A DNA stretch of 64,000 bases. Origin: Vitis vinifera (Eukaryota > Streptophyta > Magnoliopsida > Vitales > Vitaceae). The stretch is from positions 22,943,501 to 23,007,500 of the forward strand of contig NC_081808.1 in NCBI RefSeq assembly GCF_030704535.1, given 5' to 3'. Below are positions 1-64,000 of this stretch, in pieces. Numbering within the stretch: position 1 is the first letter of the stretch; each line of letters begins with the position of its first letter. A model generated the notes under the pieces. That model was not told where the DNA came from and did not search any database. It saw only the letters and a program-made list of their open reading frames with translations. The position numbers and the translations under genes are program-made.

Positions 1-516
1 GGAATCATTGGAATGCAAAATTTTGACTATACGTGTTATCTTGTGTGGTGCCAAGAGGAACAGCACAAGATGTACCCAAAAACTTACCAATAATCTCACA
101 GTTTGTATATAGTGCCAGGCTTGTATATAGTGCCATCATTGCCAATTGCAATTGGATATTTCCTCTGGTTGTTTTAATTGTTTTGTCCTACAGACTTTCA
201 ACGGTGGAAACTGTCACATGTCTGTAACTTCTTCAGCTAATTTGTTTTGTCTGCTGGCCCTCACAGAGAGATGAATACTTCATATAATTCTATTGTTTGC
301 TTGCAAAGAATGTTTGATCCATTTGTCATATGTATTAGGAACACTTTCTCTTTTAAACCTTGTCAAGCTTTTCATTACAAGATATGATTCATTCATTCAA
401 AGTTAGAAAAACAGTAAACTATGATCTTGAATGTGCTTTGTACTTAATGATTATTGGTTTGCATCTTTTGTTGACACTCCATTTTTTACTTTAACAACAT
501 TTCTTTGCTCTCTCAG

Positions 517-1999
517 GAGTCAGACTGGGAAATCTATATTGTGACCCATTAATGACATCTACTGGTCACAAAATTTCTGCCAGACAGCGGTGGACTCCGA
601 CACCAGTGCAGCTTCAAATTCTTGAGCGTATTTTTGATCAAGGATATGGTACTCCAAGCAAGCAAAAGATCAAAGAGATAACCTCTGATTTGAGCCAGCA
701 TGGCCAAATTTCTGAAACAAATGTCTATAATTGGTTCCAGAATAGGCGTGCACAATCAAAAAGAAAGCAATTGATTACAATGCCTAACAATGCTGAATCA
801 GAAGTAGCGACGGAAGTTGAGTCACCTAAGGATCAGAAAACAAAGTCTGAGAATTTCCTCCCCCAACAGAACTCAGCTTCAAGGCCTGAGGATCTCTGCT
901 TTCAGAACCCCGAGATAGGCTCTAGATTGCATTTCTTAGACCAACAGACCCATAAAGAAGAAAACATATTTCCATCAGATGGTGGAATAAAACCTTCTGG
1001 GAATCCAAGTCAAGTAGCTTTCTATGCAGGTACTCAATCAAACCCATGTAGATACACGGTTTAAATTTTTTTATCAGTAAGTAATTGAATGCAGCTGGAG
1101 AAACATTAGAGAAAATATAATAGATCAACTTTTTGGGAAATTAATTTAAAGAGGGTATTTTTCCTGAACGAGGGTGATTTTACTGTTATTTGATGTACAA
1201 CAAAAGAATGTTACTTGTTACCACTTAGCAGTTTTGACCTGTCTATCTAATATTATTAGATAATAATTAATTAATGCCACAGTTTGCCCCCAATTTTGCC
1301 CAAAAATGAAAAAATGCCCCTTGTTCCCATCCATGGCAATACCATTATTTTTTCAATAACTCAATCCTAGAATGCCTTATCCATTTATTAGGGTTTGGCT
1401 ACATGAATTTTTTTTCCCATCCTACTCTATGTTTTATCATTTTTTTGCATAAGTAATGGTTATGTGTCTTTTCCCACAGCTTCAACCCCAATTTTTTTCT
1501 GAGCTTCCTCTTGTTCTTGTTCCAAAAATCAGCATTTACAAACGTAGTCTTTAGGCTTTGCTGCCATGTGTCATTTCATCTCTTCTGTTGTATGAGTTTT
1601 CCTGTATGTGCTCAAAACAAGTGGACCATTAAATAGATTGCTTATCCACAAAAAGGTCATCTTTAGGAAAATTCATGTCTAGTGCCTTTTAGAGCGAATA
1701 TTCTTATTCTGTCAATATTAACAGTTTTCCAAACCATCTATAGACTTTTGAGGTCATATGGTTCATAATTAGGAAACGAAGATATACTGTTATATTGATG
1801 GTATTATTATTCTTATTCTTATTCTTATTATTTTTATATGAAAAAAAAATTATTATTATAATATGAAAGCCGTGATTACCTTCCTTGATTACCTTCCTAA
1901 TTGATGAATGCAGGAAATGATCACCAAATTGGGAAGATGGAGGTTCCAGGGAGCTATAATCCATATCAACATACAGAAGACTACAGCATGACAGGATGA
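517..1999 (+). CDS. WOX13: WOX13-type WUSCHEL-related homeobox transcription factor, 3' part
   Basis: Two coding exons are visible, 517-1029 and 1914-1999 (stop TGA). The donor G|GT at 1029/1030 and the acceptor CAG ending at 1913 keep the frame. The exon at 517 begins in mid-codon, so the usual N-terminal exon of this clade must lie left of the window; no match to it is seen in 1-516. About 198 residues are encoded here. The homeodomain covers roughly 588-770, from [10 protein letters not shown] to [17 protein letters not shown]. The residues LYCDPLM just before it and the YNWFQNRRA recognition helix are typical of the ancient WOX13/WOX14 clade. Members of that clade are nuclear DNA-binding proteins acting in root, flower and fruit development. 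The last exon ends in an acidic tail (HTEDYSMTG), as in WOX13 proteins. The reading is intact. The clade is confident; orthology to one numbered WOX is inferred. Confidence 0.9.
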
Positions 2000-4900
2000 C
2001 ACTCCTTTGGTCCATCATTGTTATTTTTGTTTTAACTTCCAAGTCATGTCAGTGATCAGGGGGCTTTCCCAATCTTAGATTGAGGCTGTTGGGCTGGGTT
2101 AGTAGATATTGGAGTAAAGCACTAGTGTCTAATCATGGAAATATATACTGTACCTGATTGAGCACAGTTGTACACTTTGTATGTTGATGATAAGTGATAA
2201 CAATGAACTGGCTTTCTGGTTAGACAATGGAACACACCCACATTATTTTGGATAGTTCTCATGTTTGGCAGACTCCTCATCAGCTTGTCACATTTTGCCT
2301 TCGGTGTGAAATAGAATGATGTCTAGATTCTGATGTTCTCTGGGAAGTCTTGACAGAACCAGGATTGACGTATAATTGTTGAAGTTGCTTCTGTTTTCAT
2401 GCAAATTTTGGATCTTGCTCCTTCTGTATATGTTAATTTTGTCACAGTATGGTAGATGATGGTGGTTGGGCCGTTGCTGACATTTCAAGGGAAATGTGGG
2501 GCCTGTTGCCAACAAGTCAAAGGCAAATTGCATCAATTTATGGAATGACTAGAGATTTTAGGACACGTTTAATAGTAGTATAAGCCTGTTATTTAACCAA
2601 AATCCCAAATAGGAAAAGGAGTTATCCTTCCAACCATTCAACCACAGATTTTACAAATACATGATTAAAAGAAGCTTTTCATATTGTTCTGGTATGCCCT
2701 GTTTTTGTTGTCTCAAAATGCATACCTGACAACCCTTTCCTCTCTCTGCCTTTTTCAGAGGCTTTCTGGTGTAATTCTCGCTTTCTCTCATTCTCTATGA
2801 TTGCTCATCATGACTCGTTTAAAGATGGGAATGGTTTATATATAGTATATACCAATATCTATATTTCTAAAACAACCAGACCGATCACACTCATCCGAAT
2901 GAACTTTTTGATTTGTTATGAATCAGTTCTGTTTTCTTCATCTGAGAGGCTGCTTGTTATCAATTAATTTTGAGTCCTCCCTTCAAATTTTTAACTGTCC
3001 AGCATCCAGTGGATTGACACTTTGTGAATGCAAGAACATGCAGCTAAAACTTGGATCTGTAAATGACTAATGCTTAATTAGAAGACTACCATAAACGAGT
3101 CTTGTGAAGCAATCCACCCCCACCACATTGTTGTTCGCAAGTACCTCTCTTCTTCTAGCTAATGTCTTCCATCTCTTACCGATCAAGCTATCTGCCACTT
3201 CTTTCACCATTTTTTCATGGTTCCATATGCTATTTGGGGACTACGCTGATCTGCTAGGATTTAGGTCAAACCATGCGTTAAGTGCTCTATTTATTATTTC
3301 TAATACATTGGTGCTGTACTGCTTATTCCTTCTGCAAGAGATACATCCTCTTTTTTTTCTTTTTTTTCTAGGGAATTTTGGTTCCTAAGATTAATCTCGA
3401 TATTTGGGTCTTTGGTTTCTTAGACAGGAAATGAAAGGGTATTTTACCGGATACTTCCCCAGGTGAGTTTGCCATTGAATTTTACAAAAGAGAGAGAAAA
3501 AGGGGAAAAAAAAAGTTGTGTTTGACAGTAGAGCTATCATCCCCTGGAGCTTGTTTCTAGGTGCCTTCCATGTCAAATTATAGCTTTGGGAGACTGGATG
3601 AAAGGTGAGAAGCTGAATACCCTTGCAGTATTTCCGTTCATTTTTGTGCGTAACATAGCCAACTTATCATGGATGATGGTACCTTCATCATCTTGAAGGC
3701 GTGTCAACCCATCCTTTCCTTCCTATAGTATTCTGATTTTATCAAAAAGTGCACAACAATGCGACAGCAATGTTGTATGACATACAATATATGCGTTCTC
3801 CATATCACATGCTGGAGGTTTGTGGGCAAGCCTCCTGTCTTTACTCGTCTCTCTCCAATTTATCGCCGACTTCAGAAGTGCCTGAGAAATATCGCATGCG
3901 CCGCGCCCTCCTGTCTTGTCATGCTTTCGCTACGCTACATATTTGAGTGAATCGAGAGTTTTACAAGCTTCTGGAGTTATCTTCCAACTCTTCAGTAACA
4001 TTCCACAACTTGCATTAGCATGAGTGCATGCCAAATATTTGCAAATTCATTGAACTTTTATAATTCCTTGTGACTGTCGGTGAAGCAGTTCACAGAAGTA
4101 GAACTTTGTTGTCATATGTGAGAATTTTCCATTCATTGGGAGCAAGAGAATGAAGGTATACAAAACATAGTGTGATAAAAACCAGACTATTCAACTCCTT
4201 TTTCATGAGACTAATTATTAAACTCTATATTGACAGTAAATATACATGCGGAGATGAGTTTCTATGAAAAGAAAATATCTACATAAGAGGGGAAAGGGGA
4301 ATAGTTCGTTTGAGCTGTGGGACTGATGACGCACCTCAGTAGCATATGTGGACTGATGAGCTGGTCCATCTATCAACACGGTTGGAGGTGGCAACCACCT
4401 AGTATAGGTTGTCTGTCAGTCTGTGTGCTCATGGAGACATCATCGCCTTGATCTTGGCACGCAACATGTGCCACTCACCAAAAGTTGTCATGTTTTGAGG
4501 TTGCACAATCTTTTGACACGATGTTATCATTGAAAGGGCATGCCAGCATGCAACCTTAGCTCGCAATAGAAGTCACTCACGATCTTTTGAAATCTTGGAG
4601 GAACCGATTAGTAGATGGTTTAATCAGTCTTTCATCCTCGTGCACATCACCATCATTGCAAGCTTTCATAAGAGTTTTCTCTCTAATTATTATAAGAGAA
4701 AAATATCTATTACCACCATTCAGATTTGGGGTGACAAGAAAATCATGATTCAAGTCAAAGGTTTAATCATTAGTATTAAACCTTTTCATCATGAGTTCAC
4801 CATTATATTTCGAAACCCGTCTTGGCATTTTCTTCATCATGCATGACACCTCTTCTCTCTCAAGCCAAAATGTAGAGAAAAATTGTTTTCTGCCACTCAG

Positions 4901-6543
4901 CTCTTCTTCATATACAGTATAATCTAATATCTACTAAGCTCTCCTTTTTCTCAAAATATAAAGTTTAAATTAAGACTGTAACTTGGTGGGTTCAACCTGA
5001 CCAACCCAATATTTGGACAGATGTGGGCAAGGTTTGAATGATTTAGGGTTGGGTTTGGGTTAGAAAAATATCAACCCAAAAATATTAGAGTTGACATGGG
5101 TTAAAGGTTGAGACAACCATTTAACCCGAACCATGGATCATTTATTTATTTATCTATTTTTAAGTATATTATATATTATTTTATTAAAACATAAAAAAAT
5201 GAAAATAATAGGAAAAAAACTTTAATCTATCCAAGTTTTATTTATATTTGGATAAAAGTTTTATTATTTTTCGTTAATTGTTAAAGTGTTTGAAGTTTAA
5301 GTTTATTAGGGGCATAAATTAATAAAATCGATTCGGTCTATTTTTGAGTTAAAAATGAATAAACCGATGTCATCGATTTATATGCAATAAAAATCGAATC
5401 GACCAAATTTAAAGTAAAAAATTAAATCAAATTAAGCCTTTCAAGGTTGGTTCAGTTTGGCTTTTGTGAATCAGTTTTGATAAAACTTAATGACATTTTT
5501 TAGTTCTTAACCTAATTGTAAATTTTTATTTATTTTAAATTCAAATCCCCATTAATTTGAGTTTATATTAGACTTTAAGTCTAATTTGATTTTAAAACTA
5601 ATTAAAATCAACTTAGATTTGATGTTAAAAATATATTGCATGTATTTAAAATTAATTTGCCCCTAATATAAAAACAATGAATTACTAAAATATAATATAA
5701 TATAAAAAAAACTTATTAAATGTCAAACAATTATATATAACTTTTAAAATATTGGTTTGGTACAATTTTTATCGGTTAAAAGACAAAATTAAATAAAAAA
5801 AGTAAACCGTTAAGGTCAATTTTCAAAATTTTCATATAAAAAATAAAAGTGAACCAATATGATCGATTTGAAAAAGTTTGTTAGTTTTTTTCAATTTTGC
5901 TTACAATCCTAAAATTTATAAAAAGCCGTGGGAGCCCAAATTATCCACGGGCTTGGCATTGGTTAGGATTTTCCAACTTAACCTTGAATTGGGTTTGAAG
6001 TAGTTTGACAAGGATTAAATCCACAACTTTCTACTATCCTTGGGAAAGGTTATAAATCCCCCCACCAAAACTCTCTTCTCTCCTATCCAAGTTTATTTTA
6101 ATATTTTTTTTAAGGATAAAATTACCCCCCTAAGTGAAAGACCATTTTACCCTTACACATTCACCTTCCTCTTCCTCTTTTCATTTTTCCCCATCCTACC
6201 CATATAACCCTAAGAAAAAAATATGTTTTAATGGATAAGCAAACCATCCTCTCTAATGATGTTAGAAGTGAAGAGATATGGTTTTTGAAAAAAATTTAGC
6301 ATTTTTTTTTTTCAAAGCATATTTTGATGAAGGGTATCAAAGGAGGATCTAGAATCATAAATTTGAATAATTACAAATTGTTTGGAAGTATATTTTTTGA
6401 CACTCTTTATAGCTTTCAAAATTATACTTTTGAATGCTTAAGAAACATCTAGAGGCATAGTTTCAGACACTATAAGGAGTATATAGCATTGACTCTTCAA
6501 GCAACTATATATATATTTTTTTTGTTAAAGTTTTTTTATAATC

Positions 6544-6546
<3 letters not shown>

Positions 6547-6584
<38 letters not shown>
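6547..6584. repeat. (TA)n microsatellite
   Basis: A run of about 19 TA dinucleotides directly precedes the diverged tandem repeat that starts at 6585. It is likely to vary in length between individuals. Confidence 0.9.
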
Positions 6585-6586
<2 letters not shown>

Positions 6587-6763
6587 ATGATGCAACTAGA
6601 TAAGACGCTTTGATGATAATAGACTACACAAATATCGTTACAAAATATATAATCAATTGTGAAATGTTATTTAATTTTTTCATGTAAGATGATGCATTCA
6701 AATTGGACACTCTAGTGATGATAGACTATACAAATGGCAATACAACATATATACTCAATTGTG
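6585..6763. repeat. Diverged tandem duplication, two copies of 77 bp
   Basis: Positions 6585-6661 and 6687-6763 are two direct copies of a 77-bp sequence beginning AGATGATGCA and ending TCAATTGTG, about 102 bp apart. Both share an ATAGACTA(C/T)ACAAAT core. They differ at many bases, so the duplication is old. No function is apparent. Confidence 0.7.
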
Positions 6764-7479
6764 GTAGGGAAGCATTGAATGATTGAGAGAGAGTAATAGA
6801 AAAATGGAATGGTTATTGTATTGTTCATATCATTGTGTTGATGATTGGATGACTCCATATTTACCTTAAATTGAGATGTTTCATGGTTTAATATCTAAAA
6901 ATATCATGATATACGATATTGTACTTGTAAACTTGGAGTCATCCAACTCTGTAGTGTCGCTCAACTACACCCTCCCTCATTTTAATTATAATTTTTTTTT
7001 AAATGTTGTTTTTTAAGTTTTGTTATTGTAAATTTTCGTCCGACTATATTAGGGCGGGTTCTCTTCATCCCTCACCCTTAGGGGTTGGGTAGCCTAAACC
7101 CTACCAGGTTTGCTTTATCCCAAAGACTAGAATATTTTCTCACCAACTTGTTTGCTATGGATAGGGTACCAAATCCGGGTGGAGTGTTGGTTGAATATAT
7201 GAGAAAGACATTCTAGGGTTCCTAAAATTGCAATCTTAGCTCCCTGCGGGGCCTAGCTAATCCTCCTTTAATGGAGGATTTCACTCCAACCATAATTCCC
7301 CTGATAAGAATTGCTGGAAATCATGGTTTAGTAATGGTGATAGTTCCACAACTAAATAGGACTGGCCCATCAAAATTTCCTTTTTCCCTTGCTATAAATC
7401 ATCTAAATGTGATTGGGATATCACTAACATAAAAAATCAGCCAAAGACTGCTTCGCTTAAAAGTAAAAAAAGAAAAAAA

Positions 7480-7485
7480 TTTATT
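7480..7485 (-). terminator. Candidate polyadenylation signal of MLH3
   Basis: The minus strand reads AATAAA here, about 220 bases after the MLH3 stop codon at 7705-7707. This is a normal 3' UTR length for a plant gene. There is no other support for the site. Confidence 0.35.
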
Positions 7486-7704
7486 CGCTAATTCATGTCA
7501 TGGCATAGGTTCAATCAATCGTTACATGATGAAATACACAGGGAACACATATTGTTACAAAGTGAGCTATAGAGGAAATCAAAGAATGAGTATACAGTGA
7601 ATACCTAAAGTAAAAAATAAAAGAAAGAAAGAATTGTGTGTCAGGAATACAGTGTACCAGAGTCACGATGTTCTGCTAAAGCTACTTGGGTTTTCAAATG
7701 AAAA

Positions 7705-10700
7705 TTAACCCATAGATGAGTTCAAACGATGTGCAGCACGTTCAAGACTAAGTTCATGTCGTCGTAATCCATGCCACAACTCAATTGAACCACCACCCCC
7801 CGACCCAAGCTTTGCTATCTGTTTATGCAAGGCCTCCAAGTTGACAAGGGGAACAGTTGTTGGTCGTCCATGAGCACACTGCATGACCAAACTCTCCAGT
7901 CATTCAAATAGGTAGCTAAGGACTCCACTCCCCTCATCTTTGTAGGTGTTAAAAAAAATAGATTTTTTAAGCCTTATTGGCAACTGTTTTTTAAAAACTG
8001 TTTTCTGTTAGTCAGAATTAAAAAAAAAAAAAAAACATGTTTAATAATCAAAATAAAAAACAGTTTTTTATTCTTAAAAATAGAAAATAAGATGTTTTCA
8101 AATAACATCTATTTGTTGCTTACACTTGTTTTTCGAGAACTGTTTTAAAAAATAATTATATAAATATGGAGAATGATTAAAAATAAATAGATAAAAGTTG
8201 TTTTTAAAACATATTTAAAAACATAGAAAACATGTTAAAAAGCATTTCAAATTCTCAAATAGACTTTTATTCAACAAAACATTGGAGAATAGTTTTTGAA
8301 AACTGGTTTTAAAACTATTTCCGATAACACTTCCCAAACGTAGCCTTACTCACCTGGAAACACAAGGAGGTCCGCTTTAGCTCTTCAACAATAAGGGAAC
8401 ATTCTGAAGGTAGCAAAGCGTCCCCAAACATGATAGCCCCTAAATAATAGAAGCAAAGTTAGGGAAGTGTCTGATGATAGGCAAAATTTGTCCACATAAA
8501 TGTTTCTTGTTGACAATATTAAATAAATATTTGGATGAATTTTTTTGGCTATAAGTATCAGTGCTCTTGTGATCAGACTCTGAGATTTAAACATATACCT
8601 CGGCATGCTTTGAGATTAAGGACCCGGAGAACAGATGGCGGCATTGTTGATGATCCATCTGTATCAGCAAGCTACAGATTACAAACAAATGCAAGTCAGA
8701 GACGCACGAAACATGATTTAAAGGAGGAAACCAGTAAAGAAACCCAGAAGAGAAGGTACATCCAAATAAAAGATGGCTGAAGAGTATCAAGACATTTACA
8801 ACTGAAGGATAACCCAGGGAAAAGAGTATCTGTATTACCTGCTGAAGAAATTCTAAAAGATCTACATCTGATAAGTTGACACCTAAAATACAGGGTACCT
8901 GCAAGTCAGTAAAAAATGATTAACATAAAACATCCACATGAGAAGCAACTAAGCTCCACCTTGATAAAATGTAGAAGTTTGCAATGAATTATCAGCACTT
9001 AATGATAAAACATAGATAACAGATCTATGGATCACGTCCAATCATTTCTCAATATTGAAAAATTTCTAAAGAAAGAATTCAACATGAAAGACAGTTAAAC
9101 ATGCATATAGGATACAGGCAAATGCATTCAAACAGTAGACCCTCAAACGAAGTTAAATGGTCAAAACGAAAATATGAAATAAACATTGAAGGAAAAAAAA
9201 AAAAAAGGGATATTGTGCTTCACCGCAAGAAGTGTGATAACAGTTGGCTTTTTGTGAAGAAGATCCAAATTCCTGTAGAATGTCCAAATAAAAAATACGG
9301 AGTGTAAGAAGAAAATAAATAAAAAAACATACGAATATGTATCTCAAACACAATTGCATGAACTACCTAGCAGAAATGAACTGGTAACAAGGACTCCTAT
9401 TTAGCATTTCATTTTTGCAGTGTCTAACACAAGAAAGGCAGACATTGCTATGGTCACTGACAACCATGTCTCAGTTCATTTTGCTTTTAAGCTCACCATA
9501 ACATGGGTGTTTGTACCATTGTTTCATAGATAAATAACATAGAAGGTTTTCTAGACAGACATAGAAATTACTTTGTGAAGGACCTTGAATTCTGAGCATG
9601 TATGTTGCAGATCCAACCCCAATTCTGTATCTGTTCAGCATAAGTGTGCAGTAACTGATAGCCAATCTCTGGCAGTACCTGTCATCCAGGTTTGGAAGTA
9701 ATATAGATAAACCGAAGGAACCAGAGATCGGAATAGAACATTGAACAACAGTTAGTACCATGAAGAACCTCAAATAGCATAAAACACAGACATACCAACT
9801 CTTGCTCAGCATCCAGATATGTAATTGTCTTCACTTCTCCAGATAACACCTAAGAATTCAACTAGTTCTATAAGAAGCCACTTTATAATGTAGGTCTACA
9901 CTTGCAAAAATTCAAACTAGAAAAGACAGTTTTACTTTCTGGCGGAGTTCTTCCAGTCGAATTCTTTCATCCGCAGCATGCTGCAAAAGGAGTAACACTG
10001 TTAGTCATACTAAGACTAATGCATGGAAAGGGATCCCCAAGGGTATGTGCCATGGACATGTCCATCGCACATGTGTGCATGCATAAATGTACATATAGGC
10101 ATCTAATTTGTATGTAATTTGTGGTCTCGGTCTAGGGTGTCTGTAGATATAAGCCCCTATTTCTCTTGTTAGCTTCATTGATTGGTTAAGCTCAAAGTAA
10201 GATCAGGTGATGTTTTTTGCTTCTTTCCATCCCCATTTGGGATTAGCCTTTAGGCTATTTCTGTATACTTCCTATATACTTTGAGGGCGCTGCTTTTGGT
10301 GTCTCCTCTTTTCTATATATACTACTTTTCTTTACCTATATATAAAAAAAAAAAAAAGTTCTGAAGGAACCTCCCAGCGGCAAGTTAACCCTCAGAAGAC
10401 TACTATGCACTATTTAGCAAGAAACACCCATTAGACTACTATCAATGGGAAATGGAAAAAGGAGACAAAGGGGAGGTTTGGTGGGCGCGGTGTGACAGAA
10501 GGGGGGACCAGCCACCAAGACCAAAGAAATGTTCAAGAGATGGAGAAGCTCGGTGAATGGACCTGGTCAATAATAGCAAGCGTTCCATCAGCCACAACTG
10601 GGATAAATTTCTTGTCCACCTGTTGGAGAACTTTGGCATCCTGAAGGCAATTCTTAGTTATGGATTGTGGAATTAATGAATCGCCAGCAAGGTGCAAGAT

Positions 10701-13700
10701 CCCCGAAGAGATGTCAAGTACATTGTATTGATCATTAAACTTCTGCGATTTATCTCCACTCTGTATAGAAAAGAAAGAATCACTAATAAGTAATTTGATA
10801 AAAGTCTCATATGGGACTTGTATAGCAATGAAAGACTCATCTATGGTTAAGAAAACCTTCAAAAATTGCTGCGGTACTTAACTGCAATTTTTGGACAGTT
10901 ATTCCTCCACTTGCTCTCAGAGTTCATCAAATCTGTAGCTTCCTTTGTGGTAAAGTCTAAAAGATGAGATAGTCTGAGATCAGATGCACATTTTATTTTG
11001 GGGTGATGAAAGGATTAAATTTAAAAACAAAAAACCATCAGCCAACTGATGGTAATGAATTTTCAAATAACAAAGATTATTGGTTAAACCATAAATCCTT
11101 CTACTACTACAGAAACATTTTGATATTCCAGGTTCACAAAAACCTCTATTGACAGAAGTTAAAATGATTGTTCAAGCTCCTATCCTTTTGAATGCTCACC
11201 AATCACAGATGGACCTTTTCCTATAAACCTGATAAACCCTTCCTTGAATAAATATATACACCCTCTATCCTGATCGCTTTCATCTCAAGTCACTAACACT
11301 AACATGGATGAATTTTTCCGAAATGTAACAACAGTTACCTTTGAAAGAATAAGAATCATCATCAATAGGGAGACATTGAGACTTCCTAAAAATGTCAATA
11401 TTTTGAATCTTATCCATATCTGGTTCATTTTCCAGCATTTTCTTCATATCAGATCTGAAATCAAGACCAAGGTGGATGAAAAATTAAGCCATCAGCTTCC
11501 AAAAGCATTTCGAATTGAGGTATTAAAATAAACAAAAGAATGCTGTACCTGCCATAGAACAATGGGTCTTCCAAAAAGCTTGGCTTAAAATACTGATTAC
11601 ATGCACCAGAAGATTGTAGAGGATGCTTCAATTCATCAGTTTCTGCATGAATAAAGTAGGTATATTACATAGTCTGGCATCAACATGCCCCATAAGTGTC
11701 ACACAGCAACATATCAAAAGCACAACCTGGAAAAGTGGGGGCATCATGGCTATCAATGACATCTACTTTTTTTGATTCCATTGTCCAATGATCATTTAAG
11801 GCCAAGAACTTTCTCTTGCCTCTGTAAATTGGTGGAGCTGAATGACTTCTTGATCTTTCTTTTGAAGCATGAATTTGTCCACAATTTTGGTATCTGAGCC
11901 TCTCTTTTTTGTTTTCGTCCTTGTGAATATTGGTAGATAAAGGAATGCTGCATGATGGCACTGCACGATTATTGTTGTTATCTTTACCACATGATTTTGA
12001 GTATAACCAATCTGTTTCAATACTTAGTATATCAGAATGTCTTGGAGTAAAGATATTATCCAGATTGTTCTCTTTAAGAAGTCTGTAGATATCTCTACTT
12101 GGAACAGTGTAGTCCTTAAGACCTAATCCAGTGTTTATACAACTTGAGGATGAGCAGTTTTCTTGGCTGGAGCTACTTGGCATAATATCATGACTGAAAA
12201 TCCATCCCCCACTTTCACTATCTATAAAATGTTCATAACTAACATTCCTATCAGATCCAAGGCCCCCTTGAGGAGTATTTTCATGGGTGAAATGTTCAAC
12301 ATCCCAAGGTGTGGTCTGAAATAAGCTTTGTGATACCATAGAACAGCATTCAGAGTTCAAAGACAGATGGCCTGAGCCAAATTTTCCACTTTGTTCAACT
12401 GAATCAGGTGGCAAGTTGTTCTCCACTGCAAAACGTTCTCTATAAGTTGAGAGTGACTTTAAAGAATCTCTGGACATAAAATCTAAACCTGTACACATTT
12501 CAGGTTTTGTTTTGAGTCTGGAAGAGGGCCAATCACTTGATGCCTCTTCCTGCCATGCAGTACCTGGAAAAAAATCAAAGCTCTTATTATGGTCAATCTG
12601 CCTTTGCCTAGTCCTCAAGCCATCAATTTGAAATTCAAATTTATCACTCTCCCAATCAGATAGCAAGCTTCTCCCCAAGGAGCAACTCTGCAGAATAGGT
12701 TTCTTGAAATCCTTGCTGGCCTCCTCAACACCATTCCTGAATTCATAACTGTTATAAGATAGTGCACTAAATCCATTGCCCATATCATGATCAACATTAA
12801 GGGACTCATTCCCCCATGTTGAACCCAAAATCTTGTCCTCTACATGATCAAAAGAACTTTCTAGAACTGTGAATTTATTCTCCAGGAAGTTGTTTTTTGT
12901 AATGAAAAAGTTGTCATCAGGCAACTCTAGGTGCTCAGTATGTGGATGCACACCAGATATGCATTTGGAAGGAGAATCATCCAGTGATTGGAATGAAGAG
13001 TCAATTTGATGAACAAATCCAATCTTATTCCGTTGCCCTTCAAATTCTGAGGTATCATTGCGTAACTTCTGAAATGGAATTTTATTTTCTTTTCTACAAG
13101 AGAAATGGTCATTCTCTTCAGTTAGCAACTCCATAGGGGAAGAGAGGCAGCCCAGAAGACAATTTTGAATCCTGCACTGCCTTTTTGCAACTTCTGACAA
13201 ATCTACAATTAGAAAAATCCGGTGAACTTACAATCTGAAGATGACAAAAGAAAGATGTTACATCAAAACAATATGATACCTTCTTCAGCTGATACAACAT
13301 TGCCATGTTCCTTCCACAGTTCTTGTCCTGATGTTTTATTTGCATGCACAGAGGATTCTCCTGGAAACATCTCAGATGTAAACATAAATTTAAGAAAATA
13401 ATAGATCAAAACGATGTAAGCAAAATCCTGTTTCATGACTACCATGTGCAATATGTTCACTCCAAAAGCGTGTAACAGCTTTTTCAAGAAAGGCAAGTAT
13501 GGGAACCCAGTCCTGGAAAAAAGAAGGGTGAAGGATTTCACTGATCACATAAATGACAGAAATATATCTTTGCAACCATTCTACAGTCATGTGGCACCCA
13601 AAAAACAAACTGCATAAGAATTGTGTTACATGGGCTTGAGCACATATGTATTGGATGTTGGTATGCTCCAGGTGTCAAATTCAGTTAATCCCCAAATCCT

Positions 13701-16700
13701 AGGACATGGGGACATAACTGAATAACCTAATTTCTCATTCTATATCCTAGGCCAAATTGAAGTGTATGTATCTAATATAGAATCTCCAATGTAGGCGTGT
13801 CATTTATATCCATGCAATAAAGAATATGCATCAAGAGTTTAAGACAACTTAGAATGAATCAATGAAATAGGAACTAGTCCTCCTTTTTCTTGATCGGATA
13901 GACTTTCTCGATATATATTTGACCATGTATGACATATTCTCAACATTATGCCAGACATAGCACATAAATTGGAGCCTCTTTTTTTTTTTTTTGATAAATA
14001 ATTCTCATAAATTGGAGCCTCCTACTATCTTTGCACTTAGGAATTCACTTATAATATTTTCTTTCCAGAGAAAGTTATAAGATTGGGAGTTTTTTTACTA
14101 AACAAACATAAGGAGAACTCTTCATGTTATTTTTCGTAACAAGGAGCTTCCCTAGCTCAATATAACAAATAATGAGGAAATGAGAAAAAAGAAGTCTTAA
14201 TGACTGCCCTAGGCAAATCCCACCCTCAATATTTATGCATATCAATAAGCTTGAATTCACCAAGAGGAGTCCCTCCAAACCTTCATAAAATTACTATTAC
14301 AAAATGAACATAAAGAAAGAGAGCATTCCTTTGTAAGCATCAGGCTACTCAAGGAAGTCAAACTGACAGGATAAACAAAATTCTGATTAGCTGGAAACGC
14401 ATACAGAGTCAATCAGCACATGGTTCAGATCTTAAATCAAGGTCATACAACAAATGGTTACCTTGAACTCAACAGCAGTCCTCGATGGTTCAAAAGTTAA
14501 ATCATAGTGAGATTGAGGGCACCTTAAGTTCAAAATATATGTTGGATATCCTTGACACCTACTTCTTTTCTTGTCTTGAGAGCCACTGCTAGCCTTCCAT
14601 GGATCAAAAGACTTGAACCCAGTAGCCAACTGATTCAGCAGTTTATGAATTGGGCCTTTGCAAATGAACCGTGAGTTGATATCTACCTATGTGAAGGTAA
14701 CAATGCATAAAATACTCAATTCTCTCTAATCCCAACCAGCCCAACCCAAGAAAAGTTTGACCATTAACCATTTTTCACATATCCACATAGACATGGATAC
14801 AGACATATTGAAAGGCCTGCAAAATAAGTACCCTTCAATCAGAAACAGAGGCTAAATATTTTTAGTTGTAGCAATAATGAGTATCACTATACCTTAATGG
14901 AGAAAGTATTGCAAGGACCAGAAACATATCCAGAAAGCTTTAATATACCATCAGTTATGTTCAATTCATGAAGGGAGCTAGAATCCTCAATCCCCAAACC
15001 ACTAATTAGCAGTGACAAAGGAGAAGAGGACGATTTTGTGCAGAGAAGCTCATCATCGCTACATTAAAACAAAATCATAAGTACATAAGCAGAAATAATA
15101 AACATTTGAGTGCACAAGCTCCACTTATAAGAACATAAAAGGAGAACACCTTTCAATATCAACAACTTTGAAAGAAACATTTGAGTGAACTAGGGCAATT
15201 CGAAATACGCATTTCTTGACCGAGTGCAAGACCTTCTTGGGGCTTCAAATTAAGTTATGCAAAAACAACTTCATCAAGTTAGGTAAAGAATTGCAAATAC
15301 AGTGATTACTTCATTCAAGCAGAACAGAAAAATAGTGAAAAACAAGAACGTGCCAAGAAATTGGAACCTAGATTGCAAATACTTCCTCCGAACTGGTTGG
15401 TTGTAAAATAAATCACGGACAACAACTGCAAAGAACCAAGCCTTTACTTGATGAAAAGTCCCTGCATAGTAATCATTAATCAATTAGGAATGTATTACCT
15501 GTTGTGCCTACATCTTGCCTATCATCATCAATTCCAAGATACAAACATTTGCAGCCCTGAAAAGTATGATCAGAAAGTCAACCAAAACCGAACTTGAATG
15601 ACTAGAAGCAAAAATATCCAGAAGTTGCTTAAGAGTAGTAAGATGAGAACAATAAAGAAGAGTCCATGCCTTCATGACTTTGCGATATCCATTTGGTCTT
15701 CCTTGAGTTTTTGTCACTATTTCTAACAATGAAACATCAGAAATGGAGCCCAATGCTTCACCCCGAAAACCAAAGCTACCAGTAGCAGCATCCATTTCAG
15801 TCAAATGATGAAGCTTTGATGTTGCTGCTCACACATGAAACACTATTAAACATCACTATATAGTTTGACTAATGAATTCAAAATCTTACCAAAAGGAAAA
15901 TCCAGTTGTGGATCCATCAATTTAAATACTCTGAAGAAATTCTATTCCTCATAAGTACAACATTAATTGAAAAAAATTCCTAATGATATCATGTTTCCTT
16001 TATTCCCCTTCTTTCTTTTGAACACCCGTCTTGTTCAGCCATAACTTTATTTCCAATTTTCCACACAGTAAACCCAAAATATATATGTTGAAAACAGATC
16101 CTCATTGTGGTTGTGTATGTTTTGGTGATTTTCCAATTGCATGACAAAATTGTTCAAGATATTTCATTTGCATTGCAAGAAAAAGATTATATCTTATTCA
16201 GCATCTAATTTCACGAAGCTTCCTTGCTACTCATATTTAAGGTAGTGAATAAATGTGAATTCATGCCACTCTATTTTAACCCCATCATGACTACACACAC
16301 AAGGACATCAAAAACCATCTACATGCATCAATACATCAGGAAACCAAATGAAATATAAAAATGAGATAGTTACCATATCTTTCTCCCAACAATACCAATC
16401 CATCCCGAGTAACACCAGTGCCTGAAAGTTAGACACATGCAATAGAACAAAATAAGCATCAAATTCAATGCAATATACAACTTTAAACCAGGGAAGCAAA
16501 TTACTACTCACCATCATCGACTACTTTAATATAACAGGTCCCAACGCTTACAGAAACAGACACCTGAAAAAATATATAAGAGAATTTTTAGACTTCCATC
16601 CTTTCTCTTGTATAAGAGAGACCCCTAACTATTAGAACATATACTTAAACAATAGAATAAGTGCTTTTTCACATGAGAAGTGTCATGAGCCACCGGTCCT

Positions 16701-18314
16701 ACGTAGATACCATGCAGTGGCCCTTATGACTTTAAAACGTGTCTATACATATAGGAGGAGCCACCCTTACAAGAGTGAGTAACTTCTTCCCCTAGGTGAT
16801 GTAACACATCACATTCACCGTCCCATTCGAGCACATCTCATAGCTCACTGCCAAATCCACACATCCAGTTAGGAATCTGACTTTGATTCCATCAGGCAAG
16901 GCCCACTTTTTCTATATGATATTGTCTATTTTGAGCATATTGGCTCTCGTGACTTTAAGATGCATCTACACATACAAGAGGAATCTCTCATTATAAGCAC
17001 CAAGAACTTCTCCCAACACATCGCATAGGAGGGATGAGTATCTAGCACTTATAATAGGTGATTTCTCCCGAATGTGTAAAATTGTCTTAAAGTTGTGAAA
17101 ACCAATGAGCCAAAAGTGGATATTATATAGGATCAGGATTGGTGATGGTTGGTATCAGAGCCAGACCCAATTGAAAACATATGCAAAATTTGGGCATGTA
17201 GTTATGGGACAATATGTATGAGTTTGGCAACATAGTGAGCCATGAGACACAACAAAGACATAATGCATGTAATGGAGGGTCCATGTGATGTCCCACATCT
17301 CCTAGGAGAGAGATGTTTCTCGTAGTTATGAAATACAACTTCTCCAAAATTAGACTATTGGGACAAAAGTGGTGGAGCCGTTGGCTAATTTCAGTTAATG
17401 AACCACCTGCTTCTTACTAATAGATTTATTTTAACAAAGAGAGATACTCCAAAAAGGAAAATAGTTAGGTAACTAAGACAAGTTGGCAATCACTTCTAAT
17501 AAAAACATAGACTGTTTTTTTAACAAGTTAAAGTGGAATCCACGGTGTTATAGGAGACCCTTAGTTTACTCAAATCAACCCATAACCTAATTGGCATAAC
17601 CTAGTTGGGACAGTACGAGCTAAATCTGAATTTAATACCAAAATCTGAATTTAATGGGTTAACTAAGGCTCTTCTTGGATAATGGAAAGTACAAGCACAC
17701 ACAAAAATAAATAAATAAAAAATAAAAAAACATTTAAAGTCAATAATTTTTTCTCCCATGCCTTCTTAAATTAATTACTCTTATGTATACAGAATGAAGA
17801 ATAATAAAGCATGTAAGTTTTTAAATAATTTTCACTTTATTTTGTTTTGTATTTACCATTCTGAACGAAGCAAAAGAATAGGATTCCCCTTTGCAACTAG
17901 TTTAATTATGTAACCAAAACCATATGTACTATATTTTCACTGAATAAGAATGAAACTTTTGAAATCAGTAATAAATTTTTCGAAAATTTATTCCCCATCC
18001 CCTGCTTCAAAACAGAGGGAGAGAGAGAAAGAGAGGTTAAAGATCTTTGTCTACCAATATGTAGTTGAGTCAAAAGTCCATGTTTAAAATAATTAAAAGA
18101 TCCCATAGTAAACGGTACTTGTAGTAAGAAAAAGATCCTACCCTGCTAAATAAAGCAGCTGGTCAATTAAATAGCATGAGTTTATTACCTTTGTTGCACC
18201 AGCATCAAGACTGTTATATATCAGCTCTTCCACAACCCTAGTCAAGTCAAACAAGATTATTCCAGACCGAACTGAGCTGTGAACAGCCTCAGGCAAGGGT
18301 TTGATGCTCCTCAT
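7705..18314 (-). CDS. MLH3: DNA mismatch repair / meiotic crossover protein MLH3 (MutL homologue)
   Basis: There are 24 coding exons in order: 18314-18189, 16563-16512, 16421-16374, 15824-15670, 15556-15499, 15425-15368, 15242-15150, 15058-14893, 14686-14462, 13512-13443, 13360-13280, 13202-11727, 11642-11549, 11454-11339, 10956-10883, 10760-10563, 9980-9936, 9849-9796, 9678-9584, 9272-9224, 8898-8839, 8671-8599, 8439-8354 and 7878-7705. Phases agree throughout and give 1241 residues (Arabidopsis MLH3 is about 1170). The N-terminal GHKL ATPase shows EELIYNSLDAGAT (E30, N34), DDGTGV (58-63) and GFRGEAL. One large exon of 1476 bp encodes the variable linker. The C-terminal endonuclease motif DQHA-x2-E-x4-E lies at residues 1029-1040, followed by ACRGAIMFGD and CAHGRPT. 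MLH3 pairs with MLH1 to resolve meiotic double Holliday junctions into crossovers and has a minor mismatch-repair role in the nucleus. The start was chosen as MRSIKPLPE, matching the family N terminus. Intron 4 uses a GC donor. Confidence 0.95.
7955..8345. mobile_element. Probable hAT-like MITE in the last MLH3 intron
   Basis: This segment has roughly inverted ends. The left side reads GGCAACTGTTTTTTAAAAAC. The right side, on the other strand, reads GGCTACGTTTGGGAAGTG and then a similar GTTTTAAAAC run. The interior is AT-rich without coding capacity. ACGTTTGG-type ends are common in small plant hAT MITEs. Exact borders and target duplication were not resolved. Confidence 0.45.
10125..10358 (+). 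mobile_element. 5'-truncated LINE 3' end inside an MLH3 intron
   Basis: The stretch ends in an A run at about 10345-10358, preceded by TACTTTGAGGGCGCTGCTTT and TTTCTTTACCTATATAT. Such GGCGC...GGTGTCTCC ends followed by an A tail are typical of plant L1-type LINE 3' regions. No reverse transcriptase remains, so this is a heavily 5'-truncated copy. It lies between MLH3 exons 16 and 17 in the opposite orientation to the gene. The left border is approximate and no target duplication was found. Confidence 0.5.
13963..14021 (-). mobile_element. Tiny retro-insertion (poly-A plus about 13 bases) with 16-bp target duplication
   Basis: The 16-bp sequence CATAAATTGGAGCCTC occurs at 13963-13978 and again at 14006-14021. 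Between the copies are only 27 bases: a T run followed by GATAAATAATTCT. On the minus strand this is a short ATTTATC end followed by an A tail. It fits LINE-type target-primed integration that stopped almost at once. It lies in the MLH3 intron between exons 9 and 10. Confidence 0.7.
16640..17365 (+). mobile_element. TRIM-like non-autonomous LTR element remnant in MLH3 intron 1
   Basis: A primer-binding-site-like sequence, TGGTATCAGAGCC, lies at 17150-17162 and matches the usual complement of initiator tRNA-Met. To its left are LTR-type motifs (GACTTTAAAACGTGTCTA, then GACTTTAAGATGCATCTA) of a kind seen in small plant LTR elements. No coding capacity remains. It is an old, broken copy with approximate borders. 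Confidence 0.45.
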
Positions 18315-18324
18315 TATGACCCAA

Positions 18325-19156
18325 TCTGAAGGAATAAGCCAAATCACTTCAACCAGTGCAATGCCTTCAGCCAGACAAAAACATTCACTAAACCCATTGT
18401 CATTTATACATGCAGAAAGTCACATCAGTACAAAACAAGCATAGAGTAATGTTTTCTTCAACAGAAACAAAATTAATCCTGCAAGTACACCCTTCCTGAT
18501 CAAGGCTTTACATCATCCCCCATCCCCTCCCCAACCCAAAAAAAAAGATGTTAATTTACAGAGAAAAAAAAAACCAAGGATATGAGATAGATAAACTCCT
18601 AACTCCAAATCTTAATCCCCCGTTGGATTCTGGGAAAATGATGCAAGGAAATTTCTATACAGTGAAATTTTCTTTTGGCGGATTCTAAGAAAATGAAAAA
18701 CACAAGTAAACATAGCCAAATAATTGCACAATAAAACTATACATTTCCATATTTTAGGAAACTAATAATCGAAAACGAAAGAAGTTATGGAAACCCCAGA
18801 GGATTCCCAACAATAAAGCGAGCATAAAATTCATTTGCCTTGATTGTCTTAGTGAAACAGGGGATTCAGGGTTTCAAGTTTTTACCTTAGCAACCAAACA
18901 AAGCGAAGTGCGGCCGACGATTGCAAAAGCCACTTCACCACTCAGAAGCTGAAAATTGAAAAAAGAAAAAGAAAAATGTGGAGTGGAGTAGTTAATGTAT
19001 GTGGGTAGGATTCCAAGACCCAGAGTACATGCTTCAACTCGAAGAATTAAAAAAAAAATTAAGATAAAAATGTATAATGCAGGAATAAGGTGCAAAGGCT
19101 CTGCTCAATTGATGATGACGATGATGATGACACAATCTCCGACAACGGCGAAGCCA
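18325..19156 (-). other. Split 5' leader of MLH3
   Basis: On the minus strand a CAG acceptor at 18328-18326 lies 11 bases before the MLH3 ATG. A strong donor, AAG|GTAAAA, lies at 18886. A pyrimidine-rich acceptor ends at 18952, which suggests an untranslated exon at 18951-18886. A further leader exon probably starts near 19.2 kb, but its donor could not be fixed. No coding match is seen in these pieces. Confidence 0.5.
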
Positions 19157-19173
19157 TTTAGGGTTTAGGGTTT
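19157..19173 (-). promoter_or_regulatory. Double telo-box at the MLH3 promoter/leader
   Basis: The minus strand reads AAACCCTAAACCCTAAA. Telo-boxes (AAACCCTA) are known promoter elements of plant genes active in dividing cells. The place, just before the leader of MLH3, fits that role. Function here is inferred. Confidence 0.5.
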
Positions 19174-20284
19174 CAGAGGAGCACCGAACACTGAGAGCAC
19201 CGCCAAAGCAGGTTTCGAAATATGAAGAGGAAGGCCGAAGCCCGAGTCTGATATCATTCCTACTTCCTTACCGCCTAAATGTCGGGGTGGTCGGGAACAC
19301 TCGTTTGCCGCTCTTCGTTCCCTTTGGCTTAGTCCTGCTTGGTACGGTACATATTTTATTTAATAATATGAAACAAATTTACAAAAATATTATTATTATT
19401 ATTATTTTCAAATGAAAAATTATTTTTACTTTCCCATAAGGCAGCAACTTTCTTGGCTTTGATGGTTATATACAGTGCATGAGGATGCTGCCGTTAATAA
19501 CAAATCTTACTTGAGTTATATTTTTAATGTTCATGAAAATTTAATTTTAGTATAAATTTAATTTTTTATTTTAATGTTTATGAAAATTGTGGAAGCCATA
19601 TACTTTTACTTTTACTATTCCCTTTTTAAGATTTTTTTTTTTTTTTTTCAATTTTGCTACAGATGTCAAAATCCCCAAATAACTAAGGCCCAAACAATCA
19701 TCTACTCAGTGCTGCAACAACAATATATGGGCCGAATCAGATGGGCTAGGGTGGGGCATCTTGGATTGCAACTGGCCCAGGAAATCAAGCGTTACTGCTC
19801 CAGGGATGCTATTTCTTCGACTCCATCACCCTTCTTTTAGCATCCTTCGATAGGGGGGAGGGTGACCGGAATTCCTCCTCTTGTTATGCAGCTGTTTTCA
19901 TAGTTCCACATCGAATACATCTCAACAATTACCTTCAAAAACATCTTGTTGGCCTATTAACAATCCGTTTTAACATCTTATACAACATGAGCAATTTTGT
20001 TCTTGCATCTGTAAAATGCATAATCTTGATTAAGTTTAAATCAAATTACCCTAAACTTATGCAATCTGTATTAGAAAAGAACTTACCTTTGCTATCATTA
20101 ATAAGTGTAGAACCATCTGGTCATCCATTTCTGAATTCATGGGTGAACCGTTTCACCAAGTCATCTCTCCAATTCAGGGTTTAACGGTAACACACAATAT
20201 TCCAGCTCTTGGCCTCCCCCCACGTAAAGTCCCTTGTGTCTCTTCACCTCCCATCCACCTAACGTGCCAATCACCCTCTTTCTC
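19174..20284. other. MLH3-EC1 intergenic region
   Basis: No gene is recognised. The region holds a short (TTA)n run near 19390-19407 and T-rich tracts. Reading frames at 19574-19840 and 19987-20184 show no family similarity. It should contain the MLH3 promoter on the left and the EC1 promoter on the right. Confidence 0.5.
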
Positions 20285-20292
20285 TATATAAA
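20285..20292 (+). promoter_or_regulatory. TATA box of the EC1-like gene
   Basis: TATATAAA lies 55 bases before the start codon at 20347, in a normal position for a short plant leader. Confidence 0.7.
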
Positions 20293-20346
20293 TCAGCAGT
20301 TCCTTCTACCTCCTTCACAATCACAGGCACCAGCTCCTACTCCCTC

Positions 20347-20766
20347 ATGGCTTACTCTTTCAAGTGCTTTTTTCTCGTAGTTATATATATGTTGACGCGG
20401 ACAACAGCATCCATGGTCATGGTGCGACCTCTCGACTCAATGCCAAACCTCCAAGCACGACTACGACTGGAAGGAGAGTCCCCGAATTGTTGGGACTCTT
20501 TGTTTGAGCTCCAATCTTGCACTAGTGAAGTTATCATGTTCTTCCTCAATGGCGAGACACATCTTGGTCCCAATTGCTGTCGTGCCATCCGCATCATAGA
20601 ACAACAGTGCTGGCCCGCCTTGCTCACTTTGCTAGGCTTCACCCCCCAGGAAGAAGATATTCTCCGCGGCTACTGCGATGCTACTGACTCCACCCCTACA
20701 CCACTGCCCCCACCACCACATCCTGTGGATCCCACTTTCACCATCTCCCACCATTTCATCCCATAA
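20347..20766 (+). CDS. EC1: Egg cell-secreted protein EC1-like (prolamin-like domain)
   Basis: A one-exon gene of 139 residues. Residues 1 to about 22 form a hydrophobic signal peptide. The prolamin-like domain follows with six cysteines at 48, 58, 77, 78, 88 and 110, in the pattern C-W...LQSC...GPNCC...QQCW...GYC. The stretch FFLNGETHLGPNCC and the GFTPQEEDILRGYC end are hallmarks of the EC1 family. In Arabidopsis, EC1 proteins are stored in egg-cell vesicles, released when sperm arrive, and promote HAP2/GCS1 redistribution and gamete fusion. The tail after C110 is rich in proline, serine and threonine and ends in HHFIP, which is less conserved. Single-exon structure and length fit the family. 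The first ATG after the TATA box was taken as the start. Confidence 0.92.
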   Translation: MAYSFKCFFLVVIYMLTRTTASMVMVRPLDSMPNLQARLRLEGESPNCWDSLFELQSCTSEVIMFFLNGETHLGPNCCRAIRIIEQQCWPALLTLLGFTPQEEDILRGYCDATDSTPTPLPPPPHPVDPTFTISHHFIP

Positions 20767-21614
20767 CTGATATGGATATTAGAGCATGAGTTATAGTACT
20801 ATGATTTGAGTACTCATGCTTGTAACTAAGGGGTTGAACAATCATATCTATAAATCAGTGTTTTCTCATGCACCATATCCAGTCTGTTTAATCATGGTCA
20901 TGGATTGGCCAAGAAGTACTGAAGAAGCAGCTGAAATTTCGTTATATTTTGGATTTATCCCTAGAATTTCAATTCCAGAGTTTCACATCAAATTCCTGCA
21001 TGGTTGAGTATTTGACATATTACTAATATGATACAAAAATCTGTAAAGCTCTGGTACAGAAAATTTTTAACATCTTAACAATGGGTTATGATCATTCATG
21101 ATACAGGCCGTTCACATGAATCACTTTGTTATTCCCCCAAGTTAATCGCGGATTGTTATTTCTCATTTGAAGTCTAAAACTAAATAGTTGGTTTGTTTCT
21201 GAAATAACAGATCATGGCCACAAATTGTCAGAATTCAATTGAGCTGATCAAAAGTAATCTTCAAGACTTAAATGTCAATTATACAGTAAAGAGCTCTACC
21301 AATTCTGGTACTTACAGATCAGAAACGGCCAGGTAAGTTTGTTTGTTTCATTTTTATTTTTTCTTTTTCATCGGGAAATCATTTTTCCGTATTGCTGTTT
21401 TCCTTTGATTGCTTAGAAAATATGGGGGGAAAATGATAATTTGGATGTAAAGTTTTTCTTTTCTTTTTTTTTTCCCTACTATTTCTTGGCCTTCAAACAG
21501 AGCCCAAATGTCTACAATCTACGGTTTCGTATTACAATTCACTGAGAAAATTGATGGTTCTACTTGGAAAATTTACCGTGTCCGACGTCTTTATAATCGT
21601 CATCATCATTGTCT
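20767..21614. other. Spacer between EC1-like and FAS1 genes
   Basis: The two genes converge here. I see no coding similarity, repeat or RNA gene; the space should hold both 3' untranslated regions. Confidence 0.5.
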
Positions 21615-22436
21615 TCAAATTCGCTTTCCTTCGTCTGACTCATGCTTCCCTCCATTGCTGGAACCCGAATTTCTGATCATCTCCGGCGAAATATTTTCCA
21701 CCGGCGGCAAACTCTCCGACTTTACCAAATCCTCCGACACATTTTCCCCTTGTGGCGAATTCGCCTGGCTGATAAAATAAGATGGCGCATTTTCCTCCTG
21801 CGGCGAACTCGTCGGCGTGGCCAAATTTGCATCAACCCGAGGAGCAACCGAAGGTCGACTATTGTCAGGCCAAACCGACGGCGCCATACATCCTAGATCG
21901 CAGGTTGAATCCTCCGATGACCTGAACTCCGAAACAAGAATTCCGTCAAGTCCATGGACTGTCAAGTTGGATCCAAGATAAAGATCAGGAACAGAGATAC
22001 GAACTCCATCAACTGCGACGCCATTCAAGACGGTGTCGTTGAAGCGGTTGGAGATGAAGACGCTGTGGCGAGGGAGGAGAGTTTCAAGGCGAGACCCGCC
22101 CAGAGACAGGTTGCGGAGCTGGGAGAAGGAGAGACGAAATCCCGGCACCACGTGGTGGCGAAGGTTTTGGACGTAGTCGGTAGCCACGGAGGCAAGGTCG
22201 AGAGAGAAGACGTCGGAGTCTCTGGGAGAGAAGACGGTGAAAGCTTCGCCTTCGAGGATCTGGAAGCGGAGGTCGGAGGTTGCAATGCCATTTGCAAAGA
22301 GATTGTAGCCGTTGGATCTGAGGTATGCGATGGCGGAGTCCAGCTCTTGGTCTGTGATCACGGCGGTGACGGTTGAGACGATGAGCGGTAGAGTAGTGAG
22401 AAGAATCAGAGCCGTCGATCGTGAAGGTTTCTCCAT
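21615..22436 (-). CDS. Fasciclin-like (FAS1 domain) secreted protein, FLA19/21-type
   Basis: A one-exon gene of 273 residues. Residues 1 to about 25 are a signal peptide (TALILLTTLPLIVSTVTAV). One FAS1 domain spans about residues 28-170. It contains the H1 motif FTVFSPRDSDVF, the central HHVVPG and the H2 motif LTVHGLDGIL. The C-terminal third is rich in Ser, Pro, Asn and Glu with a few possible arabinogalactan sites. It ends in the charged DEGKRI without a hydrophobic tail, so no GPI anchor is predicted by eye. This fits the non-anchored single-FAS1 subgroup rather than classic FLA11-type proteins. Such proteins act in the cell wall or at the cell surface. The exact member cannot be assigned. 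Confidence 0.85.
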   Translation of the reverse strand: MEKPSRSTALILLTTLPLIVSTVTAVITDQELDSAIAYLRSNGYNLFANGIATSDLRFQILEGEAFTVFSPRDSDVFSLDLASVATDYVQNLRHHVVPGFRLSFSQLRNLSLGGSRLETLLPRHSVFISNRFNDTVLNGVAVDGVRISVPDLYLGSNLTVHGLDGILVSEFRSSEDSTCDLGCMAPSVWPDNSRPSVAPRVDANLATPTSSPQEENAPSYFISQANSPQGENVSEDLVKSESLPPVENISPEMIRNSGSSNGGKHESDEGKRI

Positions 22437-22831
22437 TGCTCACAGAGAGTTTGTTAGTGAGAGAAAGAGGTAGTTTTAGAGAGAGAAAGAGAGCAGTGAA
22501 TCTTTATTTGTGCAAGAGATCAGTTGTGTTTGGCGCGCTTTCACGCGCTTGAATTTGGACAAAGCAGAGTAAACATTATGCGTTGGGCTTTCTCCCTCAA
22601 GTGTAATACATTAAACTTTTGCATGTGTCAGTGGCCGTTGGATGGCATGACTTATCATCTGAAATCAACGGATATAAGTTTTTGTGAATTTCAAAAATAG
22701 TTAGTTACAAATTGTCTTTCACAGCCCAGAACAGCGAGATTATGGTACGACCAAATCGTTTATTTCATTTTACAGGGACAGAACATTTATTATTTGTGGA
22801 GTACATAGATGATGATAGATCCAAAATCAAA

Positions 22832-23637
22832 TCAAACGCACTTTTTAAGAACTTTGATTTCCTTCCAACGAGACTCCATGCTGTGAGAGTCGTCGTTCTG
22901 GGCATACACCCCGCACTTGAAGTAATGAGAGGTGCCGCCACGGCCCGGTGCCTCAAACTTGAGAACCCCATCAATGTAAACCTTCACAATTGCAGCATCC
23001 ACGTCATGGATCACATTTAGCCTGAACCACCTGTCATAAATGTCATCGACCAGTGCCGGAGCTCTGTAGTAGGAGAGTGTGCCATTGTAGACTCTGAGCA
23101 TCAGGGTCGTTGCATGAGGTGGGCTTGCCCCGAAAACCTGCATGGTACACACACCCGATGTCCCGCATGGGACGTACCCGTATGCTTCAAATTGCCATAC
23201 ACCCGAAGAATAATCATATCCCTGAGACCCAAATAGATAAATACTGTTAAAGCTTTCTCCAACTGATATATACACTAACATAATGTGATAATGTCAAGAG
23301 TCTTAACCGAAAATGACCTAGGAAAGAAACAAAAGAGGATGAAAATAAATTAGGAGTAATTTGAGATGTTTACGCGGATGCGGATCTCGCTACGAGGCTT
23401 GGTGGGGCTGTTTAGGGACAGAGGTTTGTCATCAGAGAAGACCCAGAGCTTGTGGACTCCATCTACAAAGCTGTACCTTTGGCTTACTGCCAAGTCGTAA
23501 GGCTTATGGAATTCAAAGTTGGATGTGTTCAGAGGGACTTCCACAAAGCCGTGAGTAGGATCAAGAGGCCAGGCCCTGGCTTGGTGCATGAAAAGAAGCA
23601 GAGCTAAGCAAAAAGCAACCTGATGGTATGCACCCAT
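22832..23637 (-). CDS. Citrate-binding protein-like (alginate lyase 2 superfamily)
   Basis: Two exons, 23637-23374 and 23221-22832, join in phase 0 (donor CGC|GTAAAC, acceptor CAG at 23224-23222) and give 217 residues. Residues 1 to about 22 are a signal peptide ending ARAWPLD. The body resembles the citrate-binding protein of Hevea latex lutoids, with DPTHGFVEVPLN, GVHKLWVFSDDKP, PRSEIRI, YSSGVWQFEAYGYVP, GVCTMQVFG, WFRLNVIHDVDA, VKVYIDGVLKFE and MESRWKEIKVLKK. The beta-jelly-roll fold belongs to the alginate lyase 2 family, but plant members have no shown lyase activity. A role in the vacuole or secretory path is known only for Hevea. It is the only member of this local cluster with both exons intact. 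Confidence 0.88.
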
Positions 23638-23696
23638 CTCTCTCCTTTCAGAATGGGAAGGTTGAATGGAGGCTGATGTTTGAAGTCTGGCTGTGG

Positions 23697-23704
23697 TATT
23701 TATA
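23697..23704 (-). promoter_or_regulatory. TATA box of the citrate-binding protein gene
   Basis: The minus strand reads TATAAATA, 60 bases before the start codon at 23637. Confidence 0.6.
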
Positions 23705-24128
23705 ATTGGTTTTGGATAGGAGGAGGGGATGGATAGAAAAGACAAACTTGTTTCTAATTCTTCCTTAATTAATTTCATATCCCAGGCCCATGTAAACAGT
23801 GGCAATCCGGCCTAATTACAAAAAGTAAGAAACATCACCCAAAAATCAGTAAAAACAGTGGATAATCTGTTGGCAACTTGAATGATCTAAAATAACCCAA
23901 ACAAACTACTAAAAATCAGTGAATTTCAAACGGGGAATGCGATGTTATGTCAACAGCACACTGCTCTTTAAACCTCCAAAATGGGGTGGTTCTTACTTCT
24001 TAAGCTATACTGGGAAAGGAAATGTCACAATTGAAGCCACAAAACAAGTCTAAATAGGCTGGTTTTTGAAACCTGGAATCATATGTTACATACTAAACAC
24101 CCATGCAGCATTTTGCATTAAGTCTTAC

Positions 24129-24401
24129 TTGCATTCGGATCTCGGTCCGGGGATTAGTGTGGCTGATGAGAGAATGAGGCTTGTCAGTAGAATACACCCA
24201 CAGTTTGTGAACACCATTGACATAGCTGTATCTCTGGTCTTCAGGCACATCATAAGGCCTTTGAATGACAAAATTGGATTGATTTAGAGGGAGGGAGATG
24301 AACCCTTCTGTGGGATCAATGGGTCCCCAAGCAGCAGCTGAGTATAAAATCAGCAGAGTAAGGCTCAAATTAAAGAGAGCCAAGACAACAAAAGAAGCCA
24401 T
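24129..24401 (-). pseudogene. Solitary first exon of a citrate-binding protein-like gene
   Basis: This 91-codon stretch is an intact exon 1. It has a signal peptide (VVLALFNLSLTLLILYSAAA), then WGPIDPTEGFISLPLNQSN, GVHKLWVYSTDKP and PRTEIRMQ, ending at a good donor (CAA|GTAAGA) in phase 0. No matching exon 2 follows before the next gene begins at 23637. A TATA box (TATATATA, 24465-24472) sits 64 bases upstream. Either this is a half-deleted duplicate, or it is an alternative first exon that splices to the exon at 23221, with which its phase agrees. No internal lesion is seen. The pseudogene label is therefore provisional. Confidence 0.6.
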
Positions 24402-24604
24402 TTCTTAACTACTGATAGGGGAGGAATGGATATCAACGATGAAAGGAGAACTGTGGTTGGTTAATATATATAGTATGGTTTGGACGTGAGGAAGACTTAG
24501 CTTAGTAGTAGGTATTGGGTGTAGGCTCTTTGTAGAAATATTCAGCAGAAATAACAAGGCCGGATTTCAAAATTAATACTTCATATATTAATACACCTCG
24601 CATC

Positions 24605-24654
24605 CTTCTTCTTCTTCTTCTTCTTCATTATTATTATTATTATTATTATTATTT
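24605..24654. repeat. (CTT)n(ATT)n compound microsatellite
   Basis: About seven CTT units pass directly into about nine ATT units. It lies upstream of the solitary citrate-binding protein exon. Confidence 0.85.
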
Positions 24655-25229
24655 TGAGTTTCAAAATTAGCACTTCATATTATACTTATCAAACTTAAAG
24701 CTGTGAGCATTTCTGGGTGGTGTTCTCATTTTATATAGGGATAACTTGAAGCAGACGTGACCTTTTCTCTCTCTAGTAGCGCACCCAAATTTTAGTATGG
24801 CTTTCAAAGAGGACATTGATTAAAAGAATCCAAAAAAAAAAAACCTCTATTCGAATCATTTTACAGTATCATGGAGGAGTTTGTCAATAAGATTCTCGTC
24901 ATAGACTAAATGAGAGGCATTAACAAATTCTTTGATGCCCATTTCGTGGTGTGTGAACATGTGTCAAACATCTACAAATCGACAAATATTTTGACCAACT
25001 TTTCCAAGAGACCTCCGGGGAAGGTCACTTGGCACATGGGCACCCCACCTTCATCCTAATTTATTTTTCTAGAATCCAATAAGCCCTCTACTATGTTTTG
25101 TTTTTTTAAGAATAAAGTAGTTGCTTCAATGAGATCATAAAACATATTCTTTATTTTACATACTTTTCAGAAGTACTAAAGCAAATTATATATGATCAAG
25201 CATTAAGGGGAGGTGCAACGCCAAGTTCA

Positions 25230-25960
25230 CGGGTGAGGGTTCTAAGTTCTAACCTTGACTTATACCACCAATATAAAATTTGGATTAGTTAGAAATATGT
25301 GATGGTCATGGGAGTTGGTGAAAGAATAGCGACTAATACATGTTATTTATTGAAGACGACAAGAAATATGTGGGAATATACTCTTTTAAGGAGCTATCAA
25401 TATGAAGTTGGACCGCTAACAATTGTGTCCGATGTTATAAGATGCTTCAAATGAGCCTCCTCATAGGTTTATATAGAGCCTAGGAAGCTTATGAAAACTA
25501 CTATACTTAGTTATTGATAGGAAGAGTGTGTAAAGTTCTAGAATACCTAGAGATGTCTACACATATCTACACTATGGTAGAAGGCATAAGAAGAGTCCAA
25601 GGCTTTCTAGAGATCTCTTATACATAGGTTTGTATATAAAATTGTGTAAGGTGTTTTAGAATATTCCTGATTTATAAGAAACCTTCCAAAGTTCCAAAGA
25701 GTTCCAATGGTACCTATAAATAGGTGAGGGTCTCATTTGGTCAAGACACTAAGTAAGTGAGTTCCAAAATACTTGTAAAACTTCCTTTGAGCAATAAAAC
25801 TTTCATTCTTTAACTGTTCCTTATTACATCCTCTAATCGGGTGCATTTTAGCCTAGCAAATTAAGCAATGGGAGTAAGGCTGACTTAGCAAAATCAAGTG
25901 TCTTAACTTGTCTAAGTGCCGCACGAGAATACTAAGTCCGTGACATCGAGCTGTTAAATC
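25230..25960 (+). mobile_element. Possible solo LTR
   Basis: This stretch has LTR-like order: a TATA box (CTATAAATAGGTGAGGGTC near 25710), a polyadenylation-type AATAAAAC near 25794, and a GTGACA end near 25950. No coding part adjoins it. Borders and target duplication were not found. It lies between the solitary exon and the pseudogene of the citrate-binding cluster. It is a fossil of unknown family. Confidence 0.3.
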
Positions 25961-26104
25961 CATGAACTAGGGACATACATCACACAGAAATGCCTGGTTC
26001 GAAAAATTCATAGCTAGTGAATTATTACTTTCCTTCTTCCATTAATAAAACATATTTTAAACCAAGACATGAACTTCATTGAAGAACATCCACATCATTT
26101 CAAT

Positions 26105-26895
26105 CACATTTTCTCAAAACCGTAATGCCTTTCCACCTAGACTCCATGTAATATGAATCCTCATTCTGTGCATAGACACCACATTTGAAGGCATGAGATG
26201 TGCCCCACGGCCATCTGCCTCTAACTTGAGAACCCCATCAATGAAAACCTATACTTTCCCAGCATCAACATCATGGATCACATTTAGCCTGAACCACTCG
26301 TTGTACATATCTGGAACCAGAGCCGGACCCATGTAGTACATAAGTGAACCATTGTAGACTCTAAGCATTAGTGTTGTGGCATGAGGAGTACTTGGCCCGA
26401 AAACCTGCGTGATGCATACCCCTGTTGTGCCGTATGGCACGTACGCATATCCTTCAAATTGCCAAACACCCGAAGAATAGTTGTATCCTTGAGAGTAGAA
26501 TTAACAGAATACAAGCATGTGTTGAAACCAATAACAGAATAGCAACTTTAAGTTTGTGTATTAGTTGTACAAAAGATGATGAGTGGGGAGGCAGATTGTG
26601 TAGTTTGGCATAGCTTACTAGTATAGCAATTTCAGTACGAGGCTTTGTTTGGCTGGTAAGGGTATGAGGTTTATCTGTGGAGAACACCCACAGCTTGTGA
26701 ACTCCATATGAAGCTGTACAGCCGATCTTCCGGCACATTGTAGGGTTTCTGAATGTGATAGTATGATCGATTTGGTGGAAGGTAGATGAATCCTTCAGTA
26801 GGATCAATGGGTCCCCAGGCACTGGCTTTGTTTATAATGGAATGAAGAACAAAGCAAAATAGAAAGAAGGCCAATGAGTGGAAAAAACAAGTCAT
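26105..26895 (-). pseudogene. Citrate-binding protein-like pseudogene
   Basis: Both exons of the cluster's gene type are recognisable. Exon 1 starts MTCFFHSLAFFLFCFVLHS and runs to about 26620; exon 2 lies at about 26495-26105. Exon 1 shifts frame between RLYSF and GVHKLWVFSTDKP. In exon 2 the conserved KVY has become KV-stop near 26241, and the frame shifts again after ADGRG. The exon 2 acceptor is also altered compared with the intact gene. The C-terminal MESRWK match is still readable in another frame. With at least three lesions no full protein can be made. Confidence 0.85.
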
Positions 26896-26899
26896 TTTT

Positions 26900-28878
26900 T
26901 CATGAAGGGAGCGGAGACGATGATAGAAATGCTATGAACTAATGAATAGAGGGATGAATGGGAGGATATTTAAATTGAATTTCAACTTTGACAATTTTGA
27001 TATATTCCTTATTTTCCCTTTCATGAATTGTCTTATCTGATTTATTCCTAAGAAAGAACGAAAAAACTGAACAGTACTGGTAGCTCTGCTTGTTGATAAA
27101 GAAATCGTTTGCTGGCAGCTATGCTTGCCCATGGCTGAATTTCTCACCCTTATTCCATCTCCCATATTTTAGTAGACACATATTCTCTTTTCCTATTTGT
27201 TTACTGGGCAAGAACAGCCAAGCATACCGCCATCATGGTGATAAAAAGTATTTGTCATCTTTCACTAAGATGAGAACCAAAGCATAGCCTTCCAAGCTCT
27301 GATCCTGGGGAAACAAGAACAACCTTTTAATGAATGATTCTGCAAAATGCATAACAGCCCTGGTTGTGCCTTCCACAGCTTCAGAGTTCTAAGGGGGGTG
27401 AATGGAAGCCAAGAAAAGAAGGCAACTGATAATATGAACAAGGCCAGATGTAGGCACATCATGGGTTCTTGGATCAATAGTTGCAATAGTCCTAGCAAGA
27501 CAACCAAAAACTCAACTGAGAACCATCTATTTGGTTCAATTCAACTAAACTGTGGACAGCAACAGACAAACATGACCTGTTTCATTTCTGCATTGCAATT
27601 TTTTTTATCACGGGGTCTAAACTTGGTCAGCCAAAACCATGATTAGAAACTAGGAATAGTTGTAGGAACAAAATCCAAACAAACCAACATAAAAGTTTGA
27701 TTGCATCAGCAGTGGGTGATTCAATCATTCAAGTGATATAGATGCAATTTCATTGAAAACGACAAGGGAGAAATGTCGCATGTATTAAGCTGCAAAAAGA
27801 AACACCGACATAAATTTGTACATTGATATCAACAGATTTTTTATGTTTTGTCTCTCATCAACTTCCACTGCATATACATTTCTAATTTTGTTTAGTATCC
27901 CTACCTCAAAATGGGGACCAGGACTTAATCACGTCTCTACAGTGATAAGATGACAGTAAAGCATTCATGATGGTAAAAGGAAACAAAAGAGAGGATACCA
28001 CTGGCTGTAACAATAGAAGTAACAAGAAATAACTAACAATAGTTATCTTTCGAAATGAATCATTGTTAGAATACTACTATAGAATGTTTTGAGACTATTT
28101 TTAAAAATTCCTGGTAATACCTGACAATTTTCTAATCTGATAACCATATTACGTTTTCTCTGTATGAGAGATTATCCAGGCATTAATTCAAGTGAGAGTG
28201 GACTAAAATCCCTATGCATTTACATATTACATGATTCATAAGGTTGCATATGGTGTATCATTGGGCTGTGGGAGACATAATGAGAGAGCAATCTTCAGGA
28301 TTCCAGCCCAAGGAACTGACGACATCTACAGAATGCCATCACATGTATCATATTCTTAAGGATACATACTGTGCATTATGAGGTTTGTGGGTGGTAACTA
28401 TTATATTCTTCCCCGCACTACCAGGAACATAAGAAAACCTAACAATTTTCAGAGTTCTGGTTAATGGGAACTGTGAACAGCAATGAACACCACAACCTGT
28501 TCAATTTTGTAATGATGGACCAATTGAGTTTTTTTTGTTATGCTTTCTGGTAACACAATTTGGAAGGTGTCAGGTCACAGGTTCTAAACTCGGTCTATCA
28601 GGGCTGCAATAGGAAATGGTAAGTAAACAAATCCAAATAAATGCAGACCTGAATTCTGATTATGAAGCTGCATAACAGAGAGACAACTGAGATAGGCTTT
28701 ATTGTTATTTCAACCAGATAAAGCAACAGCCACATAATTCCAAATCACCAGAATTTTCTATGTTCTTCCTCCCTAACCACTTCCATTATATGCACTAAAA
28801 TCAAACATTTCAAACATCTTGCTCATATCTGGGCCTCAAATCAAGTGAGGCAAGAGCAGCTAGGGGACCACAACTTGC
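26900..28878. other. Spacer between citrate-binding and CAD clusters
   Basis: No gene is recognised. Segments near 27540-27700 and 28450-28660 resemble each other (GTGGACAGCAACAG / GTGAACAGCAATGA, GGTCTAAACTTGGTC / GTTCTAAACTCGGTC), which suggests an old duplication. A weaker echo lies near 32570, downstream of the collapsed CAD copy. These may be remains of CAD 3' flanks. Confidence 0.4.
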
Positions 28879-31426
28879 CTACTGGGACAAGGAGTTTGCG
28901 ACATCTATCACAAACCGGTACTTGACATCAGATTTGGAAAGCCGCTTCATGGCCGTGTTAATGTAGTCCATCTGGATCAGCTCAATGTCTGCAGTAATAT
29001 TGTGTTTTGCACAAAAGTCTAGCATTTCCTGTGTCTCTTTAATCCCTCCTATGTCACTTCCCCCAATGAGCTTCCGCCCTGTGAGTGTTGCAGTGAAATG
29101 GAACATGTTAAAAGACATTAATAAGCATGACTGGAAAAAGTTCTGGGTAAAGTTCTCTAAAGTGGAGGGTGTTTTCACTTATGTAGCTTACCCATAACTA
29201 ATGGGAAGATAGGCAGTTCCAGGGGTTTATCAGGCAAGCCCACAGTGATCAATTTTCCATTCAGCTTCAGCATGGCAAGGAGAGGACCCAGGGAATGAAT
29301 TGCAGACACTGTATCGATGATGTAGTCCATAGTACCCAGAGCCGCCTGGACAATAGAAGTAAAAAACAACTGTTGTTTGAATCCATATTTAATTAGCAGT
29401 CAAATTTAACTTTTAGGTGCTGATTTTTGTCAAATGATAAATCACCACAATGGAAACCACATGCAGATAATTCTATGTCTTAATTTGGGATGAATGAGCT
29501 TGGTTGAAAATAGATTTCCCCTGTATCTTCAGTTATGACTGAAATAAATAAATTTGGCCTCCCATTAGGGCTGCCAATGGAACAAGTCTAACAAAAAACA
29601 ACCTAATATAATCCAACTAAATCAAGATATGATGCACCGCGTGCTGAGTAAAAGTTCCCAATGTAATGTAGGTACCATCAGACTAATATTTGCTTAGATC
29701 TCTATTACAATTCTACTGAATTTTTAAAAGCAAACCTCTGCCATACCTGCACTTTTTCAGGGTTGGTGGAAACAAGGAAACAATCAGCCCCAAGTTTGTT
29801 AATCGCTTCATCCTCCTTGTTTGGCGAGGTACTAATAACAGTAACCTTAAGTCCAAATGCCTTGCCCAATTTCACGGCAACATGACCAAGCCCACCAAGT
29901 CCTGCCACTCCCAAATGTTTGCCTGGCTCGGTCATTCCATAGTATTTCATTGGGCTATACACTGTTATTCCAGCACAAAGTAGCGGTGCCCCTGCATCTA
30001 AGGGCATGTTATCAGGAATGCGGAGCACATACCGCTGGTCAACAACCACTATATCGGAATAACCACCATAAGTCCTCGTCCCATCTTGAGAAGTGGAGTT
30101 ATAAGTAAATATCATACTGGGGCAGTAATTCTCCAAGTCTTGTTGGCAAGTCTCGCATGTCTTGCAAGAGCCCACTAAGACACCAACCCCAACTCGGTCA
30201 CCCATTTTGAATTTCTTCACATTATTTCCAAGTTGGATCACAATGCCAACAATTTCATGCCTGCACGAAAACATTCAAAAGTATTACCAATATGAGTTCC
30301 TTTAACATGCCTGAGGTTGGTTCGTCTTATTTTTAGTAACTTTCTCTTTTTCCATACAAAAATCTCTTACTCCAATTGAATTTTCTGCTATTTTCTATAT
30401 ATTTTTATCAAAACCAAAATCAAGGTGAAACCACATTGAAAACCTCATGCAACTTTGAATGCTTATACTTTTATGCACACATGCAGATCCATTTGCTGTG
30501 AATACACCGCATATATAGAAAAAACAAAAGAAGAACAGAAAGATGAAGCTATAAAGGCTTATTTACCTAGAGGCTCGCCCCAACCCACACACACCTATCC
30601 CCTCCTCAGTGTACGATACCTTGAATTCACATTTTGAGCTACCTCAACCATGTAGTCTCACACCCTTATTTTCCAACAAAGTTGGGCTGTGTTTGGTTCT
30701 GAAGGATAAGGAAAGCAGCCCAAAGGAAATGCAAGCAAAGGGGAAGGAATAAAATTTTCCTCCACCCTTTCCCAACTTTCCCCGCTTTCTTTTTAACATG
30801 GAAAACAGGGAGTTCTGAAAGCTACATTTTCTCCTAATTTCATCTTATTTCCAACCAATATATATATATCATCCATTTTTTTTTCCTTTCCTTCCTTCCC
30901 AAGATCCACACAGAGCACAAAGGTCATTATAAAATAAATATATGCTGCTTTCTTGAATCATAACGTCAGTTAACACAACCAAATGATAATAATAATAATA
31001 ACAACAAAATGTATCTTGAAATTAACATTAGAAAATGGTGGAAGAAGAGCATCATACCCTGGAACAATAGGGTACCTAGTGATCCCCCATTCATTCTTAA
31101 CAGAATGCAAGTCGGAATGACAAACCCCACAATAGAGGATCTTGACTGTGACATCCTCATCACCATTTTCTCTGCCAACCATACAAACAATATCTCAACA
31201 AATATTATTTGAACCAATTCTTCCAGATTAAAAACAGATAACATCAATTTTATATTCTTTGATGATGAATTCAAAAAGTTAAGCATACAAAGAAAAAGAA
31301 CCCATAACAAAAATGAAAGGAAAAGCACCTTCTTGAGAAATGGAATGGAGAGAGAGTCCCAGAGGGATCTCTCGCAGCCCAGCCAAAAGCCTTCTGTGGG
31401 TGTTCTTCTTCTGGGGATTTCACCAT
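28879..31426 (-). CDS. Cinnamyl alcohol dehydrogenase-like (CAD9/mannitol dehydrogenase type), copy 1
   Basis: Five exons, 31426-31329, 31171-31058, 30260-29747, 29345-29192 and 29078-28879, give 359 residues. Zinc-dependent medium-chain dehydrogenases of this group reduce aldehydes to alcohols with NADPH in the cytosol. The catalytic zinc ligands are C50 (CGVCH), H72 and E73 (PGHE), and C166. The structural zinc ligands are C103, C106, C109 and C117 ([16 protein letters not shown]). The nucleotide loop GLGGLG is at 191-196. The start [20 protein letters not shown] matches Arabidopsis CAD9-type and 'probable mannitol dehydrogenase' proteins rather than the main lignin CADs. Substrate cannot be told from sequence. 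A paralogue with identical exon sizes lies at 35057-37488, with a collapsed copy in between. Confidence 0.93.
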
Positions 31427-31528
31427 TTTCTCTGGGTTTTGGTATCAAAAACCTAGAATATGGTGCTGGTTTGTGGAGACCAAGCCTCTTAAAGTTGTGA
31501 TGATGGAAAGCTGCATGAAAGAGGAACT

Positions 31529-31539
31529 CTTTATTTATG
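31529..31539 (-). promoter_or_regulatory. TATA-like element of CAD copy 1
   Basis: The minus strand reads CATAAATAAAG about 105 bases before the start codon at 31426. Confidence 0.45.
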
Positions 31540-31797
31540 GCATTTATTCTGGATTCCATTAAGTCACAAAAATCCCAGGCTTATTTGACATAGAGGATAT
31601 GGTTGTTTGGTAGAATTCAAGGCTCTATTAATGCCAAAAAATTAGACAAAAAATAAAATAATATCATCAAGATATATGATTTTGTGGCAACGAGGTCCAT
31701 ATCAGCAAGAAAAAGAAATGTGTTTGGCAACTAGAAGAATGCTATGTCAAAATGGTAATGATAGGCAACACTAGGAATGAAGTAATGGCTTTCACAT

Positions 31798-31970
31798 CCC
31801 AAATTGCCTTCCCTTTTTCTCCCTCTTTATTCCTCAATCCACCCAAACGCTTTTCTTTGAATGGCTTTCACATCATGGTAGACAAAGGCATGGTGGTCCC
31901 TTTATTTGGCTGCCCAAATTGCCTTCCCTTTTTCTCCCTCTTTATGCCTCTATCCACCCAAACGCTTTTC
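31798..31970. repeat. 58-bp direct repeat upstream of CAD copy 1
   Basis: Positions 31798-31855 and 31913-31970 carry almost the same 58-bp sequence (CCCAAATTGCCTTCCCTTTT ... CCACCCAAACGCTTTTC), 115 bp apart and differing at about two bases. An ATGGCTTTCACATC stretch is also shared. The pair lies about 370-540 bp before the CAD copy 1 start and is a recent duplication in its promoter region. Confidence 0.85.
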
Positions 31971-31979
31971 GTTGATTTA

Positions 31980-32790
31980 TCCCTTTCTTTTCAAGGACAT
32001 CACATCATAATCCTATAAATCAGAGGACACACTTAAATCCTATCTTAATTCCTCATCTGTTATTTGAAAATAAAAAATTATCTTTTTAAGTGAAATTTCA
32101 TATGATATATAGGACTTTTAAAAGGAAAAAAAAAAAACTATCCATATACACATGAAAAAAAAATCTCTAAAAATAATTCAAATTTTATGCATTTTAAAAG
32201 GAAACATGGAAAATCAAAGGGTTTGATATATCGCAATTAAGGCAAAGCTGGGTAGTTTCTGTCCTATTGGTAACTTATTTTTCTTAAGGTATCTTCTGAT
32301 GCCTTGGTAAGCTTTGATTGCAGTAGATGCATGGGTAGGTTGAACCTTTAAATCTGGTTAGTTGCATTCTACAGCGGCTTTGTTGGCATCATCATCAACC
32401 CTAGCTACTATTTTACCCTTGAGTTCATTTCCATTAATGCTGTCATGTAATGTGGATACTGGTACACCTGCACACAAGAAAGTGGAGTTCTTGTGAAGCT
32501 GAAAAAGTAGGAGTTAGGGTGTGAACAGAACACTGTGGGCCTCATGGATCAACAGGGATGATCTTTGGACAGCAACAGAACACCAAATAAAGGGGTTTAT
32601 GGTATGGACAAAACTGTAGTTTTTAGGCGAAGTTGGTTTGAGTGGACACGGAAACACCACATATTTTCCATCTATGTCCATTAATCCCATTTCATGCATG
32701 TACTCAAATCAAGCATTTCAAGCTTATTTACTGTATATAGGCCTCAAAACAAAGGAGCCAATGGCATCTCACTAAAGGACCATGACTTGG
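31980..32790. other. CAD intergenic spacer
   Basis: No gene is seen. The right part resembles CAD 3' flanking DNA and leads into the collapsed CAD copy. Confidence 0.4.
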
Positions 32791-32794
32791 TTAC

Positions 32795-34434
32795 TACTTA
32801 CAGGATGATAAGGAGTTTCCCACATCGAGCACAAACCGGAACTTCACATCAGATTTAGCAAGGCGCTCCATGGCTGTGTTGATGTAGTCCATCTTAACAA
32901 AATGCAAATCAGAGTGGCAGACTCTACTGTACAGAGGATATTGATGGTAACATCCTCAGCAGCATTTGCTCTTAACTAGAATAAAATTTAGTAATAATTA
33001 TTGAGATAGTTTAGCCTAAACCTCGAGATTGGTTAGACTTGTTGTGCTAGCAAAAGCTTTGATGTCAATAATGTTAGTTCAAGAACACAAAGATAAAATA
33101 ATCACATATACGGTACACGAGGTTTAACGTGATTTGGCCAACCATGTCTACATCCACGAATGAGAGAGAATGATTCCACTATACAATAAAGAATATTACA
33201 GATGATAGAACCAAATACAACTATTGAGTTCCCGAAACATCACATGTTTCCTCACTCCTTGTATTCATACCTTACTACGAGTCCTCTAGCTCCACAGAGT
33301 ACCTCCAGTTTTTCCTCACATCTCTATCCACCTCATATAGTCTCTACAGGTCCATCTCCATCTCATAACTTTTTCCCCTCATGACCTATAATATTTATAG
33401 AGATATTTTCAACAACTTTCCTTATTGTATAAGGAAGTCTAATATTACAATAATATATCAACCTAGAAATATTCTATATAATATTCTTTACAAAAAAAAG
33501 AAATCTATACTAATTAGGAATTTGGGACACTTCCTAACAATCTCCACCTTGGACCAAATTTCATGAAGTTAATCTTCAAGCTCTCCATGACACAAACTTT
33601 TTGTTTCATACCACCACGAGAGAGCAATCGACTCCACTTTCAATGAAAATTCCTTTTGTTTTCATCTTGTGTGCTTTGTGATCTTTTACTCTTCTAGAAA
33701 TCTTCAACCCAAACTCTGATACCAGTTGTTGTGCCAGCGAAAGTTTTGATGCCAACAATATTAGTTCAAGAACATAAAGATAAAACAATCACATATACGG
33801 TACACGAGATTTTAATGTGGTTCGGTCAACCATGCTTACGTCCACGGATGAGAGAGAATGATTCCACTATACAATAGAGAATATTACAGAGGACAAAACC
33901 AAATACAACTATTGGGTTCCCAAAACATCACATGTTTCCCTACTCCTTGTATCCATACCCTATTACGAGCCTTCTCGCTCCACAAGAGTACCTCCCGTTC
34001 TTCCTCACATCTCTATCCACCTCGTATAGTCTCTACAGATCCATATTCATCTTATAACTTTTTCCCATCATGACCTAGAATATTTATAAAGATATTTCCA
34101 ATAACCTTCCTTATTCTATAAGGAATTCTAATATTACAATAATATATCAACCTAGAAATATTCTATATAATATTCTTTATAAAAAAAAGGAATTTATATT
34201 AATTAGGAATTTGAGACACTTCCTAACAAGACTAAGCTTGAAATTTTTATCAAGGTTTGGCCTAATTAATACAAATTTATTCATTCTCATCTTCCTCCAT
34301 TAGGAAAATAACATTTATAAAAGGGAAAAGAAAGCACCTTCTAGAGAAAGGAAAGGGGGAGAGGATCCCTGAGCATTTCTGGCAGCCCAACCAAATGCCT
34401 TTTGTGGGTGCACTTCCTCTGGGGGCCTGGCCAT
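32795..34434 (-). pseudogene. Collapsed CAD copy, split by a TRIM element
   Basis: Exon 1 (34434-34338; [19 protein letters not shown]) is 97 bp instead of 98: one base is missing after the AAR codons, which shifts the frame. Its GT donor is kept. Exons 3 and 4 are gone. At about 32975-32800, part of exon 2 (GTTACCATCAATATCCTCTG, then the decayed CHSDLH region) runs straight into exon 5 ([20 protein letters not shown]), so an internal deletion has fused them. A complete TRIM element (33040-34228) sits in what was intron 1. The copy is dead. Confidence 0.85.
33040..34228 (-). mobile_element. TRIM (terminal-repeat retrotransposon in miniature), looks structurally whole
   Basis: Two direct LTRs of about 500 bp (33040-33539 and 33727-34228) flank an internal region of only 187 bp. 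The element runs on the minus strand, TG...CA, starting TGTTAGGAAG. A primer-binding site TGGTATCAGAG lies two bases inside the 5' LTR (about 33724-33714). A purine-rich tract, AAGGTGGAGAT, directly precedes the 3' LTR. The 5-bp target duplication AGACT is at 33035-33039 and 34229-34233. It codes for nothing and would depend on another LTR element. The LTRs differ at roughly one base in ten by eye, so the insertion is not recent. Confidence 0.92.
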
Positions 34435-34439
34435 TTTTC

Positions 34440-35056
34440 TCTCAACAACCCTCCCATACAAGTAACAATGCAAAATGGAAAATGGAAATTCTAGAGCACC
34501 TAAAATGTTAGATTTGTGGGTTCAGTCTGGGGTTTGGCCATAGAAATTTATTTGCTGTGGATTATTGGTTAGTAATTGGGGGAAAAAGACAGCTCTGAGT
34601 GGGAATCTGTGGCGGGCTTTTCATAAAGGCATCTCCCTAAGAGTCTCCTTAATCAAATAATTTTCTTGTGCTCTTTAATATATTTTTAAAAAACCAAACC
34701 GAAAAGTAGGCAAAATGTATAAAAATACATTCATCTACACGTACGCCTACCCTTTTGGAGACTTACAAAAGATTATCTAACCATTTAAACTTTGAGGTGA
34801 TAATTAAACTTATAAAAATAATCTACCCTTATTGATAATTGAACTTTTGTTTCCGAAAATCAAAATTGTTCTTAAAAAATGTTTTCAAAAACATTGTCAA
34901 GTAGGGTCATGATCAATGGCGGAGAGGTGAGTTAGATGCAATGGATGTTTTGCTTATTATACTGAAACCATAACATTTCCAACTTATTTAATTTACACCA
35001 TGCCTCAAAACAAGGGGAGGCATGCAACAGCAGCTATACAAACTCCCATGCCTCGT
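34440..35056. other. Spacer between collapsed CAD copy and CAD copy 2
   Basis: AT-rich DNA without recognised genes. It holds the upstream region of the dead copy and the 3' UTR of CAD copy 2. Confidence 0.4.
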
Positions 35057-37488
35057 CTACTCTGACAAGGACCCCGCCACATCGATCACAAACCTATACC
35101 TGACATCAGATTTGGCAAGTCGCTCCATGGCAGTGTTTATGTAATCCATCCTTATCATCTCGATATCTGCAGTAATGTTGTGCTTGGCACAGAACTCCAG
35201 CATTTCCTGTGTCTCTTTCGTGCTTCCTATATTACTTCCCCCAACAAGCTTCCGCCCTAAAATCAAGCATCATAATGGAAAACGGGGTACATAAGAACGC
35301 ATCCTTAGGGTCCATCGATGGAGTGTCGCATGTGTTTAATTATGCAAGTATAGCTCACCCAAGACCAGAGGGAAGATAGGCAGCTCCAGGGGCTTTTCGG
35401 GCAAGCCCAGAGTGATCAGCTTTCCATTCACCTTGAGCAGCCCAAGAAGAGGACCCAGGGGATGGACTGCAGCCACCGTGTCGATGATGTAGTCCATGGT
35501 ACCTAAAGCTGCCTGCACGGTCCAATCCAATTCAAGTTTTCTTAGAACTCTCATCCAGGGAAAGTATTTTGTCAAGCTAATTCCATGGAGTACTCATAAG
35601 TCATACCTTCATTTTTGTAGGGTCAGTGGAGAGAAGGAAGGCATCGGCGCCGAGCCTTTTGATGGCGTCATCCTTTTTATTTGGCGAGGCACTGATAATA
35701 GTAACTTTGTGCCCGAATGCCTTGCCTATCTTCACCGCAACATGACCGAGGCCTCCAAGCCCAGACACACCCAGATGCTTGCCTGCCTGAGTCATTCCAT
35801 AGTATTTCATTGGGCTGTAGACTGTGATCCCAGCACAGAGTAGGGGCGCACCGGCAGCCAAGGGTAGGTTATCAGGGAAGCGAAGAACAAAGTGCTGATC
35901 AACCACCACCATATTAGAGTAACCACCATAGTTCTTGGTGCCATCATGATATATGGAGTTGTAAGCGAACATCATTTTGGGGCAGTAATTCTCCAAGCCC
36001 TGCTTGCAACTCTCACACGACCTGCAGGACCCAACCATCACCCCCACCCCAACTTTGTCACCCAATTTGAATTTCTTCACATTCTTCCCCAGTTTGGTCA
36101 CTATGCCCGTGAATTCATGCCTGCACGACAACACTTAAACTGCTGTTTTCTTTTCTAGAGTATGATTTCTTCATATATGCAATATTAATCAGTAATCACA
36201 GAGGAAAAATAAAAGAATGTAAATCCACAAACTTCGAAGTGAAGAGAGAATACCCGGGAATAATGGGGTACCTAGTGAAACCCCAGTCGTTCTTAATAGA
36301 ATGCAAGTCTGTATGGCAAACTCCACAGAAAAGGACTCTTACTGTGACATCATCAGGACTATTTTCTCTGCCAAGGATTTAAGAAATATTCCAATCAGGA
36401 AATGGTAATTAATAGCAATACTAGAAACTCCAACATGTAATAATAATAACTAAAATGTTTGGATTGAGTTTGCTTATATGCTTAAAACAATCAATTTACC
36501 ATAACAAGATAATAAAAACTTAAATTAACCACACAAAATTAAACAAAAAGCCAATCAACTTATCAAAATAGCATAATAAGGGTTAGAGCACGTTTGATAG
36601 TGATAATTGAAAGTGTTTATAATATTTTCAATATTTGAAAGATACAAATTTTCAAATGTTTAAAAGTCTAAAAACACTTTCTATAATTATTATTAAATGC
36701 ATTATTAAAAAGTCTAAAAAAAAAAAATTCAAGAAGTGAGTAGATATATTTTCATGTATAAAAATAAAGGTATTTAATTTTGTAAGGGATTCTCTTGAAT
36801 CACCTTTTTTTTTTAATTCTTATTTTAACAATAATAAAATTCCACATGTCAAATTATAAAAGTGTTTTTTTTTTATCTTTTTTTATTATTTAAAGTACAT
36901 TTGGTACTAATTTTAAAAATTATTTTTAAAATTTTTAATACTTTAATGATAAAAATTTTAAATATTAAAAAAATTAGAAGTGTTTCTTAAAATCACTATA
37001 TCTCTTATTTTATTTTTCACTTTAAAGAATCATTTATTTTATTTCCCAATTTTAAAGGAATCAAAAGAAAGAAGTGGTGACTCCCTCTATCTTATTCTTT
37101 CTTTTTGGTTTCCTAAATTTGAAGTTAGTGGAGAAAATAGAATGAATAGAAAAAGAAAGAAAATGTTACATCTCTAACTAACCAAATTCCTATCATACGA
37201 TCTTTGATGAAGCAAAAAATCTATGGAGAAATAAACACTAAAGATGAAAAGAAAAAAGATGGACATACAAGGAAACCGAAAAAAAAACTGTGTTATTACC
37301 TTTGAGATTCCGTAATATTTTCTAATTAAACATAGAAATAAATTGCAATATGCAAAAAAAATAACACAGAAAAATAGAAAAAGAAAGTGCCTTCTGGAGA
37401 AATGAAAGGGAGAGAGGATCCCAGAAGGGTCTCTTGCAGCCCAGCCAAAGGCCTTCTGTGGGTGTTCTTCTTGTGGGGATTTGGCCAT
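35057..37488 (-). CDS. Cinnamyl alcohol dehydrogenase-like (CAD9/mannitol dehydrogenase type), copy 2
   Basis: Five exons, 37488-37391, 36367-36254, 36120-35607, 35512-35359 and 35256-35057, have the same sizes as in copy 1 (98, 114, 514, 154 and 200 bp) and give 359 residues. All zinc ligands (C50, H72, E73, C103, C106, C109, C117, C166) and the GLGGLG loop are present. The protein starts [20 protein letters not shown]. Intron 1 begins with GC (AGAAG|GCACTT) where copy 1 has GT (AGAAG|GTGCTT). Intron 1 is also much longer here, about 1 kb, and very AT-rich. The reading frame is intact, so the GC donor is probably used. Substrate specificity is unknown. Confidence 0.93.
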
Positions 37489-37567
37489 GCTCTCTCTATT
37501 CTCTACACACGCTAGAGTGAAGAATGGGAGTTATGTTTTGGATATGGGATTCACATGGGAGGTGTGG

Positions 37568-37577
37568 TTTATAAATA
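37568..37577 (-). promoter_or_regulatory. TATA box of CAD copy 2
   Basis: The minus strand reads CTATTTATAAA about 85 bases before the start codon at 37488. Confidence 0.5.
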
Positions 37578-38131
37578 GTAAAAGCCAAGAGAAAACCGAC
37601 TGTATGATTTTAGTGTGCTTCCAAAATTGCACAGATAGCAAAGCCAAAGTTGGGTTAAAGCTAAAAGGGATTGCACTTTATGATGTCATCCCTAGTACTT
37701 TAATTTTGGGTGCATATCTAAACATGGAACCAAAGAGAGAATATGGAAAGTTTCGTGTCCACTTCTCCCACCAAATAAGATATGGTAGACGGTATGAGTT
37801 TGGTAGTAAGAAACATTTTTAATATTTAAAATTTTTTATTTTTAAAACATTAAAAAAATTAAAATAATTTTTTATAATTATATATTTAACGCACTTTAAT
37901 TTTTATGCCAATTATTTTAGTTTGATATCATATATTAAACATAAGAAATTTTGGTTATGTGAAATCAACCCATCGTCAATGAGCTGAAAAAAATTCCTGA
38001 GACCATAAAAATTAAGTCTCTAAAAAAATAAAAAATAAAAAATCAAATTAAATCAAACTAAATTTGGTTGTAAAGAGAATAAAATCCATACCTCTTTTAT
38101 TAGTAAATTTGGTTAATTATAGAGATAAATT

Positions 38132-38665
38132 TAAGGGTCTCCAAAAAGCCCGCGGCCCAAGCCCGCCAGGCCCAAGCCCAGCCCGAGCCCGTTTATGGGC
38201 AGGCCGGGCCGCTGGCCTAAATTTAGGCCTGGAGGGCCGGCCCGACCTGTAGGCCTGCCCTTAGGCTCGACCCTTTAAAAAAAAACTACAAAAATAAAAA
38301 GTATTAAAAAAAAATATTCATTTCAAAATTTTATTCATTGAATGTATAATTACATTTGAAAATGTGGGAAAAGTTTACATCACTACAAAATAAATACATC
38401 CCAACTAGGTTGTCACCTATTTATTTTTATATATATATAACTAACTCAATTAATAAACATAAAAAGAATGAAATTCAGTTGGTTAGAATCTTGAAGTTTA
38501 AACATGAGGGGAGGGGTTCGAATCCCCTCCTCTCCCTTCTCTTGGTTTTTTTTAAAGTCATTTTGGCTTATTTCAAAAAGCCTGCCAGCCCGCTAGCCTG
38601 CGGGCTCATAGGCCGGGCCGCGGGCCTAGCATTTTAGCATGGCCCGGCCCGGTTGGAGACCCCTA
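38132..38665. mobile_element. hAT-type MITE with 8-bp target duplication
   Basis: The ends are inverted repeats TA(A/G)GGGTCTCCAA. The 8-bp duplication GATAAATT lies at 38124-38131 and 38666-38673. Eight-base duplications and TA-GGG ends fit the hAT superfamily. The 534-bp element has strongly GC-rich subterminal parts made of repeated GGCCC/GCGGGC words, in contrast to its AT-rich core and surroundings. No transposase is present. The core holds a tRNA-like stretch, listed separately. Confidence 0.88.
38466..38535 (+). other. tRNA-like segment (A and B box) inside the hAT MITE
   Basis: TTCAGTTGGTTAGAATC (38474-38490) resembles a tRNA D arm/A box. GGTTCGAATCC (38515-38525) is a perfect B box and T loop, with GGGG/CCCC closing stems. 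The anticodon stem and the acceptor stem do not form. This is a decayed tRNA or the head of a tRNA-derived SINE, not a working tRNA gene. Confidence 0.6.
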
Positions 38666-39534
38666 GATAAATTGTTAAGATTGTTTTATATTTTCATTTT
38701 TGAAGAAAATGAAAATGAGGCCCCAAACATGTTTCAACGGTGGATTTTCCATTTTTGTTTTTTTTTTAAATTGAGTTTAAAAAAAATGAAAAAAGTGAAG
38801 TAAACGGAACATAAATATTCCAAATATATAAGTGGATATATTTTTATGTTAAAATATTTTAGTTAATTGATCATAATTATATTAAAATATTTTAACATAA
38901 AAACATAGTAAAAAAGAATAATAAATAAATATTATATAATAATAATAAATATATTCTTCCCACATTTATAGCTTTTTAATGAGCAGGCTTTCCTTCTACT
39001 CACATTTACAGTTTCTTAGTTTTTGTAAGTTGTAACTGAGACGTTTGCACTTCTTAATTTCCAGCCAAGTTACCGATTGTGTGGTTGAACTACTAGATTG
39101 GATGATTTCGTTGGTCCTCTAAAAAGGAGATACCCTTGAATGCACGAGACATGGATTATTGGGTCTTTTGTATCCCATGACACCTTTGGAAAAATATATG
39201 AAGCCTTCGCAAATCTATTGAAGAAGCTTTTATATGTTAATACATGTACTATTTTTTTATTTTTTTTTAAGCATATAGAAACCATAACAATAGAAAAGTT
39301 TGCAAATATTATATTATGCATGACTTCAAATGCACCTGAAAAATTAATTATAATCGACATAGAAGGACAGGGCAATGCAAACTTGATAGGCCAAGGTAAA
39401 CTTTCTCTCACTAATATTTTATTTCATCAAATGATAGAAAAATCATATTGCAATAACCATTTTATGAAGGAAATTAATGAAAATATAAAACAAGCATGAT
39501 GGCTAAGAAGGAAATTAGATTTTAATTAAAATAT

Positions 39535-41040
39535 AAAATTTTATTTTAAACATGTCATGAATAGTCTCAATTCACTTAATGAAATTTTATTCAATTCCTT
39601 CAATGAAATATATTTCTTTTATAAAAAGGAGTATTTATATATGATTGTAATTACATTCCTTGCCTTATGTTTAAATTATTTTATAAAAAGAAATATTAAT
39701 AAACTTATATGTGATTGCAATTAGATTGTTTAGATTATATTTAGTTATCATAAAGTTCTAAAGAAAAAAGAAATATTATGGAAAATGATTTCTTATATTT
39801 AATTGTATTATAAAACTATGAGAAAATTAAATATAAAAATTACAAAAAATTTATACATTTTTAAATTATTTAATTTTTATATAAAAATTTAAAATAAGTT
39901 AAATAAGTTTGAAATAGTATATAAAAATAATTTATAATTGATTTTAAATCTATTCTTTATTTTCTTATCTTTTTCTTTCCTCTTATTTTTCCTTCCTATT
40001 TTGTTTCTTTCACATTTTTCAAGAACCAAGTATAGTCTTATAGAATAATAATAAAAAAAAAAAAGTCAATAGGAATATTTTTATAAATATTTTAGTGAAA
40101 AAGTTATAAGAGATATGAGTTTGTAAGCACTATATGTGGTAGATAGGAAATGTGAAGAAAAGCCAAAGACACCCTATGGAGTACCCTTGTTCCATTAAGT
40201 ATAAATGTGAGAAAGGATGAGAGACACTTGATGGTTGCTAAGAGCTCCTAGTTCAAGATAGAAATACAAAAGATAAGAAAAAATTAAATATTTCGAGATC
40301 CAAAAGTTGCATTTGTTTCTATTCTCTATTATATAATGAAATTTTCTTTTTCATCCATAGAAGTTGAAATATGGAAGAGGACATAATTGACCGAATCAAA
40401 CCTTGTATGATTTATAGATGATTTTACTTGTATGTTCTTCTTATTAACATGTTTGCATCATAGTTTCCACATGCCCAACATAAGAGAGCTCATCTTGTTG
40501 GTCTTGAGTTGTCATGCTCTACCCACAAATTGCTCTAGAATTTTCCAAGTCCATAAATGACATCTTTTCTACATAGTAGTTTGAGTTGTATAAGCTACTC
40601 ATAGGTGTTGGCAAAAAGTCCTAATTCATCCTAACACAATACTCAAACTTTAGCGTTTAGAGCTCATAGGGTATAAAACTTTTAATATCTAACTATTTCA
40701 TAATATAAAAAATTCATGCTAGTTTTGATAGATCATAATACTGCCATTAGAAGCAAGTGATATATCTCTATTTTTATTTCGAAGTAGGAAATCCTATCAC
40801 AATTAGCAAATATAGACTTAACATTTCATAAAATTAATAGATTTGATAGAGGTTAATTACAATTTACATGGTATTCATGTCAACAACCTTGAATAGTTTA
40901 TCAATAAGCTCATCTTAATTTTTTTGACAAATTGTTTTAAAAATAAATTAATTTATAATTGGTTTTATTTTAAGTCTTAAATTAGTGAAATGAAAATAAT
41001 TTTTAAAAATAATTAATTTATAATCCATATAACCTTCATT
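39535..41040. repeat. Segmental duplication, unit A (left part)
   Basis: This AT-rich stretch, from CATGTCATGAATAGTCTCAA (near 39551) to about 41040, matches 57120-58560 in the same order, including the words CCCAACATAAGAGAGCTCAT and TCATCCTAACACAATACTCA. A shorter match lies at 45770-46290. It has no coding content. Confidence 0.75.
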
Positions 41041-41049
41041 TTGTGACAG

Positions 41050-41220
41050 CATGGGCGTCAATCAAAAGTCTTTTGATTGCCTCATCCTCTGTACTTTGTC
41101 GTGGCACTAACGACTATAAGCTTTTGAGCCCACATGCTTCCTCTTGAGTTATTCCATACTTATTGGGTTACACTCTAATTCCAACACAAATCATAGACAG
41201 ATCATTAACCAGATGTACCG
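41050..41220 (-). pseudogene. Decayed CAD exon 3 fragment
   Basis: The sequence follows CAD exon 3 on the minus strand: words such as TTTTGATTGCCTCATCCT, GTTATTCCATACTTATTGGG and AATTCCAACACAAATC match the corresponding parts of both intact CAD genes. It is heavily mutated and has internal gaps. Confidence 0.65.
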
Positions 41221-41317
41221 ATAGCTAAGAATCGCGTATTTTTAAAGCATTGATACCACGATTAGACAACTCAAAATATTTAAAATTAAGAAAGTTAATA
41301 GAATAAATGATACATTC

Positions 41318-41860
41318 GTGGCCATCCCTTTACAGCAACATGTACAGACAACTGAAGCATCCGTTGTGGAAGAGCCCAATACACCTAAAGTACCTCCCAC
41401 GGAAGAGCCCAATGTTGTCACTCAGCTAGTCACCAAGCATTCCAAGGCCCAGTCCAACTCAGGCCCACGCAGGCCCAGAAAACCACCAACTTGGATGAAC
41501 GACTACGTCGTGTAAGGAAAGGGACGTGAAGCTCCGATTTTATCTTTTGGTTTGTTTTTTTTATTTTTCCTACAATTTACTATTTCTGGTTGTAACCAAT
41601 TCTATTAGACGGTTGTGTCGCTTTGGTTTTGATTTTCCCAAGAGAAGGCATAAAACTCTCGGGAGAGGTCTGCATGAATTATGCTATGAGAGTTTGGGAT
41701 CTGAACTTTTTTCTCTTTTCCTTATTCTTCCTTTTTCTGCTCAACCTTTTCTCTGTTTTCTCCCTTCTTCGTTCTGGAGATATCGGAGCTGACACTCGCT
41801 CGAAAAGTGCCCTTGTGCTAACCGGTCAATTTGCAGGAAGAACGTATCAATAAATGAAGC
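41318..41860 (+). mobile_element. LTR-retrotransposon fragment (polyprotein C-terminal end and possible LTR part)
   Basis: A 65-codon frame at 41318-41515 ends in RRPRKPPTWMNDYVV, a basic-aromatic tail like those closing some plant LTR-element polyproteins. The following 340 bp lack coding sequence and may be 3' LTR DNA. It is a broken fossil fragment of uncertain family lying between unit A pieces. Confidence 0.4.
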
Positions 41861-42599
41861 AAGACTTAAAATTATATTTGAACAAACTCAAATTCTTCCA
41901 TTATAATTGAATTTTTATTTTACCATTTGTTGGATAAGGAGAGGGAATACCAAGAAGGATCTTTTCTAAATTTTGTCAAACATATAATTTTTTTTTTCAA
42001 AAATACTTTTTAAGATAAAAACGGTTTTGGAATCATTACCAAATAGGCTGTAAATCACTTTATCATTCTTTTAACAAAATCATAATAGCTTTTCAAAGGT
42101 ATAAATAATCATTCACTACCAAAAAGGAGAGAAAATGTTCTTAGGGCATATGCATAAGTTTTTATTGAGACAAAAAATTTCAATTTGAAGGGAAGAGGCT
42201 TCACCCCTTATATGTTACGATCATGAAAAAACTAAAACTCATATTAAAGGAAAAAATAAAAGATGATATAAGACACACAAATGGAAGAGAGCAATTGCAC
42301 ATAATCATAATTATAAGAATCTAATTCAATTAATATTTTCATAAATTAAGAGCAATTAAATATTAATAATATTTAATATTTTTAATTTAAAAATAAAATT
42401 TTTCTTGCTTTTAATACATTTATTATTCATTTATTTGTATAATACAAAAATATGTAAATTTAATAATAAAAGAATTTTTTTCACTATCAAATTATCAAAC
42501 TTTTCAAATTTAATATTATTTAATCTAATCTAATTCAACATATTTATTAATAAGATAAAAAATGAATATTATACTTTAACTTAGACATTAAAAGAGAGC

Positions 42600-43010
42600 A
42601 AGCACAACTTATTGGTGAATCAATCACGGTGGCAATATCTTGAATCCTCTTAAAAGCAGACAGTGATATATCTGGTAATTTTCAAAGTTGCAGCGGTGTC
42701 AATTTTTGGAAAATTTGGTTTGATTTTTCATATTAGATGTGACTTCGTTGGAATCTTGTAAGTTTCATGGTTTGAATTTCTTTCTCTCCTACATTATACC
42801 TGATAACGACAGCTTAATTCATCAATTCGAAACAACCCAAAGCATGCATGATTTATTTCAAAATTCAGATAGGAAAGAAAAGTTAAATAGGTGGAGAGTT
42901 CTAGCTGGAGGAAAGAGGAGTGAGGGTTCCAAAGGGTTCTTCACAGCAACATGGCCAAGCCCCCACCAAGTCCTACCACATTTAAATGCTTGCCTGCTCG
43001 AGTTATTCAA
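42600..43010. repeat. Unit A, gene-proximal part, with a CAD exon 3 shred
   Basis: This segment matches 49570-49970 and 58790-59160 in order. At 42935-43010 it passes into a CAD exon 3 shred (minus strand) containing CAGCAACATGGCCAAGCCCC and AATGCTTGCCTGCTCGAGTT. Confidence 0.7.
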
Positions 43011-43129
43011 TTTTGGTTATATATATATATATGTGTGTGTTGTAGTATGTGGCTCATATTCGAGTGAAAGACATATGGAGAAAAAAAAATGAGCAAATGC
43101 GGAAGCGAAGTGTAACGGAGCGGAGTGAC

Positions 43130-43400
43130 AACATTTGTCATTCAGACTTGTATTTCTATTGTTATGGACGAATGATTGCCTCCCGTGATATGGTTTAGGG
43201 GTATTTTTGAAATTTTATTCCAAAAGTTAGTATAAATACCCTTTTATGTAACTCTAATTTGATATATAGTGAAAACATGGACAATTTGTCGAATCACGTT
43301 AAATTTACATAATCTTTTTTTCTCGTTTTCTTTACTTTTTACCATAAATCGTTGCAAAGATTATAAGTATATATATCATTTCATTTTTGTTATGTGCAAT
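43130..43400 (+). mobile_element. Possible copia-type LTR fragment
   Basis: Words such as TTAGTATAAATACCC, ATATATAGTGAAAAC and TTGTCGAATCACGTTAAATT occur in the order usual for the 3' half of plant copia LTRs. Relative to unit B, about 450 bp (roughly 43035-43485) are extra here, so this is probably an insertion. It is a fossil with unclear ends. Confidence 0.4.
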
Positions 43401-43605
43401 GTTCGATAGAAAAATGATCACACGGCAATAAACCTTGCTCAACTATTATTGATCAACGTAGGTATACGTTTTATTGCACTTCAACTGTCAACGTACTTTG
43501 TACGCATTTAGCAAAGAACCGGTAAAATAGAACAAATTTCATGATAGAAGGGCTAAAACAAAGACCCTAAAAAAATTTGATGCAAAGAAAATAACTAAAA
43601 TGAAG

Positions 43606-45169
43606 CTAATGAGTCTTATTTTGATCATCCAATAGTGGGAGCTTCCCACAGTCATAGTCTGCAATGCCAATAAGCCTCTTCAAAACAAACCTATAAAATA
43701 TCATATCTCTGAACATCTTCATCAACCATCCTTCTCTGCCTACCTGCGCCCACCCTGAAAAATATGACCCTGCTATCAACCAAGCAGCGCGCCACCTCCT
43801 TTCCTTCACGTATCCCTCTATGGCTTCGGCCACCGCTCCTGGCACCAGCCTCCCGTTATCAATGAATGATTTTCCGATGTGGCGGCCTAGGACAACTGCG
43901 TCCTCCAGGGCTGCACAACCACCCTGGCCTAGGTCAGGGGTCATTGGGTGCATGGCATCACCTACCACTGTCATGTTCCCTTTGCTTACATTTCCAAATA
44001 TGAGGTCCCATGGAAGTCTCAGCCTCAGTGGAGCCAAAGTCAAGGTAGAAAGATCGCAGTGGCGGACCACTTCAGCGTATATTGGAGGGAGGTCCTTGGC
44101 ATAATTCTCAATCACTTGTTTTTGTATTTCTTGCGGGTCTTTTGTCATGGTCTCACCTGACATCAAAATGATATCATTTATGTTTATAAAGCAAGGACAA
44201 TAATGTGAGTAATGTCATGAACAAAAAATTTCCAGCCAAGCCACAGTGTTACACCGGCTTGGAATTGCCACTAGTGACCTGAATTTTACTCAGAGATATT
44301 GGCATAAAGTTGTGGCGATAACAAAACCAACCTTTAGGAGTATTGAAAGTGAGGAACCAGTAAATATCTTTATCATTTAGAGGGACGATGCCAGCCCTTT
44401 TGCCCACATCCAAAAATTGCAGCACATGCTCACGCACGCCATGACCCTCTGGAAACACCGCCAGCGCAACCACAGACGATCGACCTGAGTTCACCGGCTC
44501 GGTCAGTCCCAATTTACGAGCCACAAACGAGTTCACCCCATCACACCCTATCAAAACCTGTAACACCCAAAAATGAAAATTCTGGCATTAAAATGAAGAA
44601 TCTATAGTAATCACCATTATGTGATGCAGATAAGCCAATGCACATGGGGCTCAACATGGGCTGACGTTACATACCTTGGTTGTAATCACAGTTCCATCTT
44701 CCAAGCGTATGGTATATGGACCTTCTTGGGCCTGGGCTTCAATGGAGATGGGCTTGGATGAGAATCGGATCGAGTGGCGTGGCAGCTCCTCTGCCAGACT
44801 CTCGAGTAACGCCTTGCGATGTACTGTGATGGGTCCACCTCTGCTTCAGATTTGACAACCAATCAGATCATTCCATATTCATTTTAAGTCACGGCGATCA
44901 TCCAATGGGCTCACCCCAGTGGACTCACAAGTCAGAAGTCGGTGGAAGTTAACATAAACCGGAAGATACTATCGAATAAATAGAGGTATTTAATTTTTCG
45001 CATTCTTACCTATTGTTTCTAATGAGGGAGACTTCTTGGACCGCTCCAGTGGCAACATTTGTTATGCACATCCTAGTCACAAACAAAAACATCAATTTAT
45101 AATAATCACAACAATTCTTATCATTTCTAAATAAAATCTGTTTTTGTATGAACATTTTTCTTGTTGATA

Positions 45170-45200
<31 letters not shown>

Positions 45201-45474
45201 GGAACAAATGATATAGGAGGAAAATGAAAGAATAAAAATCATACTTTTCGCGGACGGCATAGAGGGGAGTGAGTTTATGGGCGACACCCAGGGCATCAAG
45301 AGCGAGCCAAGCATTTGGGGCGAGGGTGAGAGCAGCACCAGAGACTCGGAGGCCATCAGATCTCTCCAGCACCAATGCCCTAATCCCCACCCTTTTGAGC
45401 GCGATCGCGGTGGCCAGCCCAGCTATTCCTGCCCCCACTATCACTATTTCTTCCTCCAGTACCATCTTCTCCAT
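43606..45474 (-). CDS. FAD-dependent monooxygenase (MO1/CTF2, UbiH-like), copy 1
   Basis: Five exons, 45474-45245, 45072-45010, 44840-44675, 44557-44332 and 44156-43606, give 411 residues with consistent phases. The FAD-binding GxGxxG is VGAGIAG at residues 13-19. The GCDGVNS (DG) motif is at 157-163. The second FAD motif, GDAMHPMTPDLGQGG, starts at 294. This is the single-component aromatic-ring hydroxylase type (PHBH fold) known in plants as MO1/CTF2 or 'FAD-dependent urate hydroxylase-like'. Substrates of the plant proteins are not established. The start was set at MEKMVLEEE, which is conserved in copy 2; three codons upstream there is another in-frame ATG. The C terminus has no clear targeting signal. 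Copy 2 at 50114-52201 has identical exon sizes. Confidence 0.92.
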
Positions 45475-45533
45475 ATCTCTCACTTCTCTTTAATTTTCTA
45501 TCTTGCATAATCATACCTCTCAACTTGCTCTAT

Positions 45534-45542
45534 CCTTATATA
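45534..45542 (-). promoter_or_regulatory. TATA box of monooxygenase copy 1
   Basis: The minus strand reads TATATAAGG, 60 bases before the start codon. The same site in copy 2 is interrupted by the 3.7-kb foldback element. Confidence 0.7.
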
Positions 45543-45769
45543 CACACTCGTAGAAGATTCAAGCTTGAACTGCACGAAGCCGTCATATTTGACCAAATGG
45601 TTGGGGAGAGGTTATTCCACGGTTTGATGCAAGTGCGTAAAGGACACGTATGGTCCAATATTGCCAAGAGCACTTGTACAATTTTAACATGGCCACTTTC
45701 CGACCTCAATTGACAACCGTGGGTCAACATAGTTTCTTGTTTACATTTTTATTTTTTTTTATTTTTAAC

Positions 45770-46290
45770 ATTAGTCCAACGTGTCGTGAAAGGACTCAAT
45801 TTCTTAAATGGAATATATTTCTTTTATTCAATTCCTTAAATGAAATATATATATATATATTTTTATATAAAAGGAATATTATTATAATTGTTTTCCTTAG
45901 TTTATGTTTGGATTATTTACAATGAGAAATATTCAGAAGTTTACATTAAATTTCTTTGATTATTTGTTTGTCAGGAAGTTCTAAATAAAAAAAAATATTA
46001 GGGAAAATAAATTTTTATATTTGACTCTATCATAAAAAATATAAACAAAAAAATATAATTAAAAGTAGTAAACAATTTATATATTTTTAATTATTTAATT
46101 TTTATATAAAAAATTAAAATAAGTGAAATTTTGAAATGATATATAAAAATAATTTATTAACTTTAAATCTCTTTTTTTTTTCTTTAATCATATTTTCTTT
46201 CAAATTTTTAAAAGCCAAATTAATATTATAAAACAAAGAAATTTCATAGAAATATTTTAGGGAAAAAGTTATGAATGATGTTAAAATTTA
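45770..46290. repeat. Segmental duplication, unit B (left part)
   Basis: The segment matches the beginnings of units A (39560-40110) and C (57130-57670), for example CTCAATTTCTTAAATGGAAT and AGTTATGAATGATGT. The match stops near 46300, shortly before the 0.9-kb hairpin. Confidence 0.65.
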
Positions 46291-46458
46291 GTATACTTTT
46301 AGAGCTGGGGCACGCTCCTGGAAACCGGTCTTTTGAGACTTTTAGGTTCTCTGTTTTTTCACCCTTTTTTGACCTTTCCACCCTTCTGGAAAGTGGGCTG
46401 GCAGGGTGACACGTAGTAGGGGAGAGCTTTTTGAATTTTGCTTTTGACATATTGAAAC

Positions 46459-47359
46459 TGCATTTCTTCCTTCTCCTTCCACCCGCACACCCATCACCGT
46501 CGACCCATTGCCGGCGAATTTGCCGTCTGCCACTCCGTCGGCCACTTCTTCGGCCAGCGGCACCCCCTTTCTCCCTTCCCTTTTTCCTTCTTTCCCTATT
46601 TCTCTTTTCTCTCTCCATTCTACCCACCATACCCATTTTTCCTTTCGTCCAACTACTGCTGCTACTCACTGCCGGCCAGCGACGTCATGGCATCAGTGCG
46701 GCTCATGGCTCGACCTTGTTGCCGATGCCCACGGTTGCCCCCACCAAGACCCATACCTCCAGTTTCTATTTTTTTTTTAAATAACTTTTTAGAAAATAAT
46801 AATAAAAGATGAAGGATGAGAGAGAGAGGCCATTTTGAATAAAAGATTCAAAAGTGGGCCAAAATCCACTTTTGTTTGGTTAAAGAAGTTATTTTTAACC
46901 CAATCTGAAGCTGGTTTTTAAGAGAGCTGTAGGAGTTTGGGTTAAAAATAATCTCTTTAACCACCATCTTTTAAATCTTTTGTTCAAAAGGTCTCTTTCT
47001 CTCCCAGCATCTTTTATTATTATTATTTTTAATTATTTTTTAAAAAATTATTTAAAAAAAATAAGAATTGAAGATGGAGGTGTGAGTCTGGGTGGGGGCA
47101 ACCGTGGGCATTATCAGCAAGGACGGCATGACATCGTTGGCTGGTAATGAGTAACAATCGGAGTTTGAGGAAAGGAAAAATGGGTATGATGGATAGGATG
47201 GAGAGAGAGAAGAGAAATAAGGAAAGAAGAAAACATACAAAAGGAGAAGGGGTTGAAGTCGACTGAAGAAGGGGGAACAGAGTGGCCGATAGTAACGTCG
47301 CCAACGATGGATGGGTCCATGGTGATGGGTGTGCGGGTGGAAGAGAAGGAAGAAATGCA
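46459..47359. mobile_element. Imperfect hairpin (inverted repeat) of about 0.9 kb
   Basis: Two arms of about 430 bp face each other around 46909. The outer words are TGCATTTCTTCCTTCT (left) and its complement ending at 47359. Shared inner words include CCACCCGCACACCCATCACC, ATACCCATTTTTCCTTTC and ATGCCCACGGTTGCCCCCAC. The arms differ by very roughly one base in five. They are far richer in C and G than the surroundings. Frames within are proline- and serine-rich and look like chance. The type is unknown: a foldback element, or an inverted duplication of captured sequence. Confidence 0.7.
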
Positions 47360-47439
47360 TTTTTAATTTTAAAAAATAAAATAGAAGAAGGCTAATTTGA
47401 ACAATTGTTTCAACACAGACCTAAAGTTGATTTTTTGTT

Positions 47440-48400
47440 TCGATCAAAAGCTACTTTCACCCAAAATTCCTGTAGGAGGCCTTTCAGAGGGAGACACGTG
47501 AGGGGAAAGAATATTCTCTATGGAGAGGTGAGCTGTGAGCCTGTGAGGAGGTTCGAGGGAGCAGGTTTTGACAGCAAGCTGGTTGCTAGAGAGAGGCACA
47601 CGTTTAGATAGGAGATGGCTCCTTCTGTTGGGTTGTGAATGAGAGGAAAACAAAACGAGAAGAGTAAGAGGATTTGAGAGAGAAGGAAAACAAACCAATT
47701 TTAAACTAAGTGGTGTATATTTTTTTTGATTTTTTGGTGAAAGCAATTTATTTTAAGAATTTGAGTTGTTTATTCTTTTACTTTTTCATAATTTATTATA
47801 AATTTTTTATTAAATAAAAAAGTCAAAATATATAACTTTTTTTTAAATAAAAAAATATTATATTGATTTTTCTTTACTTTTTAATACTTAATAAAAATAA
47901 AATACTATAAAAATAAACAACCTAATATTTAATAATATTAAACATTAAAGTTCTATTTAAAATTAAGTAAAAAAACAAATACCACTTAAGACTACGATGA
48001 TGTTTATATTTTAATTTAATATTAAATGTAATTTACCTTTAGATTTTAAATGATTTGTTTTTAATTTTTTTTACTTATTACTTATTTTTAAAAAAAAATT
48101 GATTGAATAGAAAAATCTAAAATATTTTATTTTTTGCTAAATACTAAAAAATAACCTTTTTAAATAACCAAAATACAATCATGATCTATTAATACTTAAC
48201 AAAAATAAATAATAAAAAAACAACTTAATACTTAATAATGTTAAGTTGTATTTAAAGTTAAATTAAATTTTATTTAGATTTAAGTAAAAAAAAAACAAAC
48301 AAATACCACCTAAATTTGTCCATTTGCACAGGACTTAAAATAAAGATACAATTTTTCTTTCATTTATTATGCTTGTTAAATCACCTTATATAGTCATGGT
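47440..48400. other. AT-rich spacer within unit B
   Basis: No gene is recognised. The left end is GC-richer, with GAGAGG words. The remainder is A/T-rich with repeated phrases such as ACAAATACCAC(T/C)TAA, as if several small MITEs lay side by side. No borders were resolved. Confidence 0.4.
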
Positions 48401-48413
48401 AAAAATGGTTGAG

Positions 48414-48493
48414 GAGGTAGAAAATTTTCAATTTGATGGGAAGATGTTTTACACGAGGTAGAAAATTTTCAATTTGATGGGAAGATGTTTTAC
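48414..48493. repeat. 39-bp tandem duplication
   Basis: A 39-bp sequence starting GAGGTAGAAAATTTTCAATT and ending GATGTTTTAC occurs at 48414-48452 and again at 48455-48493 without a difference, so the duplication is recent. Unit A has one diverged counterpart near 42180. Confidence 0.9.
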
Positions 48494-49569
48494 CCTATAT
48501 ACGTTTACAATTCTATAATAATAATAAATAAATAAATAGAAGAAAGAAGAAAAAAAAAGAATAATTTGATATTTATATAAAGTATGTCTTCACTATGTTT
48601 TGAGACAAGCTTGGTGTTTTTTTTTTTTTTTTTTTAACGTAATTTTAAATAGAATTTAATACTAAATAATATTTAATAGTGTTAAGTACTACTAAGCTGT
48701 TTTTTTTAAATATTTTATTTTATTAAGAATTAATAGTTAAAAAAAATCTAATAGATTCATTTTAGTTATGGTGATTTACTTTTAGTATTAAGAAAAAGTT
48801 AGATATTTTAATTTTTTCTATTTCATCAAAAAATTTAAGAAATGAGTAATAAGTTAACAAAAAAGAAGAAAAAAAAACAATCTGAATTTTGAAAGTAAAT
48901 TGATTTTAGCAATAAGTTAAAAAAACAAAGAACATCAAAGTGATATTTATTTATTTATTTTTACTTAATTCTAAATAGAATTTAAAACCAAATAATACTT
49001 AATAGTATTAATTATTAAGTCAATTATTTTTTTAATATTTTATTTCTATTAAGTATTATGAAGGAAAGAAAAACTAGTAGTTTGCTTTTAACATTGAGAA
49101 AAATAAAATATTTTGATTTTTTCTATTCAATAAAACAAAATTTTAAAAATAAGTAATAAATTAAAAAAAAAAAATCAAAACAAATTACTTTCAACAAAAA
49201 AAATTAAAAAGACAAAAAATACCTTGTGCATATTTATCCCCACTTGAACCTTGAGGGTAAAAAAGGACAAAAGACACATATAGAATTACAAAGAAGGAGA
49301 TGCGTAAAATTGTTATGGTAAGAATCAAATTCAATCATTATAAAAGAGCAATCAAGTATTAATAATATTTGATTTTTTTAATTTAAAAAATAATATTTAT
49401 TTTTCTTAATTTTTAAGATATTTATTATTCATTTCTTTGTATAATTGATAAATCTATAAATTTATGAAAAATAATAATAAAAAAAAACCTCTTTCATTGC
49501 CAAATTATCAAACTTTTCAAATTTAATATAATTTAATCTAATCTGATTCAACATATTTATTAATAAGAT

Positions 49570-49975
49570 ATTATAGTTTAACTTGGACATTAAAAGAGAG
49601 CATATTTTGAATCTTCCTAAAGCAGCGGTGCCATTTTTTGGAAACTTTGGTTTGATTTTTCTTATTAGATGTGATTTTGTCGGGTTCTTGTAAGTTTCGT
49701 GGCATGAGTTTCTCTCTCTCATGCATTATACCTGAAAACGACATCTCAATTCTTCAATTCGAAACAAACCAAAGCATGATTTATTTCAAAATTCAGATGG
49801 GAAAAGAAAAGTTCAATAGGTGGAAAGAGAAGTGAGGGGTCCCACCATAGCCACCCCCACCAAAGGGGAACACCTGATTCCCCAGAGTCAGATAATTACA
49901 TCTTCACTGCAAGACGGCCAAGACCCCCACCAAGTCCTAAATGCTTGCCTGCTTGAGATATTCCATTCTGGCATA
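49570..49975. repeat. Unit B, gene-proximal part, with a CAD exon 3 shred
   Basis: The segment matches 42600-43010. At about 49910-49975 it keeps a CAD exon 3 piece (CGGCCAAGACCCCCACCAAG, AAATGCTTGCCTGCTTGAGA). It passes through a (TA)n run into the monooxygenase 3' flank. Confidence 0.7.
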
Positions 49976-50113
49976 TATATATATATATATAACTGTCAAC
50001 GTACCCATTTAGCAAAGAACTGGTAAAATAGAACAAAATTCATATCAGAAGGGCTAAAACAAAGACCAAAAAAAAAAAAAAAAAATGACAGAAAGAAAAT
50101 AAATCAAATGAAG

Positions 50114-52201
50114 CTATTGAATCTTATTTTGGTCATCCAGTAGAGGGAGCTTCCCACAGTCATAATCTGCAATGCCAATAAGCCTCTTGAAAAGAAACCT
50201 ATAGAATATCACATCTCTGAACATCTTCATCAACCATCCTTCCCCACGTAACTGCGCCCACCCTGATATATATGACCCCGTTATCAACCAAGCGGTGCGC
50301 CACCTCCTTTCCTTCACGTACTCCTCTATGGCTCTGGCCACCGCTCCCGGCACCAGCCTCCTGTTATCAATGAATGATTTTCCGATGTGGCGGCCTAGGA
50401 CAACTGCGTCCTCCAGGGCTGAACAGCCACCCTGGCCTAGGTCAGGGGTCATTGGGTGCATGGCATCACCTGCCACTGTCATGTTCCCTTTGCTTACATT
50501 TCCAAATATGAGGTCCCATGGAAGTCTCAGCCTCAGTGGAGCCAAATTCAAGGTAGAAAGATCGCAGTGGCGGACCACTTCAGCGTATATTGGAGGGAAA
50601 TCCTTGGCATAATTCTCAATCACTTGTTTTTGTATTTGTTCTGGGTCTCCTGTCATGGCCTCACCTGACATCAAAATGATATCACTTATGTTTACAAGGC
50701 GTAGACAATAATGAGTAATATCATGGACAAAACATTTACCAGCCAAGCCAAAGTGTTACACCGGCTTGGAATTGCCACTATATCTCTTAGGACTCTGGTG
50801 AGCTGAATTTTACTCGGAAATATTGTCATAAAGTGGTTGGCAAAGACAAACCAACCTTTAGGAGTATTGAAAGTGAGGAACCAGTAAATCTCTTTATCAT
50901 TAAGAGGGACGATGCCACCCCTTTTGCCCACATCCACAAATTGCTGCACATCCTCACGCACCCCATGACCCTCTGGAAACACCGCCAGCGCAACCAATGC
51001 CGATCGACCCGAGTTCACCGGCTGGGTCAGTCCCAATTTACGAGCCACAAACGAGTTCACCCCATCACACCCTATCAAAACCTGTAACCCCCAAAAATGA
51101 AAATTCTGGCATAAAAATGAAGAATCTATAGTAATCACCATTATGGGATATGAGGATGAGCCAATGAATATAGGGCTCAACCTGGGCTGATGTTAGATAC
51201 CTTGGTTGTAATCACAGTTCCATCTTCCAAGCGTATAGCATATGGACCTTCTTGGCCCTGGGCTTCAATGGAGATGGGCTTGGATGAGAATCGGATTGAG
51301 TTTCTTGGCAGCTCCTCTGCTAGACTCTCCAATAACGCCTTGCGATGTACTGTGATGGGTCCATCGCTGCTCCAGATTCGACAATCAATCAGATCATTAC
51401 ATATTCATTTCGGTCATTTTGAAAAGTGACCACAGAGAAAGGGTGATCATCCAATCCGCCCACCCAATTGAAAATATATATTTAAGAATCCCACTTTCCA
51501 CTATCCAATAAACAGAGGTATTTGATTTTGAGCAGTCTTACCTATTGTTTCCCATGAGGGAAACCTCTTGGACAGCTCCAGTGGCAACATCTGTTACGTA
51601 CGCCCTACTCACAAACAAAACATCAATTAATAATAAGCACAGTAATTTCTTATTAATAATATTTTTAATATTTTCATATGGCTTCCATGCTAGTTTTTTT
51701 TTTTTTCAAAAATTAATTAATAAATTATATTTCCTTGAAGTGACTGCATCAGAATTTCATGAGGAAACCATGGCAGGACAAAATCCAGAATCTACACCTA
51801 CTCACAATTCACAAGTCGTTGTTAATGGTAGAATTCAGTATCAAAGAAAAAAAAACTTAAAAGCAAAACATAAACTCCTGCTGGAATTATTTTCTTATTC
51901 ACATAAAATAATTGCTATGTCTGGAATTTGTATACTGAAATAGGAGAAAAATGAAAGAATAGAAATCATACTTTTTGCGGACGGCATAGACGGCAGTGAG
52001 TTTATGAGCGACGCCCAGGGCATCAAGAGCGCGCCAAGCATTTGGGAAGAGGCCGAGAGCAGCACCAGTGGCTCGGAGGCCATCAGATCTCTCCAAAACC
52101 AACGCTCTAATCCCAACTCTTTGTAGCGCCACCGCGGTGGCCAGCCCAGCGATTCCTCCCCCCACTATCACTATTTCTTCCTCCGGTACCATCTTTTCCA
52201 T
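50114..52201 (-). CDS. FAD-dependent monooxygenase (MO1/CTF2, UbiH-like), copy 2
   Basis: Five exons, 52201-51972, 51604-51542, 51366-51201, 51081-50856 and 50664-50114, have the same sizes as copy 1 (230, 63, 166, 226 and 551 bp) and give 411 residues. The FAD motifs VGGGIAG, GCDGVNS and GDAMHPMTPDLGQGG are all kept. By eye the protein is about 90 per cent like copy 1, and no lesion is seen. The chosen start is MEKMVPEEE. A frame continues upstream with further ATGs, but copy 1 does not support these. The 3.7-kb foldback element ends only 67 bases upstream of the ATG and has broken the TATA region. The gene may thus be silent or under new control even though it can still code. Confidence 0.92.
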
Positions 52202-52267
52202 CTCTCTCTCACTTCTCTTTAATTTTCCATCCCGCATAATCATACCTCGCAACATGTTCTGTCCTTA

Positions 52268-55200
52268 GGACTTTTCTCAATAGTACAGCAATTTAAAAAA
52301 GTTATGCTTAAATTACTGTACTGGCAGAAGTTATTACAAATATAGGGTAGTTTTTGCCACATAGGAGAGAGGAGAGAGGAAAGAGGAGAGAGGAGAGAGG
52401 GTGAGAGAAGAGAGGAAAGAGGAGAGAGGAGAGAGGAGAGAGGGTGAGAGAGAGGAGATAGGAGAGAGGAGAGAGGAGAGAGGGTGACTGTAAAAAAAAA
52501 GCAAACTCGTCTTTTGAAGAGACGAGTTCCATGAAAGAAGAGAGGAAAGAGGAGAGAGGAGAGAGGAGAGAGGGTGACTGTAAAAAAAAAGCAAACTCGT
52601 CTTTTGAAGAGACGAGTTCCATGAAAGAAGAGAGGAAAGAGGAGAGAGGAGAGAGGAGAGAGGGTGAGAGAGAGGAGACAGGAGAGAGGAGAGAGGAGAG
52701 AGAGTGTGTAAAAAAAAGCAAACTCGTCTGTTGAAGAGACGAGTTCCATGAAAAAAAATATATATATAATTTAAAAAAAATTCTAAACAATTATTCAAGG
52801 GAACTCGTCTCTTGAAGAGACGAGTTCCATGTAAAAAAATCCCAAATTTAAAAGAAAAAAAAAATTTCCAAAAAGGGAACTCGTCTCTTCAAGAGACGAG
52901 TTCCATGTAAAAAAAAAAATATTTTTTATTTTAAAAAATCCCAAATTTAAAAAAAAAAAAAAAATTCCAAAGGGAACTCGTCTCTTGAAGAGACGAGTTC
53001 CATGTAAAAAAAAAATATTTTTTAAAAAATATAATTTTTATTTTAAAAAATCCCAAATTAAAAAAAAAAAAAAATCCAAAGGGAACTCGTCTCTTCAAGA
53101 GACAAGTTCCATGTAAAAAAAAATATATTTTTAAAAAAATATATATATTAAAAAAAAATCCCAAATTAAAAAAAAAAAAAAACACACAATTCCAAAGTGA
53201 AGAGACGAGTTCCATGTAAAAAAAAATATATTTTTTAAAAAATATATTTTTTATTTTAAAAAATCCCAAATTTAAAAAAAACAAAAATAAATTCCAAAGG
53301 GAACTCGTCTCTTGAAGAGACGAGTTCCATGTAAAAAAAAAAATATTTTTTTAAAAATATATATATTAAAAAAAAAATCCCAAATTAAAAAAAAAAAAAA
53401 AACACAATTCCAAAGGGAACTCGTCTCTTCAAGAGACGAGTTCCATGTAAAAAAAAATATATTTTTTAAAAAATATATTTTTTATTTTAAAAAATCCCGA
53501 ATTAAAAAAAAAAAAAAAATTCCAAAGGGAACTCGTCTCTTCAAGAGACGAGTTCCATGTAAAAAAAAAATTATTTTTTTAAAAATATATATATATTAAA
53601 AAAAAATCCCAAATTAAAAAAAAAAAAAATATTAATTCCAAAGGGAACTCGTCTCTTAAATATATATATATTTAAAAAAAAAAAAAAAACAATTCCTCAA
53701 AATTCCTAACAGACGAGTTCTCATCTAAAAAAAATATTTTTTAAATATAAAATTTCAAGAGACGAGTTCCTTTAGGAAAAAAAATATATTTTTTAAAAAA
53801 TATATTTTTTATTTTAAAAAATCCCAAATTTAAAAAAAAAAAAAATTCCAAAGGGAACTCGTCTCTTGAAGAGACGAGTTCCATGTAAAAAAAAATATAT
53901 TTTTTTAAAAATATATTTTTTATTTTAAAAAATCCCAAATTTAAAAAATAAAATAAAATAAAATTCCAAAGGGAACTCGTCTCTTCAAGAGACGAGTTCC
54001 ATGTAAAAAAAAAATATTTTTTATTTTAAAAAATCCCAAATTAAAAAAAAAAAAAAAATCCAAAGGGAACTCGTCTCTTTTTTTTTTTTACATGGAACTC
54101 GTCTCTTCAAGAGACGAGTTCCCTTTGGAAATTTTTTTTTTTTTTTAAATTTGGAATTTTTTAAAATAAAAAATATATTTTTTAAAAAATATATTTTTTT
54201 TCCTAAAGGAACTCGTCTCTTGAAATTTTATATTTAAAAAAAAAATATTTTTTTTTAGATGAGAACTCGTCTGTTAGGAATTTTGAGGAATTGTTTTTTT
54301 TTTTTTTTTTTTTTTTTTAAATATATATATATTTAAAAAAATATTTTTTTTTACATGGGAACTCGTCTCTTGAAGAGACGAGTTCCCTTTGGAATTAATT
54401 TTTTTTTTTTTTAATTTGGGATTTTTTTTTTAATATATATATATTTTTAAAAAAATAATTTTTTTTTTACATGGAACTCGTCTCTTGAAGAGACGAGTTC
54501 CCTTTGGAATTTTTTTTTTATTTTTAATTTGGGATTTTTTAAAATAAAATATATATATATATATATTTTTTTTTTTAATTTGGGATTTTTTAAAATAAAA
54601 AATATATTTTTTAAAATAAAAAATATATTTTTTAAAAAATATATTTTTTTTTACATGGAACTCGTCTCTTCAAGAGACGAGTTCCCTTTGGAATTGTGTT
54701 TTTTTTTTTTTTTTTTTTTTTAATTTGGGATTTTTTTTTTAATATATATATTTTTAAAAAAATATATTTTTTTTTACATGGAACTCGTCTCTTCAAGAGA
54801 CGAGTTCCCTTTGGAATTTATTTTATTTTTATTAAATTTGGGATTTTTTAAAATAAAAAATATATTTTTTAAAAAATATATTTTTTTTTACATGGAACTC
54901 GTCTCTTCACTTTGGAATTGTGTGTGTGTTTTTTTTTTTTTTTTTTTTTAATTTGGGAATTTTTTTTTAATATATATATTTTTAAAAAAATATATTTTTT
55001 TTTTACATGGAACTCGTCTCTTCAAGAGACGAGTTTCCTTTGGGATTTTTTTTTTTTTTTTAATTTGGGATTTTTTAAAATAAAAAATATTTTTTTTTTA
55101 CATGGAACTCGTCTCTTCAAGAGACGAGTTCCCTTTGGAATTGTGTGTTTTTTTTTTTTTTTTTTTTTAATTTGGGATTTTTTTTTAATATATATATTTT

Positions 55201-55972
55201 TAAAAAAATATATATTTTTTTACATGGAACTCGTCTCTTGAAGAGACGAGTTCCCTTTGGATTTTTTTTTTTTTTTAATTTAGGATTTTTTAAAATAAAA
55301 AATATATTTTTTAAAAAAAATATTTTTTTTTACATGGAACTCGTCTCTTCAAGAGACGAGTTCCCTTTGGAATTTATTTTTTTTTTTTTTAATTTGGGAT
55401 TTTTTAAAATAAAAAATATATTTTTTAAAAAATATTTTTTTTTTTACATGGAACTCGTCTCTTCAAGAGACGAGTTCCCTTTGGAATTTTTTTTTTTTTT
55501 TTTAAAAAAAAATTTGGGATTTTTTAAAATAAAAAATATATTTTTTTTTACATGGAACTCGTCTCTTCAAGAGACGAGTTCCCTTTTTGGAAATTTTTTT
55601 TTTTTTTTAAATTTGGGATTTTTTAAATTAAAAAATATATTTTTTTAAAAATATATATTTTTTTACATGGAACTCGTCTCTTCAAGAGACGAGTTCCCTT
55701 GAATAATTGTTTAGAATTTTTTTAAAATTATATATATATTTTTTTTCATGGAACTCGTCTCTTCAAGAGACGAGTTTGCTTTTTTTTTACAGTCACCCTC
55801 TCTCCTCTCTCCTTTCTCCTCTTTCCTCTCTTCTCTCACCCTCTCTCCTCTCTCCTATTTCCTCTCTCTTCTCTCCTATGTGGCAAAAACTACCCTATAT
55901 TTGTAATAACTTCTGCCAGTACAGTAATTTAAGCATAACTTTTTTAAATTGCTGTACTATTGAGAAAAGTCC
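52268..55972. mobile_element. Giant foldback element built from palindrome-bearing tandem units
   Basis: The outermost 100 bases are nearly perfect inverted repeats (52268-52366 and 55875-55972; GGACTTTTCTCAATAGTACA at the left end). Inside follow purine-rich AGAGAGG repeats, then on each side a dozen or so tandem units of about 110 bp. Each unit has a 29-bp palindrome with 14-bp arms (GGAACTCGTCTCTT) around one G or C, then A/T homopolymers and a CCCAAATT or AATTTGGG word. The orientation of the units flips near 54.0 kb, so the whole is one hairpin. Aligned with the sister gene's promoter, the flanks show a 3-5 bp target duplication (CTTA core). There is no transposase; the long frames are low-complexity artefacts. 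It is non-autonomous, and I cannot name its superfamily. Confidence 0.9.
52366..52720. repeat. GAGAGAGGA-type purine tract, expanded on the left arm
   Basis: Repeats of AGAGAGGAGAG and AGAGGAAAGAGG alternate with three AACTCGTCT-type palindromes preceded by GGGTGACTGTAAAA. The matching tract on the right arm (55797-55875) is only about 80 bp with one palindrome, so the left arm has been amplified after the hairpin formed. Confidence 0.8.
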
Positions 55973-56030
55973 CTTATACATACCCGCACATAAGCTTGGG
56001 CTGCACCTTTTTCATTTTCAATATGTTTAA
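55973..56030 (-). promoter_or_regulatory. Displaced promoter DNA of monooxygenase copy 2
   Basis: CTTATACATACCCGCAC and AAGCTTGGGCTGCACC match, in order, the DNA just upstream of copy 1 (CTTATATACACACTCG and CAAGCTTGAACTGCACG, 45536-45580). This is the original upstream side of copy 2, now 3.7 kb from the gene. Confidence 0.7.
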
Positions 56031-56039
56031 TATTTAAAT

Positions 56040-57115
56040 ACGATTTTTACCATTTTCTTTTCATATTTAAATAATGTATATATTTTCATTATTTTGTTTA
56101 ATAAATTAAAATATTAATATATTTATATAAAAATGAATAAATAATATTACAAATATGATTAATTTTTAATTATATGTATTTAAAATTATTTTTAATTTTA
56201 ATAAAATATAAATTATATATTTATAATGTCATTGGTTCGATCGCGGTTTGACCATCAATCCGATTAGTGAACCGTGAACCTATAATTTTTTCGGTTTAAT
56301 GTCCGATTAGATTCGATTCTGAAAACATTGATCCATTCTATTCAATTCAAGTTCAACTTAATCTTATTTTTCTAAATTTGGATTAAATTTAGGTTAATTG
56401 AGTTTAACTTAAGTTGATCATATTAAACTCAAGTTGATTAAAGTAGACTCGAATTGGCTAGATTGATTAGGTTACCTAATTCAAAATCTATCCATAATAA
56501 ATTTTTTTAAATCTTTATATTTATACCAAAATTTAAATAATTATTAAGGAGTTTACATGAGAGATAGAATGTGGAGAAAACAAAACAAAGCATAACAGAG
56601 GAGATATAAATTTTTTCATGAGAGAGATAACATATTTTTCTGGTTTCTTTTTTTTTTTTTTAGTTAACTCTAATTTTGTTCTTCTAGAATATTTTGTCTA
56701 ACAATAATAAATAGGACAAAATTTAGAGATAATAATAAAAAAGTAAAAATAAATTTAAATAGTAAATAAGACAAAATTTAAAGATAACAATAAAAAATAA
56801 AAATAAAAATAAATTTATATATATTTTCTAAAAAATGAAAATATATATAATATAATTATAATTTGATATTTTTTAATATAAAAAGAAAATGAATATCATT
56901 ATATAGGATATAAACATTAAATTGAATTTAAATTAGAGTCAGGTTGTTTGAACCTTGACTCGAGCCTAACCCAAATTGAGTTAGAATTGAGAAAATTTAA
57001 CCTAAACTCAATTTAAGTATTGAAAATATTTACCCAAATCTTGTTCAAACATCATATTAGATTACATCCAATTAGGTTCAGATCATGTTAGGGCAACCTA
57101 TTCAAGTTGTATCCT
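56040..57115. other. AT-rich spacer
   Basis: No gene is recognised. A patch at 56220-56460 with GGTTCGATCGCGGTTTGACC and CCGATTAGTGAACCG resembles old plant transposon DNA, but no ends were found. Confidence 0.4.
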
Positions 57116-57119
57116 TAAT

Positions 57120-59230
57120 TCTAACATGTCATGAATAGTCTCAATTTCCTTAGTGGAATATATTTCTTTTATTTAATTCTTTAAATGAAGTATATTTCTT
57201 TTATAAAAAGGAATATTTATATGTGATTGTAATTACATTTCTTAGCTTATGTTTGAATTAATTTATAAAAATAAATATTAATATATTTATATATAAGTGT
57301 AATTAGATTCCTTAGATTCTATTTGGTTTTAAAAAAATTCTAAAGAAAATAATGTTAATGAAAATGATTTCTTATGTTTAATTATATTATAAAAAAAATG
57401 AAAAAAAAATAAATAAAATTAAAATTAGTAAAAAACAAAAACTTATATATTTTTAAATTACTTAGTCTTAATATAAAAATTTTTAAAAAAAAGTGAAATA
57501 AGTTTAAAATAGTATATAAAAATAATTTATTAATGTTAATCCATTTTTTTTTCTTTTCCCCCATTTTCTTTCTTTCATATTTTCTCTCATATTTTTTTGA
57601 ACCAAATATAGAATAAAAAATGTCAATAAGAATATTTTTATAAATATTTTAGAGAAAAAGTTATGAAAGATGTGAATTTGTAAGCACCATGAATAGAAAT
57701 GTGAGGAAGAGCTATGGATCGACTACCCTTACTCCATCAAGTATAAAAGTGAGAAAGAGTGAGAGATACTTGATAATTGCTACAAACTCGTGATTAAGGG
57801 TAGATATATAAAGAATGGGAAAAAAAATTCAATAGTTGTATTGGTTTTTATCTTTTATTGTATTCTCGATTTTTTTTTTTCATCCATGGAGGTAAACATA
57901 ATTGGCTTAATCAAACCTTGTATTATGTGTGAATGAATTTATTTTTATGTTCCTCTTGGTAATATGTTGGCATCAAGAAGGCTTCGACGTGCCCAACATA
58001 AGAGAGCTCATCTTGCCAATCTTAAGCCGTCCTGCTCCTACCCACCAATTGCTCTGGAAATCCACACCTTATCTCCATTTTACTTTGAGTCGTATGAGTA
58101 ACCCATAGCTACCGGAAAGTTTCCTAGTTCATCCTAACACAATACTCAAGTTTTAATCTTTGATAGCTTATAGGCAAAAAAAAGCTTTTAATATCTATCT
58201 ATTTCATAATAATAATAATAATAAATCATGTTGGTTTTAATAAATGTTAATATTGCCATAAGAAGTAGGTGATATCTCTCTATTTTTATTTAGAAGTAAT
58301 AATTTTTGTCGCAATTAGAAAATACACACTAAATTTAACATTTCACAAAATTAATAGGTTTGATACAGATTAATCATAATTTACATTGTATTTATGTCAA
58401 CAACCTTAAATAGTTTATCATTAACCTCATCTTATTTTTTTTAAATAAATTAATTTATAATTAGTTTTATTTGAAGTCTTAAATTAGTGAAATGAAAATC
58501 ATTTTTAAAAATAGTTAATTTATAATTCATATAAATTTAAATACTTAAATGAGTTAAACGAGTCTTAATCGTATATAAATATATCAATTATTAATAAATA
58601 GATAATTATTATAATTTTATATTAATTTAATGTAATTTAATCCAATCTAATTCTACTTATTTATTAATCGAGTTGTACCGAATCTCATGTTAAATCTATG
58701 TAAAAAAATTGATAATTCTAAGTTAAAAAGACGAATGAGCCATTTAATAAATTTTACGATGTTTTAATTTAGACATTATAAGAAAGAAAGCAAAGAATTA
58801 TTCATCAAAAAAAAAAAAGAAAGAAAGCAAAGAATCAATCAAAGAGGCAATATTTTGAATCTCCTCTTGAAGTAGGCGTTGTAGTGGGTGATTTTCAAAA
58901 GTTGCATTTGGAATTTTGTTTTGATTTTTCAATGTGACTTTGCTGGGAATCTTACAAGTTCCGTGGTTTGAATATTCTCTCTCTTCTACATTATTCTAGA
59001 AAATGACATCTTAATTCAATTTGAAATAAATCAAAGTATGATTTTATTTCAAAATTTAGATGGAAAAGAAAAATTCTATTGGAGACCTGCAGGTGGATGA
59101 AAGAGGTGTGAGGGTTCCACCGTAGCCATCCCCAAAGGTCGGAGGGTTTAGACTGATTCCAAGGAGTCGTATAATTCATGGTACCATCTATTCATCCATG
59201 TGGAGTTTTATGTGAACATCATTTTAGAGT
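57120..59230. repeat. Segmental duplication, unit C (no monooxygenase gene)
   Basis: It matches unit A at 39550-41040 and 42600-42930 in the same order and orientation. At about 59165-59228 it ends in a CAD exon 3 shred (minus strand) with CATGGTACCATCTATTCATC and GTGAACATCATTTTAG, a part of exon 3 different from that kept in units A and B. The monooxygenase that would be expected to follow is absent. Confidence 0.7.
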
Positions 59231-59239
59231 AAGCAAGTT

Positions 59240-61975
59240 GCTAACTCTGGCTTGACTTTGAGGACTCGTGGACTTACGTTCTGTCAATTAATGCATTCCC
59301 ACTCATCTGAGTTGTTCATACCTCTAAGCTCATGACTCAAAGTCAGTTATATTGATCAAATTGTTCATAGTATTTAGAGTCGTAAACTCATGATCCGAAG
59401 TCATTCATGTCATTCATAATCCTAAATTGTTCATAACATTAAAAGACTTGAACTCATCAAATATAATCGTTCATATCATTTATAATCTTTAAGTTGTTTA
59501 TAGAATCTAGAGCTTTTGAGTCCATATTTATTTTTGTACTTTTATAATCAATTTTGGAGTTATGATAAAACCCTATTTTCTCCCTGAATTCTCCATTAAG
59601 GGGTTTCTTGTTTTGCTCCAAATTTTCTGCATGCCAATCCTAGCTTCACTTCCCTACCTTCATCCATTCAGACAGTCCCTTCTCTCTCTTGATGCTCCAG
59701 CCTGTCAAAATTACCCTTTTGCCCCAAAGATGTTCAACTGGGAAGTCCTAAGAGTCCAGCTGCACCATTGCAGGATGACCAGCTCGAATACAAAGAAAAG
59801 TAGAAAACTCTATAAAAAGATTAAATCATAAAAAAAACATTTCTTTTAAGAAAGAAAAAAAAAGAAACAGAGAGAGAAATATTTATCTTCTTAATTAGAA
59901 AATTCATTCTCTTTGTTTCTATTATTGAGTGTTACTTAGAAAAAAAAATTAATAGAGTTAAATATTGTAACAAATTAAAGATTCATTTTTATTGGACTGA
60001 TTAAGTCATTCACTTAAGAATAAAAAATAAAAAAACAAATATCACTATATGTTAAGTAATTCACCATACCATATAAACTTAAAATATTTTATTTCTTCTA
60101 AGCCTTAAAAATAATTTATTGATTTTTCTTTACTTCTTAATATGTAATAGAAATAAAATATTAAAAAAAAAACAAAAACAAACAAACAATTTAATCTTAA
60201 CACTATTAAGCACCATTTAGTATTAAGTTCTATTTAGAATTAAAAAAAAAAAAACATCACCTTAATGTAGAACTAGATAATCTAATATAAATTATTTATA
60301 TTTTGGAAATAAGAAAAGAAAAGAAAATGATTTTATATTTGATAATACCAAAACAACTCTCACTTGTATTTTTACTTCTTTTCCTTCTTAACTTAAAAAT
60401 AACAATGAAATAGATTTTTCAAGTACTCATTCCATTTTATCCCTAATAGAACATAACGAATTTAAAAAATATCCTAAATTGGTTAGAATCGGTTCCTTCT
60501 TTTTCTTTTTTTTTCTTTTTTCTTTTTTTGTATAAAAAGAAACTACAACGTAGAATATCTACACATTCAATTGAAAGAAGATCCACAATAATTTTCAAAG
60601 CCAAACTTTATAACATCTATAGAAAAACCTGACCTCCATGGGAAAGACTATAAATTATGGATGTCTTTTCTAGCTAAACAATATGTTGTTCTATTTATTT
60701 TTCTATAAATATGCTGACAAATACAAACATTAAGGTCTTAAGTTATCTTTCAAATATCTTCCATTAATAACATAACAAAACCAAGTTTAAAAATATACTG
60801 GTTCTAGTATTACTTTATTCCACCGCCATGTCTTTGTCATATATATATATAATTAAATAAAAATAGCAATTTATTTTTATTTCTTTTTTAAAACATATGA
60901 AATATCATAAACTAAATTAAACAAATTTTATGTTAAACAATTTTTTTAAAAAAATATGGGATGACATACCCAAGTTGCGACCTCAACTAGGGGAAGCCAA
61001 CCATTATTCTCAACTCACACACAATATCACAATTAATTAATTTATTGAATTAAGAAATTAATTTTTTTATTTTTATATTTATTTTTTATGTATATTTGTT
61101 CTTTTGTAGATGTCTCAATGTTCTAGAGGTATTTATATTTAGAAAAATGTTTTAAATATTAGAAAATGTATTTCAAAATCAAATATCAAATAAAATTTTA
61201 AAGGTATCGAGATATAAATTTCAAAGTAGAATGTATTGAATTTAAAAAAAAAAAATAGTGTCTTGTTATCTCAAATCTTAATATAAATCTTTATAAAATA
61301 CAATCCCAAATGGTAATTACTTTTATTTTTATTTTTATTTTCTATTAAATAGATTAATCAAATAATATGTTTATATTTGAATTTGGGATATGAATTCTAT
61401 ATAAAATTGAACCAAATCTTAATTTGAGCTTCTCTCAAATTTCAATCCTCATTATTTTTTGTGAAAAAAATCATTATATTTTAAATAAATTTATTAAAAA
61501 TGATTTTTTTTTTCATTTGAATTTTAAGACTCTCCATTTTCCTATAAACAATGTCTATAAGTTTGAAATTCAAAAAATAATTATTTATGCTTTTGAAAAA
61601 GAGGTATTTGAAAAGATTTAATTAGGAAAGTTTCTAAATTATTCCATTGCTCTCGTCCATTCTCATTTTCATTTCAAAGTAAACTTTACATTGAAGAGTT
61701 ATATCTTGTGTTTGACAAAATAGTTTTTGAATTTATTAATTATTTAAAAAAATAAAATAAATTATATATAAAAATAAAAATATATGGACTTCTTCTCATA
61801 GAAGATATTATACTATTAAGAAAAATTCTCTATTCTTCTCTATGAAACAACCTATTAACACACCATAACATAACGCTCATTTATCGTATTAGCAAAAGTT
61901 ACAAAGGAGAAAGAGAAACATAAACTAATGAAAGAGAATAATAGTTTCACACAAATTTTGGAGAAATCCAAAGTA
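59240..61975. other. Gene-poor AT-rich spacer
   Basis: No gene is recognised. At 59240-59520 there are loosely repeated phrases (GAGTCGTAAACTCATGATCC, GTCATTCATGTCATTC, TTGTTCATA). An 89-codon frame at 59562-59831 has no known motif. The rest is AT-rich without resolvable elements. Confidence 0.5.
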
Positions 61976-61980
61976 GAGGT

Positions 61981-64000
61981 TGTTGGGAATGTGGATAAAG
62001 CGATGTAATGGTTGTAAGAATACATAGAATACATTTAATCCAAATGTATGAAACTTTTGCCATATGAATCAAATCTAAAAGGATTTCGGATTAGCTACTT
62101 ACCTCCAACCATTGGTTTTGAATTTCTGTAGTTGGTGCAAGTCTTTGATTTTCCAAACTCTGATATTTCTTGTTAGATGGTGTATTTTTGAAAAACAGTA
62201 GAGAAACGAGTTCGGGACCAAGACTGATATATAAAACTGTGGCTTCCCATCAAACCACATTGTTTGTCATTCGCCACCACTCTCAGCAGTTTGTGGAACA
62301 TGTTCCTAAATTGTAGGGAAGTGAGACGATCTAATGGAAGGACTTGGTCAAGGTGTTGACCACTTCAGAGTTGTGTGAACGTGTAACAGATAACATTCTC
62401 CCACCTGGTCTACACTTTTAACCTAATGTCTCATCGTAGTCCATCAATTATCCACATTAAGTAACAAATACATGAATCATGGCGATAAGTCCTCTATATA
62501 ACGAGTGTTACTTTCCATGTATTACAGTGTATTCATTTCTTAACATTATACTTTATGTGACAATATTACTTAATGAATAAACCCTATGTTCATTCTTGGT
62601 CCAAGGAAGTTGAATTTCCTCAAAATTAAATAAAAGGTGCACATCAATATGAGAAAACATCGTAATTAGAGTTTGTACAATAGAAACTACATAAGAGAAC
62701 TAAGTCCCATGTTCACTACATGATCCTTGAATTTCAACAGTGGCATGCCCTTAGTCAAAGGATCAACGATCGTCAATTCAGTGCTAATGTGCTCAATAAC
62801 CACTTTATTTTCTTTAACACGTTCTCTTATGGCTAGATTCTTAATGTCGATGTGCTTGCTTCAATTTCCACTTTTATTGTTCTTTGCCATAAAGACAGTA
62901 GTTGAATTGTCGCATATATACTCAATGGCTTAGATATTAAATCTATAATCCTAAGCCCGAAAATGAAACTCTTAAGCCATACTCTGATATCGTCCTAACA
63001 TTCCAACAAAAAATGCAATGTTAGGCATTATGTAGACCTGAGCATACATTAGATTTTCGATTGTAGAATCATATGGAATGTTCTTCATTTGTTCCCTTTC
63101 AAGATCGTTTTTCGAGTATCAGTTCAGATTGAACCTATCACCCTTCAGTATAGGGGAAACACTAGGTGAACAATCCTTCATTTGAAATCTCTTTAAAAGT
63201 TTTTTGATATAGGTTTCTTGAGACAGACCTAAGATGCCTTGAAATCTGTCTCTATGGATCTTAATGCCAATGACATAAGATGCCTCACTCATATTCTTCA
63301 TGTCAAAATTTTTAAAGAGAAATTGTTTCACCCATGAAGTAAATCATTATCATTGGTTGCAAGTAAGATGTCATCCACGTATAAAACAAGAAAATAAACT
63401 TTACTCCTATTGACCTTAAGGTATATGTATTGATCCATAACATTTTCTACAAAACCAAATGAATAAATTATGTTATGGAACTTTAAATACCATTGGCGGG
63501 ATGCTTGTTTTAAACCGTATATGGATTTCTTAAGTTTGCAAACCAATTTCTCACCATCACTAGAGGGGAATCCTTCAGGTTGTTTCATGTAAACCTCCTC
63601 CTCTAGCTCTTCATTAAGAAATGCAGTTTTCACATCCATTTGTTGCAATTCCAAATCAAAGTAGGCTACTAATGTCAATATAATGTGTAAGGAATCTTTC
63701 TTAGATACAGGAGAAAAGGTTTCCGTGTAATCGATTCCTTTTTTCTGAGTGAACCCCTTTGCAACAAGTTTGGCCTTGTATCTCTCAGTGTTGCCTAATG
63801 AGTCTTTCTTTGTCTTAAAAACCCATTTACAACCAATGACTTTTGCATCATTAGGCAACTCAACATGGTCCCAAACATCGTTGCACCTCATGGAACTCAT
63901 CTCATCCTTCATGGCATTGTACCATAATTCTAATTCTTTGCAACTCATGGCTTGTGAAAAAGATTTGGGATCATTTTCGGCTCCTCTATTGTAGTTAGAT
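61981..64000 (-). mobile_element. Ty1/copia retrotransposon, 3' part (continues beyond the window)
   Basis: Minus-strand order from the right: reverse transcriptase (63948 to about 63005), with KWVFKTKKDS, YKAKLVAKGFTQ, MDVKTAFLNEELEEEVYM, SIYGLKQASRQWY and the YVDDI catalytic box; a short RNase H end (about 62930-62695, KHIDIKNLAIRERV ... DPLTKGMP); a purine tract; and a 415-bp LTR (61981-62395, TG...CA). The 5' part lies outside the window. The element looks broken, with several lesions and a shortened RNase H region, so it is an old fossil copy. Confidence 0.9.

Follow-up and report, generated by a model that had tools for sequence, protein, structure and literature searches.

A grapevine foldback element with mirrored palindrome arrays is probably a gene-less copy of a MULE family

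Introduction

Foldback MULEs, MULEs with an antisense plant mobile domain (PMD) gene, and a mariner element with palindromes in its ends are already known. Excerpts of the published accounts describe Tm1 of root-knot nematodes, Muta1 of Aedes, FARE of Arabidopsis and MuTAnT of Medicago as foldback MULEs that, like the family described here, have a Mutator-type transposase in their autonomous copies, repetitive inverted ends and gene-less derivatives (PMC3169594, PMC5225508, PMC4486113). According to the same excerpts, Tm1 and Muta1 make target duplications of 8-9 bp and carry direct repeats of 12-15 bp, whereas each unit of about 110 bp here carries a 29-bp perfect palindrome; Muta1 additionally bears an imperfect palindrome of 10 bp at its terminus; FARE, as described in citing papers, has "long palindromic repeats"; and MuTAnT differs in that it targets TA repeats (PMC3169594, PMC5225508, PMC4486113). 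Palindromes in long ends are not without precedent, since Mcmar of Meloidogyne chitwoodi has them inside its long ends, but as it is cited in an excerpt of PMC3169594 this is a Tc1/mariner element and not a MULE.

Grapevine also has members of the MUDRAVI2 and MUDR groups and the Mutavine families, which, in the parts of the sources that we drew on, combine a SWIM-finger MULE transposase with an antisense PMD gene (PMC6446971, PMC2528002). Mutavine-1 and Mutavine-2 have TIRs of 70 and 180 bp, and their duplications, when found, are always 9 nt (PMC2528002, as excerpted); the words "foldback" and "palindrom" are absent from the main text of that paper. The family studied here may be one of the Mutavine families.

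Two further systems offer a parallel for the arrays themselves. VANDAL elements are MULEs with short tandem motifs in their non-coding regions, and these motifs are family-specific and are bound by the element's own VANC protein (PMC5735166, PMC10398659, in excerpt). They differ from the present family in that the VANC motifs are 8-9 bp long, the word palindrome being absent from PMC5735166, and in that VANDAL TIRs are degenerate, a trait that is lacking here, where 95-bp ends are identical. PMC10398659 also mentions that, in Mu, methylation at the ends of copies without genes is reduced by MURA. Galileo of Drosophila likewise has long foldback-like ends with tandem repeats that contain extra transposase binding sites, but it belongs to the P superfamily and has a THAP domain (PMC3688188, abstract). 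Galileo and VANDAL are the best parallels for candidate protein-binding arrays.

Here we analyse an element in a 64,000-nt stretch of Vitis vinifera DNA (the window), whose family and palindrome-per-unit design had not been recognised in a sequence-only reading. The family can now be placed among the MULEs. As for the design, none of the open-licence papers that we searched describes long MULE arms whose units each contain a palindrome, or a second palindrome type with changed outer pairs; the Repbase grapevine MULE entries could contain the family under another name.

Results and discussion

The window element spans positions 52268-55972 (3,705 bp; Table 1), and long, internally repetitive inverted ends fill most of it, as is characteristic of foldback elements. 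The outer 95 bp of the left and right ends are identical to each other, and the stretch that leads to the palindromes starts GA-rich at the left end and CT-rich at the right. The palindrome, GGAACTCGTCTCTT-S-AAGAGACGAGTTCC, is found 25 times (at most 4 mismatches over the 28 arm positions) in units of about 110 bp with A/T-rich spacers, and 19 of the 25 are perfect; these unit numbers are those of the assembly. Spacing between palindromes ranges from 76 to 326 bp in the window element, with a median of 116 bp over 31 family copies. Thus, the mirrored arrays of 29-bp palindromes that the sequence-only reading had described are borne out, and so is the design of two 14-bp arms around one central base, but not for every unit: the outermost palindromes are imperfect (3 mismatches in each of the three leftmost, 2 in the rightmost), and 8 of the 58 half-sites in the element are lone halves whose partner is absent. 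The half-site GGAACTCGTCTCTT (at most 3 mismatches) has 61 matches in the window, 58 of them within the element, compared to a mean of 3.4 and a maximum of 8 in the shuffled window. This control, together with the absence of reversed-pattern matches genome-wide (see below), rules out a chance origin of the palindromes. An assembly artefact is ruled out for the element as such, since it occurs at many genomic sites with their own target duplications. We also note that the stretch 52276-52320, within the left terminal repeat, folds only slightly better than shuffled sequence (z -1.76; 11 of 200 shuffles did as well).

Table 1. Positions, in the window, of the element's parts and of the neighbouring sequences that bear on its insertion
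Feature	Position	Strand	Remarks
Paralogous gene start and promoter, element-free (empty site)	45209..45538	.	88% identity to 51936-52267
Frame with first exon of FAD-binding oxidoreductase gene	51899..52264	-	Pfam PF01494/PF01266
Target-site duplication CTTA, left	52264..52267	+	4 bp; family usually 10 bp
Terminal inverted repeat, left	52268..52447	+	Outer ~95 bp unique sequence, then GA-rich; 180 nt, 98% complementary to right repeat
Imperfect palindrome within terminal repeat (AGTACAG...CTGTACT)	52282..52322	.	Read off sequence
Left array, 12 palindromes of 29 bp, A/T-rich spacers	52502..54000	+	Palindrome mapping
A/T-rich junction of the two arrays, one lone half-site	54001..54093	.	Sequence and half-site search
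Right array, 13 palindromes, mirror orientation	54094..55778	-	Palindrome mapping
Terminal inverted repeat, right	55793..55972	-	180 nt, 98% complementary to left repeat
Target-site duplication CTTA, right	55973..55976	+	4 bp

The limits of the insertion are confirmed by a paralogous promoter 6.7 kb away that is without the element: the alignment runs across the joined flanks at the element's position, with no convincing alignment of the right flank to the paralogue beyond about 50 bp. With this empty site, inverted ends of 98% complementarity and the CTTA duplication, the earlier view of the element as a transposable foldback unit with conserved inverted ends and a short target duplication holds. 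The start codon of the oxidoreductase gene lies at about 52201, as read off the sequence, such that the element sits about 67 bp upstream of it.

We searched the genome (495.6 Mb, 21 contigs) with the end and with the palindrome. The terminal 27 bp have 266 matches (at most 3 mismatches) and the palindrome has 1,960 (at most 2 mismatches), compared to 0 for either reversed-pattern control; transposase-bearing relatives were found as well. Judged from the 266 termini, the family has over a hundred copies. We compared 31 copies with both ends (30 and the window copy), which were picked because both ends were listed and not at random. Twenty of them have a target duplication of 10 bp (at most 1 mismatch; 15 perfect), and others have duplications of 9 bp (one copy), 6 bp (two copies) and 4 bp (the window copy); in the remaining 7 of the 31 none was found. 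Thus, the duplication of about 9-11 bp that is expected of a MULE is seen in the family, but not in the window copy with its 4 bp. Eight of the 30 other copies have exactly the window copy's outer 95 bp at both ends, which points to a recent spread of this subfamily. In six copies that were mapped, clusters range in size from 1 to 55 palindromes; the copy at C7:2679707 contains 2,500 N, and the palindrome count there is unreliable. Among virus contigs, the palindrome had 0 matches and no relatives of the transposase were confirmed.

Five long copies (C3, C7, C9 twice and C13; 13.6-22.0 kb) bear a transposase and a PMD stretch. In a C9 long copy, an 860-aa frame matches the MULE (PF10551; 3.2e-18), DBD_Tnp_Mut (PF03108; 4.1e-11) and SWIM (PF04434; 5.8e-9) domains, and a second, convergent frame matches the plant mobile domain (3.6e-55). 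The two frames are convergent in the C7, C9 and C13 copies (the PMD domain was checked in the C9 copy), and these copies thus have the PMD gene antisense to the transposase that is typical of the MUDRAVI2 and MUDR groups. The 860-aa protein has at least 58 genomic matches, and among the matches listed, those that are full-length, stop-free and 100% identical are C9:1847649 (the query) and C7:150030. A transposase is found in a copy that shares the ends of the window element: the C7 long copy, which spans 14,090 bp and is flanked by a perfect 10-bp duplication, has a left 95 bp identical to that of the window element and a right 95 bp with 2 differences. We assign the window element to the MULEs because of the 10-bp duplications of its family and the transposase inside the long copies.

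In all five long copies, arrays occupy both ends as well as the stretch that separates the convergent genes; the C7 long copy has 24 palindromes at its left end, 9 between the genes and 1 at its right end. An array in the middle position argues for a function in addition to the recognition of ends. When the window copy was compared to the PMD-side stretch of the C7 long copy, the match was confined to the first 384 of 4,605 bases, which lie outside the gene frames. In the transposase-side stretch, the window copy covers 254 of 4,679 bases, with a 111-bp repeat unit as the longest listed match. Since the matches listed between the window copy and long copies comprise only ends and array-type sequence, and no gene frames, we regard the window copy as a gene-less MULE derivative.

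Based on these sequence comparisons, we think that the feature in the window is probably a non-autonomous foldback MULE copy that is mobilised in trans, with palindromes that are putative sites for a protein of the long copies. The long-copy transposase would act in trans on the ends of the window element, resulting in cut-and-paste movement, and the most likely role of each palindrome would be that of a binding site for a dimeric protein of the long copies; this could be the transposase itself, or else an accessory or anti-silencing factor, for example the PMD product. The arrays would multiply the putative sites in non-coding parts, such that gene-less copies could still recruit the protein; unequal exchange would lengthen and shorten the arrays, and the palindrome core might invert now and then via hairpin formation or mispairing.

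A second palindrome type accompanies a more distant transposase, which is 69% identical (C3:10483088). Downstream of it, 16 palindromes of this other sequence, for instance TGAAAGTGTCTCTT-G-AAGAGACACTTTCA, form an array; the 6.6 kb upstream of this relative have no palindromes. The inner core GTCTCTT-N-AAGAGAC (core GTCTCTTNAAGAGAC) is common to both types, whose inner 15 bp are nearly the same, and beside the 69% relative three outer base pairs are replaced on both sides. A genome search for the non-window type (core required, window base at position 7 excluded on both sides) yielded 656 places, compared to 0 for the control. In the first 50 of the 656 places, taken irrespective of family membership, the commonest pairs at positions 5, 6 and 7 are not those of the window family; the two arms are complementary at position 5 in 35 of 50, at position 6 in 42 of 50, and at position 7 in 50 of 50, the last partly by selection. 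Over the seven outer positions of these 50 places, there is no excess of complementarity (252/350, compared to 250.2 in shuffles, sd 6.5). At least one of the 50 places, C2:4606744, sits in a window-family copy by its coordinates.

Arrays are not universal among the relatives, because two of the three transposase relatives examined lack palindromes nearby; thus, palindromes beside every relative are ruled out. Neither the 79% copy (C5:22053823), which has 12 stops and may be decayed, nor the 64% relative (C10:9705146), which has no stops, has palindromes within 7.3-7.8 kb on either side. The arrays of the window family and of the 69% relative do share with VANDAL and VANC the trait of non-coding motif arrays that differ between related families. 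That the related family has its own, changed palindrome suggests, as far as sequence can tell, that the palindrome is a working part. We also considered auxin response elements, which are palindromic TGTC sites with a TGTC core in each half. Arrays of such elements are ruled out for the window family, where positions 7-10 read CGTC; TGTC does occur in the second palindrome type.

A wider reading is tentative, and taken as a whole we regard it as doubtful: the arrays might be landing platforms for a dimeric protein of the element (the transposase or a VANC-like anti-silencing factor), protein and palindrome might co-evolve between MULE families with the outer pairs changing in step on both arms, gene-less copies might in this way stay open and mobile, and the palindromes might extrude as hairpins in vivo, which would be seen as inversion of the central base. 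A single genome with two palindrome types on a common core, open-frame transposases and more than 100 copies allows one to test which protein reads the arrays, and whether that protein changed along with the palindromes.

To compare units, we dropped 70 of 775 palindromes of unclear orientation and used 705 oriented units. At the centre, 423 of these units have G, 279 have C, 3 have A and none has T; the 3 with central A were dropped from the pair counts. Between mirrored partners within an element, the centre differs in 60 of 145, and 59 of these are G versus C; in the G/C arm columns, C-G differences amount to 3 of 1,985. The centre differs more often as the flanks diverge, in pairs that are not independent: in 1 of 26 pairs with identical flanks, in 22 of 174 with 1-3 flank differences, and then in 34 of 155 and 195 of 573. 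Either the core has inverted repeatedly, by hairpin formation or mispairing, or one old change has been shuffled by exchange inside palindromes, and both readings require the palindrome as an exchange site. A single old G/C change with subsequent recombination is a serious candidate, although we give it rather less than an even chance. It is in line with the linkage of the central variant to its flanks in the two closest classes of pairs and with the arm variant CTCTA, which has C at the centre in 19 of 19 units. Yet in close pairs the rate of difference at the centre is about eightfold that of a flank site (12.6% compared to 1.6%; again, the pairs are not independent). Furthermore, a form of the second type with asymmetric arms (GGAAAG...CCTTTA), in which the asymmetry fixes the orientation, has G at the centre in 5 and C in 3 of 8 listed places. 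Repeated core inversion is the favoured reading, and the central base may preserve an internal log of such inversions in a plant chromosome.

We then asked how the arms compare with their surroundings, in counts that cover recognisable palindromes only, with those of more than 4 mismatches and lone half-sites left out. Conservation in the 705 units amounts to 95.9-100% at arm positions 3-14 and 16-29, compared to 61-73% for the five positions just downstream of the palindrome and 61-86% for the twelve positions upstream of an AAAG motif. The AAAG itself is 93-100% conserved, although it was among the motifs used for orienting units, and an A run at downstream positions 6-11 is 91-99% conserved. 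In three comparisons of unit pairs, the arms differ by 1.7%, 1.5% and 1.8% per site, and the corresponding flanks by 1.6%, 4.2% and 8.3%. The mirrored halves of 23 copies (<7 kb) differ in 61 of 4,060 arm columns, counting units in which neither side exceeds 2 mismatches, and in about 17% of columns outside the arms, a figure that is inflated by alignment noise in A/T runs; the contribution of the C7 copy at 2679707 to this comparison (624 of 30,005 columns contain N) is unreliable. Without such a filter, the 31 copies have 1,433 perfect half-sites, whose partner half shows 0-2 mismatches in 1,231 cases, 3-7 in only 31 and at least 8 (lost) in 171; partner half-sites are thus either nearly perfect or lost. 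We found hardly any sign of symmetric repair of the arms within the family, in that complementary double changes are rare (2 of 775 units at positions 3-14 and 5 more at position 2). Transitions are found at 53 of 3,100 palindrome CpG sites, compared to 46 of 4,650 other G/C arm sites, which is too weak a difference for a sign of methylation.

These data bear on the alternative that no protein is bound, and that the palindromes are kept by mutation and repair alone while the arrays arise passively as foldbacks grow. If so, perfect palindromes would be islands of identity in A/T-rich DNA that are recopied by unequal exchange, conversion and template switching. We consider this unlikely, though it is far from negligible: cluster sizes range widely in the six copies mapped, unit pairs have flanks in common across elements, the centre behaves as if it inverts, and the AAAG and A run outside the palindrome are conserved as well. 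What speaks against it is the drop in conservation at the first five downstream positions and upstream of the AAAG relative to the arms, as well as the rarity of complementary double changes, which implies that repair seldom makes the arms symmetric; yet the second palindrome differs symmetrically at three pairs. The reading that we prefer, putative protein sites on a MULE copy mobilised in trans, has points of its own counting against it, namely the 4-bp duplication of the window copy, the 7 of 31 copies in which no duplication was found, the absence of arrays near some relatives, the lack of excess complementarity over the seven outer positions of the second type, and the conservation of the AAAG and A run beside the palindrome. 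Homogenisation through unequal exchange could likewise keep units alike.

Folding was examined for DNA and RNA. A single palindrome as single-stranded DNA has a predicted energy of -13.5 kcal/mol (z -5.6 relative to shuffles), and the central 1.2 kb as RNA has -578 kcal/mol, a figure without shuffle control at that length. The fold predicted for this RNA is mainly one long duplex with a few small hairpins. Although these energies would suit arrays that act as RNA, with hairpin transcripts feeding Dicer-like enzymes such that gene-less copies silence autonomous ones, much as Mu killer reportedly does as a natural silencer, we find this improbable, because the listed matches to the long C7 copy miss the PMD frames and show no transposase gene, which means that small RNAs would reach little but ends and arrays, and because complementarity, and no particular sequence, is what a hairpin needs, whereas the inner 15 bp hardly differ between the two palindrome types.

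For the window copy, the position close to a start codon and the element-free paralogue form a natural pair for effects on the promoter.

Target duplications and individual copies of the family

We found that the window element is flanked by a target duplication of 4 bp (52264-52267 and 55973-55976) rather than the 10 bp usual for this family, and that the short duplication directly adjoins perfect ends. Similarly, the copies at C3:9007518 and C12:17585486 (grapevine contigs) each have a duplication of 6 bp, not 10 bp, which also directly adjoins perfect ends.

At the right end of the C6 copy (stretch L025), the terminal 18 bp occur a second time, nearly complete, at the start of the right flank, which looks like a duplication of the terminus. 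The 14.3-kb copy at C10:8375229-8389571 (L015-L016) holds a frame of 1,493 aa that, judged by eye, is retroelement-like and probably a nested insertion. An even longer copy (24.4 kb; C15:16310819-16335188, L035-L037) has a perfect 10-bp duplication, only six perfect palindromes and other inner frames. The copy at C7:2679707-2683438 (L026) includes 2,500 N, where the sequence is either masked or missing from the assembly.

Upstream of the 69% identical transposase on C3, we observed a tandem repeat array (4198-6433 of stretch L053), within which there were no palindromes of the GTCTC type.

Other duplicated sequences in the window

The window holds two pairs of duplicated genes.

Duplicate gene pairs in the window
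Gene	First copy	Second copy	Identity
FAD-binding oxidoreductase	43483-45538	49991-52267	86-88%
Alcohol dehydrogenase	29742-30279	35602-36139	77%

Frames at 46410-46812 and 47029-47420 are alike and lie on opposite strands, and the region 46400-47420 is perhaps a further inverted-repeat element; self-comparison of the window reported no pair there. The self-comparison did report a dispersed repeat in three copies (39541-41032, 45775-46284 and 57115-58534), with identities of 71-74%.
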